Shown: piece after piece, positions 1 to 64,000 of the stretch
How positions within the stretch are numbered: position 1 is the first letter of the stretch
Layout of the letters: every line of letters starts with the position of its first letter
Source of the DNA: Aureispira sp. CCB-E
GTDB lineage: Bacteria; Bacteroidota; Bacteroidia; Chitinophagales; Saprospiraceae
NCBI RefSeq assembly: GCF_031326345.1
Contig: NZ_CP133671.1
Span: 5,766,001 to 5,830,000, forward strand
Length of the DNA stretch: 64,000 nt
Direction of reading: 5' to 3'
Made by a program: the position numbers and the translations under genes
Notes under the pieces: generated by a model
Database searches by the model: none
What the model was told of the DNA's origin: nothing
What the model saw: the letters and a program-made list of their open reading frames with translations, nothing else

Positions 1-471
1 ATAATAACTATTATATTGATCTTTCTCTATTCTTGCAAGAATAATCATTCACCCAACTTAAATGAAAAAAAAAATGGGGAATATCATGATATTGAAAGTA
101 TCATAAATAAAAGAATTATGGAATATACTTTAAATCTTAAATATGATTCATCTTCTCAAGTAAAATTGAATAATGATAATTACAGAACAATTGCCAAATG
201 GCTTGATAAATTTGAAACAGATTCCATCCTTAAAATTGTCCCTATTGATGAATTAGAAGACCTGTTCATATTTCAGATTGAAGCAAGTGTAAATCAAAAA
301 ATTTCAAAACATACTTGTAAAGAAAGGATGGAGAATATTCAAGACATTATAGATACTAGATTAGGGAAAAAACAATTCAACATTAGTGTCTACAAAACAT
401 TAAAAAGCTATAAGCCAACATCTAAAGATAAGAACGAAATTCAAATAAGAATAAATAAGTTCTTGTTATAA
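1..471 (+). CDS. Putative lipoprotein, 5' end outside window
   Basis: The frame is open from the first base of the window. The visible part begins with a hydrophobic stretch (IITIILIFLYSC) that ends in a Cys encoded at 34-36, which looks like the end of a lipoprotein signal peptide with an LYSC lipobox. The true start is therefore probably just upstream of the window; the TTG at 16 lies inside the hydrophobic segment and is unlikely to be the start. The mature part, about 145 residues, is rich in Lys, Asn, Glu and Ile, looks mainly helical, and shows no family motif I recognise. The product is likely anchored to a membrane on the periplasmic side. Function unknown. Confidence 0.6.
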   Translation: MITIILIFLYSCKNNHSPNLNEKKNGEYHDIESIINKRIMEYTLNLKYDSSSQVKLNNDNYRTIAKWLDKFETDSILKIVPIDELEDLFIFQIEASVNQKISKHTCKERMENIQDIIDTRLGKKQFNISVYKTLKSYKPTSKDKNEIQIRINKFLL

Positions 472-1106
472 AAAACTCTACCTAACAACAAGCGATCAAA
501 ATTAAGTGGGTCCATGAGCTCTCACTAATTTTACCCTGTTGCTGCACTGCTCCTCGAGTACAATTGGCAAAATACTCCCTATATAGTAAGTGGGCATAAA
601 AAATTATAGGTAAAAAATAGCCTTATTTTTAGTACTAATCGAAGAGGAAAAGTGTGGCTTTACCTGCGGTGCTACTTCGTGGTTTATAGAATTTTTTCTG
701 AACGATTACTTAATTTTAATAAATTAACACTTATTCATCCATTGTTCTAGAAGGCTCTTTAGAACTAAAGCTTGGGGACTTTGTTTAACACCACAAAATC
801 TATGATTTTTCTTTGGGATTAGTTATATTCATAGTGCATAATTTGTGGCACACTGCCGTGTCCCCTAAATAATGGATAATACATCGATTATTCATTAAGA
901 ATTCTAAGCTTATTTTTTCTAAAAAAAACTGAAAATAATATATTTGCCCCAACATAAGTAAAAAGTATGTTGTCAACCAAATTGTTCATTTGTTCATGCA
1001 TTCTAGGGTAACTAATCGCAGCATAATTACAGACATGTAAGTATAACGAGCCAATCATTCAAATTTTAGAACTGGGTTATCCAAGAATTTTTTTATTGTT
1101 CAGGAG
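472..1106. other. Gene-free stretch upstream of the SET-domain gene
   Basis: No convincing ORF in either strand. It holds a dispersed repeat copy (586-711, listed separately). A TATATTTG at about 941-948 matches the Bacteroidota -7 form TAnnTTTG but has no clear TTG partner at the right spacing, so I do not call a promoter. The rest is AT-rich spacer. Confidence 0.5.
586..711 (+). repeat. Dispersed repeat family B, copy 1
   Basis: Starts TAAGTGGGCATAAAAAAT and ends with the reverse complement of AAGTAATCGTTCAGAAAAAA. The two ends form an imperfect terminal inverted repeat. The body shares long near-identical blocks (for example AAAAAATAG-CTTATTTTTAG and TACCTGCGGTGCTACTTCGT) with the copy at 29321-29502. 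No target duplication is obvious. Confidence 0.65.
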
Positions 1107-1496
1107 ATGAGTCAACAGATTCCCCATATTTTTGTCGCTCACAGCAAATTGCATGGGCGAGGTGTTTTTACAGGTGTACCAATTAGCTCTGGTAGTATTA
1201 TAGAAATTTGTCCTATCCTATACCTCCCTAAAGAAGATATTCCAGCTTTGCAAGGGACCATTATCAACGATTATTATTTTGAATGGGACGAGGATTTACA
1301 AGCAGGAGCACTTGCTTTGGGCTATGGCAGCATTTACAATCATTCTTTTACCTGTAATGCTACCTATCAAGTTGATATGGATGCGGATGTTCTTTATATC
1401 CACGCCTTGAGAGACATTGTTGCTGGCGAAGAAATTACGATTAACTATAATGGCAATCCAGAAGATGACTCTCCGCTTTGGTTCGACACCAAATAG
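1107..1496 (+). CDS. Small SET-domain protein (putative protein lysine methyltransferase)
   Basis: 129 residues covering essentially a minimal SET domain. GRGVFTG (residues 17-23) is the N-terminal SET signature; YNHS (77-80) matches the conserved NHS element at the SAM/active-site pseudoknot; GEEITINY (107-114) matches the terminal GEEL-x-x-Y motif with the catalytic-type Tyr114. SET proteins transfer methyl groups from SAM to lysine side chains; the substrate of this short stand-alone bacterial type is not evident. There is no pre- or post-SET cysteine cluster. AGGAG abuts the ATG directly, too close to act as a normal ribosome binding site. It converges on the lipoprotein gene at 1745. Confidence 0.8.
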   Translation: MSQQIPHIFVAHSKLHGRGVFTGVPISSGSIIEICPILYLPKEDIPALQGTIINDYYFEWDEDLQAGALALGYGSIYNHSFTCNATYQVDMDADVLYIHALRDIVAGEEITINYNGNPEDDSPLWFDTK

Positions 1497-1497
1497 C

Positions 1498-1541
1498 AAA
1501 AAAGATGCGCTGATTTAAGTACCATCCAATCAACGCATCAT
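1498..1541 (-). terminator. Hairpin terminator
   Basis: GATGCG (1504-1509) pairs with CGCATC (1534-1539), with a further GATT/AATC pairing inside. On the minus strand the stem is followed by six T (plus-strand A run at 1498-1503), so it fits a terminator for minus-strand transcription from the lipoprotein gene at 1745-2617. It starts right after the stop of the SET gene. Confidence 0.5.
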
Positions 1542-1744
1542 AAATAAATACACCACTAAATTTGAATTCATAAGAACAGGAATACTACTAAAAGAAAAGC
1601 ATCCAGCCCTCTTAAAATCTTATCTTGCACATAGAATCATCTATCCAAACACTTTATTTTAGTTACTAGTCGTTCCTAGTTTTACATCCCCCTAAAGTGG
1701 TGTCAAAAAATAAGTAAGCTATCTAATTATCCTGTAGTAACCTA

Positions 1745-2617
1745 TTATGGTCTTGTCACTGTTCCACTAGGATTAGTAGTATTGTTATTATTCATATTAT
1801 AAGACGTACCATTCGTCGCATTAGCGGGTACTGTTGCAGCCAACGGTTTTAGTAAAAATGGCTTCTCACTATTGTCTGGAAATGGTTCTACAGAAATAAC
1901 AACATTAGCATTCGACAAATCCAAAGGAAAAGTAATTCCAGAAGGAGCATTGGTTAAAAAGTCTTCGCCAGGAAAAGCTGGTCCTGCATTAGGACCACTG
2001 TAAGGTGCAGCATCATCTGCTCCTGAAACATTGGTAAATGTTCCTGTACTCAAAGGCATTCCATTAACAACAGCCCATCCTTCGTATCTCCATCCACTGG
2101 GTAGCGTCGGTAACGTTAAGCTGGGTGTTCCTCCTGGTACCAACCACCAAACGCCACTATTCTCGTTATTAGACAAAGCATCTGTTGGAGTAGCTAAAAT
2201 ATAAGAACCTGCTGCTGTAGAAAAATCATTTCCCAATGCAGCACCATCTCCAACTGAAAGTGTTGCGGTATTGTTGCTAAAATCTCCTGCCAGAATTTTG
2301 ACAGCACTAGGTGCAGGATCACTATCGACACTAGGTTCTATCGATAAGACAAATTTTGTTGCATTGTCCAAATCACTAATATCTGCTTCAAAACTTGTTT
2401 GAGATAAAACTCCTGTATTATTAACGGTAAAAGTCCCTGTAGAAACTGGAGTTCCATTGACAATTAACCAACCTTCGTACACATAATCATTTCCTAAATC
2501 TTCTAGCCCTGCGATAGAGACTGTAAAGTTATTGGTTGTAATTGGTGTTTCTTGACATCCTGTTAAAATAAACAATCCACTGACTAAGGCAATCAATAAA
2601 AAATTTGTTATTCTCAT
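1745..2617 (-). CDS. Lipoprotein with two RskA-like repeats
   Basis: 290 residues. Signal peptide with lipobox LTGC (Cys21), so a membrane-anchored lipoprotein. Two homologous units follow: YEGWLIVNGTPVSTGTF at 47-63 and YEGWAVVNGMPLSTGTF at 178-194, each followed by a VLSIEP / VISVEP strand. This YxxWLxxxGxPxxxGxF pattern resembles the C-terminal extracytoplasmic domain of RskA/anti-sigma-K proteins. No cytoplasmic zinc-finger anti-sigma domain and no neighbouring sigma gene is present, so I do not infer anti-sigma activity. The C-terminus is Asn/Thr-rich low complexity. Confidence 0.65.
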   Translation of the reverse strand: MRITNFLLIALVSGLFILTGCQETPITTNNFTVSIAGLEDLGNDYVYEGWLIVNGTPVSTGTFTVNNTGVLSQTSFEADISDLDNATKFVLSIEPSVDSDPAPSAVKILAGDFSNNTATLSVGDGAALGNDFSTAAGSYILATPTDALSNNENSGVWWLVPGGTPSLTLPTLPSGWRYEGWAVVNGMPLSTGTFTNVSGADDAAPYSGPNAGPAFPGEDFLTNAPSGITFPLDLSNANVVISVEPFPDNSEKPFLLKPLAATVPANATNGTSYNMNNNNTTNPSGTVTRP

Positions 2618-2973
2618 CTTTTGTACTTTTTACTAAATGTATCACCACATTGGCACTTACAGCAAATCTTCCTCAAATAGATTTTAATGACACATTCATA
2701 GTTATAGAAATAATTGGTTATCAATTTGGCTAAAAACAATTGCCAAGCTGATAAAACAAAGATGAGGCAAATACCTAGTCGATAAATAGGTCAGAATTCC
2801 TTTACTTTTAACGATTTTTCCCTTATCGCTCTTTTGAGTCGTCCAATTTTCTTATCTCAAATTATATATTGAAGCGTATGTTGTATTTGTGATCAATTTT
2901 CTATTGGATAAGACGATCGATTCCATACTTATTTTGTACTTTAGAAAAGGTCTTTCAACTTAAATTTCATAAT
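2618..2973. other. Divergent intergenic region
   Basis: Separates the lipoprotein gene (minus) from the T9SS protein gene (plus) and must hold promoters for both. I see AT-rich sequence with no convincing full Bacteroidota promoter, no ORF and no repeat. Confidence 0.4.
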
Positions 2974-3945
2974 ATGCTGTCATCAAAAGTCACCGTAGTT
3001 GTTCTTTTTTGTTATATCTATATGCTTAACGGGCTTTCTTTTCTGCAAGCCCAAACTATTCTAACAGTTGGATTGAGCAAGTACACCACAGAACTTCGTT
3101 CTATTATTGAAGATAGCGGATACGTACCGCAGAATGTTTCTTATTCGGATATTTCGGCTCAATCTTTAGAAAATAAAACAGCACTTACCCTTTTTAACCT
3201 TCGACAAACGTGGAATCAAGAGCAACTTTTTTCTCAAAGTCAAGTAGAGGCTATTTTAACCTTTGTTCGAGAAGGTGGGACACTTTATTTAACTAGCAGA
3301 AAAGGTTATGACAACCTACTGACACCACTTGGTATAGAAGTTATTGGAGTTGATGGCGATCAAACTGGACGAGAATGGCCATTGATTGAAACTGCTATTA
3401 CCTCTTTTGTAGCGCACCCTTTAACCAAGCAACTAAGTAGCATTCAAACCGATGTTAGTGGTCGTTTTTTTAGTAGCTCAGCTTGGAATGTATTGGGTTA
3501 TTCTTCCAATAGAATTCCTTTACTAGCAGTAAGAAAATGGGGATTAGGCAAAGTTATATTAGGCTCTGGTGAGCGTATTTTTAGAGATCCTCGTATAACA
3601 AGCAATCGTTACGAGACAGATATTTTTCAAAGTAGCAATCGCCAATATCACCTTAATTTATTTGCTTATCTGTCGCAAGATCTAGTCCCTACCTCATCTG
3701 ATACGCCACTAGGCTCACAAGGCAAAATCCACCTATTCCCCAACCTTACAACAGGTATAGTCTATGTTCAAGGTCGCGATATGCATACAATCGAAATTAT
3801 TGCAACAACGGGGCAAATACTACGAACCATTCCTGTATCTCAAAACCAACTTCAAATAAACTTACATTCCTTGCCTAAAGGGTTTTACTGGACAAGAATT
3901 CATACGGCAACACATACAGTTAGCAAAAAAATTACATTAAAATAA
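2974..3945 (+). CDS. T9SS-sorted secreted protein with amidotransferase-like fold region
   Basis: 323 residues. N-terminal signal peptide ending near LQAQ (residue 27). Residues about 28-235 alternate strands and helices with a FVREGGTLYLTSRKGYDNLL segment and a late GLGKVILGSGERIF segment, as in glutamine-amidotransferase-like (ThuA/DUF4350-type) domains, which often bind sugars or act as inactive hydrolases; no catalytic Cys is evident. The last ~75 residues (YVQGRDMHTIEIIATTGQIL ... LPKGFYWTRI ... KKITLK) form a type A T9SS sorting domain, so the protein should cross the outer membrane through the T9SS. Substrate unknown. Confidence 0.7.
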   Translation: MLSSKVTVVVLFCYIYMLNGLSFLQAQTILTVGLSKYTTELRSIIEDSGYVPQNVSYSDISAQSLENKTALTLFNLRQTWNQEQLFSQSQVEAILTFVREGGTLYLTSRKGYDNLLTPLGIEVIGVDGDQTGREWPLIETAITSFVAHPLTKQLSSIQTDVSGRFFSSSAWNVLGYSSNRIPLLAVRKWGLGKVILGSGERIFRDPRITSNRYETDIFQSSNRQYHLNLFAYLSQDLVPTSSDTPLGSQGKIHLFPNLTTGIVYVQGRDMHTIEIIATTGQILRTIPVSQNQLQINLHSLPKGFYWTRIHTATHTVSKKITLK

Positions 3946-4432
3946 TCTTATACAAAATATAATATTCTATAGAATTAAAAAATAAACAAATTTTATAGCA
4001 TACTTATTTTTATTTTTTAAATAAAAAGTTATTTTTGTTATGCAACAAGTCGGAAGTATGAAGTAATCGTTCAAAAAAATTATCGGAACTACAACGTAGT
4101 TAATACCACTACATAAACTTCTTCAGGTACTAGACCTAAGGAAGCCCAACGAACTACTGTACTTTCGTAGTAACTTTTAAATACTTTCTCCCTCGTTTTT
4201 TGATATAGACTTAAGTATCAACCACTAATGGTACTTCATCCAATAACATATCTTAAATCATAAATGATCATTTACATTAAGTTGGCTATCCTTCATAAAT
4301 ATCTATTGAAATAGAATCTATAAAATCACACAAACATTAGTTCTATTTAATTCTGTGCTTATTTACTATTTTGTAATATAATTATTACAGATAAGTATCG
4401 TATATATCATTAACACTTAAAACTTTTAAACT
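3946..4432. other. Gene-free stretch before the tail-collar pair
   Basis: Very AT-rich, no ORF of note. Contains a diverged copy of repeat family B at about 4061-4213 and presumably the promoter of the collar-protein pair in its last 100 bp. Confidence 0.4.
4061..4213 (-). repeat. Dispersed repeat family B, diverged copy
   Basis: Begins AAGTAATCGTTCAAAAAAAT, the conserved end of family B in reverse orientation compared with the other copies. The other end is a plausible but weak TTTTTTGATATAGACTTA. AAGTAT occurs just outside both ends (about 4054 and 4212) and may be a target duplication, but boundaries are uncertain. The interior is diverged from the other copies. Confidence 0.45.
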
Positions 4433-4948
4433 ATGGATCCTTTTATTGGAGAGATTATTATGTTTGGCGGTAATTTTGCCCCTAGAGGTTGGGCTTTTTG
4501 CGATGGTCAGCTATTACCTATTGCTCAAAATTCTGCTTTATTTTCTATTTTAGGAACTACTTATGGTGGTGACGGTCGAACTACTTTTGCACTACCTGAC
4601 CTACGTGGTCGTGTTGCCATTCACCCTGGGAATGGTCCAGGTCTAAGTGACTACCGTTTGGGGCAAAAAGGAGGAACAGAGACTGTAACGTTAACAACGA
4701 ATCAAATTCCCTCCCACAATCACATGATTAATGTAAACAACAGTGCAGGAACAACCAACGATCCTACCAACCACTTTTTAGCCAACACGGGTGCCTTTGA
4801 TTCGGAATATGGAACAACAGCCAACACCATCATGAACAGCAATGCCCTAGGACACACTGGAGGGGGACAATCGCATACGAATATACAACCTTACTGCTGT
4901 GTCAATTTTATTATTGCTTTGCAAGGGGTATTCCCATCTAGAAGCTAA
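4433..4948 (+). CDS. Phage tail-collar / microcystin-dependent-type protein, copy 1
   Basis: 171 residues without a signal peptide. It starts at once with the tail-collar signature: GEIIMFGGNFAPRGWAFCDG (6-25), then LFSILGTTYGGDGRTTFALP and DLRGRV, followed by QIPSHNH and a Thr/Asn-rich tip region ending in a conserved C-terminal IQPYCCVNFIIAL. This is the Pfam tail-collar (PF07484) architecture of MdpB-like proteins that also form needle and fibre tips. No phage structural genes lie nearby. The next gene is a close paralogue 47 bp downstream, and the two probably share a transcript ending at the terminator at 5580. Cell location and partner are unknown. Confidence 0.85.
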   Translation: MDPFIGEIIMFGGNFAPRGWAFCDGQLLPIAQNSALFSILGTTYGGDGRTTFALPDLRGRVAIHPGNGPGLSDYRLGQKGGTETVTLTTNQIPSHNHMINVNNSAGTTNDPTNHFLANTGAFDSEYGTTANTIMNSNALGHTGGGQSHTNIQPYCCVNFIIALQGVFPSRS

Positions 4949-4995
4949 CAATAGTTATTCCTATCCAATTTTCAAATAACCTAAACTAAAAAAAT

Positions 4996-5511
4996 ATGAA
5001 TCCATTTATTGCTGAAATCATTATGTTTGGTGGTAATTTTGCCCCTAGAGGTTGGGCGCTTTGTGATGGTCAATTGTTAGCAATTAACAGCCATTCTGCC
5101 TTATTTTCTATTTTAGGGACTACCTATGGAGGTGATGGCCGAACTACTTTTGCACTACCTGACTTGCGTGGTCGTGTTGCAATTAACCCTCGACAAGGAC
5201 CAGGCTTGAGCAACTATCGCTTAGGTCAAAAAGGAGGTACCGAAGATGTAACCTTGACAATCAACCAAATTCCATCTCATAATCATACTATTAATGCAAC
5301 AAGTGTTGTTGGAACAACAAATGATCCTACCAACAACTTTTTAGCCAATACAGGTAGTTTTGATAACGAGTATGGAACAAGCGCCAATACAACATTAAAT
5401 CCGCTTGCCGCAAGCAATACTGGTGGTAGCCAATCCCATAACAATATACAACCTTTCTGTTGTGTCAACTACATTATTGCTCTTGAAGGTGTTTATCCAT
5501 CTAGAAATTAA
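4996..5511 (+). CDS. Phage tail-collar / microcystin-dependent-type protein, copy 2
   Basis: 171 residues, the same length as its upstream paralogue and close to identical over the collar domain (residues 1-95). Differences concentrate in the Asn/Thr/Gly-rich distal part at about 100-155, where a fibre tip would contact its target. It keeps the QIPSHNH element and the CCVN near the C-terminus. It probably arose by tandem duplication. The conserved body with a variable tip suggests two binding specificities on one scaffold, which is inference. Confidence 0.85.
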   Translation: MNPFIAEIIMFGGNFAPRGWALCDGQLLAINSHSALFSILGTTYGGDGRTTFALPDLRGRVAINPRQGPGLSNYRLGQKGGTEDVTLTINQIPSHNHTINATSVVGTTNDPTNNFLANTGSFDNEYGTSANTTLNPLAASNTGGSQSHNNIQPFCCVNYIIALEGVYPSRN

Positions 5512-5579
5512 AAAGTTATAAAAATAGTTCATTTCTTGTCGTAAAATGCAAGATTGAGCTATGTATAAAAATTAAGTCA

Positions 5580-5614
5580 AGAGGTTATTAGGACAATCTA
5601 ATAACCTCTTTTTT
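5580..5614. terminator. Rho-independent terminator after the collar pair
   Basis: Perfect 12-bp stem AGAGGTTATTAG / CTAATAACCTCT around a 6-base loop (5592-5597), with six T at 5609-5614. It lies 70 bp after the second collar gene and 45 bp beyond the stop of the convergent TonB receptor gene, and mainly serves the plus strand. Confidence 0.85.
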
Positions 5615-5658
5615 ATAGTACATCCTTAACACTTAGTCAACATTTTCAAATACTAGAA

Positions 5659-8103
5659 CTAAAATCTAAAATGAGCAAAAATGGTAAAATTTAAAGGCAT
5701 AGCGTTGGTATATTGTTCTTCTTTTTTGGGAAAGTTCGCAAGGTTATTATACTGAACGTTATACGTGTTTAACACATTCAAGATAGAAAAGCCAAAATCA
5801 ATACTCAATTCTTTTACTTTAAATCGGTAAAGAGCGCCCAGATCTAGGCGACTATAAGGTCTTATATTTTGAGAAGAAGTCAAATTATGTATATTCGGAA
5901 AACCGCTTCCATACACATAATTAACAGAACAAAAAATTTGTTTCCAATTAAACATTCCCGCTATTTTAAGTTCGTGCCGTTGATCCTGCGGAGCCCTTGT
6001 AAGTGGTTTGTTTTTATCAACTTGTACTTCTGATTTGCTCAAAGTATACGCCAACCATATCTGTTGATTTTTGTAATGAGCAGAAAATTTTGCATCTAAA
6101 CCATAATTAAAGGTTTTGCCTAAAGATGTCTCGATAACTTGACTGTTTCTATCACTCCAATACTGCAAGGTGTTTTTAGTATGTCTATAATAAGCTTCGA
6201 CCCGACAGCTCCAGTATCGATAACGTCCAGAAGCACCCAAGATAGTATGAGTAGCTTTAGGAACGGGGTGGTATCGACTGTTGGTTAACGACCAATGATA
6301 GGTATAATTTCTATAAATGTCCACCAAGGTGTTTTCGGTTATAAATTGATTGTAAACGCCATGCGCTAGATTAATTTTCCATTGTTTGGATGGGGAGAGA
6401 ATGGCTTCAACTCTTGGCTGAACCAATAATTGTGTTTTGTTCTCTAAAGGCAAATCTATCCGTATTCCCATCCTTAGTATCAACCATTGAAACAAACTAA
6501 TCTCTTCTTTGATATATCCTCCTAAACGAAAAGACTGTTGCTCTACCTTTCTAAATCTTTTAATAATGCCATGATTAATCTTAGACTTATTGTGGGTCAG
6601 ATTGGCACCAAAAGAAAATTGATGGTATTGCGAAGCAGGCAAAGCATGATCTGCTCGAACAGACAACTCGCCCACGTTATTAAAAAATCGCTGCTCAGAA
6701 ATTCTTTGATTTCTAACTGTAAAAATAGAATCCTGAAAACTAACAGAATAGACACTATAATTTGTTGCAAATTCAGAGTAAGCCATCTTAATCGTGGTAT
6801 GTCCTATTTCTTTCCAAGGTTTTATGTAAGTCATACTTCCTCCTATTAAGTTGCTCAGTCTTTGGTATACTAAATAACTATTGGTGTTTCCCAATCGAAA
6901 AGGACGTTGCGACATATCAAAATTAGCCAAAGTCGTAAAGCTCAGATGGCTGCCATCTTGAAGTCGATGTGTATACTTGCTAGTTACATCGGCAAAAATA
7001 GCGGTAGGCAGAAGGTTGGTGGAATAAACAGAAGCATCTGGCGCTCCAACAATTCTAGTACCCAATTGAATGCTAGAACTAGGGGCTATTCCCTTGTTGA
7101 TATAGCCATTGAATGACTTTTGCGTCCCTACCATTTCGCAAGTAGTTGTGTCTTTATTACCCGATTTACTTGTAATATTAACTACTCCCCCCAAACGATC
7201 TCCTATTTCCACATTATATCCCCCTTTCAGAATTTCTATATCTTTAATAAAAATAGGATTGATGGCTCCTATTCTATCGTTGTAATTACTAGTATTAAAG
7301 ATCGTTATTCCATCAAACAAAATATGAGTCTCCCCTTTCTGTCCTCCCCATAAAATATAGCCATTGTTTTGTTCTCCCGATGCCATCACTCCTGGCTGTA
7401 AACGCAAAAAAGAAAACAAACTGTTGTTGTTATTTCCTGGCAAGAAAGGCGTTTGACGATTGTTGATTTTAGCCAGACCTGTTTTTTGTTCTGGGTTTAA
7501 AATTTTTATCTTTTGAGTAGATAACACGGTTATTTCTTGCAATTCGGTTATAGATGGAGTGAGAGCTATCACCAAACCATGATCTGCATTAATAAGAGTA
7601 TCTAATACAAAATACCCTACATGAGAAGCCAATAAATTCGCACTCTGATCTTCGGACTGATACGTAAAGTTTCCTTCTGAATCCGTTGTAATGCTTGTTT
7701 TATCAATTCTAATGGTTGCAAAAGGTAGTTTTTCTTGATTTATTTTATCGATTATTTTACCTTGATAAATGTATTTTTTATTTTTAGAATAATAGCGTTT
7801 AGAACTTCGTTTTTGGGTAACGATAAAAACTCCATCTATCATTTTATACTCACAACCACAAACTTGGGTTAAATAATTCAAAGTCTCATAAGGAGATTTA
7901 AACTTTTGAGTCGTTGTAATCAAACATTCGTTCAAAAGCTTGGCATTAAAAGAAACTTGAACACCATAGTCTAGGTGCAAACTAGCCAATAATTCTCCAA
8001 GTGGTTTTTCTTCTACACAGACATCAATCTGCTGGGCATGGCTCTGGCACGCAAATAGGATAATGATCCATAAGAAAGCAATTGGAGAATCTAATAATTT
8101 CAA
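5659..8103 (-). CDS. TonB-dependent receptor with STN domain, paralogue 1
   Basis: 814 residues. Signal peptide to about residue 24 (SHAQQ). STN domain at 25-95 (LGELLASLHLDYGVQVSF), the part that signals to FecR; a CarbopepD-regulatory-like beta domain at about 112-195 (GKIIDKINQEKLPFATI); a plug with ILFDGITIFN and GGYNVEIGDRLGGVVNI; then a 22-strand-type barrel ending NFTIFAHFRF with the C-terminal Phe of outer-membrane proteins. It imports an unidentified ligand with TonB energy and may report binding to the sigma/FecR pair at 13643-15071. No SusD partner is present. It is the most distal of three tandem paralogues. Confidence 0.9.
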   Translation of the reverse strand: MKLLDSPIAFLWIIILFACQSHAQQIDVCVEEKPLGELLASLHLDYGVQVSFNAKLLNECLITTTQKFKSPYETLNYLTQVCGCEYKMIDGVFIVTQKRSSKRYYSKNKKYIYQGKIIDKINQEKLPFATIRIDKTSITTDSEGNFTYQSEDQSANLLASHVGYFVLDTLINADHGLVIALTPSITELQEITVLSTQKIKILNPEQKTGLAKINNRQTPFLPGNNNNSLFSFLRLQPGVMASGEQNNGYILWGGQKGETHILFDGITIFNTSNYNDRIGAINPIFIKDIEILKGGYNVEIGDRLGGVVNITSKSGNKDTTTCEMVGTQKSFNGYINKGIAPSSSIQLGTRIVGAPDASVYSTNLLPTAIFADVTSKYTHRLQDGSHLSFTTLANFDMSQRPFRLGNTNSYLVYQRLSNLIGGSMTYIKPWKEIGHTTIKMAYSEFATNYSVYSVSFQDSIFTVRNQRISEQRFFNNVGELSVRADHALPASQYHQFSFGANLTHNKSKINHGIIKRFRKVEQQSFRLGGYIKEEISLFQWLILRMGIRIDLPLENKTQLLVQPRVEAILSPSKQWKINLAHGVYNQFITENTLVDIYRNYTYHWSLTNSRYHPVPKATHTILGASGRYRYWSCRVEAYYRHTKNTLQYWSDRNSQVIETSLGKTFNYGLDAKFSAHYKNQQIWLAYTLSKSEVQVDKNKPLTRAPQDQRHELKIAGMFNWKQIFCSVNYVYGSGFPNIHNLTSSQNIRPYSRLDLGALYRFKVKELSIDFGFSILNVLNTYNVQYNNLANFPKKEEQYTNAMPLNFTIFAHFRF

Positions 8104-8276
8104 TGATTTACTATTTTTTGCTTTTAGTTAGCACTCAAAACAAACCTATTTTTATTATATTTTTTCTGACTTCTTGGAACTCTTTCAAGTAAATTTCTTT
8201 CATTTTCGCAGAGCACTTAGTATTCGTAGTTAGCGGTACGTACTAGCAACATCTTTAGCTATTGAATATATTATAA

Positions 8277-8422
8277 TAGTAGTTCGTTGCTTTTTTACTT
8301 TTTTACCAAAAAGATAAAAAAGCACATTTATATTAGTTTGATAATCAAAATTTTAACATAAAACACAACAAAGATATAACCTATTGATTATCAAACTAAT
8401 AAAGTTTTTCAACGAACTATTG
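8277..8422. mobile_element. MITE-like element family M, 146-bp copy in the receptor cluster
   Basis: Starts TAGTAGTTCGTTG and ends CAACGAACTATTG; the ends pair at 11 of 13 positions. It is flanked by the 6-bp target duplication TTATAA (8271-8276 and 8423-8428). Inside is a perfect 16-bp inverted repeat, TTAGTTTGATAATCAA at 8333-8348 and its complement at 8384-8399, plus a smaller GCTTTTTTA / TAAAAAAGC hairpin. It has no coding capacity. It lies 19 bp after the stop of receptor paralogue 2, in the 338-bp gap before paralogue 1, so its transcript would fold into a strong stem between the two genes. Confidence 0.85.
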
Positions 8423-8441
8423 TTATAACAAAACTTTTAGA

Positions 8442-10880
8442 TTAAAATTTAAAATGAACAAAAATCGTAAAATTGATTGGCATTGCTTGAATATATTGCT
8501 CCCCTTCTTTTGGAAAGTTGGCTAAGTTATTATACTGGATATTGTATGTATTCAGCACGTTTAGCACCGAGCAACCAAAATCAATACTCAATTCTTTGAC
8601 CTTAAAACGATACAAACCTCCAACATCTAATCGACTATATGGACGTATATTTTTGTTAGAAGTTAGATTGTGAATATTTGGGAAACCACTTCCATAAACA
8701 TAGTTGGCAGATAAGAAAAATTGCTTCCAATTAAACATCCCTGCTACTTTAAATTCATGTCGTTGATCTTGTGGTGCTCTTGTAATTGGTTTATTTTTAT
8801 CAAACTGTACTTCTGATTTACTTAAGGTATAAGCCAACCATATTTGTTGATTTTTATAATGTGCTCCAAGCTTCACATCCAAACCATAATTGTAGGTTTT
8901 ACCAAAAGAGGTTTCTATAATTTTATTGTTACTATTGCTCCAATATTGTAATGTATTTTTAATTCTCTTATAATAGCCTTCTACTCTACAGTTCCAATAT
9001 TGGTAACGCCCAGAGAGCCCTAAAACAGTATGCGTAGCTTGAGGTACTGTATGATACTGTCCATTTGTTAAAGACCAATGATAAGTATAATTTCGATAGA
9101 AATCCACCAAAGTTGTTTCTGTTATAAACTGATTATAAACACCGTGTGCTAAATTAATTTTCCATGCATTCGAAGGAGAAAAGATCGCCTCTATACGTGG
9201 CTGTATATACAATTGAGTTTTATTTTGCAATGGCAAATCCGCCCGAATCCCCAAACGAATAAGCAATCCTTTAAACAAACTTAATTCGTCTTTTAGGTAA
9301 AACCCAAATCGATTAGAATATTGCTCTATATCCGCAAAACGTTCAATAATACCATGATTAATCTTAGAACTGTTATGCGTCAAGTTCACCCCTAGCGATA
9401 ATTGGTGGTATTGGAGCGCAGGAAAACTATGATCTCCTTTTATAGATACTTCTCGTACATTATTATAAAACCGTTGTTCGTATATACGTTGCAAATGTAT
9501 TGATGGAGCATTTCCACCATTATTCTGAACTGAAAAAATACTAAAATCTGTCGCAAAATTGGAATAAGCTACTCTAAGATTGGAGCGCCCCAGTTTCTTC
9601 CAAGGCTTGATATATGAAAAACTACCTGCTAACAATTCGCTGATTCGAGACTCTGTTTTTATACTTGTGGTAGAAGGTATATTTCTAGGACGCCTCGAAA
9701 TATCCACGTTTGCCAATGTTGTAAATGCAAAAGAAGCTCCATCGTCAAATCGGTGTGTATATTTCGTGGTAGCATCTATAAACATTGCTGTAGGAAATTG
9801 AGTAAGAGAAGCAATAGCATCGGGTCCAACAAAGCGAATTCCAACCTGAACACTTGACTTAGGAGCTACATTTAAATTCAAATATCCATTAAAAGAGGTT
9901 GGTGTCCCCATTATCTCTACCGTTGATGTATCTGTATTTCCCGACTTACTTGTAATATTGACTACTCCCCCCAAACGATCGCCAATATCTACATTATAGC
10001 CCCCCTTAAGCACCTCTATATCTTTTATCATGAGTGGATTGATCGCTCCTATCCTATCATTATAATTACTGGTGTTAAAAATTGTCATACCGTCAAAAAT
10101 AATATGCGTCTCTCCTTTTTGTCCTCCCCACAAAATATAACCATTGTTTTGTTCCCCCGATGCCATCACTCCTGGTTGCAAACGCAAAAATGAGAACAAG
10201 CTATTGTTGTTGCTACCTGGCAAGAAAGGTGTTTGGCGATTGTTTAGCTTTGACAATCCTGACTTTTGCTCTGGGTTTAGCAAATTTATTTTTTTCGTTG
10301 ATAACACCGTTATCTCTTGTAGTTCGGTTATAGATGGAGACAATTCAATCCACAAACCACGATCTGCATTGATGAGTGTGTCCAAGACAAAATAGCCTAC
10401 ATGCGAAGCCAATAAGTTTGCCTTCCGTTTGTCGGACTGGTATGTAAAGTTTCCATCGGCATCCGTTGTAATACTCGTTTTATCGATCAAAATAGTTGCA
10501 TAAGGTAGTTTTTCTTGGTTCATCTTATCCACTATTTTTCCTTGATAAATGTAGGTTTCTCCTTTGTGGTACACACTCTTTCTAGGGCGAGGCTTGGTTA
10601 CAATAAATACACCGTCCAACATCTTATAGTTACAACCACACACTTCTGCTAAATAATCAAAAGCTTCGTAAGGCGATTCAAAATGTTGATTGGCTGTAAT
10701 TAGACATTCATTCAGTAATTGAGCATTAAAAGATATCTGAATGTTGTAGTTCTGGTGAAAACTAGTCAATAACTCCCCCAAAGGCTCTGCTTCTGCATGG
10801 ACATTAATTTGCTGAGCATAGCTGTTGTATGCCAATAGAGACAGAATGAGTAAAACAATTATGGAGCGTGGTGTCTTCAA
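8442..10880 (-). CDS. TonB-dependent receptor with STN domain, paralogue 2
   Basis: 812 residues, same order as its neighbours: signal peptide to about residue 22 (SYAQQ), STN domain at about 23-93 with two Cys near CGCNY, CarbopepD-like domain at about 110-190, plug and barrel, ending NFTIFVHFKF. Plug and C-terminal third are nearly the same as in paralogue 1 (for example GDRLGGVVNITSKSGN), while barrel residues of about 320-480 differ clearly. That fits a shared transport and signalling chassis with changed extracellular loops. Ligand unknown. An M-family element follows its stop codon. Confidence 0.9.
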   Translation of the reverse strand: MKTPRSIIVLLILSLLAYNSYAQQINVHAEAEPLGELLTSFHQNYNIQISFNAQLLNECLITANQHFESPYEAFDYLAEVCGCNYKMLDGVFIVTKPRPRKSVYHKGETYIYQGKIVDKMNQEKLPYATILIDKTSITTDADGNFTYQSDKRKANLLASHVGYFVLDTLINADRGLWIELSPSITELQEITVLSTKKINLLNPEQKSGLSKLNNRQTPFLPGSNNNSLFSFLRLQPGVMASGEQNNGYILWGGQKGETHIIFDGMTIFNTSNYNDRIGAINPLMIKDIEVLKGGYNVDIGDRLGGVVNITSKSGNTDTSTVEIMGTPTSFNGYLNLNVAPKSSVQVGIRFVGPDAIASLTQFPTAMFIDATTKYTHRFDDGASFAFTTLANVDISRRPRNIPSTTSIKTESRISELLAGSFSYIKPWKKLGRSNLRVAYSNFATDFSIFSVQNNGGNAPSIHLQRIYEQRFYNNVREVSIKGDHSFPALQYHQLSLGVNLTHNSSKINHGIIERFADIEQYSNRFGFYLKDELSLFKGLLIRLGIRADLPLQNKTQLYIQPRIEAIFSPSNAWKINLAHGVYNQFITETTLVDFYRNYTYHWSLTNGQYHTVPQATHTVLGLSGRYQYWNCRVEGYYKRIKNTLQYWSNSNNKIIETSFGKTYNYGLDVKLGAHYKNQQIWLAYTLSKSEVQFDKNKPITRAPQDQRHEFKVAGMFNWKQFFLSANYVYGSGFPNIHNLTSNKNIRPYSRLDVGGLYRFKVKELSIDFGCSVLNVLNTYNIQYNNLANFPKEGEQYIQAMPINFTIFVHFKF

Positions 10881-11189
10881 TTGTTTTTAATCGGTTATTG
10901 AGTATATAGTAGTTAGCTGCGCCGCTATTTTGTGGTTGTTGATTATTATTCGCTGCGCTCATGAGATCGCAAGGTTAGTTCCCCTCATGACCTGCTGTCG
11001 TTTTACCCTATTAAGCAGCAAGTTTAGTTAGCCAAAAGATAAAAAAGCATATCCATTTTTTCCTTTATTTTTTTGACTACTTACAAAAAAGAGCAAAAAT
11101 TCATCATCATCACCTCGTCCAATAATCAAACCAACTATAATAATTATCAACCTAATTAACGTTTAAAAGAGTAATTCTTTCTTAACACG
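10881..11189. repeat. Decayed M-family-like repeat between receptor genes
   Basis: This 309-bp gap has no ORF. It contains TAGTAGTTAGCTGCG near 10909, GC-rich CGCTGCGCTCATGAGATCGC-type modules as in the element at 22963, and the core block CCAAAAGATAAAAAAGCA found in intact M elements at 8277 and 33183. The right end is not recognisable and no target duplication remains, so it looks like an old copy or composite. Confidence 0.4.
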
Positions 11190-13634
11190 CTAAAATTTAA
11201 AATGAACAAAGAATGTAAAGTTTCGTGGCATGGCTTGAATATATTGTTCCCCATCTTGCAAAAAATTTGCCCAATTGTTGTATTGAATATTATAAGTATT
11301 TAAGACATTGAGCACAGAACAACCAAAATCAACACTTAACTCCTTAACTCTAAAACGATAAAAACTACCAATATCTAATCGACTATACGAGCGTATGTTG
11401 TTATTGGATGTTAAGTTATGCTTGTTTGGGAAGCCACTTCCATAAACGTAATTAATAGACCAAAAAAATCGACCTACATTAAACATTCCTGCTACTTTAA
11501 ATTCGTGCCGTTGATCTTGTGGCGCTCTAGTTGGGGGCTGGTTTTTATTCAATTGCACTTCTGCCTTGCTCAAGGTATATGCCAACCATATTTGCTGATT
11601 TTTGTAGTGTGCCCCAAACTTAACATCTACCCCATAATTATAATGCTTCCCAAAAGAGGTTTCTATAATTTGATTGTTACTATCCCCCCAGTACTGCAAG
11701 GTATTTTTGGTACGTCTATAATAAGCTTCTAGGCGACAATTCCAATATTTATAACGACCAGATACCCCGATAACGGTATGGGTTGCTTGAGGGACAGGAT
11801 GGTATTTATTATTGGTCAAAGACCAATGGTATGTATAATTTCGATAAACATCAACAATAGTTGTCTCACTCAAAAATTGATTATAAACACCATGCGCCAA
11901 ATTAATTTTCCATTGTGACACAGGAGTAAATATCGCTTCAATTCTTGGTTGTATCAACAGTTTTGTATAGCTCTCTAGAGGTAGATCCGCTCGAATTCCT
12001 AATCTAAGCGTAAACCATTTAGAAAAGCTAATATCATCTTTAACATAGGCTCCAAGCCGATTGTTCTTTTGCTGAACGCCTTCAAATCGTTTGAGAATAC
12101 CATGGTTGATTAGAGAGCTATTGTAAGTAAAATTGAGACCAAAGGACAGTTGGTGGTACCGAGAAGCAGGTAGTCTATGCACCACTTTGGCAGAAACTTC
12201 TCGAACACTGTTGTAAAAATGCTGTTCGCCAATGCGTTCTAACCGACCTGTTCCATTAACATACAAGTCATAATGGCGAACATAATAATCCGTCATAAAT
12301 TCAGAATAAGCAAGACTAAATTGTGTTTGACCAATATTTTTCCAAGGTTTGATATAGTTCAAATTTCCTCCGTACAAATTGCTCAGTCTAAATTGATTGA
12401 TATACCAATAATCTGCTAAATAATGTTTTTTGGGAACATTCGAGGCATCGACATTAACCAACGATGTAAAACGTAAAGAACTGCCATCCTTAAACTGCTT
12501 GGCGTACCTCACTGTCAAATCCGAAAAAAAAGCCGTTGGTCGTATATTAATAGATGCAAAAATATCTGGTACAACGATACGAATGCCAAGTTGCAAACTT
12601 GACTGCTTCTTGAGGTCTAAATTCATATAAGCATTAAATGAATTGTGTGTTCCCAATAATTCTGTGGTAGAAGTATCCACGTTACCCGGCTTACTTGTAA
12701 TATTAACTACGCCTCCCAAGCGATCGCCAATTTCTACATTATATCCACCTTTTAAGATCTCAATATCTTGAATCAACAGAGGATTAATTGCGCCTATTTT
12801 ATTATTATAATTGCTTGTATTGAATATCGTAATCCCATCAAATAAAATATGCGTCTCTCCCTTCTGTCCTCCCCACAAAATATAACCATTATTTTGCTCA
12901 CCAGATGCCATGACACCAGGTTGCAAACGCAAAAAAGAAAACAAGCTATTTTTATTGTTTCCTGGCAAAAATAGTGTTTGACGGTTATTCAATTTTGCCA
13001 AGCCAGATCTGTCTTCTGAATTGATTGTTTTAATTTTTTGATTTGAAAATACCGTTACTTCTTGCAGTTCCGTAATAGAAGGTGCTAATTCAATCAAGAA
13101 GCCTCGCTTTGCTTTGACAAGCGTATCTTTTACAAAATACCCCAAATAAGACACCAACAGTTTTGCTTTGTTTTCTTCGGATTGGTAGGTAAAATTTCCT
13201 TCTACATCGGTCACTATCCGTGTATTGTCAATCAAAACTGTTGCATAGGGCAAATGGCCTTTATTTTCTTTGTCAATAATTTTTCCTTGATAAGTATATT
13301 TTTGTTTGAGCGAACGCATTTCCTTTGATATAGAACGCTTTTTGCTAATCACAAAAACGCCATCAATCACTCTGTACTTGAAGTTACAAAGTTTGGTTAA
13401 ATACTCTAAAACTTCGTTAGGAGATTCAAATTGCTGATCTACCGTTATTAGGCATTCATTCAACAATTGAGCATTAAAAGAAACTTGAACATCGTACTCT
13501 TGGTGTAAACTTCCCAATACCTCGCCCAAAGGTTTTGCTTTGACAGACAGATTGATTTGCTGAGCATAACTTTTGGAAGATGCATATAATAATACGATAA
13601 AGAGTAAAACAATTTTAGAGAGTGGTGGCTTCAA
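11190..13634 (-). CDS. TonB-dependent receptor with STN domain, paralogue 3 (sigma/FecR-proximal)
   Basis: 814 residues. Signal peptide to about residue 25 (SYAQQ), STN domain at about 26-96, CarbopepD-like domain at about 118-200, plug with ILFDGITIFN and GGYNVEIGDRLGG, barrel ending NFTFFVHFKF. It is the most diverged of the three, especially in barrel residues of about 320-480. The ATG is only 8 bp from the fecR stop, so fecR and this gene are surely co-transcribed. It is therefore the best candidate for the cognate signalling receptor of the ECF sigma factor; the two downstream paralogues may be read through or have their own promoters. Confidence 0.92.
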   Translation of the reverse strand: MKPPLSKIVLLFIVLLYASSKSYAQQINLSVKAKPLGEVLGSLHQEYDVQVSFNAQLLNECLITVDQQFESPNEVLEYLTKLCNFKYRVIDGVFVISKKRSISKEMRSLKQKYTYQGKIIDKENKGHLPYATVLIDNTRIVTDVEGNFTYQSEENKAKLLVSYLGYFVKDTLVKAKRGFLIELAPSITELQEVTVFSNQKIKTINSEDRSGLAKLNNRQTLFLPGNNKNSLFSFLRLQPGVMASGEQNNGYILWGGQKGETHILFDGITIFNTSNYNNKIGAINPLLIQDIEILKGGYNVEIGDRLGGVVNITSKPGNVDTSTTELLGTHNSFNAYMNLDLKKQSSLQLGIRIVVPDIFASINIRPTAFFSDLTVRYAKQFKDGSSLRFTSLVNVDASNVPKKHYLADYWYINQFRLSNLYGGNLNYIKPWKNIGQTQFSLAYSEFMTDYYVRHYDLYVNGTGRLERIGEQHFYNSVREVSAKVVHRLPASRYHQLSFGLNFTYNSSLINHGILKRFEGVQQKNNRLGAYVKDDISFSKWFTLRLGIRADLPLESYTKLLIQPRIEAIFTPVSQWKINLAHGVYNQFLSETTIVDVYRNYTYHWSLTNNKYHPVPQATHTVIGVSGRYKYWNCRLEAYYRRTKNTLQYWGDSNNQIIETSFGKHYNYGVDVKFGAHYKNQQIWLAYTLSKAEVQLNKNQPPTRAPQDQRHEFKVAGMFNVGRFFWSINYVYGSGFPNKHNLTSNNNIRSYSRLDIGSFYRFRVKELSVDFGCSVLNVLNTYNIQYNNWANFLQDGEQYIQAMPRNFTFFVHFKF

Positions 13635-13642
13635 TCCTTTTT

Positions 13643-14497
13643 TTAATAATTTGATGTTATGCTATAAGTCTTGTCATCTTTTTTGGTCAACTCTAAATCA
13701 AGCGATTCCGTCATAATCTCCAAGACAGTTTGAATACGTTTCTCTTTGTCAAAAAAGCCAGAATAAGGTTCCTGTTCCAAGTTTTTGTCTAGTTCTATGG
13801 TCACATCAAACTGGCGTTCTACCTCTTCTATTGCTCTTTTAAAAGCAATATTATTTAAATAAAACTTATCATTCATCCACCCCATACTAGACATGCCATC
13901 TTTCTTAACTTCTTTCGTCAATACATTATTTTTCAACACTCCTTTTTCGTTAGGAGTCAGCACAATAGATTGATCTGAATTGGTCGCATGGACGCCAACT
14001 TTTCCTGTTTTACAAAAAACCTGATAGATCGTATCTCTAGCATAAATATTAAAACTGGTCCCCAACACTTCTGTATACCCCAAATCAGAATTGACTACAA
14101 AACGATTGCCTTTTTCTACCTCAAAAAATGCTTCTCCATCCAACGATACAGCACGTTCAAACACCCACCAATAAGGTGCATAAGATAGACTAGAACCAGC
14201 ATTTAATCGCACGACAGAATCGTCTGGCAATGTATGCGCCAAATGTTCTCCATTAGCAGAATAAACATTGGTTGTATAAAAGCGCATAAAACCAAGCCCT
14301 GATATAATTAATATAACGGCAGCAGCAGCCCATCGAGTTAGGTAGAGCGGAATAATTTTTTTTGAAGGAGGCGAGGTCATTTTTTGGGTCATCGCTTCCC
14401 AGACCTCCTCTTTGGTCCTTTTATAAGGAACTTCCATATTTTCAAACAGTTTTAATTGTTCCTCAAACTTGGCATCTCTATCTTTATTTTCTTCCAT
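13643..14497 (-). CDS. FecR-type anti-sigma factor
   Basis: 284 residues. Cytoplasmic N-terminus (1-54) with the short helical region that binds the sigma factor; one membrane helix at about 56-73; a periplasmic FecR domain at about 84-180 including LPDDSVVRLNAGSSLSYA and VLGTSFNIYA; and a C-terminal DUF4974 domain (about 213-284) that contacts the receptor STN domain in this family. It holds the ECF sigma factor until a loaded TonB receptor signals. Gene order sigma - fecR - receptor is the standard Bacteroidota arrangement. Confidence 0.93.
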   Translation of the reverse strand: MEENKDRDAKFEEQLKLFENMEVPYKRTKEEVWEAMTQKMTSPPSKKIIPLYLTRWAAAAVILIISGLGFMRFYTTNVYSANGEHLAHTLPDDSVVRLNAGSSLSYAPYWWVFERAVSLDGEAFFEVEKGNRFVVNSDLGYTEVLGTSFNIYARDTIYQVFCKTGKVGVHATNSDQSIVLTPNEKGVLKNNVLTKEVKKDGMSSMGWMNDKFYLNNIAFKRAIEEVERQFDVTIELDKNLEQEPYSGFFDKEKRIQTVLEIMTESLDLELTKKDDKTYSITSNY

Positions 14498-14549
14498 TTT
14501 TACGTTACTTCTAAAATTAATGAACTATGTGACTTATAATTTATCATAC

Positions 14550-15071
14550 TTATAGTCCAAAGAAATAAAAACATAGGAGCAACATAGTTACCTGAAGCCC
14601 CATTCTTAATTTACCCAAAGCATTACGCATACGCTTCTCAACGGCTTTAACGCTTATCATCAATCGATCAGCAATTTCTTGGTAAGTTAAACCATTCATT
14701 CTACTCATTAGAAAAACAACTCGTTGCTTTTCTGGCAATGAGGATAGTACTTTTTCATATTGCCTTTTTAGGATTTCATAATCCATTGTCCCTTCGGTAG
14801 GTTCTGTCTTAAATGCCAACGGCATCGACTGTAAATATTCGTTCTTTACTTTTACCTTTCTCAAATGAGAAATAAACGTATCACTCGCCATTTTGTATAG
14901 CAAGCCTTTGATGCGCCCTTCTTCCAAAACCATTTGCTTTTCCCATATTCTCATAAAGACATCTTGTGCCAAATCTGTGGCTAACTCGGTATCTCCAGAA
15001 CGATAATAGAGATAATTCCGAATGGCATCAAAGTATTTATCAAAACAAGCTTGAAATTCTTCTTTGGTCAA
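14550..15071 (-). CDS. ECF RNA polymerase sigma factor
   Basis: 173 residues. Region 2 includes DLAQDVFMRIWEK (about 34-46) for core binding and -10 recognition. Region 4 at about 113-160 carries LPEKQRVVFLMSRMNGLTYQ followed by a helix-turn-helix. The only workable start is TTG at 15069-15071, because a TAG lies two codons upstream in frame and no ATG occurs before conserved region 2. The C-terminus ends in a short hydrophobic tail (VTMLLLCFYFFGL), unusual for a soluble sigma factor and perhaps membrane-associating. It presumably drives the receptor genes downstream. Confidence 0.9.
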   Translation of the reverse strand: MTKEEFQACFDKYFDAIRNYLYYRSGDTELATDLAQDVFMRIWEKQMVLEEGRIKGLLYKMASDTFISHLRKVKVKNEYLQSMPLAFKTEPTEGTMDYEILKRQYEKVLSSLPEKQRVVFLMSRMNGLTYQEIADRLMISVKAVEKRMRNALGKLRMGLQVTMLLLCFYFFGL

Positions 15072-15766
15072 AACCTATCTATTTTTTTGTGGTGATTGTA
15101 TGCACTACTTTTGTCATCTAATAACTATTCTCCATCAACTCCTCATTCTCTTACCAATCTCCAATTATTTTCAACTCCAGAACAATAGTTATATAACTCC
15201 TAACCGCTTGATATATCTCCCCCCCTACTTTTTGTATAAAAAAATAGGTTCTTTTTTGAGATTATCCCTCCCATCAAACTACTTACACCAATGATTATTT
15301 AAGAACTAGATTCATGACAAAATTAATAAAAAATAAAAACAATCAGTTCTTCATTCTCTAGTTGGGTTTTAGGAAGCTGTTTAAAACTATTTCTAAACAA
15401 AAATTACTATCCAACAACTATAACAACGATCAAATTTATTCTCTTAATACAATACAAACCTTTTCTCCTTTTCGCTACTCCTAAACGAGAAAATCCGTTC
15501 ATTATTGTAAACAAATCAAGTACCTAATGTTAGATGCACATACTCTTTTTAGCAATAGTGAGCTATCGAATCTTTTTATCTAAACAGCAAAAATCAAAAA
15601 AACACCCCCAAAAACAATCACCTGATTATCAAGCACAAGCTACACAAAAAAACACGTTTAAATTCCAAGGTTTTCTTTTTCTCAAAATAAAAAAGGTAGG
15701 GTACTCTGTTCATTCATGCGGTTTAACTTTTAAATATTTCAAAACAAAAATGATTACCGTATAACT
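15072..15766. other. Divergent region between sigma gene and beta-helix gene
   Basis: 695 bp without a convincing gene; the short ORFs here have skewed composition and no similarity I recognise. The distal part (15590-15756) resembles the region upstream of the paralogous gene at 18851. Promoters for the sigma operon and the beta-helix gene must lie here, but I could not assign them. Confidence 0.45.
15694..15756 (+). promoter_or_regulatory. Duplicated leader upstream of beta-helix gene 1
   Basis: AGGTAGGGTACTCT followed by a CGGTTTA and TAAATATTTCAAAA block, ending 10 bp before the ATG. The same series of blocks at similar spacing lies before the paralogue at 18851. Conservation outside the coding region suggests a promoter/leader copied with the gene. 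No exact TAnnTTTG is present. Confidence 0.45.
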
Positions 15767-18586
15767 ATGACAACCATTAAATTTCCCTCCCCTTTTGGTC
15801 TGGTTTTCCTATTAACTTTCATCACTTTCGAGGCATTTGCTCAAAATAAAATATATGTAAATAGGAATGCTTCGGGTGCAAATGATGGCACCTCTTGGGC
15901 AGATGCTTTTCAAGAAATTCAACCTGCCATTAACGCTGCCAATACAGGAGATAGCATTTGGGTAGCCGCAGGAACCTACTATCCCACTCTTGCCGTGGAT
16001 ATAGACAACTCAGGGCATACAATTTTCCAAGAAAAAACATTCTACATCAACAAAAATATTACCATACATGGTCAATTTCAAGGGAACGAAACTCTTTTCT
16101 CTCAACGCAACAAAGCACATCAAACCATTCTAAGTGGAGACATTGGAAGTCCATTAGATTCTACTGACAATGCCTTTCATGTCGTTTGTTTTGATGGAAC
16201 TACTGCTAATGGTACAATTACCAACAATACTGTTTTAGATGGTTTTATCATAGAACAAGGACAAGCTTCTGGCACCAACTTTCCACACAATGTAGGAGCA
16301 GGTATCTTTAATAATGGTCAAGGCATTGGCAATGAATGCAACCCTGTATTAACAAACTTATTCCTGCATCACAACTCTGCTAGTGCACAAGGAGGAGCCT
16401 TGTATAACGATGGTTCTCAAGGCGGCATTTGCAATCCCTATTTAACACAGCTTCTATTTCATTCTAATACTGCTCAAAATGGGGGTGCCATTTTTAATAA
16501 CAGTAATGCTGGGGTTGTAAATATATCTATTCACAACAGTTCTTTTACCAACAACACCGCTACACATTCTGGGGCAGGGCTTTACAGTTCCTCAACTAAC
16601 AGTGGTCGGCTTGATATTGTTACAATGAAAACTAAATTTGACAACAATTCAGCTTATGATGGTGCTGTCTACTATAATCATATTGCTACCAATAGTCATC
16701 TCAATGTTATGGTAGATAGCTCTTTTTTTGAGCACAATCTTTCTGTAAATCACGGAGGAGTATTTTGCAATCAATCAAGTGCCAGTAACACAACAATTAC
16801 TATCAATAATAGTACTTTTAGCAATAATAATAGCAGCAATCTAGGAGGCATTTTTTACAATACTAACAATAATGGCGCCTACTCGACCATCAATCTATCG
16901 ACCAACGAATTTAAAAACAATCGTTCTAATTCTTCTGGAGGAATTTGTTATACAACAGCCAACCAAGCCTCTCGGCAAGATATGTTCTTCACTCAAAATA
17001 AAGTTGAGTATACAACCGCCAATGGAAATGGAGGGGTGTTTTTTAACAACGGAGATTCTAGTAGTATTTTCCAACTTGAAATCATCAAAAACCAATTCGA
17101 ATCTAATAATGCAAGTTTAGGAGGAGTTTTTTACGACATGTTGACTAACAATTCTAGCTTAGACATTCAGTTAAAAAATAATTCCATTACTGGCAATACA
17201 GCTTTTAATGGTGCTGTATCTTTTCTAAATACTCGCTCTGGCTCTATTTGCAATTTGCTTTCAGTTGGCAATGACTATGTCTTTAACCAAGCGATTAACA
17301 AAGGAGGGGTGTTTTTTAATCAATACAATGCAGCCACAGGAAACACCACTCTAGTCAACGATATTTTACATGTTAACAGAAGTGAACACGACGGTGTTTT
17401 TTACCATAAAGGAGAAGCGAATAGTGCCCTTCACACCCAAATAATCAACTGCACTTTTAATGAAAATTATGCTTCTACAGGAGCTCGTTCAATTAGTAGT
17501 TTTGCCTTTTCTAGTGTCAATACAATCTCTATTAGCAATAGTATTTTTTATCACCTAGGTGGTGCTCTTTCTCAAATAAATACCAATGGTGGGCAAATTA
17601 ACCTTACCTATTCGCTTTATAATGATAACAACCCAGATGGAATAGTTACGTTACCTTTCGGAGTTACTGGCAGCAACAATATTGAGGGAGATCCCTTATT
17701 CAATAACGAACCAAGTGGCGATTTGACTTTAGCCGCCCTTTCTCCTGCTATTGATATAGGAAACAACGATAGCATTCCTTCTATTTTTACAGTTGACAAC
17801 AATGGTCAGCCTCGTATTTACAATACAATTATTGACTTAGGAGCACTAGAAACTATCAATAATTTATACAGTGAAATACGATTTTTAGGTCACGAACAAA
17901 CATCTTGCAATGGTCTCATGGACGGAGAAGTTTCATTTAAAACTTTGGGAGCTACCCCTCCTTTAAAAATCAATGGCGTCACCTATCTTGATCCCGTTTT
18001 TAATACGTTTTCTGGTCTAGCAGCTGGTACATATCAATACAACTTCGAAGATAGTCTTGGCAAAACAGATACGATTTATATCAATATTACAGAGCCCGAT
18101 CCTATTGTATTGAGTATTGAAGGCTTTTCTAATGGTCGTGCAAGTGTTACAGCTAGTGGCGGTACAGCCCCATATACCTATCAATGGAACGACAACAATC
18201 AACAAACAAGTGATGTTGCAACAGGTCTAACAACAGGAACATATACTGTCAGCGTGACAGATGCTAATGGTTGTATGCAAACAGCATCCGTTAATATCAG
18301 TATTATTTCCAACACTCAAACAATTGAAATGGACGAAGCAAATACTTTGAGTATCTTCCCCAACCCTAGCAACGGTGAATTTCAAGTTGTATTTAACTTA
18401 GCTTCTGCACAACAAATTCATCCCGTTTTGTACAATCTACAAGGGCAATGTGTTTATAAATTTCCAGCAAAAACAGGTCAAGATATCAACTACGAAGTTG
18501 ACTTAAAACAGTTACCTGCGGGAACCTATCTATTAAGCACTTTTATTAACCAAAAACGAGAGCATCAATTCATTGTTTTAAACTAA
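15767..18586 (+). CDS. T9SS-secreted right-handed beta-helix surface protein, copy 1
   Basis: 939 residues. Signal peptide ending AFAQN (about 27). Then the typical start of these proteins (IYVNRNASGANDGTSWADAF), and a long parallel beta-helix (about 60-640) made of repeated rungs with N-rich turns and GGIFYN / GGVFFN motifs. A choice-of-anchor-Q-like SPAIDIGNNDS element follows near 660, then one SprB-like repeat (TAPYTYQWNDN ... GTYTVSVTDANGC) near 790-840, and a C-terminal T9SS sorting domain (SIFPNPSNGEF). Likely exported and anchored at the surface as an adhesin or polysaccharide-binding protein; the ligand is unknown. Confidence 0.85.
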   Translation: MTTIKFPSPFGLVFLLTFITFEAFAQNKIYVNRNASGANDGTSWADAFQEIQPAINAANTGDSIWVAAGTYYPTLAVDIDNSGHTIFQEKTFYINKNITIHGQFQGNETLFSQRNKAHQTILSGDIGSPLDSTDNAFHVVCFDGTTANGTITNNTVLDGFIIEQGQASGTNFPHNVGAGIFNNGQGIGNECNPVLTNLFLHHNSASAQGGALYNDGSQGGICNPYLTQLLFHSNTAQNGGAIFNNSNAGVVNISIHNSSFTNNTATHSGAGLYSSSTNSGRLDIVTMKTKFDNNSAYDGAVYYNHIATNSHLNVMVDSSFFEHNLSVNHGGVFCNQSSASNTTITINNSTFSNNNSSNLGGIFYNTNNNGAYSTINLSTNEFKNNRSNSSGGICYTTANQASRQDMFFTQNKVEYTTANGNGGVFFNNGDSSSIFQLEIIKNQFESNNASLGGVFYDMLTNNSSLDIQLKNNSITGNTAFNGAVSFLNTRSGSICNLLSVGNDYVFNQAINKGGVFFNQYNAATGNTTLVNDILHVNRSEHDGVFYHKGEANSALHTQIINCTFNENYASTGARSISSFAFSSVNTISISNSIFYHLGGALSQINTNGGQINLTYSLYNDNNPDGIVTLPFGVTGSNNIEGDPLFNNEPSGDLTLAALSPAIDIGNNDSIPSIFTVDNNGQPRIYNTIIDLGALETINNLYSEIRFLGHEQTSCNGLMDGEVSFKTLGATPPLKINGVTYLDPVFNTFSGLAAGTYQYNFEDSLGKTDTIYINITEPDPIVLSIEGFSNGRASVTASGGTAPYTYQWNDNNQQTSDVATGLTTGTYTVSVTDANGCMQTASVNISIISNTQTIEMDEANTLSIFPNPSNGEFQVVFNLASAQQIHPVLYNLQGQCVYKFPAKTGQDINYEVDLKQLPAGTYLLSTFINQKREHQFIVLN

Positions 18587-18779
18587 TAAAGTCCCAGATT
18601 TAAATAGATAAAAATTACTTATTGCCTGTTAACGACCACATAATACAATATTCTTTCCCAACTAAAAAGGAAAAAATCAGCCCAAAGAACAAATAATCAC
18701 AACCATCTGATTTTCAAACAAAAACCACATAAAAAACACTTGTAAATTCTAAGAACAACCGCCTAAAAAAAACAAAAAA

Positions 18780-18840
18780 AGGTAGGGTACTCTTTCTTTT
18801 ACTCGGTTTAGCTAGTAAATATTTCAAAATAAAAATCATT
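18780..18840 (+). promoter_or_regulatory. Duplicated leader upstream of beta-helix gene 2
   Basis: Second copy of the leader at 15694: GGTAGGGTACTCT, CGGTTTA and TAAATATTTCAAAA in the same order, again about 10 bp before the ATG. It supports independent transcription of the second gene and duplication of a full promoter-gene unit. Confidence 0.45.
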
Positions 18841-18850
18841 ATTCAAAATC

Positions 18851-21691
18851 ATGACAAACACTAAGTTTATTACCCCTACTACACTCTTCTTTCTCCTATT
18901 CATTTCGATGAATTTTAATGCTTTTTCTCAAAACAAAATATATGTAAACATCAACGCTTCAGGTGCTAATGATGGTACTTCTTGGGCAGATGCTTTTCAA
19001 GAACTTCAACCTGCTATTAATGCTGCCAATGCAGGAGATAGCATTTGGGTAGCAGCAGGAACCTATTACCCCACGCTTGCTGTCGATACAGATAACTCAG
19101 GAAGTACAATTGACCGAGAAAAAACATTTTATATCAGCAAAAATATTACGATACACGGTCAATTCCAAGGCACTGAAACTCTCTTCTCGCAACGCAACAA
19201 GGCACATCAAACCATTCTAAGTGGAGACATTGGACTTTCTTTAGATCCTACCGACAATGCCTTTCATGTGGTTTATTTTGATGGAACAACTGCCAATGGT
19301 CCGATTACCAATAGCGCTGCCTTAGACGGTTTTATCATTGAGCAAGGGCAGGCATCTGGCGCTAGTTTCCCACACAATTCGGGAGCTGGTATTTTTAATA
19401 ACGGTCAAGGTATGGGCAATGGTTCTAATCCTCATTTAAACCAACTCATTATCAAACATAATAATGCTGACGATCATGGAGGAGCTATATACAATGATGG
19501 TAGCCAAGGTGGTGCTGCCGATTTGTTAGTAAATGCAAGTTTATTTGAGTTTAATGGTGCTCAATACGGAGCGGTTTGTTACAACAATGCAGCCTCAGGA
19601 GTAATCAACATTAATTTAACTCATAATAGCTATGAAAACAACACTTGTACAGAAGATGGAGCTGTTTTGTATAACAATGCAGATAATGGCTACATAGAGG
19701 CGACCTTAAACAACTCTTACTTCAAAATTAATATGGCTAATAATGGCGGTGTTTGTTACAACAATATTCTCAGTAGTGGTACCGCTTCTGTTAATTTCTC
19801 TTCTAACAAAACTTCCAGTAACCAAGTTATCAAAAATGGCGGAATTATCTACACCAATAACACACAAGGGACATACAACTTAACAGCAGAGGATAATGAA
19901 TTTGAGACCAATAGAGCTGTAGATGGTGGTATTTTTTATGCCATTCATAACAATGGTAGTAGTAACTTAAATATCAACAACAACTTATTTAACACCATCG
20001 AAGCAGATAGTTCTGGAGGTATTTTTTACAATCAAGCTAGCAATAGTATCGTTGGTTTAAATATTGAAAATAATAAATTCACATCCATTTCTTCGTATAA
20101 ATCTGGTGGTGTCTTGTACAATTCAGTTGACTCTTTTAGTATACTAGATTTGAGTTTTTCTAGTAATACCGTAGAAGGGTGTGGTAGTGTAAGCGGAGGA
20201 GTTATTTACAATACAACGACCAATGCTAGTATCAATCATTTATTTGAAAAAAACTTTGTTATCTTTTCTAATGGAACTATTTCTAGTACTGCCGATGGAG
20301 GAGTTATTTTTCAAGAAGCTATCTTAGGAGCAACTTCTTATTTCCTATCTAATTCGAATAGCTATATTAGCAATATGGTGAATTTTAGAGGAGGAGCTGT
20401 TTTTAATCGTTCCGATTCTAGTTGGTCCTACACAGCCTATATCAACGATATATTTGCTCGCAATAGTTCTGATAATTTCGGAGGAGCTCTTTGCAACGAT
20501 ATACTTAATGGTGGCGTTTTAAACACTCAAATTACCAACTCTAGCTTCCTAGATCAAGAAGCCACTATCGGAAAATCGTTTGTTGCATACAACCAAAATG
20601 TTGGAGGTTCAGCCCCTTCCATTACCAATATTAGCAATTCTATTTTTTGGCAATCTCAACCAACAACAGGTCCTTTAATCCACGAAATCACAACTGCTAA
20701 TACATTGGTGGATCTAAATTATTCAATTTATTTTGATGGCAATATCGATAATAATGTCATCTTATCGCCTGATGTATCAGGAGCCAATAACTTAGACAGT
20801 GATCCACTTTTTACAAGTACTATGTTTGGAGACTTAACCCTACAAAACACCTCTCCTGCTATTGACGCTGGAAACAATGATAGTATTCCATCTATTTTTA
20901 ACACCGACAACTACGGCTCTCCTCGTATCAACAACAACACCGTTGATATGGGCGCCACAGAATACCTAAATGGTCTTATTACATCCCCTCAAAGTTTCTA
21001 TCAACTTCCTCAATGTAATGGCGATTCTGGTCTTGTTAATATTATCTTGATGGGAGGTACTGCGCCGTATACAATCAATGGCGTTCCTTCTACCATGCCA
21101 ATAGGCGCTGTTATCGTAAATGATGTTGCAGGCAATTATCAATTTAACGTTGTTGATGCCAATGGACTAAGCAAAACAGTCAATGTAAACCTAACGGAAC
21201 CAGATCCAATTGTCTTAACAACAGCAGCTTTTTCTAATGGTAGCGCAAGCGTTACCGCGACAGGAGGCACGGCTCCTTATACCTATCAATGGGATGATGC
21301 CAATCAGCAAACCAGTGATGTAGCGACAGGTTTAACAACGGGAACGTACACTGTTTTAGTAACAGATGCTAATGGCTGTACACAAACAGCAACCGTTAAC
21401 ATTAGTGTTGTCTCTAGCACTCAAACAATTGAAATGGACAATAAAAATTCGTTGAGCATCTTCCCAAATCCATCTAATGGTCAATTTAGCATCGTATTTG
21501 AGTTAGCTTCAGAGCAATCACTGCGCCCTACCCTATATAATTTACAAGGACAAGTAGTTTATGAATTTGCCCAAAAAACAGGGCAAAACGTCAATTATGA
21601 GGCAAATTTGGAACATTTATCAGCTGGAACTTATGTTTTAAGTACGTTTATAAGTGGTCAACAAGAAACACAATTCATTATTTTAAAATAA
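18851..21691 (+). CDS. T9SS-secreted right-handed beta-helix surface protein, copy 2
   Basis: 946 residues, same architecture as the preceding gene: signal peptide ending AFSQN, nearly identical first ~190 residues, beta-helix with GG(I/V)(F/C)YN rungs, SPAIDAGNNDS element, SprB-like repeat (TAPYTYQWDDANQQTSDVAT) and T9SS domain (SIFPNPSNGQF). The central helix (about 200-640) differs strongly from copy 1, while both ends are conserved. So the export and anchoring parts are kept and the exposed solenoid has diversified. A strong terminator follows at 21809. Confidence 0.85.
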   Translation: MTNTKFITPTTLFFLLFISMNFNAFSQNKIYVNINASGANDGTSWADAFQELQPAINAANAGDSIWVAAGTYYPTLAVDTDNSGSTIDREKTFYISKNITIHGQFQGTETLFSQRNKAHQTILSGDIGLSLDPTDNAFHVVYFDGTTANGPITNSAALDGFIIEQGQASGASFPHNSGAGIFNNGQGMGNGSNPHLNQLIIKHNNADDHGGAIYNDGSQGGAADLLVNASLFEFNGAQYGAVCYNNAASGVININLTHNSYENNTCTEDGAVLYNNADNGYIEATLNNSYFKINMANNGGVCYNNILSSGTASVNFSSNKTSSNQVIKNGGIIYTNNTQGTYNLTAEDNEFETNRAVDGGIFYAIHNNGSSNLNINNNLFNTIEADSSGGIFYNQASNSIVGLNIENNKFTSISSYKSGGVLYNSVDSFSILDLSFSSNTVEGCGSVSGGVIYNTTTNASINHLFEKNFVIFSNGTISSTADGGVIFQEAILGATSYFLSNSNSYISNMVNFRGGAVFNRSDSSWSYTAYINDIFARNSSDNFGGALCNDILNGGVLNTQITNSSFLDQEATIGKSFVAYNQNVGGSAPSITNISNSIFWQSQPTTGPLIHEITTANTLVDLNYSIYFDGNIDNNVILSPDVSGANNLDSDPLFTSTMFGDLTLQNTSPAIDAGNNDSIPSIFNTDNYGSPRINNNTVDMGATEYLNGLITSPQSFYQLPQCNGDSGLVNIILMGGTAPYTINGVPSTMPIGAVIVNDVAGNYQFNVVDANGLSKTVNVNLTEPDPIVLTTAAFSNGSASVTATGGTAPYTYQWDDANQQTSDVATGLTTGTYTVLVTDANGCTQTATVNISVVSSTQTIEMDNKNSLSIFPNPSNGQFSIVFELASEQSLRPTLYNLQGQVVYEFAQKTGQNVNYEANLEHLSAGTYVLSTFISGQQETQFIILK

Positions 21692-21808
21692 AAATGAAAA
21701 TATTTTTTATTTTATAATGTATAATGCTTAAATTTGTGTAGAAATTAATTTTTGCCAAAAAAAATAGTTCACTTAGTTCTTGGAGGAGGATTTAGTGTAT
21801 ATATCGCG

Positions 21809-21838
21809 AGCTTGGTGACGGAGGTCACCAAGCTTTTT
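21809..21838 (+). terminator. Rho-independent terminator
   Basis: 11-bp perfect stem AGCTTGGTGAC / GTCACCAAGCT with a 4-base loop and five T (21834-21838). It ends the beta-helix gene and overlaps the stop codon of the convergent serine hydrolase gene at 21837. Confidence 0.85.
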
Positions 21839-22931
21839 AATTTTGGGCAGCAATACTCAGAAAAAAGTCTGTCCAATTTACCTTTCCATAGTTTTTTCCC
21901 AATCGAACAATAATTAGATTTTTTTGAGGGTTAACATAAATGTATTGTCCAAGTATTCCTTGCGCCATAAAATCCCCATATCGACTGGGAATCCACCATT
22001 GGTATTGATAGTCTCTAGCTGCACCATCCGAAAAATCGTATCGAGTGGACTGATGTACCCAATTTTTTGATACAATTTGCTGTCCTTGCCAATTTCCTTC
22101 ATTTAGATACAAGCGACCAATTTTAGCAAAATCTCTCGCTCTTGCATTGAGGCAACAAAATGTTTTCTCCATCCCATTTTTCTTTTTATCAATACTCCAA
22201 CTAGCATCGTACTCCATTCCTAAAGGATTCCATATTTTCTCTTGCAAATAATTCGTTATGCTTTGCCCCTTCAATGCCCGTTCCAATACCCACCCTAACA
22301 ACTGAGTATTGCCACTAACATACTCCATGCTTTTACCTGGGCTTTGTTTTAAGGTTAATTTGCTCATATTTTTTCTCAAATTCAGTCCGTAATAAAATGT
22401 TGCCACATGTCCAAAAGGATTAAAATAACCTTCATTAAAATTCAATCCAGAAGTCATTTGAAGCAAGTGCTTGATGGTTACTTTTTCAAAACCATTTTGC
22501 TTCAACTCTGGGACATAATTCGTCATTGGTTCCTCTATTGACTGAATTAATCCATCATCTACAGCACAACCAATTAGAATAGACAAAACTGATTTTGCCA
22601 TAGAAAAAGAAGGTACAATAGAAGCTTCTTCGTATTTATTGAAGTAGTTTTCATAGATAATGGTATCATTCTTAATAACCATAAAAGCCACTGTCTTATT
22701 CTTTGCTAACATAGCTTCTAAGCTATCTATTTTTGCGCCTTCTTTGTTAGGACGTTTCTCGAATGAGAAGGATGTTGTTGGTTTCTCTAATACTCTTTTA
22801 GGAAATTTCTTATGATCTTGAATGTCTGCGAAATTATAAAACACAAATCGACCTAAAGTACAAGAATCTAAAGTAATTAGGAGTAAAATAAATAGGCAAC
22901 AATGTGCAATAGAAAAGTGAGGCTTTAACAT
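21837..22931 (-). CDS. Serine hydrolase, beta-lactamase/DD-peptidase (class C) family lipoprotein
   Basis: 364 residues. Signal peptide with lipobox-like LDSC (Cys24). Catalytic S-x-x-K motif SMAK with nucleophile Ser110 and Lys113 (PSFSMAKSVLSILIG), the usual HLLQMTSGL element at 155-163, and YVSGNTQLLGW at 204-214 as the second active-site motif. This family (EstB/PBP4*-like) includes esterases, amidases and D-amino acid peptidases, so the substrate cannot be read from sequence. The gene starts 31 bp from the end of an inserted M-family element, which has replaced its upstream region. Confidence 0.85.
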   Translation of the reverse strand: MLKPHFSIAHCCLFILLLITLDSCTLGRFVFYNFADIQDHKKFPKRVLEKPTTSFSFEKRPNKEGAKIDSLEAMLAKNKTVAFMVIKNDTIIYENYFNKYEEASIVPSFSMAKSVLSILIGCAVDDGLIQSIEEPMTNYVPELKQNGFEKVTIKHLLQMTSGLNFNEGYFNPFGHVATFYYGLNLRKNMSKLTLKQSPGKSMEYVSGNTQLLGWVLERALKGQSITNYLQEKIWNPLGMEYDASWSIDKKKNGMEKTFCCLNARARDFAKIGRLYLNEGNWQGQQIVSKNWVHQSTRYDFSDGAARDYQYQWWIPSRYGDFMAQGILGQYIYVNPQKNLIIVRLGKNYGKVNWTDFFLSIAAQN

Positions 22932-22962
22932 AATGGCTGTTTTTAGTAATCGTTTTAAGTGC

Positions 22963-23282
22963 TAGTAGTTCGTTGATTATTTTATGAGATCGCTTCGCTT
23001 AGTTACCTACGGTGCTACTTCGTGGTAGTTCGCTTTGTTACTCCCTTTGGTCGTGAGCTCGCTATGCTCGGTTCGCTCATGACCTTGGGCTTTTGTGCTA
23101 CTAGCACAAGCCTACTCGGCAAGCTTAGTTTTTTACTTTTTTACCCAAAAGATAAAAAAGCACATTTATATTAGTTTGATAATCAAATTTTTAACACAAA
23201 ACACAACAAAGGCGCAACTTGCTAATTATCAACTGCGCAGCACTCACGAAGTAAACTAATAAAGTTTTTCAACGAACTATTG
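22963..23282. mobile_element. MITE-like element family M, 320-bp composite copy
   Basis: Ends TAGTAGTTCGTTG / CAACGAACTATTG as in the 146-bp copies, flanked by AAGTGC (22957-22962) and AAGTAC (23283-23288), a 6-bp duplication with one change. The right ~160 bp matches the 146-bp core. Two blocks are extra: a GC-rich array after the left end (CTTCGTGGTAGTTCGC, GAGCTCGCTATGCTCGG, CTACTAGCACAAGCCT), and a 20-bp insert CTGCGCAGCACTCACGAAGT that splits the inner inverted repeat. It lies in the divergent region, 31 bp from the serine hydrolase start. Confidence 0.8.
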
Positions 23283-23449
23283 AAGTACGCTACAAAATAA
23301 ATAAAATTCATTATCATTCTATTCATTATCATCGTTCTGTTTACAATAGCTCCAATTTGATATTCTTATTCTTTAAGTCTTGCGATAAACAACTCATCCT
23401 CTCTCCTAGTAACCTATTTCTCACTTTAGATTAAACAAATATTCAAAAA

Positions 23450-23483
23450 TTGAACAAACATTCAATTTTTGGCTTTATTTTTG
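23450..23483 (+). promoter_or_regulatory. Predicted Bacteroidota-type promoter
   Basis: TTG at 23450-23452 and TATTTTTG at 23476-23483 (fits TAnnTTTG) with 23 bp between them. It lies 51 bp before the ATG at 23535. The match is to the known Bacteroidota housekeeping consensus; in AT-rich DNA chance matches are possible. Confidence 0.45.
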
Positions 23484-23534
23484 AACCTCCTAGCTTAACC
23501 GATTCTAATACATTAACAACCAATTGACTTGATT

Positions 23535-24011
23535 ATGAAAATTTTATATTTATATCTATACCCCTTGTTTCTTGTTTTATGCCTACTTCTTCCTACTCTC
23601 CCCTTACAAGCTGCTTTGGTTCCTATTCAAAAAACAAATCAAACAACAAAGAAAAGAACCTATAAAAAACGACGAAAATGTCTAAGGAAACTTTCTTCTA
23701 AACAACACAAGCCACTTCAATCTTACCGTTCTAAAAGTAAACAAAAGAAGCACCGCCGTCCAGATCAAAAAAATGACTACGAAGGTATTTGGGCTTTATT
23801 AATTTCTATTGTATCCATCTATTTTATTATTGCCATCACCTTAACCATCCTTGGTTTTGTCTTCATGCTTCCTGGTCTTTGGATTGCGGGAATAACCCTA
23901 ATATTAGCTCCATTCATTGTTCTTCTATACTTTTTTATTAAAGGAGCTGTTGCTCAAAAAAAACATAGGGAAAAACCAACAAAAAAGAAAGCAGAGCAAA
24001 AAAACAAATAA
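23535..24011 (+). CDS. Small basic membrane protein of unknown function
   Basis: 158 residues from ATG 23535; a TTG two codons earlier in frame is less likely. Signal peptide or first helix at 1-27 (LYPLFLVLCLLLPTLPLQAA), then a strongly basic Lys/Arg/Gln-rich linker (about 30-80), two closely spaced membrane segments (about 88-137, with FMLPGLWIAG between them) and a basic C-terminal tail. The pattern resembles small DUF4190-like or lipoprotein-less envelope proteins of Bacteroidota, but I recognise no specific family. A hairpin terminator follows directly. Confidence 0.6.
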   Translation: MKILYLYLYPLFLVLCLLLPTLPLQAALVPIQKTNQTTKKRTYKKRRKCLRKLSSKQHKPLQSYRSKSKQKKHRRPDQKNDYEGIWALLISIVSIYFIIAITLTILGFVFMLPGLWIAGITLILAPFIVLLYFFIKGAVAQKKHREKPTKKKAEQKNK

Positions 24012-24027
24012 GTCTCCCTCAACTAAA

Positions 24028-24058
24028 ATGGAGCGATAAGAAATTCCTATCGCTCCAT
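24028..24058. terminator. Terminator between convergent genes
   Basis: Perfect 11-bp stem ATGGAGCGATA / TATCGCTCCAT around a 9-base loop. It lies 17 bp after the plus-strand stop and 45 bp past the minus-strand stop at 24103. Short T runs follow on both strands (TCTTT plus; TTTTAG minus), so it can serve both genes. Confidence 0.7.
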
Positions 24059-24102
24059 CTTTAAAAATAGACAATCTATCTATCGGTTATATGAAAACCC
24101 AC

Positions 24103-26334
24103 TTACCATTTCATTTTTAAATTAAACATCAAGAAAGCAATTTTATCTGCTTCCTCTTCGATGACTTTGGTAATTGGCTTTCCAGAACCATGTCCTGCTT
24201 TGCGATCTATTCGGATAATAATAGGCAGTTTTCCGATATTTTGATCTTGCAGTGCTGCACCAAATTTAAAGGAATGCGCTGGAACAACACGATCATCATG
24301 ATCTGCTGTCATAACCATTGTGGCAGGATATTCGGCAGGCTTAACATTATGAACAGGCGAGTAACTCAACAGATTTTTATATTGAGTAGAATCATCGCTA
24401 CGTCCATAATCCGATGCCCAAAAATGTCCAATTGTAAATTGGTGATAACGCATCATATCCAGTACGCCTACGATTGGCAAAGCCACTCGGTACAAATCTG
24501 GACGTTGTGTCATACAAGCACCAACCAATAAGCCACCATTAGAACGACCTTCAATAGCTAGTTTTTGAGAGGAAGTATATTTTTGTGCAATTAAAAATTC
24601 TCCAGCAGCAATAAAATCATCAAAGACGTTTTGCTTCTTTAGCTTGGTACCTGCTTCGTGCCATTCTTGCCCCATTTCGCCACCACCACGAATATTAGCA
24701 ACAGCATAAATTCCACCTTTTTCTAAAAAAGGCAAACGTTTGAGTGCAAAGCTTGGCAAAATAGAAATATTAAAGCCGCCATAACCATACAATAACGTAG
24801 GATTGTTGCCATCTTTCTTTAGTCCTTTTTTGTATACGATACTAATCGGTATAGAAGTACCATCTTTTGAAGTATAATGCGTGTACTCAATTTCATAATC
24901 AGCGGGGTTAAAATCTACTTGTGGGCGTTTCCAGACTTCTGATTTTAATGTCTTGACGTTTACTTTACAAATGGTAGATGGCAATGTAAAGGAGGACATT
25001 GTAAAATAGCCCTCGGCATCTGCTTTTTTACCAGATACTCCACTCAAGGTAACAGGAGCTGTTTTGCTAATAATTTCAGGAATTTCAACATCTCCTACAT
25101 AAGTCCCATTCATTTCATAAACCGACAAAACATTGGTAATTTCTTTGGTATAACGAGCCACTAAACGACCACCTCGAACTTGTACGCCATTCAAAGTTGC
25201 TCCTTTTTTCTGAGGAATCAACGGTCTCCAATTTTTAGCGGCTGGCTTTTCCAAATCAATTTCAATAACTTGATATTTGGGTGCTTGATAATTCGTATAG
25301 ACCAACAATTTGTTCCCAATATTATCAATTACATAAAAATCATGCTTAAAATCATCAACCAATTTGATAAAGCTAGACGATTCTTCACTTGCTTTTTTGT
25401 AATACAAAGCATTGCCACTTGTCGATTCGGTTACCGTCAAAATCCAAATGCTTTCATCTTCTGTTACCGATACTCCATAATTTCGATTGGGCTGTGTACG
25501 ATCTGCAAAAATTAGCTCATCATCGGCTTGATTGGTGCCAACTTTATGATAATATACTTGATGAAATTGATTTTTCTGTGTGAACTTATCTGTTCCACTA
25601 TTATCGCCATAACGACTATAGAAAAAACCGTCTTTGTACCAAGCCAAACCAGAGTAACGCAACCACTCTACTTTATCTGTCAACTGTTTTCCTGTAGTTG
25701 CATCTTTGATGTATACCGTTCCCCAATCAGAGCCTGATTCAGAAGTTCTATAAGCAGCAAATTTTCCATCTTTCGAAAAATTCAAGCCACTCAAAGAAAT
25801 CGTTCCATCGTCCGAAAACGTATTGGGATCAATAAACACCTTCGCCTCGCCATCCCAAGTATCCTTTCTATACACAACAGATTGATCTTGCTTCCCATCA
25901 TTTTTATAAAAATATAACTTCCCTCCTTCCTTAAAAGGGGCAGATTCACGCTCATAGTCATACAACTTAGTCAAGCGTTTTTTGATGTCATCACGATAAG
26001 AAATTCCGCTTAGGTATACCTCGGCTAATTTGCTTTGAGCAGCAACCCATTTATTAACCTCCTTGTCCTCTTCCTCTGTAACCGCATCCTCTAGCCATCG
26101 GTAGGGATCTTTGACTTTTACACCAAAAAAGTCATCTTCTATAGCATCTTTTCTTGTCAATGGGTATTTCATCTTTATATTATCAGGATCTTCCAAGTAA
26201 GCTGTAGAATGTTGCGCAGGAACAGTATTGGGTACTTTTGAATGACTATCTACTGTTTCTGAATTATTTTTGTTTTTTTGATTACAGGCAACAACAGACA
26301 AAGCTAAGCTGAATATTAATACCTTATATTTCAT
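24103..26334 (-). CDS. Prolyl oligopeptidase family S9 serine peptidase (lipoprotein)
   Basis: 743 residues. Lipobox VVAC near residue 17. N-terminal propeller region (about 60-470; PYRWLEDAV at the start is the usual S9A element), then an alpha/beta-hydrolase catalytic domain. Nucleophile in GRSNGG (Ser598), acid in DHDDRVVP (Asp680 or 681) and base in AGHGSGKP (His715), with YGYGGF and ANIRGGGEMG upstream as in prolyl endopeptidases. It cleaves short peptides after proline, probably in the periplasm given the lipoprotein signal. Monocistronic. Confidence 0.93.
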   Translation of the reverse strand: MKYKVLIFSLALSVVACNQKNKNNSETVDSHSKVPNTVPAQHSTAYLEDPDNIKMKYPLTRKDAIEDDFFGVKVKDPYRWLEDAVTEEEDKEVNKWVAAQSKLAEVYLSGISYRDDIKKRLTKLYDYERESAPFKEGGKLYFYKNDGKQDQSVVYRKDTWDGEAKVFIDPNTFSDDGTISLSGLNFSKDGKFAAYRTSESGSDWGTVYIKDATTGKQLTDKVEWLRYSGLAWYKDGFFYSRYGDNSGTDKFTQKNQFHQVYYHKVGTNQADDELIFADRTQPNRNYGVSVTEDESIWILTVTESTSGNALYYKKASEESSSFIKLVDDFKHDFYVIDNIGNKLLVYTNYQAPKYQVIEIDLEKPAAKNWRPLIPQKKGATLNGVQVRGGRLVARYTKEITNVLSVYEMNGTYVGDVEIPEIISKTAPVTLSGVSGKKADAEGYFTMSSFTLPSTICKVNVKTLKSEVWKRPQVDFNPADYEIEYTHYTSKDGTSIPISIVYKKGLKKDGNNPTLLYGYGGFNISILPSFALKRLPFLEKGGIYAVANIRGGGEMGQEWHEAGTKLKKQNVFDDFIAAGEFLIAQKYTSSQKLAIEGRSNGGLLVGACMTQRPDLYRVALPIVGVLDMMRYHQFTIGHFWASDYGRSDDSTQYKNLLSYSPVHNVKPAEYPATMVMTADHDDRVVPAHSFKFGAALQDQNIGKLPIIIRIDRKAGHGSGKPITKVIEEEADKIAFLMFNLKMKW

Positions 26335-26571
26335 ATTATTTTCTAATTTAGGTGTACAAAAGCCTTTTTATCAATTCTTAAAGTATATTTTGGCAAAGGT
26401 CTTGCAACAATTTAATAGTTATTCGTTAATAAGACAAAAATAAGTATGTAATTTTGTGCGCATAGAACATTCATTTTATTGGTCTCGGTGCAACTATTTA
26501 TACCTATCTAAAAACGTTCGTAGCCAAAATTCAACATTTAGACATACTCTTTAATACAATTAATCGACTAT

Positions 26572-27546
26572 ATGAGTTTTTTCATTTTAATATTTGGGAT
26601 ACTATCTTTTATCTTTCGCCCTCTACCTACTGCTACCGTTTCAGAACAAGAACCGTCCAACCCTACTTTTTTGATTCCTATACAGCAAGATTCTACTCCC
26701 CCCATTGGCAACAAAGGAGTGGTTAAAATAAAGGAATTAGAAAATCCAAAAAAAAGAAAAAAAGCAGCAAAAGCTCAAAAAAATAGTAGCCAACAAGTTG
26801 TTATAAAAAATAACAAATCTGCTTCAAAAAAAACAACCCCATCAAAACGTGTAACCGCTGCCAAAGCTAAGAAAAGCAACAAAAAGAAAAAGTCTCCGAC
26901 AGTTGTTAGCCAAGTTGATACTAGTAAAACGCCTTCTAGCAATAATTCTAAAAAGAAACGTCCACAGCAAAAACTAAGCTCGGAAGAAGAAATTAAGTTA
27001 TTAGCCAAAACGCCAACGATTACAACAGAAAATAAAATACATCCAGAAAGTGCCGAAAACTGTCGATTTGCTTTTGATGTTATTGATGAGTTTACAGGAG
27101 TACAAAAAAGAGGTCTAGATGCCCGTCCGTTTTTTACATACACTCCCGACGAATATAGAAAATTCATTCAAGAAGGGGATTTTATCCGTTGTGAAGGTTT
27201 TTTGAGTCAAAGCTCTGAAGGAGGAATGGCTTTGAACATTAATTTGTATGTGGCTAGTAGAGAAGCAAAACTAAAATTTGGCGCTATCAAAGCTAATTCT
27301 GCTATGGTCTTGCGAACGATGGAAGGAAAAGAATATTTTTTAATGACCTATCCAGGCGCAGCGCCACAAGTAGTTGATAATGTTACCTTTTATCAATGTA
27401 GCTTTGCTATCAATAAGAGCGATTTAAAGCAGCTTCAAAAAGCTGAAATTGATCAAGTCAAGATTTCTTTCCAAAAAGGTTTTCAAAGCTACGATGTGTT
27501 TTATTTAGATTTCTTGATGGATCAATTTCCTTGCTTTGAACAATAA
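26572..27546 (+). CDS. Lys-rich linker protein with unknown C-terminal domain
   Basis: 324 residues. N-terminal hydrophobic segment (SFFILIFGILSFIFRPLP), a signal peptide or anchor; a low-complexity Lys/Ser/Thr/Gln stretch at about 45-145; then a globular C-terminal domain (about 160-324) with SAENCRFAFDVIDEFTG, KRGLDARPFFTYTP and ALNINLYVASREA. The balanced composition of the C-terminal domain and its YQCSFAINKSDLKQL segment suggest a real conserved domain, but I cannot name it. A TAATTTTG at 26449-26456 could be the -7 element of its promoter. Probably periplasmic. Confidence 0.55.
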   Translation: MSFFILIFGILSFIFRPLPTATVSEQEPSNPTFLIPIQQDSTPPIGNKGVVKIKELENPKKRKKAAKAQKNSSQQVVIKNNKSASKKTTPSKRVTAAKAKKSNKKKKSPTVVSQVDTSKTPSSNNSKKKRPQQKLSSEEEIKLLAKTPTITTENKIHPESAENCRFAFDVIDEFTGVQKRGLDARPFFTYTPDEYRKFIQEGDFIRCEGFLSQSSEGGMALNINLYVASREAKLKFGAIKANSAMVLRTMEGKEYFLMTYPGAAPQVVDNVTFYQCSFAINKSDLKQLQKAEIDQVKISFQKGFQSYDVFYLDFLMDQFPCFEQ

Positions 27547-27873
27547 ATAGCATTTTGTTTCTAACAATAGTTAGTTGCGCTGCTGCTGCGTGGTTTAAGC
27601 ACTCACGCAGTACCACCTAGTAGCAGCGTAGTTAAACGAATACAAGATGCTTTTTTATGTTTTTCTATGAACCCAACCCGATCACGCAGCACAGCAAGTA
27701 ACAAAGACGCACAAAGTAACAACGTAAAAAATCAATAGAGTATTCATTCAATAACTCCTTGTGCTTTCTCATATTTTTTTATTTTTACGCTCAAAGAGAA
27801 AATTTATTGTTAACAGATGCTATCCAGAACCTTTTTTGTCTCATAGCACTGATAAAAAATCAGCAAATAAACT
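27547..27873. other. Gap before rfbC with a repeat
   Basis: No gene. Contains the GC-rich repeat element listed at 27565-27741. The remaining ~130 bp before rfbC are ordinary AT-rich sequence. Confidence 0.4.
27565..27741 (-). repeat. MITE-like repeat related to the 52730 element
   Basis: CAATAGTTAGTTGCG at the left resembles the M-family right end in reverse; ATCAATAGAGTA at the right resembles the end of the element at 52730-52912. Both contain the same interior word order (ACAAGATG, a T-rich block, then GAACCCAA). Modules such as CACTCACGCAGTACCAC and GTAGCAGCGTAGTTAA are variants of those in the elements at 42405 and 52730. No target duplication was found, so the boundaries are approximate. 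Confidence 0.5.
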
Positions 27874-28428
27874 ATGCCATTTATCACAACCGATTTTCCT
27901 GGACTTATTGTTTTTGAACCAAAAGTTTTTGGAGACCATAGGGGATATTTTTACGAAAGCTACAACGCCAACCATTTTAAAGAAGGAGGAATTGACGCCA
28001 TCTTTGTTCAGGATAACCAAGCTAGATCAACCTATGGCGTTTTGAGAGGGTTGCATTATCAACTAGGCGAACACGCTCAAGCCAAATTAGTTCGAGTGAT
28101 TGAAGGTGCGGTCTTAGATGTTGTTGTCGATTTGCGAGAAGGCTCTCCTACCTATGGCAAATCTTATGCTATAGAATTGAGTGCTGAAAATAAAAAGCAA
28201 CTTTTTGTTCCAAGAGGTTTTGCACATGGTTATGTTGTTCTATCTGAAACAGCAGAGTTTTTTTACAAATGTGATAATTTTTACAACAAAGAAAGTGAAG
28301 GTGGTTTGATTTATAATGACCCTCAACTAAATATTGATTGGAAAATTGATTTAAGCAAAGCACAATTGTCTGAAAAAGATTTGGTACTGCCTGTACTTGG
28401 ACAACATCGAGGAAGTTTCACTTTTTAA
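27874..28428 (+). CDS. rfbC: dTDP-4-dehydrorhamnose 3,5-epimerase
   Basis: 184 residues, the usual length for RmlC. QDNQARSTYGVLRGLHYQ (46-63) holds the catalytic His61 and the substrate-binding Arg; the second catalytic residue is Tyr131 in FFYKCDN. The cupin pattern with FVPRGFAHGY (111-120) is clear. It epimerises C3 and C5 of dTDP-4-keto-6-deoxyglucose in dTDP-L-rhamnose synthesis. The next step, rfbD, is 23 bp downstream and surely in the same operon; rfbA and rfbB are not in this window. Confidence 0.95.
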   Translation: MPFITTDFPGLIVFEPKVFGDHRGYFYESYNANHFKEGGIDAIFVQDNQARSTYGVLRGLHYQLGEHAQAKLVRVIEGAVLDVVVDLREGSPTYGKSYAIELSAENKKQLFVPRGFAHGYVVLSETAEFFYKCDNFYNKESEGGLIYNDPQLNIDWKIDLSKAQLSEKDLVLPVLGQHRGSFTF

Positions 28429-28451
28429 TACGTTGATATAAAATAACAAAC

Positions 28452-29303
28452 ATGAATATTCTAGTAACAGGCTCCAATGGGCAGGTTGGGAGTGAATTGC
28501 AGGCATTAGCAGATGCTTATCCTCAATTCTCCTTTATATTTGTAGATAAAAAAGACTTGGATATTGGCCATGAAGAAGCTGTTCATGCTTTCTTTGATAC
28601 TCATAATTTTGATTACTGTATCAATTGTGCTGCTTATACAGCTGTTGACCAAGCAGAATCCGATACTGAAACGGCTTATCTTGTTAATGCAATGGGGGCT
28701 AAAAATTTAGCTACCGCCTGCAAAAAACACGCTACAAGATTGTTTCAAATTTCTACCGATTATGTCTATCATAATCATCAAAATACTCCTTTCAAGGAGC
28801 AAGATGCAACAAGCCCCAAAAGTGTGTACGGTCGTACCAAATTGGAAGGCGAAAAATTAGCCTTAGGCAATCATACTGAAACATTGATCTTGCGCACATC
28901 TTGGGTTTATTCCTCCTTTGGGAACAACTTTGTCAAAACGATGATTCGCTTGGGAAGTGATAGAGATCAATTAGGAATTATCTTTGACCAAATTGGCAGC
29001 CCTACTTATGCTAGAGATTTGGCCAAAGCCATGTTGGACATTATCAACCAAAATCCTAAGGAATTTACAGGGATTTATCACTATAGTAATGAAGGCGTTT
29101 GCTCTTGGTTTGATTTTGCAACAGCGATTTTTGAATTAGAAAAAATTGATTGTCAAGTAAATCCTATCGAAACCAAAGATTATCCAACTCCTGCACAACG
29201 ACCTCATTTTAGCTTATTGAACAAAGGCAAAATAAAAGCAACTTTTGGATTAGAGATTCCCTATTGGAGAGAGAGTTTAAAAGCTTGCTTAGAATTGTTA
29301 TAA
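28452..29303 (+). CDS. rfbD: dTDP-4-dehydrorhamnose reductase
   Basis: 283 residues. N-terminal Rossmann motif TGSNGQVG (6-13) for NAD(P)H, and the short-chain dehydrogenase active site with Ser/Thr at 101-102 and Tyr126-x3-Lys130 (YGRTK). DQIGSPTYARDLA is typical of RmlD. It reduces dTDP-4-keto-L-rhamnose to dTDP-L-rhamnose in the cytoplasm, completing the donor for cell-surface glycans. It follows rfbC in one transcript; a family B repeat begins 17 bp after its stop. Confidence 0.95.
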   Translation: MNILVTGSNGQVGSELQALADAYPQFSFIFVDKKDLDIGHEEAVHAFFDTHNFDYCINCAAYTAVDQAESDTETAYLVNAMGAKNLATACKKHATRLFQISTDYVYHNHQNTPFKEQDATSPKSVYGRTKLEGEKLALGNHTETLILRTSWVYSSFGNNFVKTMIRLGSDRDQLGIIFDQIGSPTYARDLAKAMLDIINQNPKEFTGIYHYSNEGVCSWFDFATAIFELEKIDCQVNPIETKDYPTPAQRPHFSLLNKGKIKATFGLEIPYWRESLKACLELL

Positions 29304-29764
29304 TTCTACCCATTTCTGCTAAGTAAGTGGGCAGAAAAAATATAGCTAAAAAATAGGCTTATTTTTAGTGCTAATTGATGAGGAACAGTGCAGCTTTACC
29401 TGCGGTGCTACTTCGTAGTAGCGGGCTAAAGCAAGATGTTTCGATGAAGAGTAGCGCAAAAAGCAGGTTGTTTTTCGTATAGTTTTTCTGAACGATTACT
29501 TATAACCTAGGTTTTATAGATTACAATGCTTCGTGGATTTATAAAACCTAGTCCTCACTCCTCTCTGGTTCTCTTCTATTCGGCTATAACAACTGCCTTT
29601 TTGGACTATCATAGAACGTCATCCGTTCTCAAAGTATCAAAATAAAACAAAAAATTAGTGGGTTACTATTGCTATACATTCTCTTTTTTATTAACTTGAA
29701 TAGTCGTTGATAAAAGCCAATCTCCTTTTTTGTCCATTTACCAAACCATTAATAACCACAAACA
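29304..29764. other. Gene-free stretch after rfbD
   Basis: 461 bp. First 200 bp are the family B repeat at 29321-29502; it is followed by GGTTTTATAGATTACAATGC and a partial inverse match GATTTATAAAACCTAG, a loose hairpin. No ORF and no clear promoter for the gene at 29765. Confidence 0.4.
29321..29502 (+). repeat. Dispersed repeat family B, long copy
   Basis: AAGTGGGCAGAAAAAATATAG at the left pairs imperfectly with the reverse complement of AAGTAATCGTTCAGAAAAA at the right. It is longer than the copy at 586 because of an extra GC-richer block (AGTAGCGGGCTAAAGCAAG). It begins 17 bp past the rfbD stop and may contribute to 3' end formation. Confidence 0.65.
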
Positions 29765-31177
29765 ATGCCTACGAACAATCCCAACAGACTACAACAAATG
29801 CAGCAAGTGCAACAACCCATTATACTCCAACAAGTGGCTCCTGCTGTGAATGTGCAGCAAACCAAAACACCTAAGCCTGTTCTCAAAAAGAGTCTAAATT
29901 GGAGCAAAACTTCAGTACCTGGGCGTGATGCCAATGTGGAAACCCGTGCCAATGCATTGATAAAAGACATTCGAGAAAACTTATCCAACTTGCGTCATTT
30001 GCACAAAGCTTTGATGAATGCTAAAAGTGCTGAATTACCCTACCAAAAAGAGTATCTAAACAAAGCAGATGAATACAATCAACTCTTGGAAGAACTCAAC
30101 GAGTTGGAACGTGGCAATATTACTCAAAGTACGGTCACCGAACTACAAATTATTACAGATAAACTTGCTTTTGATCGAGTAAGAATCGATGCTATTTTTC
30201 CCGAAATCACAGACAAAGCCATGCAAATGGATGAGCAAATTACGGTTATTGTCAATAAAATTGGATTTAAAGAATTTTATGATCAAGCAGAAGTAGAACT
30301 CAACCAAATCAAAGCTTCTGAACAAAAGATGATCTTAGAAGATAAAAAAAATAATGCGGATGATAACGATGACAATGCCAAAGCCTCTATTAGTTCTGCG
30401 GTTTATATGATTAGCATCTTTAACGAGATGAAAGAAAGTGAGAAACGCATCCTTGCCTTAAAAAAGGAAGATGAAGAGCGGGCTAAAAGGACTCAAAGAA
30501 GTTTCTTGGTTGGAATGGCACTTATCTTATTGGCTTTTATCATTCTACTGTTTACCTTATATAAAATGGAAGTCAGCTGGAAAAGTATTAAAGATTATCC
30601 ATTATTAGGCATTCCTTTAGGTGTGTGTATTTGGAGTTTTATTGGGAGTTTCGCAGCCATGCTAACACAATTTTACAAAGAGCCTATTTACAACTTTGGC
30701 GATCCTCTAAAATGGGTTATCATTCGCCCTGTCTTGGGAATAGTTATGGGAGCAGCGATTTATTTAGCGTTGTTTAGTTTGGTCTTAACAGGCAAAAGTC
30801 AAAACGATTTATTGCCATTATTGGTTGCTTTTTTTGTTGGTTATAGCGATACCTTCACTTTTGACATTATGTCTAGCATTCAAGGAATTATCTCTAGCTT
30901 ATTCAATTCCACCAACAGCGATGATATTAAGAATAACGTACAACCTGTATATATGATGGCAGCACAACAACCTGCGACAACAGTAGTAACAACACAGCCT
31001 GCTACTACCGTGGTAACCTCGGATGCCCATCATCAGGATACAGGTTCTACTAACAATGCCAATACAAACAACACCAATACTTCCTCACCTCCTACCTCTG
31101 TTATTGAAAAACCCAATCCTTTGGATGATTTAAAAAAGCAAATGGACTTAGACCTAGACAAAGGAGCTGATGAATAA
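29765..31177 (+). CDS. Large coiled-coil membrane protein of unknown function
   Basis: 470 residues. Gln/Pro-rich N-terminus (1-45), a long helical, probably coiled-coil cytoplasmic region (about 55-240, acidic DDNDDNAK at its end), four membrane helices at about 246-268, 278-302, 318-345 and 350-368, and a low-complexity Thr/Asn/Pro tail ending in DLKKQMDLDLDKGADE. Between helices 2 and 3 is a conserved-looking SFAAMLTQFYKEPIYNFGDP. I do not recognise the family; the layout suggests an inner-membrane sensor, channel or scaffold. It stands alone and converges on a TerB-like gene. Confidence 0.6.
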   Translation: MPTNNPNRLQQMQQVQQPIILQQVAPAVNVQQTKTPKPVLKKSLNWSKTSVPGRDANVETRANALIKDIRENLSNLRHLHKALMNAKSAELPYQKEYLNKADEYNQLLEELNELERGNITQSTVTELQIITDKLAFDRVRIDAIFPEITDKAMQMDEQITVIVNKIGFKEFYDQAEVELNQIKASEQKMILEDKKNNADDNDDNAKASISSAVYMISIFNEMKESEKRILALKKEDEERAKRTQRSFLVGMALILLAFIILLFTLYKMEVSWKSIKDYPLLGIPLGVCIWSFIGSFAAMLTQFYKEPIYNFGDPLKWVIIRPVLGIVMGAAIYLALFSLVLTGKSQNDLLPLLVAFFVGYSDTFTFDIMSSIQGIISSLFNSTNSDDIKNNVQPVYMMAAQQPATTVVTTQPATTVVTSDAHHQDTGSTNNANTNNTNTSSPPTSVIEKPNPLDDLKKQMDLDLDKGADE

Positions 31178-31186
31178 TCAATCGTA

Positions 31187-31240
31187 GAACAACTTGAACC
31201 TCTATGCTCCAGATAGTAGCATTAGAAGTTCAAGTTGTTC
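31187..31240. terminator. Long hairpin between convergent genes
   Basis: Perfect 13-bp arms GAACAACTTGAAC (31187-31199) and GTTCAAGTTGTTC (31228-31240), with an inner ATGCT / AGCAT pairing. It sits 9 bp after the plus-strand stop and 5 bp from the minus-strand stop at 31246. There is no clear T run on either side, so it may act as a bidirectional 3' end or RNA stabiliser rather than a classic terminator. Confidence 0.5.
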
Positions 31241-31245
31241 GCTTG

Positions 31246-31623
31246 TTATCGAATGCCTTCTATATCCGCTTTAAATTTTTGAATCAATGTAGTGGTAAAC
31301 CCTTCCATTACTTCCTCTTCTTCTTCATCTATCCCATTACTAGCTTTTGCCATCGCCTCCATTACGTCAATCATATTCTGATACTCTGGATTAGGACCAG
31401 CATAGGTACAATAGTCGAGTACTTTGGCATATATTTCGTCTATTGGGCGCTGTTTTTTACGCTCATAATTAAAAGACCATTTAATGTCTGCTGCCCAAGG
31501 ATGTTCTGCTAAAACGTTTTCTAAGGCACTAATTTCTTCTTCTTGAATCAAACCATCTGCCATTGCTACGACATAAAGTAGTTCTCCAAATGCTTCGTAT
31601 AATTTTTCGTGATTGTGTTCCAT
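31246..31623 (-). CDS. TerB-like (tellurite-resistance TerB fold) acidic protein
   Basis: 125 residues, all-helical and acidic. Two half-repeats carry the TerB metal-binding-like acidic motifs: MADGLIQEEEISALE (about 21-35) and ASNGIDEEEEEVME (about 92-105). TerB/DjlA-N folds bind divalent metal and act as helical adaptor modules. No ter operon is nearby, so a direct role in tellurite resistance is not implied. It lies downstream of the GT4 gene (52 bp gap) on the same strand and could be its last operon member. Confidence 0.75.
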   Translation of the reverse strand: MEHNHEKLYEAFGELLYVVAMADGLIQEEEISALENVLAEHPWAADIKWSFNYERKKQRPIDEIYAKVLDYCTYAGPNPEYQNMIDVMEAMAKASNGIDEEEEEVMEGFTTTLIQKFKADIEGIR

Positions 31624-31675
31624 TTCTATTTTATTTAATGATTGGGTATTGGTATAATCCTATCTTATTATAAAA

Positions 31676-32821
31676 CTATTTGTCGTTGCTAGGCGACATC
31701 AACGCTTTTATTCCATTGATCAAACTTGCCCAAGAGAAATCGGCTTTGCGTGCTTGCACCCCTTTTCTGAATTCAGCAGCTCGGTTATTTTGATAAAAAT
31801 TAACAATGCCATCTGCGACTTCCGTTGCATTATTAGGAGCGACGACATAACCTACCTTATTGTGTTCGACGACTTCTGGCAAACCTCCTACTTTGGTCAC
31901 CAACATAGGGACTTCAAAATGATAAGCTAGTTGAGAAATACCGCTCTGAGTAGCCGTTCTATACGGCTGAACCACCATATCTGCGGCTCCAAAATATGCG
32001 CCTACTTCATCTTTAGGAATATAATCTGTTCGCAAAATCAGCAAATCGTGTAGATTGTGCTTTTCTATTAATTCTCGATAAACCGCTTCACTATCATAAA
32101 ACTCTCCCGCCACAATTAATCGGACGCCTAAATTTCGAATCCTAGGATCCCCCATTGCCTCTAATAAGATATCCAGTCCTTTGTATTTTCTAATAAATCC
32201 GAAAAACAACAAATAAGGCTGTTCAAAAGGAATGTTCAACGCCGCACAAGCCGTTTTTTTATCCCAATGCGCTCCGTAACTATCGTAGATAGGGTGTGGA
32301 ATATATACTACCTTTTGTTGTTGGGTAATAAATGCTTGCAACTCGGCTTCTACAGAACGAGACATCACCACAAAACCATCTACGGGTTTGACAAAATACT
32401 TCGCAAAGGTCTTGTCTCCAATTCGTTTTTCGTGTGGAATTATATTATCAATAATAGAGACAATTTTAGTGTGTCGGTTCTTTTTTATCTGTCTTAGTAT
32501 CGTTCCCAAGCAAGGTCCCATAAAAGGCAACCAAAATCGACAGACTACCAAATCTGGTTGCATCTTTCTGATTTTATTGCCAATAGCCAGCCAGTTAAAA
32601 GGATTCACGGAATTCATAGCAACGTCAATATCCAAATCAACAGGTTGAGGTTCTTCTGAGTATTGTGTTTTGCCAGGAAAAAGGAAATTAGGATACTGCA
32701 AACTAAACGTCACGATGTGTACGTCGTCACCCATCTCTATAAACTCTCTTGCAATCCGCTCATTGAACTCTGCCAGTCCTCCACGCAAAGGATGTGCTGG
32801 ACCTATAATAACTATTTTCAT
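31676..32821 (-). CDS. Glycosyltransferase family 4 (GT-B)
   Basis: 381 residues. N-terminal GPAHPLRGGLAEFNERIA (6-23) is the acceptor-side glycine loop. The C-terminal half has LLFFGFIRKYKGLDILLEAM and QPYRTATQSGISQLAYHFEV followed by TKVGGLPEVV, the donor-binding EX7E-type region of GT4. It transfers a sugar from a nucleotide donor to a lipid or glycan acceptor at the inner membrane. Its ATG overlaps the stop of the broken RDD gene by 4 bp (ATGA), so it belonged to the operon GT2-RDD-RDD-RDD-GT4. The mobile elements upstream may make its expression depend on a new promoter. Confidence 0.9.
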   Translation of the reverse strand: MKIVIIGPAHPLRGGLAEFNERIAREFIEMGDDVHIVTFSLQYPNFLFPGKTQYSEEPQPVDLDIDVAMNSVNPFNWLAIGNKIRKMQPDLVVCRFWLPFMGPCLGTILRQIKKNRHTKIVSIIDNIIPHEKRIGDKTFAKYFVKPVDGFVVMSRSVEAELQAFITQQQKVVYIPHPIYDSYGAHWDKKTACAALNIPFEQPYLLFFGFIRKYKGLDILLEAMGDPRIRNLGVRLIVAGEFYDSEAVYRELIEKHNLHDLLILRTDYIPKDEVGAYFGAADMVVQPYRTATQSGISQLAYHFEVPMLVTKVGGLPEVVEHNKVGYVVAPNNATEVADGIVNFYQNNRAAEFRKGVQARKADFSWASLINGIKALMSPSNDK

Positions 32822-33182
32822 TTTTTTTCATTTTTAACAACATAGGTCTCGCTAATAATATCATTCATACCTCGTTTATCGGTAAATACAATCATCCATA
32901 AACCCAAAAACGTTATGGTTGCAACTATACTAGCTCCTAGGCGTCCCAATGCTCTTAACAAAGTCATCCGTTCTCCTTTTTTATTAACCACTTTTATAGA
33001 AACGATAAATTTTCCAACGGATGCCTGTAATTTACTTGATTCAAATAAAGGATAATAAAGCAATAGGCTTCCATAATACAAAATTTCATGAATTAAAAGC
33101 GCACTGCTGCTAGGCAAAATTAGGCTAATAATACTATCCAAACCAGCAATAAATACACTAATAATGATGATTACTATTAAAT

Positions 33183-33328
33183 TAGTAGTTCGTTGATTTT
33201 TTACTTTTTTACCAAAAAGACAAAAAAGCACATCCATATTAGTTTGATTATCAAAATCTTACCACAGAATGCATTAAAATCATAATTTATTAATTATCAA
33301 ACTAATAAAGTTTTTCAACGAACTATTG
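33183..33328. mobile_element. MITE-like element family M, 146-bp copy inside the RDD gene
   Basis: Same length as the copy at 8277 and very similar along its whole length. Ends TAGTAGTTCGTTG / CAACGAACTATTG; target duplication TTAAAT at 33177-33182 and 33329-33334. The inner inverted repeat TTAGTTTGATTATCAA / TTATCAAACTAA is retained. It supplies about 18 spurious N-terminal codons to the downstream RDD fragment. The right duplication overlaps the left 8-bp duplication of the adjacent IS, so the two insertions touch. Confidence 0.9.
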
Positions 33329-33340
33329 TTAAATCAAAAT

Positions 33341-34216
33341 TCAGAAACGTACACTTTTTAAATCGAGAAGAAGCTCTTTGAAAATATCGGAATAAAAATC
33401 GTGAAATTCAAAATAGGCATCCCACAACATTTTGCCTATGCAAAAGATAGAAAAATGGGAAGGTTGATCTTGTCTACATATTTTCTTTAAGGTTTTAAGG
33501 TCAACTTTTTTTGAATTTAAACCTGCTAAAACAGTGAATAAATAGGCTAAACAAACTGCTATTAAAAGTCTAGATACTCTATCTGGTGCTCTTAATTTAC
33601 TTTTGTGAATATTAAAACCTCTAGATTTTAAGTCTCCAAATAAGGTTTCTATACTGAATCGTTTTTTGTATAAACGGATTACTTCGGGTGGATAATCTAT
33701 ATTCGAAACTAAATACCAAGGGTCTTTATGTTTAGGATCATGATGACAAAAAACGTGAATAGGACCATACTTTTTATGGGTATAAAGCACATTCGGAATC
33801 CAATTTGTCTGTGTTCCTTCACTAGGATATAAATAAGCACCTAGTGTTATTTTCTCATCTCTACCCTTAAATCTAATTAACCTATTTTTAGCAGTACGGC
33901 AAACAACATCCCAACCTTGGGTTTTACAAAAGTTTAATAATTCTATTTTTGAAAACTCGCCATCTCCCAAAAGTGTCACTTTACAAGTTTGAGGTAGTAG
34001 TTTAGAAAAATTCTCTAATAACTCAAGATGCATTTCAACTGGGAAATGACCTTTTTTGCCTCTACGAACTAACCAACACAGGGGAATTGCTCTTTTACGC
34101 CAAACCAAACTAATCATCAAGCAAACACAGCCATTTCCAACAGGACTTCCATCTATAGCAAATACTGCTTGTTTACGAGTAGCTAGATTCTCTAGTATCT
34201 TAGCTAAAAATGGCAA
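33341..34216 (-). CDS. IS4-family transposase, catalytic part (orfB)
   Basis: 291 residues in this frame. DDE catalytic residues: Asp in FAIDGSPVGNG, Asp in LLGDGEFSK, Glu in the Y-x2-R-x3-E-x6-K signature YKKRFSIETLFGDLK, which is diagnostic of IS4-family transposases. The frame could start at a TTG but more likely is entered by -1 slippage from the upstream frame on a run of eight T. It catalyses cut-and-paste transposition. The stop codon lies inside the left terminal repeat. Confidence 0.9.
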   Translation of the reverse strand: MPFLAKILENLATRKQAVFAIDGSPVGNGCVCLMISLVWRKRAIPLCWLVRRGKKGHFPVEMHLELLENFSKLLPQTCKVTLLGDGEFSKIELLNFCKTQGWDVVCRTAKNRLIRFKGRDEKITLGAYLYPSEGTQTNWIPNVLYTHKKYGPIHVFCHHDPKHKDPWYLVSNIDYPPEVIRLYKKRFSIETLFGDLKSRGFNIHKSKLRAPDRVSRLLIAVCLAYLFTVLAGLNSKKVDLKTLKKICRQDQPSHFSIFCIGKMLWDAYFEFHDFYSDIFKELLLDLKSVRF

Positions 34217-34452
34217 AAAAAATGCTCAGTATCTATATATTCATTACTTACCCAACGTTTAAATTTCTTTACTCGACTTTGGAAATCAAGATCGGGGCAA
34301 ACAACCTTAGAGAGGTTGGTTAATCGACTATGATTTGTTTTTAAAAGGCTATAAATCATTATTGAAAGGGTTGCTAATCTCCTTGATGCATTACCTTTTA
34401 ACTCTCCTCCTTGTGCATTTTCTAATGCTTTTTTTATATCTTTGATCTTCAT
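34204..34452 (-). CDS. IS4-family transposase, N-terminal part (orfA)
   Basis: 82 residues, MKIKDIKKALENAQGGELKG to EHFFCHF. It forms the N-terminal helical DNA-binding part of the transposase. It overlaps the catalytic frame by 13 bp; in the overlap the coding strand reads CA followed by eight T and GCC. Moving back one base on TTT-TTT-TTG joins both frames into one protein of about 370 residues, the expected size. Either programmed -1 frameshifting or one missing T explains the split. Confidence 0.8.
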   Translation of the reverse strand: MKIKDIKKALENAQGGELKGNASRRLATLSIMIYSLLKTNHSRLTNLSKVVCPDLDFQSRVKKFKRWVSNEYIDTEHFFCHF

Positions 34453-34698
34453 GGTTAGTGCTATTTATTGTGTCCGCTAAAACACTTTTTTATAATAAAT
34501 ACACTAACCTATTTTTTATTCCTGACTTTTCAATCAACTTTCTCGTTTTTTTCAAAAGTGTACGTTTGCAAAAATCAAAAAAGAAAGCAATCATACGCAA
34601 TGTTGCTCCCACAGAAATCAATTGTGCTTCTTCTTTGGGCAAAGTATGATTTACCGACCATTCATCCAATAACTCATCACTCATAAAAATTACCTTCT

Positions 34699-35157
34699 TT
34701 ATTGCTCCACAACATAAGTATCTACAATTAAATCGTGCAAGCCTCTTTTTTTGCTTGTAAAAGCAATCATAACAAAACCAAGATAAGCAATGCTACAAGA
34801 CAACCCTTTTGCCAAAAGTCGAAGCAATGCCTGTCCAAAATTCAAGCCTTCTCCTTTTGAATCAACTACTTTTATTCCAAAAATTTGCTTGCCAATAGAT
34901 GCTTGCCACTTGCTAGACTCCATCAGTGGAAAATACAAAAAAGAAATTGCTGCAGTTCCAAAATAGTCTACTTCATTAATAATCGTTGGTATTACAAGAC
35001 CTACCATTCCAAGGATAGCACTCCAAAATGAGTGTATAATTGAAAGTATGATTAAATCTAAAAGAGCAGCTCCTAAGCGTGTCCAAAAGCCAATATAAAT
35101 TTGCGTTTTGGATGCTTCTTCTAAATAATCTAAGTCGTCTAGTAATTCCGTATTCAT
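34699..35157 (-). CDS. RDD-family membrane protein
   Basis: 152 residues. Short acidic N-terminus, then RDD pattern: Arg in FWTRLGAALLDLIIL with the first helix (about 26-50), a second helix (IPTIINEVDYFGTAAISFLYFPLME, where SSKWQASIGKQIFGIKVV is the central RDD motif at about 82-99) and a third helix ending KKRGLHDLIVDTYVVEQ. RDD proteins are small three-helix inner-membrane proteins, some of which act in transport or ion homeostasis. Its ATG overlaps the stop of the preceding RDD gene by 4 bp; the broken RDD gene is 14 bp downstream. Confidence 0.85.
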   Translation of the reverse strand: MNTELLDDLDYLEEASKTQIYIGFWTRLGAALLDLIILSIIHSFWSAILGMVGLVIPTIINEVDYFGTAAISFLYFPLMESSKWQASIGKQIFGIKVVDSKGEGLNFGQALLRLLAKGLSCSIAYLGFVMIAFTSKKRGLHDLIVDTYVVEQ

Positions 35158-35603
35158 TTTTGATTTTTATGCTCTATTACATACGTTCCTAGAATGCCCC
35201 CATAATTTTGAGTCTTATTGGTTAGTAGAAGCACTAATAAAATCGGACTTAACGACAGTTTGACAACAAATCTTGCCAAAGCATGCCCAAATCCTATTCG
35301 ATGTTTTTGATGACCGACTACTTTTATTCCAATCCATTGCTTGCCAATCGTCCCTTGCCGTAGACTACTCTCTCCTATCGCAAAGTAACAAGCAATACCA
35401 AGATAAGATAGCAACTGTAAGTATTGGTACAAAAAAGAGGATTCGGTCATTATCAAGATCAAATCACTAAACAAAACATACACACTCATTAATAGGAATA
35501 CATCAATTCCCATTGCCAACAATCGTTGTTTAAAAGAAGCATGAACCATTTGGTTTTCAAACAAAGAAGTTTGATTATCATCTAACAATTCATCTCCTTC
35601 CAT
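35154..35603 (-). CDS. RDD-family membrane protein
   Basis: 149 residues. First helix with FKQRLLAMGIDVFLLMSVYV (Arg and Asp of the RDD pattern), central motif SSLRQGTIGKQWIGIKVVGH, third helix with LVLLLTNKTQNYGGILGTYV. The last part lacks the usual RGLHD, making it the most diverged of the three. It starts 4 bp after the GT2 gene stop and overlaps the next RDD gene by 4 bp, so translation is probably coupled. Confidence 0.8.
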   Translation of the reverse strand: MEGDELLDDNQTSLFENQMVHASFKQRLLAMGIDVFLLMSVYVLFSDLILIMTESSFLYQYLQLLSYLGIACYFAIGESSLRQGTIGKQWIGIKVVGHQKHRIGFGHALARFVVKLSLSPILLVLLLTNKTQNYGGILGTYVIEHKNQK

Positions 35604-35607
35604 TTAT

Positions 35608-36660
35608 TTATTTTTTCAAATCTTCCTGTATTAAAGTTCTTTGCTTTTCCAAAAGAGCTTCTAGCACGTCTAAATTAACCTTTCCCATCGTTTTGTGTTT
35701 ATCCAATCCAAGAAATTGATCAACGCCATATTGGTTTCTTGTCGGTGCATTTCGAGCAACCAATTCAGCTAAGAAGCCAGTCAAAAACAACTGGGTTCCC
35801 ATAATCATACAAGTCAAGGCAATATAAAAATAAGGCGAATTGGTCACTAGAGGCATTGGAGCACCTTGTCCCAAATAATACAATTTGGTAAAACCTATAA
35901 TTGCTGCCGAAACAAATCCTAGTGCAAATAAAATACCTCCCCAAAGACCAAATAAATGCATGGGACGCTTCCCAAAACGACCAACAAACATAATTGAAAG
36001 CAAATCTAATGGTCCTCTGATGAAACGAGCTGGTCCAAACTTAGTCTCACCATGTACTCTAGCTTGATGTTTGACTGCTTTTTCGCCGATTTTAGTAAAA
36101 CCTGCATTATGAGCAATAACAGGAATATAACGATGCATTTCACCGTATACTTCTATATTTTTAACAACAGTTTTTCGATAAGCTTTTAATCCACAATTAA
36201 AGCCATGCAATTGAATGCCAGACATTTTTCGGGTCGTCCAATTATAAATTTTGCTGGTATTGTTTTTGATAAACGAGTCGAAACGCTTTTGTTTCCATCC
36301 CGAAACCAAATCATAGCCTTCTTCCGTCACCATTCGATACATTTCGGGCAATTCATCGGGAGAATCTTGTAAATCTGCATCCATGGTAAACACCACATCT
36401 CCTGTGGCTGCTTTAAATCCCTCACTTAGCCCTGCCGACTTACCGTAGTTTCGACGAAACTTCAGACCTTTAACATTAGGATTTAAACGCCTTAGCCCTT
36501 CTATTACCTCCCATGAGTTATCGGTACTTCCATCATCTATAAAAATGACTTCATAAGAAAAATGATTCGCTTCCATCACCCTCCGAATCCAAGCTTCTAG
36601 TTCTGGCAAAGATTCGCTTTCATTTAATAATGGAATGACGATTGATATATTTGGATTCAT
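35608..36660 (-). CDS. Glycosyltransferase family 2 with C-terminal membrane anchor
   Basis: 350 residues. GT-A domain at about 1-220: SIVIPLLNESESLPEL, FIDDGSTDNSWEV, and the metal-binding DADLQD (93-98) typical of dolichol/undecaprenyl-phosphate glycosyltransferases of the DPM1/ArnC type. Two membrane helices follow (about 232-254 and 268-292). It probably moves a sugar onto undecaprenyl phosphate. It heads the GT2-RDD-RDD-RDD-GT4 run; DUF4199 genes upstream are common neighbours of this GT2 type in Bacteroidota. Confidence 0.9.
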   Translation of the reverse strand: MNPNISIVIPLLNESESLPELEAWIRRVMEANHFSYEVIFIDDGSTDNSWEVIEGLRRLNPNVKGLKFRRNYGKSAGLSEGFKAATGDVVFTMDADLQDSPDELPEMYRMVTEEGYDLVSGWKQKRFDSFIKNNTSKIYNWTTRKMSGIQLHGFNCGLKAYRKTVVKNIEVYGEMHRYIPVIAHNAGFTKIGEKAVKHQARVHGETKFGPARFIRGPLDLLSIMFVGRFGKRPMHLFGLWGGILFALGFVSAAIIGFTKLYYLGQGAPMPLVTNSPYFYIALTCMIMGTQLFLTGFLAELVARNAPTRNQYGVDQFLGLDKHKTMGKVNLDVLEALLEKQRTLIQEDLKK

Positions 36661-36698
36661 CTGTATTTTGGTTCGTTTTTAATAAATCTGGTACTGCA

Positions 36699-37262
36699 TC
36701 AAACTTCCTCTTTTACATTTCTAGCCAATAAAGCTACTGTAAAGCTAATCATAATCCCCCAAAAAAAGCTGTACAAAAAATTGCTCTGTACTTGCCCTCC
36801 TGTCGTAAATAAATATCCAACATGGTTGTTTATATTCAAATCTAGCCCCCTCTGAATGGTATCAATTGCCCCAGGTGTAATGGTATCTCTATTCCAAGTT
36901 TCAGCAATATAACGACGCATCATTTTTTCGTAATGCATGGTTCTATATTGTTGTTCATAATTATCCGTATACATTGGATTTAGATAATCACAATACAACC
37001 AAGTACTAATAGCTATAAAAATTGCCAAAAAAGCAGTAGTTATCATTCCTATTTTGAACCCTTCCAAAAAACTTAAATAACCATTGTTGCTTCCTTTGCG
37101 AAGAACAATACTTAAGATAACAAAAAACACCAAAATTCCTCGAAACCACCACTCTGAAATGGAGGTAAAATCCAAACCTCCCAAATGAATTAAATAAACT
37201 CCCAATAGGTACAAAAGCCCTCCAACTGCGGCAAATTTTAATCCATGTTTTACTATATCCAT
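36699..37262 (-). CDS. DUF4199-family membrane protein
   Basis: 187 residues from ATG 37262; the frame extends 20 codons further upstream with no sensible sequence, and the ATG start (MDIVKHGLKFAAVGG) fits the family, so I prefer it. Four membrane helices (near 10-25, 43-60, 70-95, 160-182) with FLEGFKIGMITTAFLAIFIA between, the conserved DUF4199 segment. Integral inner-membrane protein of unknown function that commonly sits next to GT2 genes. It is 38 bp upstream of the GT2 start. Confidence 0.8.
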   Translation of the reverse strand: MDIVKHGLKFAAVGGLLYLLGVYLIHLGGLDFTSISEWWFRGILVFFVILSIVLRKGSNNGYLSFLEGFKIGMITTAFLAIFIAISTWLYCDYLNPMYTDNYEQQYRTMHYEKMMRRYIAETWNRDTITPGAIDTIQRGLDLNINNHVGYLFTTGGQVQSNFLYSFFWGIMISFTVALLARNVKEEV

Positions 37263-37396
37263 AATTTTAATTCTCTTTAAACTTTCTATACTTCGTAAAA
37301 TCGCAAGCTTAGCTAGCCGCACAGCTAATTACTAAACTTTATAACCTTTTGATAGTAGCAGGCTTTTTCGGGCTGCCAAAATTCCTAACAAGTATT

Positions 37397-37966
37397 TTAA
37401 TAATCAGGTCGATCTCGTTTAAAAAACAAAGCTGTTACAAAAGCAACCAATAGCCCAATTAGCAATTCTATCAAAATCCCAATTGGATCACGCAAGCTAG
37501 GTCCAAATTCTCCTTCTCTATATTTTGCAATTTTTTGCTCAATGATTTCTTGTGTATCATTAGAAAAATCTTGGAAGTTTTTATATACCTCTACACTAGC
37601 ATCTCGAACCAGTTCAATTAGAGTCGGGTCATAATAGTTAAATAGGAAATAGACAAAAGCAAATTTTATAAAATAAGCAATGGCATATGTTCTAAAACCA
37701 ATTTGTAACAACTCCCCAAACGAAGCAAAATCACCACTATCGTCTATTTTTTCGGGATGTTCCTCCTTCAAATCTTCAATACTTCGCACGGTTAAAGTTG
37801 TCTGTCGTTCTTGCTGTATAGCATAAATTACTGTCAACACAAACAATAACAATGTAAATCGCTCATAGCCATCAACCAATAACGTTGGATCGATGACATA
37901 TAATAAGGTGATAAACATCATGGATAAGAATCCAGCCATCACCCCTAATCTTGTACTTCTAGTCAT
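37397..37966 (-). CDS. DUF4199-like membrane protein
   Basis: 189 residues. Helices at about 5-25, 35-50, 90-115 and 160-183. FGELLQIGFRTYAIAYFIKFAF corresponds to the conserved DUF4199 segment. The loop before the last helix is acidic. It is the first gene of the presumed membrane/glycosyltransferase cluster and lies 134 bp upstream of the next DUF4199 gene. Function unknown. Confidence 0.75.
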   Translation of the reverse strand: MTRSTRLGVMAGFLSMMFITLLYVIDPTLLVDGYERFTLLLFVLTVIYAIQQERQTTLTVRSIEDLKEEHPEKIDDSGDFASFGELLQIGFRTYAIAYFIKFAFVYFLFNYYDPTLIELVRDASVEVYKNFQDFSNDTQEIIEQKIAKYREGEFGPSLRDPIGILIELLIGLLVAFVTALFFKRDRPDY

Positions 37967-38011
37967 TCTATTAATTTAATCATTTGCAACTTGAAGCAAC
38001 CATGTTATTGG

Positions 38012-38527
38012 CTACCCAAGTACCTTCTTTTCAAAACACATAAAAGGATGTTTCCATTTTGTCCCCAAAGATATAGTTTCTTTAGTGCTTTGATAGCCTA
38101 GTTGTCGATAAAATTTCAAGAGACCTGTATTTATACTATAAGCGTCCAAGCGAATAGCCGTGTAAGCATTTTTTTGAGCATATTCTTCGGCAAATAGCAT
38201 CAATTTTTGAGCATAGCCTTTTCGTTGTTGATCGACAGCTATTGCCAAACGATGCACAACCAAACAGCTTTCATTAGGATACTGCCAATCAACGGCATCA
38301 TATTGTTGCGGCTGTACTGCATCTAAAACAATTACGCCTAACAATCGTTCGTCATCCAACAATGAAAACGACGCCTCTCTTTTAATGTCTTGTTGAATGA
38401 GCTCTACAGGTGGATAAAAATCTCCCCAGTTGTCAAATCCATGTTCAAGCATTTTCTGTCCACAAGCTCTATACAAGTTGATTATCTCATTTAACTGAGA
38501 TAGATTTGTTTTTTTTATTTCTAGCAT
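38012..38527 (-). CDS. GNAT-family N-acetyltransferase
   Basis: 171 residues from ATG 38527; a TTG six codons earlier is less likely. GNAT fold: N-terminal LEIKKTNLSQLNEIINLYRA, motif A LAIAVDQQRKGYAQKLMLFA with the acetyl-CoA-binding Q/RxxGxA/G loop, then AIRLDAYSINTGLLKFYRQL, the typical motif B. It acetylates an amine; the substrate is not evident. It is followed by the divergent-looking DUF4199 cluster on the same strand after a 45-bp gap. Confidence 0.85.
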   Translation of the reverse strand: MLEIKKTNLSQLNEIINLYRACGQKMLEHGFDNWGDFYPPVELIQQDIKREASFSLLDDERLLGVIVLDAVQPQQYDAVDWQYPNESCLVVHRLAIAVDQQRKGYAQKLMLFAEEYAQKNAYTAIRLDAYSINTGLLKFYRQLGYQSTKETISLGTKWKHPFMCFEKKVLG

Positions 38528-38604
38528 CGGTTTGTTCCTATTCAATAGGTATTATAATAAAAGCCATTCACAATGCTGTGAATGACCTCATACTTATCAT
38601 TTCA

Positions 38605-38955
38605 TCAATGAATTAGATGATCATAATCTGAATTCTCTACTTCTGGAGGTTTGTAAAAGATACGCAACAAAACCGTTGCCAAACCACAATACGCAAGTGG
38701 AGCCCAAAATGCAGCAACAAAAGCAGAAGGTCTATTGCCAATCACATCGAACAATGCCGCTCCAGTTAAAACAGAAAAAACATACAGCAATAAGGCGAAC
38801 AAAATTAAAGCTCTTTTGGCAAGTTTAGTTCTATGGATAGCTACAAATATTATCAAAAAAACAATGGGACCACCAAATCCTAGAACAACGGGCTCTAATC
38901 CATCAAAAAAAACTGGTGCATCTAAGAAATGTCTTTGATTAAGTACTTCCTCCAT
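38605..38955 (-). CDS. Small membrane protein, unknown
   Basis: 116 residues with three membrane helices: VVLGFGGPIVFLIIFVAI (about 23-40), ALILFALLLYVFSVLTGAAL (about 49-68) and SAFVAAFWAPLAYCGLATVLL (about 77-97), and a short acidic C-terminus. No family recognised. It sits alone between GNAT and the S41 gene. Confidence 0.6.
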   Translation of the reverse strand: MEEVLNQRHFLDAPVFFDGLEPVVLGFGGPIVFLIIFVAIHRTKLAKRALILFALLLYVFSVLTGAALFDVIGNRPSAFVAAFWAPLAYCGLATVLLRIFYKPPEVENSDYDHLIH

Positions 38956-39020
38956 CTTGTTTTCTAATATTGTGCCGTCCTATACTGTCTGATTTTCACT
39001 CATCCCCCCATAAACAATTG

Positions 39021-40670
39021 CTATTTTGCAGGAGTTAGAATTTGCTCATAAATTGTTTTATCCGCCAACATAGTTTGTGCCGCCTTAATTTCCTCATCCA
39101 AACGCACTCCTGTTTCCAAAGAGCCTTTTTCGTAATAATAACGGGTAACAATATAACGTTGTAACAAGTGCATCAAGCGTCCTTTTTGTTTCCTCAATTC
39201 TTCTTCTCCAGAAGTAGACAATACCTCTTTGATGTCCTCCAATTCAGATGCTAAGACTTGAGCATAAGCTTCTTTTTCTGCCTTTGTTTCAAGTTGTTCC
39301 AACAACATTTCCGTTTCTGTTTTGTAGACATATCCTCTTTCTTTTAAAAACATCAAAAATGCTTCAAAATCTTCGTCTGTCAATTCAAATTCACTTGGCT
39401 TCGCAATGGTTTTATTTTTCAATTCATAGGCTGCGGCAAAATCAAACAAGTATAAGTCTTTGTTTAAGGTAGACATAATTTTTAGAAACGCAGTATTATC
39501 GACAAACACATCGGGCTTAATTCCTCCACCAGCGTAAACGGTGCGTCCTCCCATTGTTTCGTAAGAAGCTTGGAGCGAATCGGGTATCTGTTCTGGTTTT
39601 CCATTTTTATATCGCAACGCTTGAATACAACGACCACTAGGAATATAGTAACGAGCTGTTGTTAACTTAATCTTAGCACCAAAACTCAGATTTCTCGTAT
39701 TCTGAACCAAACCTTTTCCATACGATCGTTGCCCAACAATAACTCCCCTGTCCAAATCTTGAATCGCCCCTGCTACAATCTCTGATGCAGAAGCAGAAGA
39801 ACGATCGATCAAAACACAAACAGGTATTTCATTATCAATAGGGTTGTTTAACGTGCGAAATACTTGCTGTGTAGCCTTGTCTCGACCTTTAATTTGTACC
39901 ACCATAGATCCTTTGTCTAAAAATACATTGGCGACATTGACCGCCTCTGTCAACAGCCCCCCTGTATTACCACGCAAATCTAAAATGACTCCTTTTACCT
40001 CGTGGTTTTCCTTAAGTGTAGTCAATGCATTTGCCACATTCTTGCCCGCATTTTCTGAAAAAGAATTCAGAACGATGTAGGCGGTATTATCTTCTAACAT
40101 TCCATAATAAGGAGTATTGGTTACGTTTATCTCCTCTCTCGTTAGTGTAAACGACAACGGCTTTGCAACTCCTTCACGAGCCACTTTTATTGTCACTTCA
40201 GAATTAGGTACACCTCTCATTTGAGTGCTAATATCGCGCATACTAGCACCAACAACACTTCTTCCATTGATCTCTAACATTTTGTCTCCTACTTTTAATC
40301 CTGCTTTCTGGGCGGGACCATTCTCATAAGGCAATGAGATAATAATATGCTCTTTTCCTTTTAGAATAGAAGCGCCTACCCCTCCATACTTGCCTGTTAT
40401 TGTAGAACGAAACTGTGCCACCTCATCAGCGGGGATATAAGTCGTATAAGGGTCCAAGCTATTCAACATAGCATTTACTCCCGTTTCCATCAAATGTTCT
40501 GGATCAACCTCATCTACATAAAACGTATTTAACTCACGATAAATGTTAGAAAAAATTTCTAGATTTTTAGCAATTTCAAAATCATTGAGTTCTGTGGAAA
40601 TTCCCAGCAGACCAAATACCATGATCAAACTAAGTACTATTTTATTCTTAAATTGATGTATCAAGTTCAT
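39021..40670 (-). CDS. S41 C-terminal processing peptidase (CtpA type), copy 1
   Basis: 549 residues. N-terminal membrane/signal segment (about 10-27), helical part with FYVDEVDPEHLMETGVNAML, PDZ domain at about 85-165 (GLKVGDKMLEINGRSV), S41 catalytic domain with the Ser in SASASE and Lys exactly 25 residues later in SYGKGLVQ, as in E. coli Tsp. C-terminal helical domain about 400-549. Periplasmic processing protease; possible targets include envelope proteins. It lies 85 bp downstream of a paralogue. Confidence 0.93.
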   Translation of the reverse strand: MNLIHQFKNKIVLSLIMVFGLLGISTELNDFEIAKNLEIFSNIYRELNTFYVDEVDPEHLMETGVNAMLNSLDPYTTYIPADEVAQFRSTITGKYGGVGASILKGKEHIIISLPYENGPAQKAGLKVGDKMLEINGRSVVGASMRDISTQMRGVPNSEVTIKVAREGVAKPLSFTLTREEINVTNTPYYGMLEDNTAYIVLNSFSENAGKNVANALTTLKENHEVKGVILDLRGNTGGLLTEAVNVANVFLDKGSMVVQIKGRDKATQQVFRTLNNPIDNEIPVCVLIDRSSASASEIVAGAIQDLDRGVIVGQRSYGKGLVQNTRNLSFGAKIKLTTARYYIPSGRCIQALRYKNGKPEQIPDSLQASYETMGGRTVYAGGGIKPDVFVDNTAFLKIMSTLNKDLYLFDFAAAYELKNKTIAKPSEFELTDEDFEAFLMFLKERGYVYKTETEMLLEQLETKAEKEAYAQVLASELEDIKEVLSTSGEEELRKQKGRLMHLLQRYIVTRYYYEKGSLETGVRLDEEIKAAQTMLADKTIYEQILTPAK

Positions 40671-40755
40671 ATAACAAGATTATTTTCGATTGGAAGGTAG
40701 GTTTACAAATTAAAAACGTAAAATCAGAAAGGTTTGTGACTAAGTGCCTAGTCTG

Positions 40756-42390
40756 CTAAGGTTTTAATAATTTTTCAAAACGTGCTTTATCTTTGAATAG
40801 TTTGATAGCTTCAGCAACATCTTTGTCCCTAGCCAGACGGTTTTCTACTTGCCCTGTCATATAATAATAACGACCGACAATTTCCTGTTCTAAATACTGT
40901 TTTACTTCCAGTTTATTTTTTTGGAAACTATTCGCCTTTTCTGCTTTAATTTTTGCTGCTGTCTTCTCAAATTGTGCTACTAACTCTTGATAAGTTCCTT
41001 CTTTTTGAGCCTGCGCTTTTAGCTTGTCCAATGCTTTTTCCGTATTGGTTTGATACTTGAGCCATTTGTCTGTCGCATATAAGACAAAATCATTAAAAGC
41101 CTCCTCTGACAAACTAAACTCCTTAGCAGCAATAATAGAGTCGTGCTCGTCTCGGTATTTATTCGCATAATCAAAAATGAGATTTTCTTTGATAAGCGCA
41201 CTTAACAAAACACTTTTTTCAGGCTCTTTGACCAAAAAATCTGGCTCTAGTCCTTTTCCATCGTACACTTTTCGACCACTCTTAGTAACAAATTCTTGAC
41301 GCAGAGAATCAGCTACTTTTACAGACACTCCATCTTTATAATTTAATGCCTGCACACAACGCCCACTAGGAATATAGTATTTTGCCGTTGTTAATTTGAC
41401 CTTAGAGCTATACCCTATATCTTTTGTATTTTGCACCAGACCTTTGCCAAATGAATTACGACCAACCAACACCGCTCTATCCAAATCTTGCAACGCCCCT
41501 GCTACAATTTCTGAGGCAGAAGCAGAGCTACCATTCATTAGCACAATTAGCGGAATTTCAGTATCAATCGGTGCATTCAAAGTCTTAAAAGAGCGATCCC
41601 ACTCAGGAATCTTGGCCTTGGTGTAAACAATCTCATTCCCTTTGTCTAAAAATATATTACAAATATTTACGGCCTCTATCAAAAAACCACCACCATTGTC
41701 TCTTAAATCAAGAATCACCTGTTTAGGGTTGTGCTCTGACTGCAATGCTTTAAAAGCATCTTGTACATTTCCCCCAGCCCTTTGAGAGAATGTTGTCAAG
41801 ACGATATAACCAGTTTCATCATCCAACATACCATAGTAAGGCACATTTTTTTTCGTTACTTTAGTACGTTCAATGGTCAACTCTCTTACTTTACCTGTCG
41901 AAGGGCGCATTACCTCTATCGTCACTTTGGTACCAGCTTTTCCCTGTAGAGTTTGAGAAACATCCTCTATTTTTCGATTTAACAATGCTGTGCCATCTAT
42001 TTTAAGCAAAACATCTCCAACCCTCAAGTCATTCTCTTCCGCTGGAGTATCCTCTACCAATTCTTTGATCACAATTTGTTCATCATTCTTGGTCAATTCA
42101 ATACCAATACCATCCCATCCTCCTTTTACCCCCATTTTCACCTGTACCATTTGGGCTTCAGAAAAATAGTTGGTGTAAGGATCCATGTGCCCCAACATGC
42201 TATCAATTCCGATTCGCATAAGTTGGTTGGGATCTGTTTCATCGACATATTGATTATTAATAATGCGATAGGCCGCCGCAAAATTCTCCATACTTTGAGA
42301 AATTTTTAGAAATCGACCACTAGTGGCCAATGCCACACCACCACCGATGAGTAAGAGTAACAGCCATTTAGTTTGGAGATACTTTTTCAT
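40756..42390 (-). CDS. S41 C-terminal processing peptidase (CtpA type), copy 2
   Basis: 544 residues with the same order as the next gene: signal/anchor 8-25, YVDETDPNQLMRIGIDSMLG, PDZ domain (DLRVGDVLLKIDGTALL), catalytic SSASASE with Lys in SFGKGLVQ, C-terminal helices. The pair are tandem paralogues that differ mainly in the PDZ and C-terminal regions, so they may process different substrates. An M-family element ends only 14 bp upstream of the start codon. Confidence 0.93.
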   Translation of the reverse strand: MKKYLQTKWLLLLLIGGGVALATSGRFLKISQSMENFAAAYRIINNQYVDETDPNQLMRIGIDSMLGHMDPYTNYFSEAQMVQVKMGVKGGWDGIGIELTKNDEQIVIKELVEDTPAEENDLRVGDVLLKIDGTALLNRKIEDVSQTLQGKAGTKVTIEVMRPSTGKVRELTIERTKVTKKNVPYYGMLDDETGYIVLTTFSQRAGGNVQDAFKALQSEHNPKQVILDLRDNGGGFLIEAVNICNIFLDKGNEIVYTKAKIPEWDRSFKTLNAPIDTEIPLIVLMNGSSASASEIVAGALQDLDRAVLVGRNSFGKGLVQNTKDIGYSSKVKLTTAKYYIPSGRCVQALNYKDGVSVKVADSLRQEFVTKSGRKVYDGKGLEPDFLVKEPEKSVLLSALIKENLIFDYANKYRDEHDSIIAAKEFSLSEEAFNDFVLYATDKWLKYQTNTEKALDKLKAQAQKEGTYQELVAQFEKTAAKIKAEKANSFQKNKLEVKQYLEQEIVGRYYYMTGQVENRLARDKDVAEAIKLFKDKARFEKLLKP

Positions 42391-42404
42391 ATATATAGTT
42401 TAAT

Positions 42405-42575
42405 TAGTACTTCGTAGATTAGCTTCGCTGCTACTGCGTGGTACTTCGTGAGCGCTTTGTTACTCGCTGCGGTCATGAGCTCGCTTTGCTATCGTAACAA
42501 CAAGAAAACAACGGCACAGCACTCATGAAACGAAGTTCATCAAATAAATGGATACGATTTTTCTACGAAATATTG
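42405..42575. mobile_element. MITE-like element family M, variant copy before an S41 start
   Basis: 171 bp. Ends TAGTACTTCGTAGA / TCTACGAAATATTG, variants of the M ends, flanked by a perfect 6-bp target duplication TTTAAT (42399-42404 and 42576-42581). The interior has the GC-rich module AGCTTCGCTGCTACTGCG and CTTCGTGAGCGCTTTG shared with the element at 52730. It lies 14 bp from the start codon at 42388-42390, so it occupies the 5' untranslated region or promoter of the S41 gene. Confidence 0.8.
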
Positions 42576-42771
42576 TTTAATTACACGCTTTTATATAGTT
42601 GCAGAATGAGTACTTCATGAAGTGAATTGCTTTACTTGTTTCGTTTTAGTTTTAGTCTAAAGTAAATTCAAAATATAGCGACAATTTTTTAATCATTCTA
42701 TATGCTTACCAACCAAGTTTAATAAGCTTAGCAACTTTTCCATGAAGTATTGGAGAATAGAATCTAATATA

Positions 42772-42804
42772 AACAAAAATAGTCCCTTTCACAAAAGGGA
42801 CTAT
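42772..42804 (-). terminator. Rho-independent terminator of OmpH gene
   Basis: 11-bp stem ATAGTCCCTTT / AAAGGGACTAT with a 4-base loop; on the minus strand it is followed by TTTTTGTTT. It lies 32 bp after the OmpH stop at 42836. Confidence 0.85.
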
Positions 42805-42835
42805 AGTTTTAAATATCTTATAACATTTTGAAAAC

Positions 42836-43354
42836 TTACCAAGAAATTCCCAAAGCAGTTTTGATTTTTTCTGTAGCATCAATACCACCATCAGAATACA
42901 AAAGCATTTTCTTATCTAAGATGTAATTGTATTGATTTTCTTTAGCAACTTTTTCCAAAGCAGCTTTGTATTCTTTATAAAGAGGCTCTGTTAATTCACC
43001 TTCTTTTTCTGCCAATTTACGATCTGCATCAGCAGCTTCTTTTTGAAGATCTTCTTGCATTTTTTGCAATTTAGCTTGAGCTTCTTGCTCTTGCTTTGGA
43101 GTCAATTCACCACGTTGTGCTTTCTCCATGATCTCTTGATAGTAATTTTGAGCATCTTTTTGTTTTCCTTCTAACACTTTTTGCAATTGCTTCCCATAAG
43201 CTTCTACTTCTGATTTAGCACGTTTGTATGCTGGCATTTCAGGAACAATGGCGTCAGAATCAACATAAGCTATTTTTTGAGCATTGGCAGTTGTACCCAA
43301 TGCCATAAATGCAATCACGGTTAAAACTGATAATAGATTTAAGACATTCTTCAT
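42836..43354 (-). CDS. OmpH/Skp-family periplasmic chaperone, paralogue 1
   Basis: 172 residues. Signal peptide ending TANAQ (about 25). KIAYVDSDAIVPEMPAYKRA is the usual first strand, followed by two long charged helices (about 45-125; LTPKQEQEAQAKLQKMQEDL) that form the Skp tentacles, and the C-terminal YNYILDKKMLLYSDGGIDAT strand. Binds unfolded outer-membrane proteins in the periplasm. Single-gene unit with a strong terminator; three more paralogues lie at 49104, 51583 and 52106. Confidence 0.9.
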   Translation of the reverse strand: MKNVLNLLSVLTVIAFMALGTTANAQKIAYVDSDAIVPEMPAYKRAKSEVEAYGKQLQKVLEGKQKDAQNYYQEIMEKAQRGELTPKQEQEAQAKLQKMQEDLQKEAADADRKLAEKEGELTEPLYKEYKAALEKVAKENQYNYILDKKMLLYSDGGIDATEKIKTALGISW

Positions 43355-44330
43355 CTTGGTTCTTTTTAATTTTAATTTGTAATTTATAATCTGTTGTCAT
43401 CCACAAACTGTCCCAACTCGAACAGCTTATTTCAATTCCTTACCTCTTTGATTTTATTTTAAGGATAAAGTATCTTTCAATTTGATATATACATATTGCG
43501 TACCATTTTTGGAACGACAGTAACAGTCAATGAGTATTTCAACCCTTGAAAGCCCCTTTTGAGAGTTCTAACAAAATCTATAAAGGATACTTTAACTATA
43601 TTTAACGTAAGCAAACAGTTTGTAGTATAGTTTTTTTCGTGTGCAAAAGTACGGATTCAAGCGCATTTGCCCTAATTAAGTTAAAAAAAAATACCTTTTA
43701 AAATATAAAACCCTAAAAACCAATAAAATAACTAGATAATCTCTCTTGTTTTTAATGCTTTATAAATAGCTCAAATCTTATCTTTTAGCAAAACTTATCT
43801 TCTCTAACTTCCTCATCATCATACACTCATCCCGTTATTTTTTTCTCCCTTCTAGTTTCTTATAAAATAATACAAATTTAAAAAAACAAAAAAACAAACA
43901 CACATAACCAACTAACTATCAATACAAAAACAAAACAAAAACAAGGCTGAATCTTATAAAATACACTCAAAACTGTTTTGCTACGATTAGTACGATCCAT
44001 TAAATTTGCAGGCAACAATAAACACCTATTAATAAAGACAAATACTTAACTACACTATTTAATTACATCCTCAACTAGTTCTTATGTTACGTAAGCGCAC
44101 TAGTTTGGTCATTATGTCGCCCCCTATCTAGTGGTTATCATTTTATTAATTATCAAAACAATACCATTTATCCAAGGATAACTACTATAAAATCCCCGTC
44201 TATTTGCAGCATTTTCAACCGACTAATAGCGAAGCCAAGATAAGACTAGAGAAATTCAATTATCAAACAAAAATAGTCACAAAAGTATAGGTGTCTATTT
44301 TCTATTCATCACTTCAATATTCGTAATTAC
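43355..44330. other. 976-bp divergent intergenic region
   Basis: No ORF or RNA gene recognised. Around 43463-43590 an inverted pair TAAAGTATC / GGATACTTTA brackets a ~110-bp block. The remainder is A/T-rich. Promoters for OmpH (minus) and the T9SS protein at 44331 (plus) must be here. Confidence 0.4.
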
Positions 44331-46496
44331 ATGTTTAAACTTAATCTATTTTTCACTTGTATATTGACACTCGTACTAACAAGTCTATCTTTTTTAGATT
44401 TGAATGCCCAAACTAAGATTTGGGGCGTCGGAACTACTGTAGGGGTAGCAGATGCAGAATTTCAAAATCCATTTATACAAGATACGATTGGTCCTTACTC
44501 TTCTACAGCGTGGACAGCTATTTCTATTTATGAAAACTGGGGAGGCACAAGCCCTGGCAATGCTTTTTGGGAAAGAAGCTTACTCGGCTATTCAAGAGAT
44601 TACTATTCCAACCCTCCTTTTGCCGCCCCAGCAACACCCTTGCCATCTCCTTCCCAAACCAATGGTGTTGCTATTTTTGATTCAGGTTACATGGACAATG
44701 ATAGTACAGCTTCTATTGGAGTAGGATCTTCTCCCGGACAACATCGTGGCGAACTAATTTCACCAAGAATTGATTTATCAGGATATACCGACTCAGCACT
44801 TGTTATTAAGTTCTTTTCGAAGTACTCTGCCAACAACTCTGCTACCAATGAATTGAGTGTTTCTATATCAACAGACGATGGAGCAACATGGAGCGCCCCA
44901 TTTGATTATAGAGAAATTCAATTAGAAGAATTTGCTGATTTTGTTGCCATTCCTATGCCCAATGTAACGGCAGGGGTTAGTAATTTGTCACAATGCCGTC
45001 TTCGATTTGTTTTCGATACTTATTATTACTATGCCATGATAGATGATATTACCATCGAAATCGCTCCAGATTATGATATTGCAATAGGACGACCAAGTAC
45101 CCTTAATACATCTAGGTTAGGAAAATCGGATATCGTTAGACTTGGAGGCAGCAGATATCGAGCTTTATCCAATATAGATCCTACCAATCTAAAGGAGTGG
45201 TTTTGGGGTGCCAAACTCATCAACTATGGAGGCAAAACCATTTATCCTTCTGATAATCCCAAGATGTATTTATCCATTGATTTTTATGACCTTGCTAATA
45301 ACATGACTCCTAATGTCTATTTAGACACAATGAATTTAGATACATTATTGGCAGGCGAGTATACAGGTTCTACTTTTATAAAAGGTTTAAAAGATATTAA
45401 CTTTATCAGCAACAACGGTGCAGGTAGCTATCGTGTCAAGTATTGGGTAAGTCATGACAATGCCGATGCCTTTACTTATAACGATACCGTATACCATACC
45501 TTTGATATTACACCAACGACCACACCTTTTATATCCAAAGGAGCCCTACGGTCAGATGGTCGAGTGACAGTAAGTAGAGCATTTTTCCCAAGAACAACAC
45601 CTCCAGGACAAACCAGTAATATTACATTATTTGAATGGGGATCTGTTTATTATTTTCCAAAGGGACAAAGTAATGCCATTAATATTGACTCTATCGAGTT
45701 CCGTTACTATATTGATAATGGCTATGTTGGCCCTGCCTCGCATACGCTTGCCGTTAACATTTATAGATTAAGAGATGGGTCAGGAGCTATTGCCGCTAAT
45801 GGGGTTCTAGATATGGATGAGTTAACACTAGTTGGTAGTAATCAAGTAACACTTTCTGGACTAGATACCTTACCAGCACCTAGTTATGGCGTTGGTGTTG
45901 CTTCTAATTTTGTCGATGCCATAGGGAACCCTCTAACAAGTTTAGATGATGATGGTTGGTATTATATTGCCATTAGAGAAGAACCTGCTGCAATGGGAGG
46001 ACCTGCTTCGGTTACCCTAAAGACAGGTCTTTGGCTAGGAGCTCATGCCAGCAATTATGCTTTGAATACTTTTAGAACAGCTCCCGATACTATTATCAAC
46101 CCTGCTCCTCTTATTGTCTCAGATGTACCTGCGACTAGCCCAACTAGCTATTGGTCTGGATTTGGAACCGACTTTGTGCCTTCCATAGGAATTCACCTAA
46201 CCCCAGATTCTACGACAACCAATATTGCTATGGTAGAAAATTCTCCCAATATATCTCTAGTCATTACACCAAATCCTACCATCAAAGAACTGACAATTGA
46301 TTTGAAGCTAGATGTTGCTCAGGATGTAGAATATATTTTGACCAACGCAATTGGTCGTGTATTGATGACCTTTAAAAGCGAGCAAGTTATGCTAGAGAAA
46401 AAAACGATCAATTTGGAAACAATTCCTCCTGGAACGTATTTTCTAACTGCCAAAACAAAACAAGGTAACCTAACCCAAAAAGTGATCAAACAATAG
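44331..46496 (+). CDS. Large T9SS-sorted secreted protein with jelly-roll domain
   Basis: 721 residues. Signal peptide ending LNAQT (about 27). Residues about 55-245 look like a MAM/jelly-roll carbohydrate- or protein-binding domain (ISPRIDLSGYTDSALVIKFF, STDDGATWSAPF, MIDDITIEI). A further beta-rich region follows, and a type A T9SS sorting domain closes the protein (ITPNPTIKELTIDL ... IPPGTYFLTAKTKQ). Exported to the cell surface or medium. No peptidase motif is visible. Own terminator at 46561. Confidence 0.8.
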   Translation: MFKLNLFFTCILTLVLTSLSFLDLNAQTKIWGVGTTVGVADAEFQNPFIQDTIGPYSSTAWTAISIYENWGGTSPGNAFWERSLLGYSRDYYSNPPFAAPATPLPSPSQTNGVAIFDSGYMDNDSTASIGVGSSPGQHRGELISPRIDLSGYTDSALVIKFFSKYSANNSATNELSVSISTDDGATWSAPFDYREIQLEEFADFVAIPMPNVTAGVSNLSQCRLRFVFDTYYYYAMIDDITIEIAPDYDIAIGRPSTLNTSRLGKSDIVRLGGSRYRALSNIDPTNLKEWFWGAKLINYGGKTIYPSDNPKMYLSIDFYDLANNMTPNVYLDTMNLDTLLAGEYTGSTFIKGLKDINFISNNGAGSYRVKYWVSHDNADAFTYNDTVYHTFDITPTTTPFISKGALRSDGRVTVSRAFFPRTTPPGQTSNITLFEWGSVYYFPKGQSNAINIDSIEFRYYIDNGYVGPASHTLAVNIYRLRDGSGAIAANGVLDMDELTLVGSNQVTLSGLDTLPAPSYGVGVASNFVDAIGNPLTSLDDDGWYYIAIREEPAAMGGPASVTLKTGLWLGAHASNYALNTFRTAPDTIINPAPLIVSDVPATSPTSYWSGFGTDFVPSIGIHLTPDSTTTNIAMVENSPNISLVITPNPTIKELTIDLKLDVAQDVEYILTNAIGRVLMTFKSEQVMLEKKTINLETIPPGTYFLTAKTKQGNLTQKVIKQ

Positions 46497-46560
46497 AGTT
46501 TTGTTTCTTGTAAGAACATTCTAACACTGCCATCAATTCCAAACAAATAAAATATTTGTA

Positions 46561-46595
46561 GCGCAAAAATTGTCCGTCAATTTTTGCGCTTTTTT
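46561..46595 (+). terminator. Rho-independent terminator
   Basis: Perfect 12-bp stem GCGCAAAAATTG / CAATTTTTGCGC, loop TCCGT, six T at 46590-46595. Ends the T9SS gene 65 bp after its stop. Confidence 0.9.
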
Positions 46596-46913
46596 ATGGC
46601 ACTTTTCTAGTTTTCTGTCCCATACATCCAAACAAGTCTTATAATCCTCTCTCACCAATCAACGAGCACTGGTGTTATTTTTTGCCTAAAAAATTGGCTT
46701 TGGAATATAGGTCGCACAAGATGTCTCCATAAAGTGAATACCTAATAATTTCTGAGTGTTTTTTTTCTAGACACAAAAATATATTTCAATTTATCTGTTC
46801 AAAGAAAAGCAAAAACGCATTTTTTTGTTTATTTTACCTTTGAACGATATGATTATCTCCCCCACTGTATTTTTTTCGCCCAAGTTGTCCTAAACAAACA
46901 ATAAGAGTTTTTC
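46596..46913. other. Upstream region of the hybrid kinase
   Basis: AT-rich, no ORF. TACCTTTG at 46835-46842 fits the -7 form TAnnTTTG, 71 bp before the ATG, but no TTG lies at the expected distance upstream, so I leave it as a possible promoter only. Confidence 0.35.
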
Positions 46914-49046
46914 ATGTCAAAGTTTCCACTAAAACATTTTTTTCCCAAAACCCACCAAAATCTTTCTTTGGAAGAGGGTATATTTAATATTGTAAACTTT
47001 TACTCTTCTTTTGTTTGTATTTTTTTCTTTATTGCAGCACATATTTTTGGTTTTTCATTAGTCACCAAAGTAGCACTTTCTATTTGTTTTGTTTTTTATG
47101 CGCTCATTTATGCCTTGTCAACGGCAAAAGGATGGTTTGAAGCTTTGGTGTTTCCATTCGTACTTTTCACATTAATCGTTATTTCCTTTTTATGGTATTA
47201 TTTAGGAGGTTTTTATAGCGATATTCCCATTGTTTTTATAGCTGCTTTTATCATCTTTATGATTGTAATGCCACCTCGTCATCGTTGGATTGGTATTACA
47301 TTGTCGTTAATTACATTAGGAACCTTTATCTTCATACAGAAAGTACATCCTAACATCTTTCCTACAAAACCAAGCCCTCAAAGTTTGACAGATGCAATGA
47401 CAGTTACCACAGTCCTTACTACCTTATTGATAGGGCAAATCATTCATATCCTCAAAAGTCGCTTTGAATTAGATCGGAAAATTTTGCAGCAAAAAAACAA
47501 AGAACTCAAACAAGCCACGCAAGCAAAGTCACAATTTCTTGCCAATATGAGTCATGAAATTCGAACCCCCATGAATGGCGTTATTGGTATGACAGATTTA
47601 CTCAATGATACGGAGCTAACAATGGAGCAAGAAGAGTTGCTTAATGCTATCAAAATCAGCGGTGAACGGCTGCTTATTATTATTAATGAAATTTTAGATT
47701 TTTCAAAAATTGAATCGGGACAAAATCAGTTATTGCAAGAGCCTTTTTCACTAATCGAATGTATCGAAGAAGCGTTGGAAATTAATGCGCCAAAAGCGAT
47801 TGACAAAAAATTAGAACTAAACTATTGGGTAGAGCCTAATGTTCCTTTTTATATCTTGGGCGATCACGGAAAACTTAGTCAAATTTTAATTAATTTGATT
47901 GGCAATGCCATTAAGTTCACTAATAAAGGTGAAATTTTGGTTACTATAAAAAAAATTGCCTCAACCAACCATCATATCGACTTAATGTTTAGTGTTAAAG
48001 ACACAGGAATTGGGATTTCGAAAGAAAGTCAACTCGAACTGTTTGATGCGTTCACACAAGTAGATAATTCCAACCAACGAAAATATGGTGGGACAGGTTT
48101 AGGACTAGCTATCAGCAAGTTTTTGGCAGAAATGATGGGCGGTCAAATTTGGGTGGAAAGTGAAGAAGGACAAGGTTCGACGTTTTCTTTTACCATCAAT
48201 GTTCCTCGATTAGAAGAAGTCCCGCCTCTTGATCAAGTTAGTATTCGAACTCTAAGAGACAAAAAAATACTAGTTGTTGATGATCACGAAACCAACCGTT
48301 GGGTGATCAAACGCCTGCTAACAAAGTGGGGAATAACAGCCTATGTGGTAGATTCTGCCGCTGCTGCAATGGAAGTTTTTAAAACAAAAAAGGATTTGGA
48401 TTTAGCTATATTAGACGCTTATATGCCTGAAAAAGATGGCATTCAATTGGCACAAGAACTCAAAAAAAACAAAGCTCCTTTTCCTCTAATTTTGTTTAGT
48501 TCTGGTAATAAACCAAATTTTAAAAACTTCAATAAATTATTTGTCTCGTTTATCCGAAAACCTTTAAAGCAACATCATTTATTACAAACGCTCACCGATA
48601 TATTTTCAAAATCTGAGGATCAAGCCACTCGGAAAAAGGCAACAATTTTCAACACTTTACTTGGTAAGCAAATTCCATTAAAAATATTGATTGTCGAAGA
48701 TGATTTTATCAACCAAAAGGTTATCGGTAAAGTTCTAATAAAGTTAGGATATAAAGCAGATATCAGCAGCAATGGCTTAGAGGCACTTGAAAAACTTAAA
48801 AATACCACCTATGACTTAATTTTTATGGATATTCAAATGCCTGAAATGGATGGCTACGAAACGACCCAATCAATTAGAAATAACTCCAGTCTTAACCATT
48901 CTCAACTTATTATTATTGCTATGACAGCCAATGCTATGCAAGAAGATCGCGACAAATGTTTGAGCATTGGAATGAATGATTACATCAGCAAGCCTGTTAT
49001 TGCTCAAGAAATAGAACAGATCATTCGAAAATGGAAAGAGGTTTAA
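46914..49046 (+). CDS. Hybrid sensor histidine kinase with two receiver domains
   Basis: 710 residues. N-terminal membrane part with about six helices (about 20-185) and no PAS or periplasmic sensor domain. HisKA with His214 in [14 protein letters not shown]; HATPase with the N box ([11 protein letters not shown]), G1 (DTGIGI) and G2 ([11 protein letters not shown]). Two receivers follow: REC1 with phospho-acceptor Asp501 ([13 protein letters not shown]) and REC2 with Asp639 ([12 protein letters not shown]). No Hpt domain and no adjacent response regulator, so the output partner is encoded elsewhere. The signal is probably sensed in or at the membrane. Confidence 0.93.
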
Positions 49047-49050
49047 GCCT

Positions 49051-49079
49051 CCCCCTAAACAACAATTATATTTAGGGGG
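49051..49079. terminator. Possible terminator hairpin between convergent genes
   Basis: CCCCCTAAA (49051-49059) pairs with TTTAGGGGG (49071-49079) around an 11-base loop. It lies between the kinase stop and the OmpH stop at 49104. There is no clear T run on either strand, so termination is not certain. Confidence 0.5.
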
Positions 49080-49103
49080 CAAATGCCGTATAGCAATCTC
49101 TAA

Positions 49104-49622
49104 TTACCAACTAATTCCCAAGACTGTCTTTACTTTTTCAGTTGCATCAATTCCTCCTTTCGAGTACAACAACATCTGCTTATCTAGTATATACGTATAG
49201 TTATTTTTTTCCGCTACCTTGGCAACTGCTTCATTAAATTCCTTATAAATTGGTTCTATTAATGTTGCTTCTTTTTCCATCAATTTTCGATCTGAATTTT
49301 GAGCATCTTCTTGCAATTCGAGTCTCATTTTTTGCAATTTAGCTTCTGCTTCTTGTTGTTGCCTAGGAGTCATCAACCCTTTTTTTATAGAATCCATTAC
49401 TTCAGCATAATACGCTTCCATATCTTGCTGTTTTTTGTTGAATAGCTTTTGCAACTGTTGCCCATAAGCTTCAACTTCTGACTTTGCTTTTTTATAAGCC
49501 TCCATTTCGGGAACAATTTTCTCTGTTTCGACAAAAGCAATTGTTTGAGCAACACTTTTGGGTGCCCAATGGAAGCATAAAATAAGGGTAAAAAAAGCAA
49601 TTAAAATTTTACTATTTTTCAT
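49104..49622 (-). CDS. OmpH/Skp-family periplasmic chaperone, paralogue 2
   Basis: 172 residues from ATG 49622. An in-frame ATG at 49655 would put charged residues before the signal peptide, and the shorter form has the same length as paralogue 1, so 49622 is preferred. Signal peptide ending SVAQ (about 26), IAFVETEKIVPEMEAYKKA, long charged helices, then YTYILDKQMLLYSKGGIDAT. It is the closest relative of the gene at 42836, sharing GGIDATEK and LGISW at the end. Single-gene unit. Confidence 0.88.
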   Translation of the reverse strand: MKNSKILIAFFTLILCFHWAPKSVAQTIAFVETEKIVPEMEAYKKAKSEVEAYGQQLQKLFNKKQQDMEAYYAEVMDSIKKGLMTPRQQQEAEAKLQKMRLELQEDAQNSDRKLMEKEATLIEPIYKEFNEAVAKVAEKNNYTYILDKQMLLYSKGGIDATEKVKTVLGISW

Positions 49623-49946
49623 TGTGATGTCTTTTTTGATAGAATCATATAGCATTTATATTGATCCTTTATTTTGATTTAATAAGCGTAAAAATAAAGG
49701 CTATTTTGACAATATTATGGCCCTTAACAATACCCTAATATTAGTTCTATACTTTTTAACAAAATTTAACCCTAAGGCAGCTTCAAAGGCAATAAAAACA
49801 ACTAATAATCAATTACTATAGGCAATTACTCCGTAAAATTACGGACATCTAAATCATGGTAATCCCGTATTTACTTTCTCTTCAATAAGGCTGACTTTTG
49901 TCATTGTTTAACATCATTTCCCAAAACATACAATTGTCCCAATACT
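49623..49946. other. Divergent intergenic region
   Basis: Between OmpH paralogue 2 (minus) and the FAD oxidase (plus). No ORF, repeat or firm promoter seen; TGACTTTTG near 49892 is a partial -7 match. Confidence 0.35.
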
Positions 49947-51443
49947 ATGTCTCATCAAATACCTTTTTGTGAAGAAAAAAAAATAAAAAGTTACAGCGGT
50001 TATCATGAAATTTATGCCAAAATATTTAAGCCTAAGCATGTAGAGGAACTACAAAAATTGGTCAAGTATTTTTATAAGAACAACATCAGCTACTCGATTA
50101 TGGGTACAGGTTTATCCTTTAACAATGCATTTCAGCATCAACATATTATTTGTTGCAAAAAGCTCAATCAACTACACTTAGACCTAGAAAACAATCGAAT
50201 TCTAGCACAGCCTGGTGTTACATGGGGGCAAGTCATGAAGACCATCGTCCCAAAAGGCTATGTTCCCCCTGTTGTTCCTACTGCTAGCAATATAACTGTT
50301 GGAGGCAGCTTTTCGTGCGATACCTACTCTAGAATGACGGCGACATACGGCAAAGAAATTAACCAAATAATCTCCTTCAAAATTATCATTCCTAATGGAG
50401 ACATTCTATACGCAAGCCGCTCAGAAAATGAAGACTTATTCTATGGTGCTATTACAGGAATGGGAACAATAGGAATTGTTATTGAAATAGAAGAACGTGT
50501 GGTGTATGTTGGAAAAAATCCTGCTTTTTGCTCAATTGTAAGAAGGTTTGACCGAACGAAAGGAGTTCGCTTCTTAAACCCTAAAATGAATTTTGACCAG
50601 CGAGAAGAAGAAGACTGGAAAGGCTCTTGTGCTGTATTTTATCATAAAAAAGGAAATTTGTGTACCTTATTAGCCAAACACAACTGGATAGATACAACAG
50701 CCCGTAATCCAACTTTGGTACACCAAATTAAAAACCCTTCTCGTGTTATAGGGGACTTTTTGATGCATTTCTTTCCAAAAATTGCGGAATTATCTTGGGA
50801 TTATTACTACAAGATAATTGGCAAATCAGCCAATGAAGAAGCTATTTTTATTGATTCTCCTTATGAAGCATCTTTTGTTATGGAAACCAATACATTTAGC
50901 AAAGCAATTGCTAGAAAATTAAATATAAAACTCAATATGTTGCAGGTGACCTATGCTATTCCTTGTTCAACGAATTCTGAAACGGATCGATTGAAGTACG
51001 AAGCATTTGTTCAAAATTGTATGCATCTCCTAAAAACACATCAACTCCATACTGTTATGGTAGATGGAGCCCATGTTCCTCCTAGCAAAACGGGTTTATT
51101 TTCATCTTCCAACTCCAATCAAAAAAGCTACTTATTTACCATGACCTTTGAAGGGCTTGCTTTGCGTGATTACGACACGGTAAGAAAAACGCTAGAAAAG
51201 ATTAGTAGTATTTGCTATCATGAATATCAAGGTAAAATACACCTTACTAAGAATGTAATTTGCCCCAAAAATATTCTCAAAAAAATGTATGCAGAGGCAA
51301 TAGAACAACTACTTGTATTAAAAGAAAAGTATGACCCTAAACATTTGCTTCAAAATAATCTACTCAATGAATTATTTGACTTACAAACATTACCAACTAA
51401 TCCATCTCCAAACACAACAACACTATTAGAACAATCCTATTAG
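49947..51443 (+). CDS. FAD-binding oxidoreductase (VAO/PCMH-type)
   Basis: 498 residues, no signal peptide. FAD-binding PCMH domain at about 15-195: VEELQKLVKYFYKNN, MGTGLSFNNAF (in place of the usual R/GGGHS loop), LAQPGVTWGQVM, TVGGSFSCDTYSRM, and GAITGMGTIGIVIEIE. The C-terminal half is a substrate domain of the D-arabinono-lactone oxidase / sterol-reductase-like type, ending with YDPKHLLQNN. It oxidises an alcohol or reduces a double bond with FAD; the substrate is unknown. Stands alone, followed by a shared terminator. Confidence 0.8.
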   Translation: MSHQIPFCEEKKIKSYSGYHEIYAKIFKPKHVEELQKLVKYFYKNNISYSIMGTGLSFNNAFQHQHIICCKKLNQLHLDLENNRILAQPGVTWGQVMKTIVPKGYVPPVVPTASNITVGGSFSCDTYSRMTATYGKEINQIISFKIIIPNGDILYASRSENEDLFYGAITGMGTIGIVIEIEERVVYVGKNPAFCSIVRRFDRTKGVRFLNPKMNFDQREEEDWKGSCAVFYHKKGNLCTLLAKHNWIDTTARNPTLVHQIKNPSRVIGDFLMHFFPKIAELSWDYYYKIIGKSANEEAIFIDSPYEASFVMETNTFSKAIARKLNIKLNMLQVTYAIPCSTNSETDRLKYEAFVQNCMHLLKTHQLHTVMVDGAHVPPSKTGLFSSSNSNQKSYLFTMTFEGLALRDYDTVRKTLEKISSICYHEYQGKIHLTKNVICPKNILKKMYAEAIEQLLVLKEKYDPKHLLQNNLLNELFDLQTLPTNPSPNTTTLLEQSY

Positions 51444-51484
51444 AATGAATGGCTACTAATCTTGTGTAGCTCCTTAGAAAAAGA

Positions 51485-51521
51485 AATAACCACATTCTGC
51501 TAAGAGCAAGATGTGGTTATC
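51485..51521. terminator. Bidirectional terminator
   Basis: ATAACCACAT-TCT-GC pairs with GC-AAG-ATGTGGTTAT (51486-51520), an imperfect stem of about 15 bp. On the minus strand it is followed by TTCTTTTTC. It lies 42 bp past the FAD oxidase stop and 62 bp past the OmpH stop at 51583. Confidence 0.7.
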
Positions 51522-51582
51522 TTATAAATAGGATTAATCCGTTTAATTACCAATACAATAAATAGCAATTTTTTATTAGGAT

Positions 51583-52104
51583 TTACAACCCTAATTCTTT
51601 TTTCAATTTTTGGGTAGCATCAATTCCGCCACCATACGCCATTAGAGTCTTTTTATCTAAGACATAAGCATATCCATTTTTTTTGGCAACACTAGCAATT
51701 CCTTGTTCGAATTTTTCATACATTGGTTTCGATAAGTTTTTTTCTTTTGCTAGTAATTGACGGTCTGCTTCCAAAGTATTTTTATCCAAGTCTTCCTGCA
51801 TTTTTTGCAGCTTCACCTCTGCATCTTGCTGCTGTTTAGGAGTTAACGCCCCAACTTTTACTTGTTCGATGATATCTGTATAATATTTGGCAATGGCTTT
51901 TTTCTCTGCATCCAATTGTTTGACCAATTGCTTTTGGAATGTTTCCAAAGCAACTTGAGTACTTTTATATTCTGGCATTGCTTTAATGACTTCATCAGTA
52001 TCAATATAAGCAATTGGTCCTTGTGCTTGCACAACAAAAGTTACCCCAAAAAACAACACATTCATCCACAAGATATGGGCTAATAAATTAGAATATTTAT
52101 TCAT
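51583..52104 (-). CDS. OmpH/Skp-family periplasmic chaperone, paralogue 3
   Basis: 173 residues. Signal peptide ending VQAQ (about 28), PIAYIDTDEVIKAMPEYKST, two charged helices (about 50-130), then YAYVLDKKTLMAYGGGIDAT. The C-terminus ends KKELGL, shorter than paralogues 1 and 2. It begins just 1 bp after the stop of the gene at 52106, so the two form a bicistronic pair. Paired Skp-like genes usually lie next to bamA in Bacteroidota, but bamA is not in this window. Confidence 0.88.
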   Translation of the reverse strand: MNKYSNLLAHILWMNVLFFGVTFVVQAQGPIAYIDTDEVIKAMPEYKSTQVALETFQKQLVKQLDAEKKAIAKYYTDIIEQVKVGALTPKQQQDAEVKLQKMQEDLDKNTLEADRQLLAKEKNLSKPMYEKFEQGIASVAKKNGYAYVLDKKTLMAYGGGIDATQKLKKELGL

Positions 52105-52105
52105 C

Positions 52106-52618
52106 TTATTTACCTAAGCTTTTAATGACATCTGCTGTTAAATCTTTGTCATCCGCAGCAAAGATCAAAGTAGCACCATCTGGAGCAGTAAAAACAAAAT
52201 CGTATTTTCTATCTTTTGCAATCTTTTGGATCGCATTATAGACTTTTTCTTGAATTGGTTTTACCAAGCTTTGACGTTTTTTAAACAACTCCCCTTCTGG
52301 TCCAAAGCGTGCTTTTTGCAAGCTACGCACTGCTTTCTCCTTATTCACAATTTCATCTTGTTTGGTTTTACGCATTTCATCGCTTAACAAAGGCTCACGA
52401 GTTTGGTATTCGCGATACATTGTTTCTATTTGATCGTATTCCTTTGCGATTTCTTGTCTCCAACGCTCTGCCTGTTGTTCCAATTCTCTCTGTGCTGTTT
52501 CGTATTCAGGAACAGAACTCATAATTTTTTCCATATCAACATAAGCAACCTTTGAATATTGAGCTTGTGTAGACAAACCAAACATCAGCAAAATCACTAG
52601 CAATGATAATTGTTTCAT
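52106..52618 (-). CDS. OmpH/Skp-family periplasmic chaperone, paralogue 4
   Basis: 170 residues. Signal peptide ending STQAQ (about 19), KVAYVDMEKIMSSVPEYETA, long charged helices with RWRQEIAKEYDQIETMYREY, and a C-terminal YDFVFTAPDGATLIFAADD followed by LTADVIKSLGK. This is the most diverged and most classical Skp type (short, no GGIDAT end). First gene of the pair with 51583. A GC-rich repeat element lies 111 bp upstream of its start. Confidence 0.9.
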   Translation of the reverse strand: MKQLSLLVILLMFGLSTQAQYSKVAYVDMEKIMSSVPEYETAQRELEQQAERWRQEIAKEYDQIETMYREYQTREPLLSDEMRKTKQDEIVNKEKAVRSLQKARFGPEGELFKKRQSLVKPIQEKVYNAIQKIAKDRKYDFVFTAPDGATLIFAADDKDLTADVIKSLGK

Positions 52619-53278
52619 AAAAGTATTTTATTTAGATTAAAAAAGTTGTTCGAAAATTCATTACTCCATTTAAAAATCTTATTAAACTGATTATCAGCAA
52701 GATGCCTTTTATTGATTTTTATGTTAAAATACTAATAATCAATCTAATACAAGATGTTTTTTTTTATATTTTTCGTAGAACCCAAACTAAGCTTGCCGAG
52801 TAGGCTTGTGCTAGTAGCACAAAAGCCCAAGGTCATAAGCGCAGCGAAGTTAACTAAAAGCAAAGCGCTCACGAAGTACCACGCAGTAGCAGCGAAGCTA
52901 ATCAACGGAGTATTAAAAATTTATAATAAGAACTAACTGTCGGTCAGAATTAGCTCATAGTATTTTCAAGCGTTTTTTGGTGCTTACCCTCTCAAAACCA
53001 AAATTCCATTTATAGGTTTAGGTTTGAGTCCTCCCTCCTTATACCTAACAAGATTGTTGCCAAGTTTATAATAAAAAACAAAAGGAATACGCAAAGTTGG
53101 GGCTTTTTTATCAGATGGAGTATGCTTTTAACATAAGTTTAAAAAAAATACTCTATTTCTCCCCCACTTGGCAATTGTACCAATCATTGATAATAACGCT
53201 TCATAGCTAATTGAGACACCAAAAGAAAAACTAAAAGAGACTAGTGTATAGACAAAACACAATCATACTATCTAATCA
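52619..53278. other. Gene-free stretch between OmpH pair and ung
   Basis: 660 bp. Holds the repeat element at 52730-52912. The rest, including 52930-53278, is AT-rich with no ORF of interest and no clear regulatory site. Confidence 0.4.
52730..52912 (-). mobile_element. MITE-like element, M-related, with 6-bp duplication
   Basis: 183 bp bounded by TACTAATAATCAATC and, read inward from the other side, TACTCCGTTGATTAGC. Perfect 6-bp direct repeat TTAAAA at 52724-52729 and 52913-52918. Read in reverse, its interior shares GCTTCGCTGCTACTGCGTGG with the element at 42405, and a GTGCTACTAGCACAAG hairpin and CTACTCGGCAAGCTTAG with the element at 22963. It carries no gene. Confidence 0.75.
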
Positions 53279-53971
53279 CTATTCAACAGGCAAAATCCAG
53301 TCAATAGGTGTTTTTCCCTGTTTTTCTAAATAGGCATTCGCTTGAGAAAAATGCTGGTTGCCTAAAAAAGCTGGTCCCGCCAATGGCGAGGGATGTGCAG
53401 CCTCCAAAATCAAATGTTTTTCAGCATCAACTAAAGCAGCTTTCTTTTTAGCAAAATTTCCCCAAAGCATAAAAACCACACCATCTCGCTCGTCAGAGAT
53501 TTTTTTAATAACCGCATCGGTAAAGTTTGCCCAACCAATTTTTTGGTGCGAACCTGCTTTTTTATGCTCTACTGTCAAGAAAGCGTTCAATAGAAAGACC
53601 CCCTGATCTGCCCATGTCTCTAAATTCCCATGCTTGGGCTTTTCAAAACCAGGCACATCCTCCAACAATTCTTTGTATACATTTCGCAAAGATGGTGGAA
53701 TTTTAGCTGTTTTAGGAACAGAAAAAGATAAGCCATGTGCTTGCCCAGGACCATGATAAGGATCTTGCCCTAAAATAACAACCTTTACTTCTGGCAAGGG
53801 CACTTTATTAAAGGCATTAAAAATCAAATTTCCAGGAGGATAAATTGTTTTGCCTTCAGCATTTGCGTTTTTTAAGAAACTTTTAATTTGAGCAAAGTAG
53901 TCTTTTTGAAACTCTTCAGATAATGCCTCTTTCCAAGTTGCTTCTATTTTCACATCCTTTATTGCAGCCAT
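53279..53971 (-). CDS. ung: Uracil-DNA glycosylase, family 1
   Basis: 230 residues, typical length. Motif A GQDPYHGPGQAHGLSFSV (68-85) with the catalytic Asp70; motif B HPSPLAG (193-199) with the catalytic His193; LLNAFLTV (128-135) in the uracil pocket. It removes uracil from DNA after cytosine deamination or dUTP misincorporation and starts base-excision repair. A possible 57-codon ORF ends 24 bp upstream on the same strand. Confidence 0.97.
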   Translation of the reverse strand: MAAIKDVKIEATWKEALSEEFQKDYFAQIKSFLKNANAEGKTIYPPGNLIFNAFNKVPLPEVKVVILGQDPYHGPGQAHGLSFSVPKTAKIPPSLRNVYKELLEDVPGFEKPKHGNLETWADQGVFLLNAFLTVEHKKAGSHQKIGWANFTDAVIKKISDERDGVVFMLWGNFAKKKAALVDAEKHLILEAAHPSPLAGPAFLGNQHFSQANAYLEKQGKTPIDWILPVE

Positions 53972-53995
53972 ATTTTAGGTGATTTTTTAAGTAAT

Positions 53996-54169
53996 TTAAT
54001 AGGTTGCTAATATATGTTTTTTTGAGTCACAATGCAAGTTCAACACGCCATCTTTAGCAATCGTAAATTGTGCATTATGTTCATCTATGTCAAGACAAAA
54101 AGTCAAATAGGCTAAACATCTAGTTTCAGCCAATTTTTTGTCTTTTGATATTTTGTCAACTATGAGCAA
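53996..54169 (-). CDS. Possible short ORF upstream of ung (57 aa)
   Basis: An open frame of 57 codons, starting at TTG (54167-54169) just after an in-frame TAG and ending TAA 24 bp before the ung ATG. Its product has a natural-looking composition (KDKKLAETRCLAYLTFCLDI then HNAQFTIAKDGVLNLHC), not the low-complexity output usual for chance frames in this AT-rich DNA. No ATG start and no family match that I recognise. It could be a small gene co-transcribed with ung, a leader, or the remnant of a larger gene. Confidence 0.35.
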   Translation of the reverse strand: MLIVDKISKDKKLAETRCLAYLTFCLDIDEHNAQFTIAKDGVLNLHCDSKKHILATY

Positions 54170-54178
54170 CTATTATAA

Positions 54179-54217
54179 ATAAAAAACAGGGAAGTCACAT
54201 TAAGTGCAACTTCCCTA
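54179..54217 (-). terminator. Terminator of the TPR gene
   Basis: AGGGAAGT-CAC pairs with GTG-CAACTTCCCT (54188-54216) around a short loop; on the minus strand it is followed by G and six T. It lies 59 bp beyond the TPR stop at 54276. Confidence 0.75.
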
Positions 54218-54275
54218 TCTACGGTTATGGTTTTGATAAATATTAAATCTACCAACCTTTTATTCTATAGTGGTT

Positions 54276-56033
54276 TTACGTCAACAATTGATCAAATAAC
54301 AAAGCTTTAAATTCATCACTCATCAAATCCAAGTCGCCATTTTGGGCTAGTTTTTTCAACTCTGCTTCTACTTTTTGAGGCAAATTACTAGTATCAACAG
54401 CTTCCAAGTATAAGTCAACATCTGCTTCTTCGTCTCCAAATCCTTTTAGGGACAAATATTGCCCGTCAATACTCAATGTAAATTCGCGTTCAAAAGTCCC
54501 ATTTAATGGAATTCCATTAATAATCACTGTTTTAGTCCCTTCGTTTTTAATTTTGTACAACATACGAATGGTCTCTTGTCCAGGATTAAGCATAAGTAGT
54601 CCTTTGTAATCCAATCCCAAACAAATATTTTCCAACAACCCCATAATTTGCTTTTCCATTTTGGCTGGTATCTTTGCAAACATTGGATTCTTAGAACTAG
54701 TCGTTTTTATATTGACCTTCCAGAATTTGTTGAAAGTAGGTTTAAGAACTGATGATAGTTTATTTGCTTTAAAAACGCCTTCCATTTCGTCCAATAAGGT
54801 GTGTTCTTTTTCTTTTAATTCCACACTCAAAAATGGCGTACAGTATTTTTCAATACACTCCTCGGCTTCCAGATGAAAAATATCGCTAGCTTTGCGCCAA
54901 GACCTAAAAGCAGCTTCTAAATCTCCTTTTGCTTGGTACATTTTTCCCATGCTAAAATGCCCTTCTGCATTGATTTCTTCATCATCCATTTCTAACAATC
55001 CTTGAAAAGCAGCAGCTGCGGCATCCCAATTTTCTGCTTGGGTATAGATAATTCCTTTTTTATTGTACAACATCCACTTGTCGTCTAAGACAATATCCAA
55101 TCCTAAATCCAAGTAAGTAATGGCCGCATCTACAGAACCTTCCTTCACACGAGCTTCAGCTATCCCAATATAGGAATCAATCAATTTGGCATCCAAATCA
55201 ATCACACGACTAAAATCTTCTATAGCACCTGCAGAATTGCCTTGATGCAAGCGAGCCCAAGCTCTTCCTAAAATAGAATTTAGTGCTGCCAAATCGCCAT
55301 AAATTTCTTTTTCGATGGCATGGGTGTAAGCAATTTCTGCCATTTTATGCTTCTCCTGTTCTGCATAAAATTCTCCTTGGCTCTTGTAGCGATTGGCATC
55401 CTCTGGGTCTTGACCAATCCAAGCCTTAAAGGCCTCTTCAGTTGCTTTGGCATCACCGCTCATATTGTGCAAATTAATTTTTTGCAACCATAGCTCTCTA
55501 TCATCAGGATTTTTCTCTAGTGCTTTAGAAAGATCCTCCAATGCTTCTGAGTAATTTCCCAGACTCGTGTGCACAATAGCCCTAACTTTATAAGCTACAT
55601 CATAATCAGGTGCCGCTTCCAAAGCTTTATCTAAGTAACCTAAGGCACCTTTAAAATCGTTTTCATTGCTAGCGTAAACCCCCATAGCAACCAAAGTGTC
55701 TACATGGTCATCGTGTACTTCTAAGATGCTTTTATAAATTTGTTTTGCTTTTTCTTCTTCTCCTAACTTTGCATGCATCAAAGCCAATCGTGCTTTGTAA
55801 TCAGGATTATCAGAAGCTTTTTCTATTGCTTGTTGATAATACTCAATAGCATCATCAATATCTCCTTGCAAAAACATGGCTTCACCAACATAATAATAAC
55901 CGAATGCTTCTTCGGGGAAAGCTTCGATTGCTTCATCTGCTAAATCTTCTGCCTCTTCATAATCTCCATCTTCTAGGGCATCCAAGATGTCTTCCAGTAG
56001 TTCTTCTCTCTCAATGAGCTCCTTTTCTGTCAT
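54276..56033 (-). CDS. Tetratricopeptide-repeat protein with C-terminal beta domain
   Basis: 585 residues, no signal peptide, strongly acidic. About eleven TPR units from residue 8 to 400, for example DYEEAEDLADEAIEAFPEEA, AIEYYQQAIEKASDNPDYKA and AAAAFQGLLEMDDEEINAEG. The part from about 430 to the end is different: KVNIKTTSSKNPMFAKIPAK, NGIPLNGTFEREFTLSIDGQ, a small beta-rich domain of unknown family. Likely a cytoplasmic scaffold for protein-protein contacts. Single-gene unit with its own terminator. Confidence 0.85.
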   Translation of the reverse strand: MTEKELIEREELLEDILDALEDGDYEEAEDLADEAIEAFPEEAFGYYYVGEAMFLQGDIDDAIEYYQQAIEKASDNPDYKARLALMHAKLGEEEKAKQIYKSILEVHDDHVDTLVAMGVYASNENDFKGALGYLDKALEAAPDYDVAYKVRAIVHTSLGNYSEALEDLSKALEKNPDDRELWLQKINLHNMSGDAKATEEAFKAWIGQDPEDANRYKSQGEFYAEQEKHKMAEIAYTHAIEKEIYGDLAALNSILGRAWARLHQGNSAGAIEDFSRVIDLDAKLIDSYIGIAEARVKEGSVDAAITYLDLGLDIVLDDKWMLYNKKGIIYTQAENWDAAAAAFQGLLEMDDEEINAEGHFSMGKMYQAKGDLEAAFRSWRKASDIFHLEAEECIEKYCTPFLSVELKEKEHTLLDEMEGVFKANKLSSVLKPTFNKFWKVNIKTTSSKNPMFAKIPAKMEKQIMGLLENICLGLDYKGLLMLNPGQETIRMLYKIKNEGTKTVIINGIPLNGTFEREFTLSIDGQYLSLKGFGDEEADVDLYLEAVDTSNLPQKVEAELKKLAQNGDLDLMSDEFKALLFDQLLT

Positions 56034-56792
56034 AAGTATTAAATTCGTATCGTGAGTGTTTTCTAAATCAAATTATGTGTCTGTTTTATGACGTTGTAAT
56101 GAAATCCGATTTGATTTTAAGCTAAATAAACTCTCTCCTCGCCCAAACAAACCTTAAGTAGCTAATAATCAATAAAATAAAAACCACTCCTTTTGCCTCT
56201 TTTAAAAGAAAAAAATTCAACAAAACATTCGCTGTCCATGAGGTCAAACAAATAGACTCATTACCCTTGTAAGTTATGTAATAGTTTTTAGATAAAAAAA
56301 TCTAAATTAAATTTATTCTATATGGAGCCTCCTCCAATTTTGCACAATCACATTAGCTGTTTCTTTATACGTTTCAACTTTAGACAGACCAGCCAAAACA
56401 AAAGCACATAAAAAACTAATTATCAATACACTGAAATCAAATATCAATTTAAAAGATACGTATTTTAACTACAAAAGATAAAAGATAGATTTTAAATCTT
56501 TTTATAGAATTGTGCTTCTTTTTAAAACAACTTTATCTTTGCTTGTACAAGATTAATTAAATAGATGCTGCTACAATATAAAAGTAATCACTAATTTTGT
56601 GTAAGTTAGCTAAGGACGGTTACAATACATTAATACCTCCTAACATTTGCTGGATATTTAATAGAAAGATAAACTACAATTAACAAAACGTTGCATAGTT
56701 TGCGTATTCCAGCATCTTTATTACAAAAGCAATGCAGTAGTCATTCGCCCTATATCAAGAATGTTTACTACGCTCAGGAATTATAAAATTTT
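56034..56792. other. 759-bp divergent region
   Basis: No ORF of note. AT-rich. Holds a good promoter candidate at 56510-56541 directed to the acyltransferase, implying a ~250-base 5' leader, and must also hold the TPR promoter. No riboswitch-like conserved structure was recognised in the leader. Confidence 0.4.
56510..56541 (+). promoter_or_regulatory. Predicted Bacteroidota-type promoter
   Basis: TTG at 56510-56512 and TATCTTTG at 56534-56541 with 21 bp between, a full match to the TTG-N19-23-TAnnTTTG pattern. It points to the acyltransferase gene, with a long leader of about 245 bases before the ATG. Confidence 0.45.
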
Positions 56793-58511
56793 ATGGCAGA
56801 AGAAACCGAAGAAGTAATCGAATTAAAAAAAGTACCTGTTGACTTGCAACCTGTCAATTATCCTATGCCAATGGTAGAGGAAATGACGAGTTGGCCGATT
56901 CATAAACTCAGCCAAGAGAGAGAAGAGTTTATGAAATATGCTTCTGAATTTACAACTCAGCTGATCATCAACAAAAAAAGAAAGGAAAGTATGAGCGAAG
57001 CCATTGCCAAAGTACTCTACTTGGAACGGATGCGCATCGTTAACGAACCTTGGAAAGTAGATCCGCCTGATGAGATGGATTTTTGGAATGACATTCGAAA
57101 AAAATTGCTTCGAAAGTCCTTAGATCAAACAGAAGCTGATGTCAAGGAATACAACCATCGTTTGTTAAGAAGAATTACAGAACGTTATTTGCGAGAAATC
57201 ATGAGCAACTTCAAGATTTCTACTTACAAAATGGCTCAAAAATTTTTGCCCAAATTATTTAGTACCATTTTAAATGCGTCTAGTATTTTTCGTTCTAAAA
57301 AAAGACTCCAAGACAAACTCCAAATTGTTGGTGATGTAGAGACCATTCGTGCCTTGGTTCCTCAGGGGACAATTGTTTTGGTTCCAACACATTTTAGCAA
57401 TTTAGATTCTATTTTGGTAGGTTGGGCAGCCGATCAAATTGGGCTCTCTGCATTTACTTATGGCGCAGGAATTAATTTATACAATAAAATTTTAGGTTAT
57501 ATTTTTCCTAGACTGGGTGCTTATGGTCTAGATCGCCGCAAAAAGAATGACTTTTACTTAGAAACCCTAAAAGCATACTCGCAGCTCAATATGGAGCGTA
57601 GAGTACATTCTATTTTCTTTCCTGGAGGCACTCGTTCTCGCTCTGGAGCATTAGAAGACAAATTAAAAATGGGCTTGCTTGGAACAGCTATTGATGCTCA
57701 AGGCAACTTATTTCAAAGCAAAGCCGACAACAAAATCTTTATTGTTCCTGTTGTATTAAATTACCATTGTGTTTTAGAAGCCAAAAATCTAATCAATTCA
57801 CATTTAGAGCGTACGGGCAAAGAATTATATCTGATCGAGAAAAAAGCGTTTGGTGGAGCTTATAATTTCTTAAAGTTTTTCTGGAAATTTTTCTCTTCTA
57901 CTTCTGAAATTGTCGTTAACTTTGGGCAACCAATGGATGTTTTGGGAAATTTTGTCAACAAAAATGGACAAAGTTTAGACAAACGTGGCAATATTGTTGA
58001 CTTGGAAGGCTACTTTATTTCAGGAGGAATCATTCAGAACGATCAACAACGCAATGCTCAATACACTAAAATGCTTGCCAAACAAATTGTCAAGCGTTAT
58101 TCTAGAGAGAATGTTGTTTTGAGCAGCCATTTGGTGGCGCATACTGCTTTTAATATCTTTATGAAAAAGTACCCTAGTTTGGATTTATATGGTATATTAA
58201 GGCTTCCTAAAGAAGATAGAGTAATTGCATTGGAAGTATTTCAAAAAAATATTGAATTGCTTCGAAATCGCCTTTTAGAATTAAATCTAGCTGGCAAAGT
58301 TCGCTTGTCGAATGTTGTTAAAAATGGAAGTGTCCAAGAATTAATCAAGCATGGAATTGATAATATTGGCATTTTTCACGTGCAGAAAGCACTCTTTATT
58401 GATAAAAAACAACAGATCAAAAGTGAAAATCTTAACCTTTTGCTTTACTACCATAATCGCCTATTGGGGTATCATTTATCAGAACACATTGAAGTAACTA
58501 ACATAAAGTAA
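56793..58511 (+). CDS. PlsB-like glycerol-phosphate acyltransferase
   Basis: 572 residues. Acyltransferase core with H-x4-D motif HFSNLD (His200, Asp205), GLDRRKKNDFYLETLKAY (245-262, block II) and FFPGGTRSRSG (275-285), block III with Gly in place of the usual Glu of FPEGTRSR. A ~190-residue helical N-terminal extension and ~280-residue C-terminal part recall PlsB/GPAT1-type enzymes rather than short PlsC. It acylates glycerol-3-phosphate or a related acceptor in membrane lipid synthesis. The Gly for Glu may change acceptor binding. The lipoprotein gene starts 2 bp after its stop, so they are co-transcribed. Confidence 0.8.
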   Translation: MAEETEEVIELKKVPVDLQPVNYPMPMVEEMTSWPIHKLSQEREEFMKYASEFTTQLIINKKRKESMSEAIAKVLYLERMRIVNEPWKVDPPDEMDFWNDIRKKLLRKSLDQTEADVKEYNHRLLRRITERYLREIMSNFKISTYKMAQKFLPKLFSTILNASSIFRSKKRLQDKLQIVGDVETIRALVPQGTIVLVPTHFSNLDSILVGWAADQIGLSAFTYGAGINLYNKILGYIFPRLGAYGLDRRKKNDFYLETLKAYSQLNMERRVHSIFFPGGTRSRSGALEDKLKMGLLGTAIDAQGNLFQSKADNKIFIVPVVLNYHCVLEAKNLINSHLERTGKELYLIEKKAFGGAYNFLKFFWKFFSSTSEIVVNFGQPMDVLGNFVNKNGQSLDKRGNIVDLEGYFISGGIIQNDQQRNAQYTKMLAKQIVKRYSRENVVLSSHLVAHTAFNIFMKKYPSLDLYGILRLPKEDRVIALEVFQKNIELLRNRLLELNLAGKVRLSNVVKNGSVQELIKHGIDNIGIFHVQKALFIDKKQQIKSENLNLLLYYHNRLLGYHLSEHIEVTNIK

Positions 58512-58513
58512 TA

Positions 58514-59149
58514 ATGAGAACACTACTATTTTATCTATTCATTTTCACTTTTTTAACAGCTTGTTCTAACGAAGAAGACAAGGCATGGGAATTGGCTTTA
58601 AGTCAAAATTCAAGTGCTGCTTTAGATTCTTTTTTATTAGTCTATCCTGATAGTAAATATGCTGCCGATGTTGCAACGCACAAGGAGGAATTTGCTTGGT
58701 ATGCTGCCAAACAAAAACATACGGTTTATAATTACAAAAAATATGCTGCGGATTATCCTAATGGCAAATACAAGGATCAAGTTCCAACATTGATTGATTC
58801 GATCAGTTCTGACAATATTAGTTTAGAAGAATTGACGAAGAGTACCTTTATTGGTAAAATTGACTATGGCAATCGCGAAACCGAAGTCATTGCTTTTAGT
58901 TTTGCTGAAATCAATAAAGATAGTGCGGGCATTCGTTTTATTGCTAAAATAAATACTTCTGATATTCGAAAAATGATTGAAGGTAGAATCGACCCTAATG
59001 GGTACTTAATTATGTTTATGGAAAACCCAGACGACAAAATTATGCTTAATATTACGGATGGTAGAGCATATCGAAAAGACAATAAAGTTATGTTAGAATC
59101 TACCAACATCAACCAATATTGGAACCTGATAAAATACAATGAAGAATAA
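58514..59149 (+). CDS. Lipoprotein with two helical repeats, unknown
   Basis: 211 residues. Lipobox LTAC (Cys17). Residues 22-100 hold two or three short helical units with a YPDSKYAAD / YPNGKYKDQ motif (like TPR-related repeats of Bacteroidota lipoproteins). The C-terminal half is beta-rich (STFIGKIDYGNRETEVIAFS ... GYLIMFMENPDDKIMLNITD). It is 2 bp downstream of the acyltransferase gene, suggesting a linked envelope role. Function unknown. Confidence 0.65.
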   Translation: MRTLLFYLFIFTFLTACSNEEDKAWELALSQNSSAALDSFLLVYPDSKYAADVATHKEEFAWYAAKQKHTVYNYKKYAADYPNGKYKDQVPTLIDSISSDNISLEELTKSTFIGKIDYGNRETEVIAFSFAEINKDSAGIRFIAKINTSDIRKMIEGRIDPNGYLIMFMENPDDKIMLNITDGRAYRKDNKVMLESTNINQYWNLIKYNEE

Positions 59150-59191
59150 GTTGTTCGTTTGGATAATATACTTATTTTCATTTTAACTGTA

Positions 59192-59373
59192 ATTCGCTAA
59201 AACAACACCAATAGCACTACCCTAACAACACACGATTAAAGGCGTTAAGAATAACTATCGTATTAATAATAGTTGTATGATACCTTTAAAATACTTTGTG
59301 AGTGCTTTGTGATGCTGCTAACCAACACAACAATTTTTAACTCAATTCGTTTGTGAGGCAATAATTAGCGAAT
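59192..59373. repeat. Inverted-repeat block between lipoprotein genes
   Basis: ATTCGCTAA (59192-59200) and TTAGCGAAT (59365-59373) are perfect inverse copies bracketing 164 bp that include ACTTTGTGAGTGCTTTGTGA, like the GC-rich modules of the M-related elements, and an inner AACTATCGTATTAATAATAGTT hairpin. It may be another small element; no target duplication was seen. Confidence 0.35.
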
Positions 59374-59427
59374 GACTATTTTATAAACAACTTCACAAAA
59401 AACTGATACCATTCAAATTATAATCTT

Positions 59428-60375
59428 ATGAAATTATCTAATGTAGTTCTCCTAGTTGTATTGGTGGGAATATTTTTTAGTTCTTGTAACAATTACCAAG
59501 AACAATACGAAGCATTGGTTGAAAAAAATGCTGCGGACCAAAAACGTCTACATGAATTAGAAGAAGAAGATCGATTAGTTCGTGGAGAATATTCTCTTGC
59601 TATTGAAACCTTAAATTCTATTGAAGATACCTTAAGAACCATTGCCAATAATGAGAAAGAAATCCAACGCTTGACTCAACAAAAAGAGTTTAGTGGTAAC
59701 TTATCTCAACGTCAGGCAATTATCGCCAAATTGCAAGCATTAAGAGATGCCAACGAAGCTGCCAAAGATGCTGCAAAGAAAATGCAAAAAAGAATGCGCT
59801 CGTACCAAATTGAAAATCAACAGCTCAAAAAAATGATTGCTCAAGCTGAAACGAGAATCATCGAAAAAGAAGAAGATCTAAAAGAAGCTCGGACGATTAT
59901 TGATGATATGGAACTTGCTTTGGCAAAAATGGAGGGGCAATTGACGGAAAAAAGTGGTCAATTAGATGATGCGTATAAAGATTTGCAAGAACGAAATGCT
60001 GCATTGACCGAAACCAATGAAAAATTGGCAACAACTATTGCTGATCTAGAAACAAAAAATGATTTTATCGATGAACAAGCGAAAGCGTATGTTGCTTGTG
60101 GCGATAAAAGAGCTTTGCGCAAAGCTGGTATTCTAAGTAAGACTAGTATGAAAAAGTTAACCAAAACGTATCAACAATCTGTCCGTGAAAATGGCGATGA
60201 AATTGACTATTTTAACAACGACCAAATTGATTGTGGAGCCGATGGCGAAATTATATATGTCTTGCCTCTTCGCGACGAAAGCTCTTACGAAATACAAGGA
60301 GGTGTCCTTGTTGTTAAAAATTCAAAAGTATTCTGGGCTACCGACAAAACAGTTGTTTTGGTAAAAAATAACTAA
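59428..60375 (+). CDS. Coiled-coil lipoprotein, twin 1
   Basis: 315 residues. Lipobox FSSC (Cys20). Long Glu/Lys/Gln heptad region at about 24-225 (ETLNSIEDTLRTIANNEKEI, QLKKMIAQAETRIIEKEEDL) forming an extended coiled coil, then a conserved C-terminal domain (about 226-315) with YVACGDKRALRKAGILSK, EIDYFNNDQIDCGADGEI and a last strand KVFWATDKTVVLVKN. The C-terminal domain has two conserved Cys (in ACG and DCG). Probably a periplasm-spanning anchor; no known family recognised. A paralogue follows 133 bp downstream. Confidence 0.7.
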   Translation: MKLSNVVLLVVLVGIFFSSCNNYQEQYEALVEKNAADQKRLHELEEEDRLVRGEYSLAIETLNSIEDTLRTIANNEKEIQRLTQQKEFSGNLSQRQAIIAKLQALRDANEAAKDAAKKMQKRMRSYQIENQQLKKMIAQAETRIIEKEEDLKEARTIIDDMELALAKMEGQLTEKSGQLDDAYKDLQERNAALTETNEKLATTIADLETKNDFIDEQAKAYVACGDKRALRKAGILSKTSMKKLTKTYQQSVRENGDEIDYFNNDQIDCGADGEIIYVLPLRDESSYEIQGGVLVVKNSKVFWATDKTVVLVKNN

Positions 60376-60508
60376 TCATTCGGCTGTCTTAAAAGTGAAT
60401 TATTCCTTACCTACATTTGCTTTTGGACAACAATTTTCAAATTATAAAATCATCCCATTAGCAGCTATTTCTGCTCCCCTTTAATATCTAACAAGATTAA
60501 AAATACTT

Positions 60509-61447
60509 ATGAGACTAACCTTATATATAGGATTCCTATTCTTCACCATTTTAGCAACCAGTTGTGAAGATTATCAATCTAAATTAGCAGAAGCTCAAAA
60601 AGAGCAACAGTTGTTAAATCAACAATTAGGAACTTTAGAACAAGAAGAACGCCTTATTAAAGGTGAATATGCGGATGCAATGGAAACATTATCAGCTATT
60701 GATCAAACGTTGAGAGAAATGGCGCAACGCAATGAAGAAATGGATAAATTGATCCAACAAAAAGAGTTGGCAAAAGGGACCACCAAAGAACAAGCAATTA
60801 TGGTGCGTTTGCAGTCACTCAAAAATGCTAATATTGAAGCCGATAAAAAAGCTAGACGTCTCCGTACCAAGGCTAGAGCCTTTAAAGTGGAAAACGCACA
60901 ACTCAAAAAAATGATTGCTCAGTTAGAAACTCGATTTACAGAAGTAGAGGCCGAAGTCAACAAAACGCAAACGACGATTGGCAACATGCAAGTTGCACTC
61001 AATAAATTGGAAACAGAGGTAGCTGCTACCGAATCAAAACTTGCTTCTGCTTATGCCGATTTAAAAATTAAAACGGTTAACCTAGAACGTACTAATGAAG
61101 AACTAGAGGCAACACTTAGCGATTTACAGAGTAAAAATGCCTTTATTGAAGAAGATGCCAATGCGTATATTGCTTGTGGCAATAAGAAAATCTTGCGCAG
61201 AAATAATATACTGAGACTGTTAAGTGCTAAAACTCTAACACTTGAATATCAATCACAAGTAAAAAAATTGGGCACACAATTCGATTATTTTAATAACCTA
61301 GAAATCGACTGTGGCAGTGGAGAAATTCAATACCTACTCCCTACTAGAGATCCCAATTCTTATAAAATTGAAAATGGTATTGTTACTATTTTAGACAAGA
61401 AAACATTCTGGGCAACTTCTAAAACAGTTGTTTTAGTCAAAAAATAA
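60509..61447 (+). CDS. Coiled-coil lipoprotein, twin 2
   Basis: 312 residues, same layout as twin 1: lipobox ATSC (Cys19), coiled coil at about 22-222 (QQLLNQQLGTLEQEERLIKG, QLKKMIAQLETRF), and the same C-terminal domain with AYIACGNKKILRRNNILRL, FDYFNNLEIDCGSGEIQYLL and TFWATSKTVVLVKK. The blocks QLKKMIAQ, DYFNN, IDCG and FWAT-KTVVLVK are shared exactly or nearly so with twin 1. Coiled-coil length is conserved to within a few residues. A perfect palindromic terminator follows. Confidence 0.7.
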   Translation: MRLTLYIGFLFFTILATSCEDYQSKLAEAQKEQQLLNQQLGTLEQEERLIKGEYADAMETLSAIDQTLREMAQRNEEMDKLIQQKELAKGTTKEQAIMVRLQSLKNANIEADKKARRLRTKARAFKVENAQLKKMIAQLETRFTEVEAEVNKTQTTIGNMQVALNKLETEVAATESKLASAYADLKIKTVNLERTNEELEATLSDLQSKNAFIEEDANAYIACGNKKILRRNNILRLLSAKTLTLEYQSQVKKLGTQFDYFNNLEIDCGSGEIQYLLPTRDPNSYKIENGIVTILDKKTFWATSKTVVLVKK

Positions 61448-61498
61448 GCACTTGACGCACTGGTCGCTGTATAATTTGCAATTCATATATTTGTAATA

Positions 61499-61536
61499 AA
61501 AAGGGGCATTGTTAATCGATTAACAATGCTCTTTTT
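61499..61536. terminator. Palindromic rho-independent terminator
   Basis: A perfect 24-bp palindrome (61506-61529; arms GCATTGTTAATC / GATTAACAATGC) flanked by A-rich sequence before and TCTTTTT after. Bidirectional in principle; it ends the twin lipoprotein genes 52 bp after the last stop. A family B repeat starts at its T run. Confidence 0.85.
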
Positions 61537-61605
61537 AAGTAGGTCACTAGAAAAATATAGCTAAAAATAAGATTGATTTGTATAATTTTTTCTGAACGAT
61601 TACTT
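61537..61605 (+). repeat. Dispersed repeat family B, short copy
   Basis: 69 bp. AAGTAGGTCACTAGAAAAA at the left and the complement of AAGTAATCGTTCAGAAAAA at the right match at 14 of 19 positions. It is essentially the two ends of family B joined with little interior, the smallest copy in the window. It lies 76 bp before mnmD. Confidence 0.65.
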
Positions 61606-61681
61606 CCCATCCAAAATACATCTAATGCGACTTACCTCTTTCATTTTTTGATTTTTTAAATTCATTCATCGTTCTACATCT

Positions 61682-62344
61682 ATGGCGACAATTATAAAAA
61701 CTGAAGACGGCTCTAACAGTATTCAATCAGCCCAATTTGAGGCTACGTATCATTCCATTCATGGTGCTATTCAAGAAACACAAACCGTCTTTATAGAAGC
61801 AGCCCTAAAGCACAAAGCTACAACTCAAAACGAATTGAGCATCTTGGAAATAGGATTCGGAACTGGTCTAAATGCTTTTATGACTTATTTGGAAGCCCTT
61901 AAATTAGAGCTCCAAATTCACTATACTGGAGTAGAAGCCTACCCTATTTCAGAAGCAATAGCAAAACAATTAAACTATGCGGAGTTATTAAACGCACAAG
62001 ACAAAGAACAACAGTTCTTAAATATGCATGCCCAAACCAATGAGTGGCTTGAATGTGCTCCTAACTTCAAATTCTACAAACAAGTTGGTCAATTTGAAGA
62101 TATAACTGCTCAAAATCAGTTTGATATTATTTACTATGATGCTTTTGCTCCTAGTGTTCAGCCTGAACTATGGGAAACAACTATGCTGACTCAAATGTAC
62201 CAAGCTCTAAAACCCAAGGGAGTCCTTACCACCTATTGTGCAAAAGGAGTTTTTAAACGTCGTTTGAAAGAAATTGGGTTTGATATAGAAGCAATTCCTG
62301 GTCCTATTGGAAAACGTGAAATGACGCGTGCTACCAAAAAGTAA
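61682..62344 (+). CDS. mnmD: tRNA 5-methylaminomethyl-2-thiouridine methyltransferase MnmD
   Basis: 220 residues. SAM-binding motif LEIGFGTGLNA (55-65), YDAFAPSVQPELW (152-164; the DAFAP motif of MnmC/MnmD), TTYCAKG (183-189) and the C-terminal PGPIGKREMTRA (206-217) are diagnostic of this family. It is the stand-alone methyltransferase without the FAD oxidase part of MnmC; it makes mnm5s2U at the wobble position of tRNAs for Glu, Gln and Lys. Monocistronic and convergent with the next gene. Confidence 0.93.
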   Translation: MATIIKTEDGSNSIQSAQFEATYHSIHGAIQETQTVFIEAALKHKATTQNELSILEIGFGTGLNAFMTYLEALKLELQIHYTGVEAYPISEAIAKQLNYAELLNAQDKEQQFLNMHAQTNEWLECAPNFKFYKQVGQFEDITAQNQFDIIYYDAFAPSVQPELWETTMLTQMYQALKPKGVLTTYCAKGVFKRRLKEIGFDIEAIPGPIGKREMTRATKK

Positions 62345-62373
62345 GCCCCACCCCAATTAGAACCCTAGTCTAT

Positions 62374-62817
62374 TTATAACTTTTCTCCGTCCAATAAACG
62401 CAAGAGTAACGGTGCTAATTCTTGATAATCTTCTAAGACAATTTCTCGAACTCGTTCGGGGCTATCTTCATCTTGGATTGGTAAAAACTCTGCCAAACTA
62501 TCAATAATTTCTGTGCTATCTGTTGGAGCATCATAATAACTAACCATTCTAGAAGCAGTAGCGGCAGTCCCCATATAAGGAACATAACCTTCTATAAATT
62601 CGTATTCTACCCATATATTTGCAATTCGAACGCTACAATAAAAATCATTAGGGCTAGCAAACTCTTTTTCATAGTCTATGGGCTCCAAGCTTTTAATCGC
62701 TTCTAACAAATCCATATTCAACTGATTGACCATCATATAAAGAGCGATATATACATTTTCGCCCTGTCCCGAATCAATCAATGTTTGTATTTTATGCTGA
62801 ATTTCTTTTTTTGTCAT
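62374..62817 (-). CDS. Hypothetical acidic protein
   Basis: 147 residues from ATG 62817 (MTKKEIQHKIQTLIDSG). The frame runs 42 codons further upstream, but that part overlaps the divergent AraC gene and has odd composition, so the ATG is preferred. Acidic, helical N-terminus (about 1-40), a beta-rich centre (FYCSVRIANIWVEYEFIEGY, residues about 55-75) and an acidic helical C-terminus. No signal peptide, no family recognised. Its start is 27 bp from that of the divergent regulator. Confidence 0.6.
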   Translation of the reverse strand: MTKKEIQHKIQTLIDSGQGENVYIALYMMVNQLNMDLLEAIKSLEPIDYEKEFASPNDFYCSVRIANIWVEYEFIEGYVPYMGTAATASRMVSYYDAPTDSTEIIDSLAEFLPIQDEDSPERVREIVLEDYQELAPLLLRLLDGEKL

Positions 62818-62844
62818 GGTTTTCTCATTAACACGGACTATCTT

Positions 62845-63690
62845 ATGGATACACACACTCCCTACTTTTATCGTTTGGTTCCTGTACTGGATTATATTCG
62901 CAGTCATTATAATGAACCTATTGCCATCAAAGAATTGGAACAAATTTCATTCTATTCTTATCGAAGTTTGCAAAGAATTTTCAAATCTTTGTTTGGAGAA
63001 ACAATTGGAAGTTATCAAAAAAGACTTCGTTTAGAAAATGCTGCTAAGTTACTGCATTATTCTGATAAAAGTATTACAGATATCGCTTTAGAAGTCGGTT
63101 ATGCTGATTTGCAAGCATTTCGAAAAGCCTTTAAAAAACAATATAACATTGCCCCAAGTTCTAAGCGTCCAGAACTATTACAACTATTGAATCAATATCA
63201 ACAACAACTCCAATATCCTCAACAAGATATACAAGCATTGGATGCTAAAAAAATACAATTACCTCCTATTCGGGTCGTTTTCAAAACCCATCAAGGAACC
63301 TATGACAACCAACAGATTGCGGTAGTTTGGGAAGATTTGTTTCGTACTTACCCCGAATTAACAAGAGCACAAGAATATGGTTTAATATTTGACGATATTG
63401 ATATTACGCACCCTGATATTTGTCGTTATGATGCTTGTTTGAGCTGCCCTAAAGATTGGACAGCCCAACAATCCCCAACCAAAACGATTGGAGCGAATAC
63501 CTATATGCGTTTTTTACACCAAGGAAGTTATGACAATATAGATGTTACTTACAATACTATATTTGGAGGTTGGCTTTTGGAAAATGAGGGCAACTTTTCT
63601 ACTGGTGCTATTATCGAACATTATTATTACAACCAAAATCATACTACCAATGAAGCTGATTTTTTGACTCATATTTACATTCCTATTTAA
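62845..63690 (+). CDS. AraC-family regulator with GyrI-like effector domain
   Basis: 281 residues from ATG 62845 (MDTHTPYFYRL); an upstream frame extension overlaps the divergent gene. N-terminal AraC-type DNA-binding domain (about 10-105) with two helix-turn-helix units: ELEQISFYSYRSLQRIFKSL and SITDIALEVGYADLQAFRKA. C-terminal GyrI/SOUL-type small-molecule-binding domain (about 125-281: RVVFKTHQGTYDNQQIAVVW, MRFLHQGSYDNI). HTH first and GyrI second is the Rob/MarA-Rob-like order. It probably senses a ligand or drug and may control its own divergent region. Confidence 0.88.
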   Translation: MDTHTPYFYRLVPVLDYIRSHYNEPIAIKELEQISFYSYRSLQRIFKSLFGETIGSYQKRLRLENAAKLLHYSDKSITDIALEVGYADLQAFRKAFKKQYNIAPSSKRPELLQLLNQYQQQLQYPQQDIQALDAKKIQLPPIRVVFKTHQGTYDNQQIAVVWEDLFRTYPELTRAQEYGLIFDDIDITHPDICRYDACLSCPKDWTAQQSPTKTIGANTYMRFLHQGSYDNIDVTYNTIFGGWLLENEGNFSTGAIIEHYYYNQNHTTNEADFLTHIYIPI

Positions 63691-63785
63691 GTAATTCAAG
63701 TTGGCAATTTTGGACTACCCAATTAGTTTTACAATCTACTACCTTTGGAAGGTACTTAATTATTAACCATCCAAATCAAATAATC

Positions 63786-64000
63786 ATGCAATCAATGAAT
63801 TTGTTCACGAGTCTTTTTTTTAGCCTATTCTCATTAACAAGTTGTCAAAAGGACAGCCTCCCTTATTCCAATCAAATAGACGACGACAAAATGCTATTGG
63901 TTATTACACCACCATCTATTCATAACCATTATTATGCTGATGCCTATGATGATATTGTAGCCTTTGACATTGCTTATGCCAAACATATCTTGGGAAAAGA
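63786..64000 (+). CDS. Lipoprotein, 3' end outside window, possibly deiminase-like
   Basis: ATG 63786; 71 codons visible. Signal peptide with lipobox LTSC (Cys20), then a short linker and a conserved-looking LLVITPPSIHNHYYADAYDD and IVAFDIAYAKHILGK. This start resembles the N-terminus of Bacteroidota agmatine/peptidyl-arginine deiminase-type proteins (APPS...YY...FD..YAK), but the catalytic region lies beyond the window, so this is only a suggestion. Confidence 0.5.
   Translation, partial: MQSMNLFTSLFFSLFSLTSCQKDSLPYSNQIDDDKMLLVITPPSIHNHYYADAYDDIVAFDIAYAKHILGK

Follow-up and report, generated by a model that had tools for sequence, protein, structure and literature searches.

Introduction

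Several families of bacterial miniature inverted-repeat transposable elements (MITEs) have been described, including the ERIC/RU, Correia and Rickettsia palindromic elements, treated in sections of the review PMC10969869, and the BrickBuilt elements of Porphyromonas, treated in parts of PMC4596501. RU elements that lie inside genes sometimes give in-frame fusions, according to passages of PMC2759123. Split transposases of the DDE_Tnp_1 type with conserved frameshift sites are known from a portion of PMC3711429 whose text does not contain the term IS4, and the term is likewise absent from the portion of the frameshifting review PMC5009743 consulted here. For the RDD family of membrane proteins, passages of PMC5996927 report ion antiport by a member from Halobacillus. 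The same passages describe two conserved residues of the first membrane segment, an Arg at its start and an Asp midway along it. Antiport by one RDD protein examined there did not need this pair but did need a C-terminal Arg and Asp.

Here we describe a locus in Aureispira sp. CCB-E (genome of 7.39 Mb in two contigs) at which a MITE-like repeat and an insertion sequence have struck the same RDD gene. The window, by which we mean the whole stretch of DNA analysed, comprises 64,000 nt (NZ_CP133671.1, positions 5,766,001-5,830,000). On its minus strand lies a row of genes encoding a GT2 glycosyltransferase, RDD 1, RDD 2, a broken RDD 3, a GT4-type glycosyltransferase and a TerB-like protein; the operon layout is GT2-RDD-RDD-RDD-GT4, and the interrupted member is the third RDD gene. 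With a probability of about 0.94, RDD 3 is a young pseudogene that arose in the CCB-E lineage by two transposition events, in which the MITE-like element, here called M, and an IS4-type element entered the same A/T-rich site among the codons of the first membrane segment and each duplicated its own target.

Results

The coordinates of the genes, the elements and their duplications are collected in Table 1. All three RDD genes exceed the PF06271 cut-off of 24.1 bits, the broken one through its C-terminal ORF.

Table 1. Features of the RDD block and its insertions, in window positions.
Feature	Position	Strand	Evidence
TerB-like gene	31246-31623	-	24.5 bits (cut-off 24.4)
GT4-type glycosyltransferase, 381 aa, intact; start overlaps RDD stop by 4 bp	31676-32821	-	PF00534/PF13692/PF13439
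RDD gene 3, 3' piece with original stop	32818-33182	-	PF06271, 45.3 bits on ORF 32818-33237
Chimeric ORF, 139 aa; M and its duplication give the ATG and 19 residues, RDD gene 3 the rest (codons 38-157)	32818-33237	-	
M target duplication TTAAAT, left copy	33177-33182		
M element, 146-bp MITE-like repeat, ends TAGTAGTTCGTTGA / TCAACGAACTATTG	33183-33328	+	
M target duplication TTAAAT, right copy	33329-33334		
IS target duplication AATCAAAA, left copy	33332-33339		
IS4-type insertion sequence, 1,233 bp, ends TTCAGAAACGTACACTTTT / TTTGCAAACGTACACTTTT	33340-34572	-	
Transposase ORF B, 291 aa, DDE domain	33341-34216	-	PF01609, 53.1 bits
Transposase ORF A, 82 aa	34204-34452	-	
Run of 8 T on the coding strand, at the ORF A/ORF B overlap	34215-34222	-	
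IS target duplication AATCAAAA, right copy	34573-34580		
RDD gene 3, 5' piece, start codon to break in first membrane segment	34576-34684	-	junction with 33182 reproduces CCB-QB1 gene exactly
RDD gene 2, intact, 152 aa	34699-35157	-	PF06271, 84.1 bits
RDD gene 1, intact, 149 aa	35154-35603	-	PF06271, 59.3 bits
GT2 glycosyltransferase, upstream neighbour of the RDD block	35608-36660	-	PF00535, 114.7 bits

A sequence-only reading of this DNA had proposed that RDD 3 is split by a 146-bp M element with a 6-bp TTAAAT duplication and by an IS4-family element with an 8-bp duplication. Both were recovered at their coordinates and with the element types proposed, the latter with AATCAAAA on both sides, and both target duplications are perfect. 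The elements had also been called nested, which they are not: neither lies inside the other, and M with its duplication stands beside the IS, separated from it by the spacer CAAAA (33335-33339), with the two insertion points five bases apart. Their duplications do overlap, as had been noted: the trinucleotide AAT within the ancestral site TTAAATCAAAA belongs to both. Either order of insertion leads to an identical final sequence, so the order cannot be read from the duplications. Removal of 1,393 bases (146 + 6 + 1,233 + 8) leaves a 474-base frame of 157 codons in which FFFD joins LIVIIII at codons 37/38, in agreement with the restoration that had been predicted; the lengths given for the intact neighbours (149 and 152 residues) and the 4-bp overlap between GT4 and the RDD stop (32818 versus 32821) hold as well. 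What remains is a short N-terminal piece that runs into the IS and a C-terminal piece that lacks the gene's own start.

Two insertions five bases apart are improbable by blind chance, which counts against the reading given above: by a hand estimate, a second hit so near corresponds to about 22 of 62,500 aligned bases, or roughly 4 in 10,000. The chance becomes higher at an A/T-rich hot spot, as it does when the gene is already broken and a further hit is neutral, and the site was chosen for its striking look.

By a genome scan with RDD 2, whose protein is 99% identical there, we reached the sister strain Aureispira sp. CCB-QB1. It has an empty site: RDD 3 is one 157-codon frame that reads ...AFFFDLIVIIII..., and GT4 comes next, overlapping it by 4 bases as in CCB-E. 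An uninterrupted orthologue with the join FFFD-LIVIIII, which the sequence-only reading had anticipated in a relative, thus exists, and it is identical to the restored frame at 474 of 474 bases. This single-frame allele rules out two separate genes at the site.

The IS4-type element occurs twice in the CCB-E genome, in copies identical over 1,233 bp; the second lies around G000:C1:1895961-1897188, between copies of the target duplication ATAAAAAA. Its terminal inverted arms of 18 bp are 94% complementary. ORF A had no family match in Pfam or NCBIfam, and ORF B matches PF01609 (DDE_Tnp_1, cut-off 23 bits). Against NCBIfam NF033591 (transpos_IS4_2), ORF B scored 143.1 bits at a cut-off of 152, covering profile positions 50-295 of 340 with the N-terminal part in the other frame, and the frame split can explain this shortfall. 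Members of the IS4 family carry a Y-2-R-3-E-6-K signature and duplicate about 8 bp of their target. By eye, in the translation of the identical second copy, the signature falls within YKKRFSIETLFGDLK of ORF B.

ORF B lies in the -1 frame relative to ORF A. A relative of the transposase (E <= 1e-20) was found in one of 12 other genomes, that of the congener G006; in CCB-QB1 none was found at this threshold, and since the two CCB-E copies are also identical, the IS is recent. The T8 run and its neighbouring bases are kept in the G006 copy, a single diverged copy with an ORF B that is 90% identical, which favours a conserved signal for frameshifting or slippage over decay. Two ideas linking the IS with M were rejected. 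Homing of the IS to M ends is at odds with the second copy, which sits at ATAAAAAA in a stretch with no M end at up to 2 mismatches (one case), and the IS is not a candidate driver of M, the ends of the two elements being different.

M is 146 bp long, lacks a transposase gene and has 14-bp inverted ends with 2 mismatches. Its exact ends TAGTAGTTCGTTGA and TCAACGAACTATTG each occur in 131 copies in the CCB-E genome, and TAGTAGTTCGTTGA in 137 copies in CCB-QB1. Elsewhere the exact TAGTAGTTCGTTGA occurs once each in G002, G008 and G021, a chance level (the reversed control also gave 1 in G002 and in G021), and was absent from the remaining 8 of the 12 genomes searched; in each of seven congeners it occurs 0 or 1 times. 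The insertion in RDD 3 suggests that the M family, elsewhere mostly intergenic, has moved since the two strains parted. A copy at 1210211 seemed to be lacking in CCB-QB1 on a noisy, coordinate-only synteny map, but direct comparison refuted this absence.

We surveyed duplications at 60 loci, the 30 best matches in each of CCB-E and CCB-QB1, with shared sites counted twice; two loci could not be placed. The 58 placed copies carry duplications of 6 bp (37 copies), 5 bp (8) or 7 bp (10), or none (3). With the window copy set aside, 55 of 57 placed copies, again the best-matching ones in the two strains with shared sites counted twice, have no ORF of at least 100 aa across the empty site, so an intragenic M is unusual.

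Compared with a 53-copy consensus, the window copy carries differences in 16 of 147 columns. Its nearest relatives among the copies scored (40 of 459 candidates in CCB-E and 40 of 466 in CCB-QB1) differ at 9 and 10 of 147 columns, respectively. Among these the window copy has no near-identical donor, which is odd for a recent copy and counts against a recent insertion, an objection softened by the concentration of variation in the family: across 49 distinct copies, 332 of 396 changes fall in 40 of 147 columns. On alignment, the family is a conserved frame with a hypervariable apex. Predicted self-folding is strong on the RDD coding strand (-38.7 kcal/mol, z -6.1) and on the other strand (-26.6 kcal/mol, z -5.2). 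Only 5 of 46 predicted pairs have changes on both sides, so the covariation support is thin, and Rfam returned nothing for M at E up to 1.

Searches for an element that shares the ends of M were negative within their scope. By eye, no properly oriented pair of exact M ends lay 0.6-4 kb apart among the first 100 of 131 places per end; 20 stretches, mostly around M ends without an exact partner, held none when scanned for end positions (ORFs were viewed in one); and five multi-copy DDE_Tnp_1 families shared no M ends (42 genome matches, 34 loci scanned). That no autonomous partner of M was found among the families compared also counts against the reading of two transposition events.

Short GC-rich inserts, or cassettes, occur at fixed places in M copies. 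By eye these measure about 20 and 32 bp, plus a repeated T/A target of 2-3 bp. Of 33 orthologous M-bearing stretches compared between CCB-E and CCB-QB1, 11 contain an indel of at least 8 bp. In six of these a single cassette of 22 bp or of 34 to 36 bp within M is cleanly present in one strain and missing from the other, and in two the difference is a replacement inside M; the other three, among them a cassette-like piece of 26 bp and a stretch of 267 bp, lie outside any M recognised in CCB-E. The M copy at 22963-23282, which is not among the 33, shows a more complex strain difference. A 17-base cassette core occurs 98 times in CCB-E, 112 in CCB-QB1, 37 in G001, 12 in G003 and 11 in G006; it was absent from four other congeners, and the reversed control gave 0 in all 9 genomes. 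Because the core is present in G001, G003 and G006, where exact M ends are absent, the cassette is independent of M, and it is probably the older of the two. We tentatively raise a broader reading, which is possible if rather unlikely. In it, M elements would be landing sites for cassettes that form a set of their own, very small, GC-rich and either mobile or excisable, and that occur in several species of the genus. Such cassettes would move into and out of fixed slots at a rate far above that of other indels in these genomes, within an M frame that is almost invariant around a hypervariable apex, and one such M copy would have given the broken RDD gene 3 a start codon. The cassette differences would ordinarily be explained by deletion of hairpins that lie between short repeats.

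The strongest alternative to loss of RDD 3 is that the broken gene still works, with M supplying an in-frame start and a positively charged N-terminus to a 139-aa RDD protein with a shortened first membrane segment, the translation of which keeps the overlapping GT4 start coupled. The ORF that begins at the ATG within M is indeed open for 139 codons, the last 120 of them RDD codons. In the intact CCB-QB1 RDD 3, R30 and D37 align with the R and D of the other three intact proteins, and the cut falls directly after D37, such that the chimera lacks the Arg and Asp of the first segment; a salvaged product is nevertheless conceivable, since these residues were unneeded for antiport in the RDD protein described in passages of PMC5996927. 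Against such a product, the ATG stands in a strongly folding stretch, and no promoter evidence emerged. Sigma-70-like sites in 32800-35200 numbered 6, against a shuffle mean of 10.0, in a scan that does not cover Bacteroidota promoters. A further promoter motif, TAnnTTTG, has a single coding-strand match in 32800-35200, where the density in the window predicts about 2.2; this match lies in the gene downstream of the ATG. The 4-base RDD-GT4 overlap recurs in G003, but 248 bases separate the genes in G001, so coupling is not general. We consider a working chimera very unlikely. A separate proposal, that the ATG is a mutation of the window copy alone, was discarded: copy L007 has the ATG too, making two of the 49 distinct M copies with it.

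Returning to the young pseudogene, its age was judged from the strain pair. Alignment of the window with CCB-QB1 gives three blocks, 99.5% identical over 62,492 columns (62.5 kb), with 261 substitutions (about 0.4% of aligned bases), and, M elements and the RDD 3 inserts aside, with all indels at most 5 bp. Between 32585 and 34702 there is no substitution outside the inserts. Given this identity, the empty site and the lack of nearby substitutions, the break is young and, of the two strains, only in CCB-E. The insertions might instead predate the strain split, with CCB-QB1 later restored to the empty state, either through precise excision or because it recombined with an allele that had no insertions, and the divergence of the window M copy from every scored copy is consistent with such an age. 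That history is even less probable than a working chimera: the 474 identical bases and unchanged flanks carry no sign of decay or of import at RDD 3, and with no IS transposase relative detected in CCB-QB1, two elements would have to have been lost precisely. An assembly artefact at a repeat is most improbable, for although M and the IS are both repeated in the CCB-E genome, misassembly would not make the separate duplications of local target bases that flank each insertion, and the second IS copy bears a different one, ATAAAAAA.

GT4 downstream is intact, with no internal stop. It has matches of at least 66% identity in five of seven congeners (86% in G001 and G006, 79% in G003, 70% in G004 and 66% in G007), a 51% match in G002 and weak matches only in G005. 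That it has lost its original transcript continuity, as the sequence-only reading stated, is conjecture: the transposase reads in the same direction as GT4, which makes read-through from the transposase gene possible, and a simple scan of 32800-35200 found 0 terminator-like sites, against a shuffle mean of 1.3. GT4 is most likely still expressed, perhaps through read-through from an upstream promoter or from the transposase gene.

The number of RDD genes between GT2 and GT4 is one in G003, three in G001, four in G006 and three in CCB-QB1. With a copy number of one to four across these four genomes, losing one RDD copy looks tolerable, and one copy can evidently suffice in another species (G003). 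The loss probably persisted because two intact paralogues are left and because in other genomes this operon can go down to a single RDD gene. Outside the strain pair, the best RDD 3 match among the genomes searched, in G006, is only 49% identical, so RDD 3 evolves fast.

Discussion

The elements, their duplications, the empty site and the exact frame are direct observations at this locus. As a clean and recent gene loss with an intact allele in a strain about 0.4% apart, it makes the cost of losing an RDD paralogue, and the effect on the downstream GT4, directly measurable. The gene loss itself is ordinary; the M family is more interesting, and the RDD 3 find is mainly an entry to it. Within that family, the cassette differences are the part for a repeat specialist to follow. 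Our literature search found no paper joining Aureispira with "miniature inverted-repeat transposable", and among the matches listed no title concerned repeats of the genus.

As to known systems, all three genes of the block match the RDD family of membrane proteins (PF06271), and their tandem copies are the sole unusual trait here. The insertion sequence resembles the IS4 family (NF033591) in its DDE domain, its Y-2-R-3-E-6-K signature, its 18-bp inverted arms and its 8-bp duplication, but differs in having its transposase split over two frames at the T8 run. M shares with the ERIC/RU, Correia, BrickBuilt and Rickettsia palindromic elements, as portrayed in the parts of the literature cited above, its short length, lack of a transposase, inverted ends and short target duplication, as well as its tens to hundreds of copies, mostly intergenic and sometimes within genes. 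It differs from them in the absence of an Rfam match at E up to 1, in that no IS with the same ends was found in the part searched, and in being present in many copies only in CCB-E and CCB-QB1 among the 13 genomes searched. The locus also recalls the pneumococcal BOX/RUP/SPRITE clusters, described in passages of PMC10969869 as elements inserted into one another, in that small repeats hit one another and pseudogenes; the Aureispira case differs in placing a MITE-like element and a full IS side by side. RDD 3 was broken by two recent insertions of an ordinary sort, and the case adds a further example to kinds already known.

Variation and relatives of the M family

Sequence change in M, the 146-bp MITE-like repeat, is concentrated at a hypervariable apex: in an alignment of 49 distinct copies (A2), 40 of the 147 columns hold 332 of the 396 changes, and the frame outside them is almost invariant. 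Between CCB-E and its near-identical sister strain CCB-QB1, 6 of 33 orthologous stretches are clean cases in which a short GC-rich cassette (22 bp or 34–36 bp) sits in one strain only at the same M copy, and a cassette core was found also in three of the seven congeners. Among the 53 copies compared, the nearest relative of the copy in the third RDD gene is L007:1501-1646; four derived bases are common to these two only. The outward ATG of the copy in the RDD gene recurs in the L007 copy, which is without a target duplication.

Coordinates of features in M copies, the IS element and the rest of the window
Feature	Location	Remark
Hypervariable apex of M	A2, columns 36-75	
Cassette present in one strain, absent from the other (stretch pairs)	L034/L105, L132/L013, L112/L008, L183/L016, L199/L182, L022/L114	
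M copy with more complex cassette-type difference between strains	window 22963-23282	outside the 33 stretches
T8 run in IS transposase	window 34215-34222	
Tandem paralogues	window 4433-5511	two ORFs of 171 aa
Tandem paralogues	window 5659-13634	three ORFs of 812-814 aa
Tandem paralogues	window 15767-21691	two ORFs of 939 and 946 aa
Substitution-rich kilobase	window 60000-60999	27 substitutions vs CCB-QB1; average about 4

The IS element and its surroundings

In the IS4-type element adjoining M, a T8 run marks the point where the transposase gene is divided between two reading frames. Because this run is conserved in a diverged relative from the congener G006 (L096), the sequence suggests programmed frameshifting or slippage. 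The whole CCB-E genome, with 42 DDE_Tnp_1 matches (two on contig 2), many of them in families of near-identical copies, is IS-rich.

Elsewhere in the window, the three sets of tandem paralogues gave off-register matches to CCB-QB1 with 69–78% DNA identity, and the substitution-rich kilobase may reflect local recombination. In three congeners (L102, L103 and L104), four, three and one RDD genes, respectively, lie between the glycosyltransferase genes GT2 and GT4.
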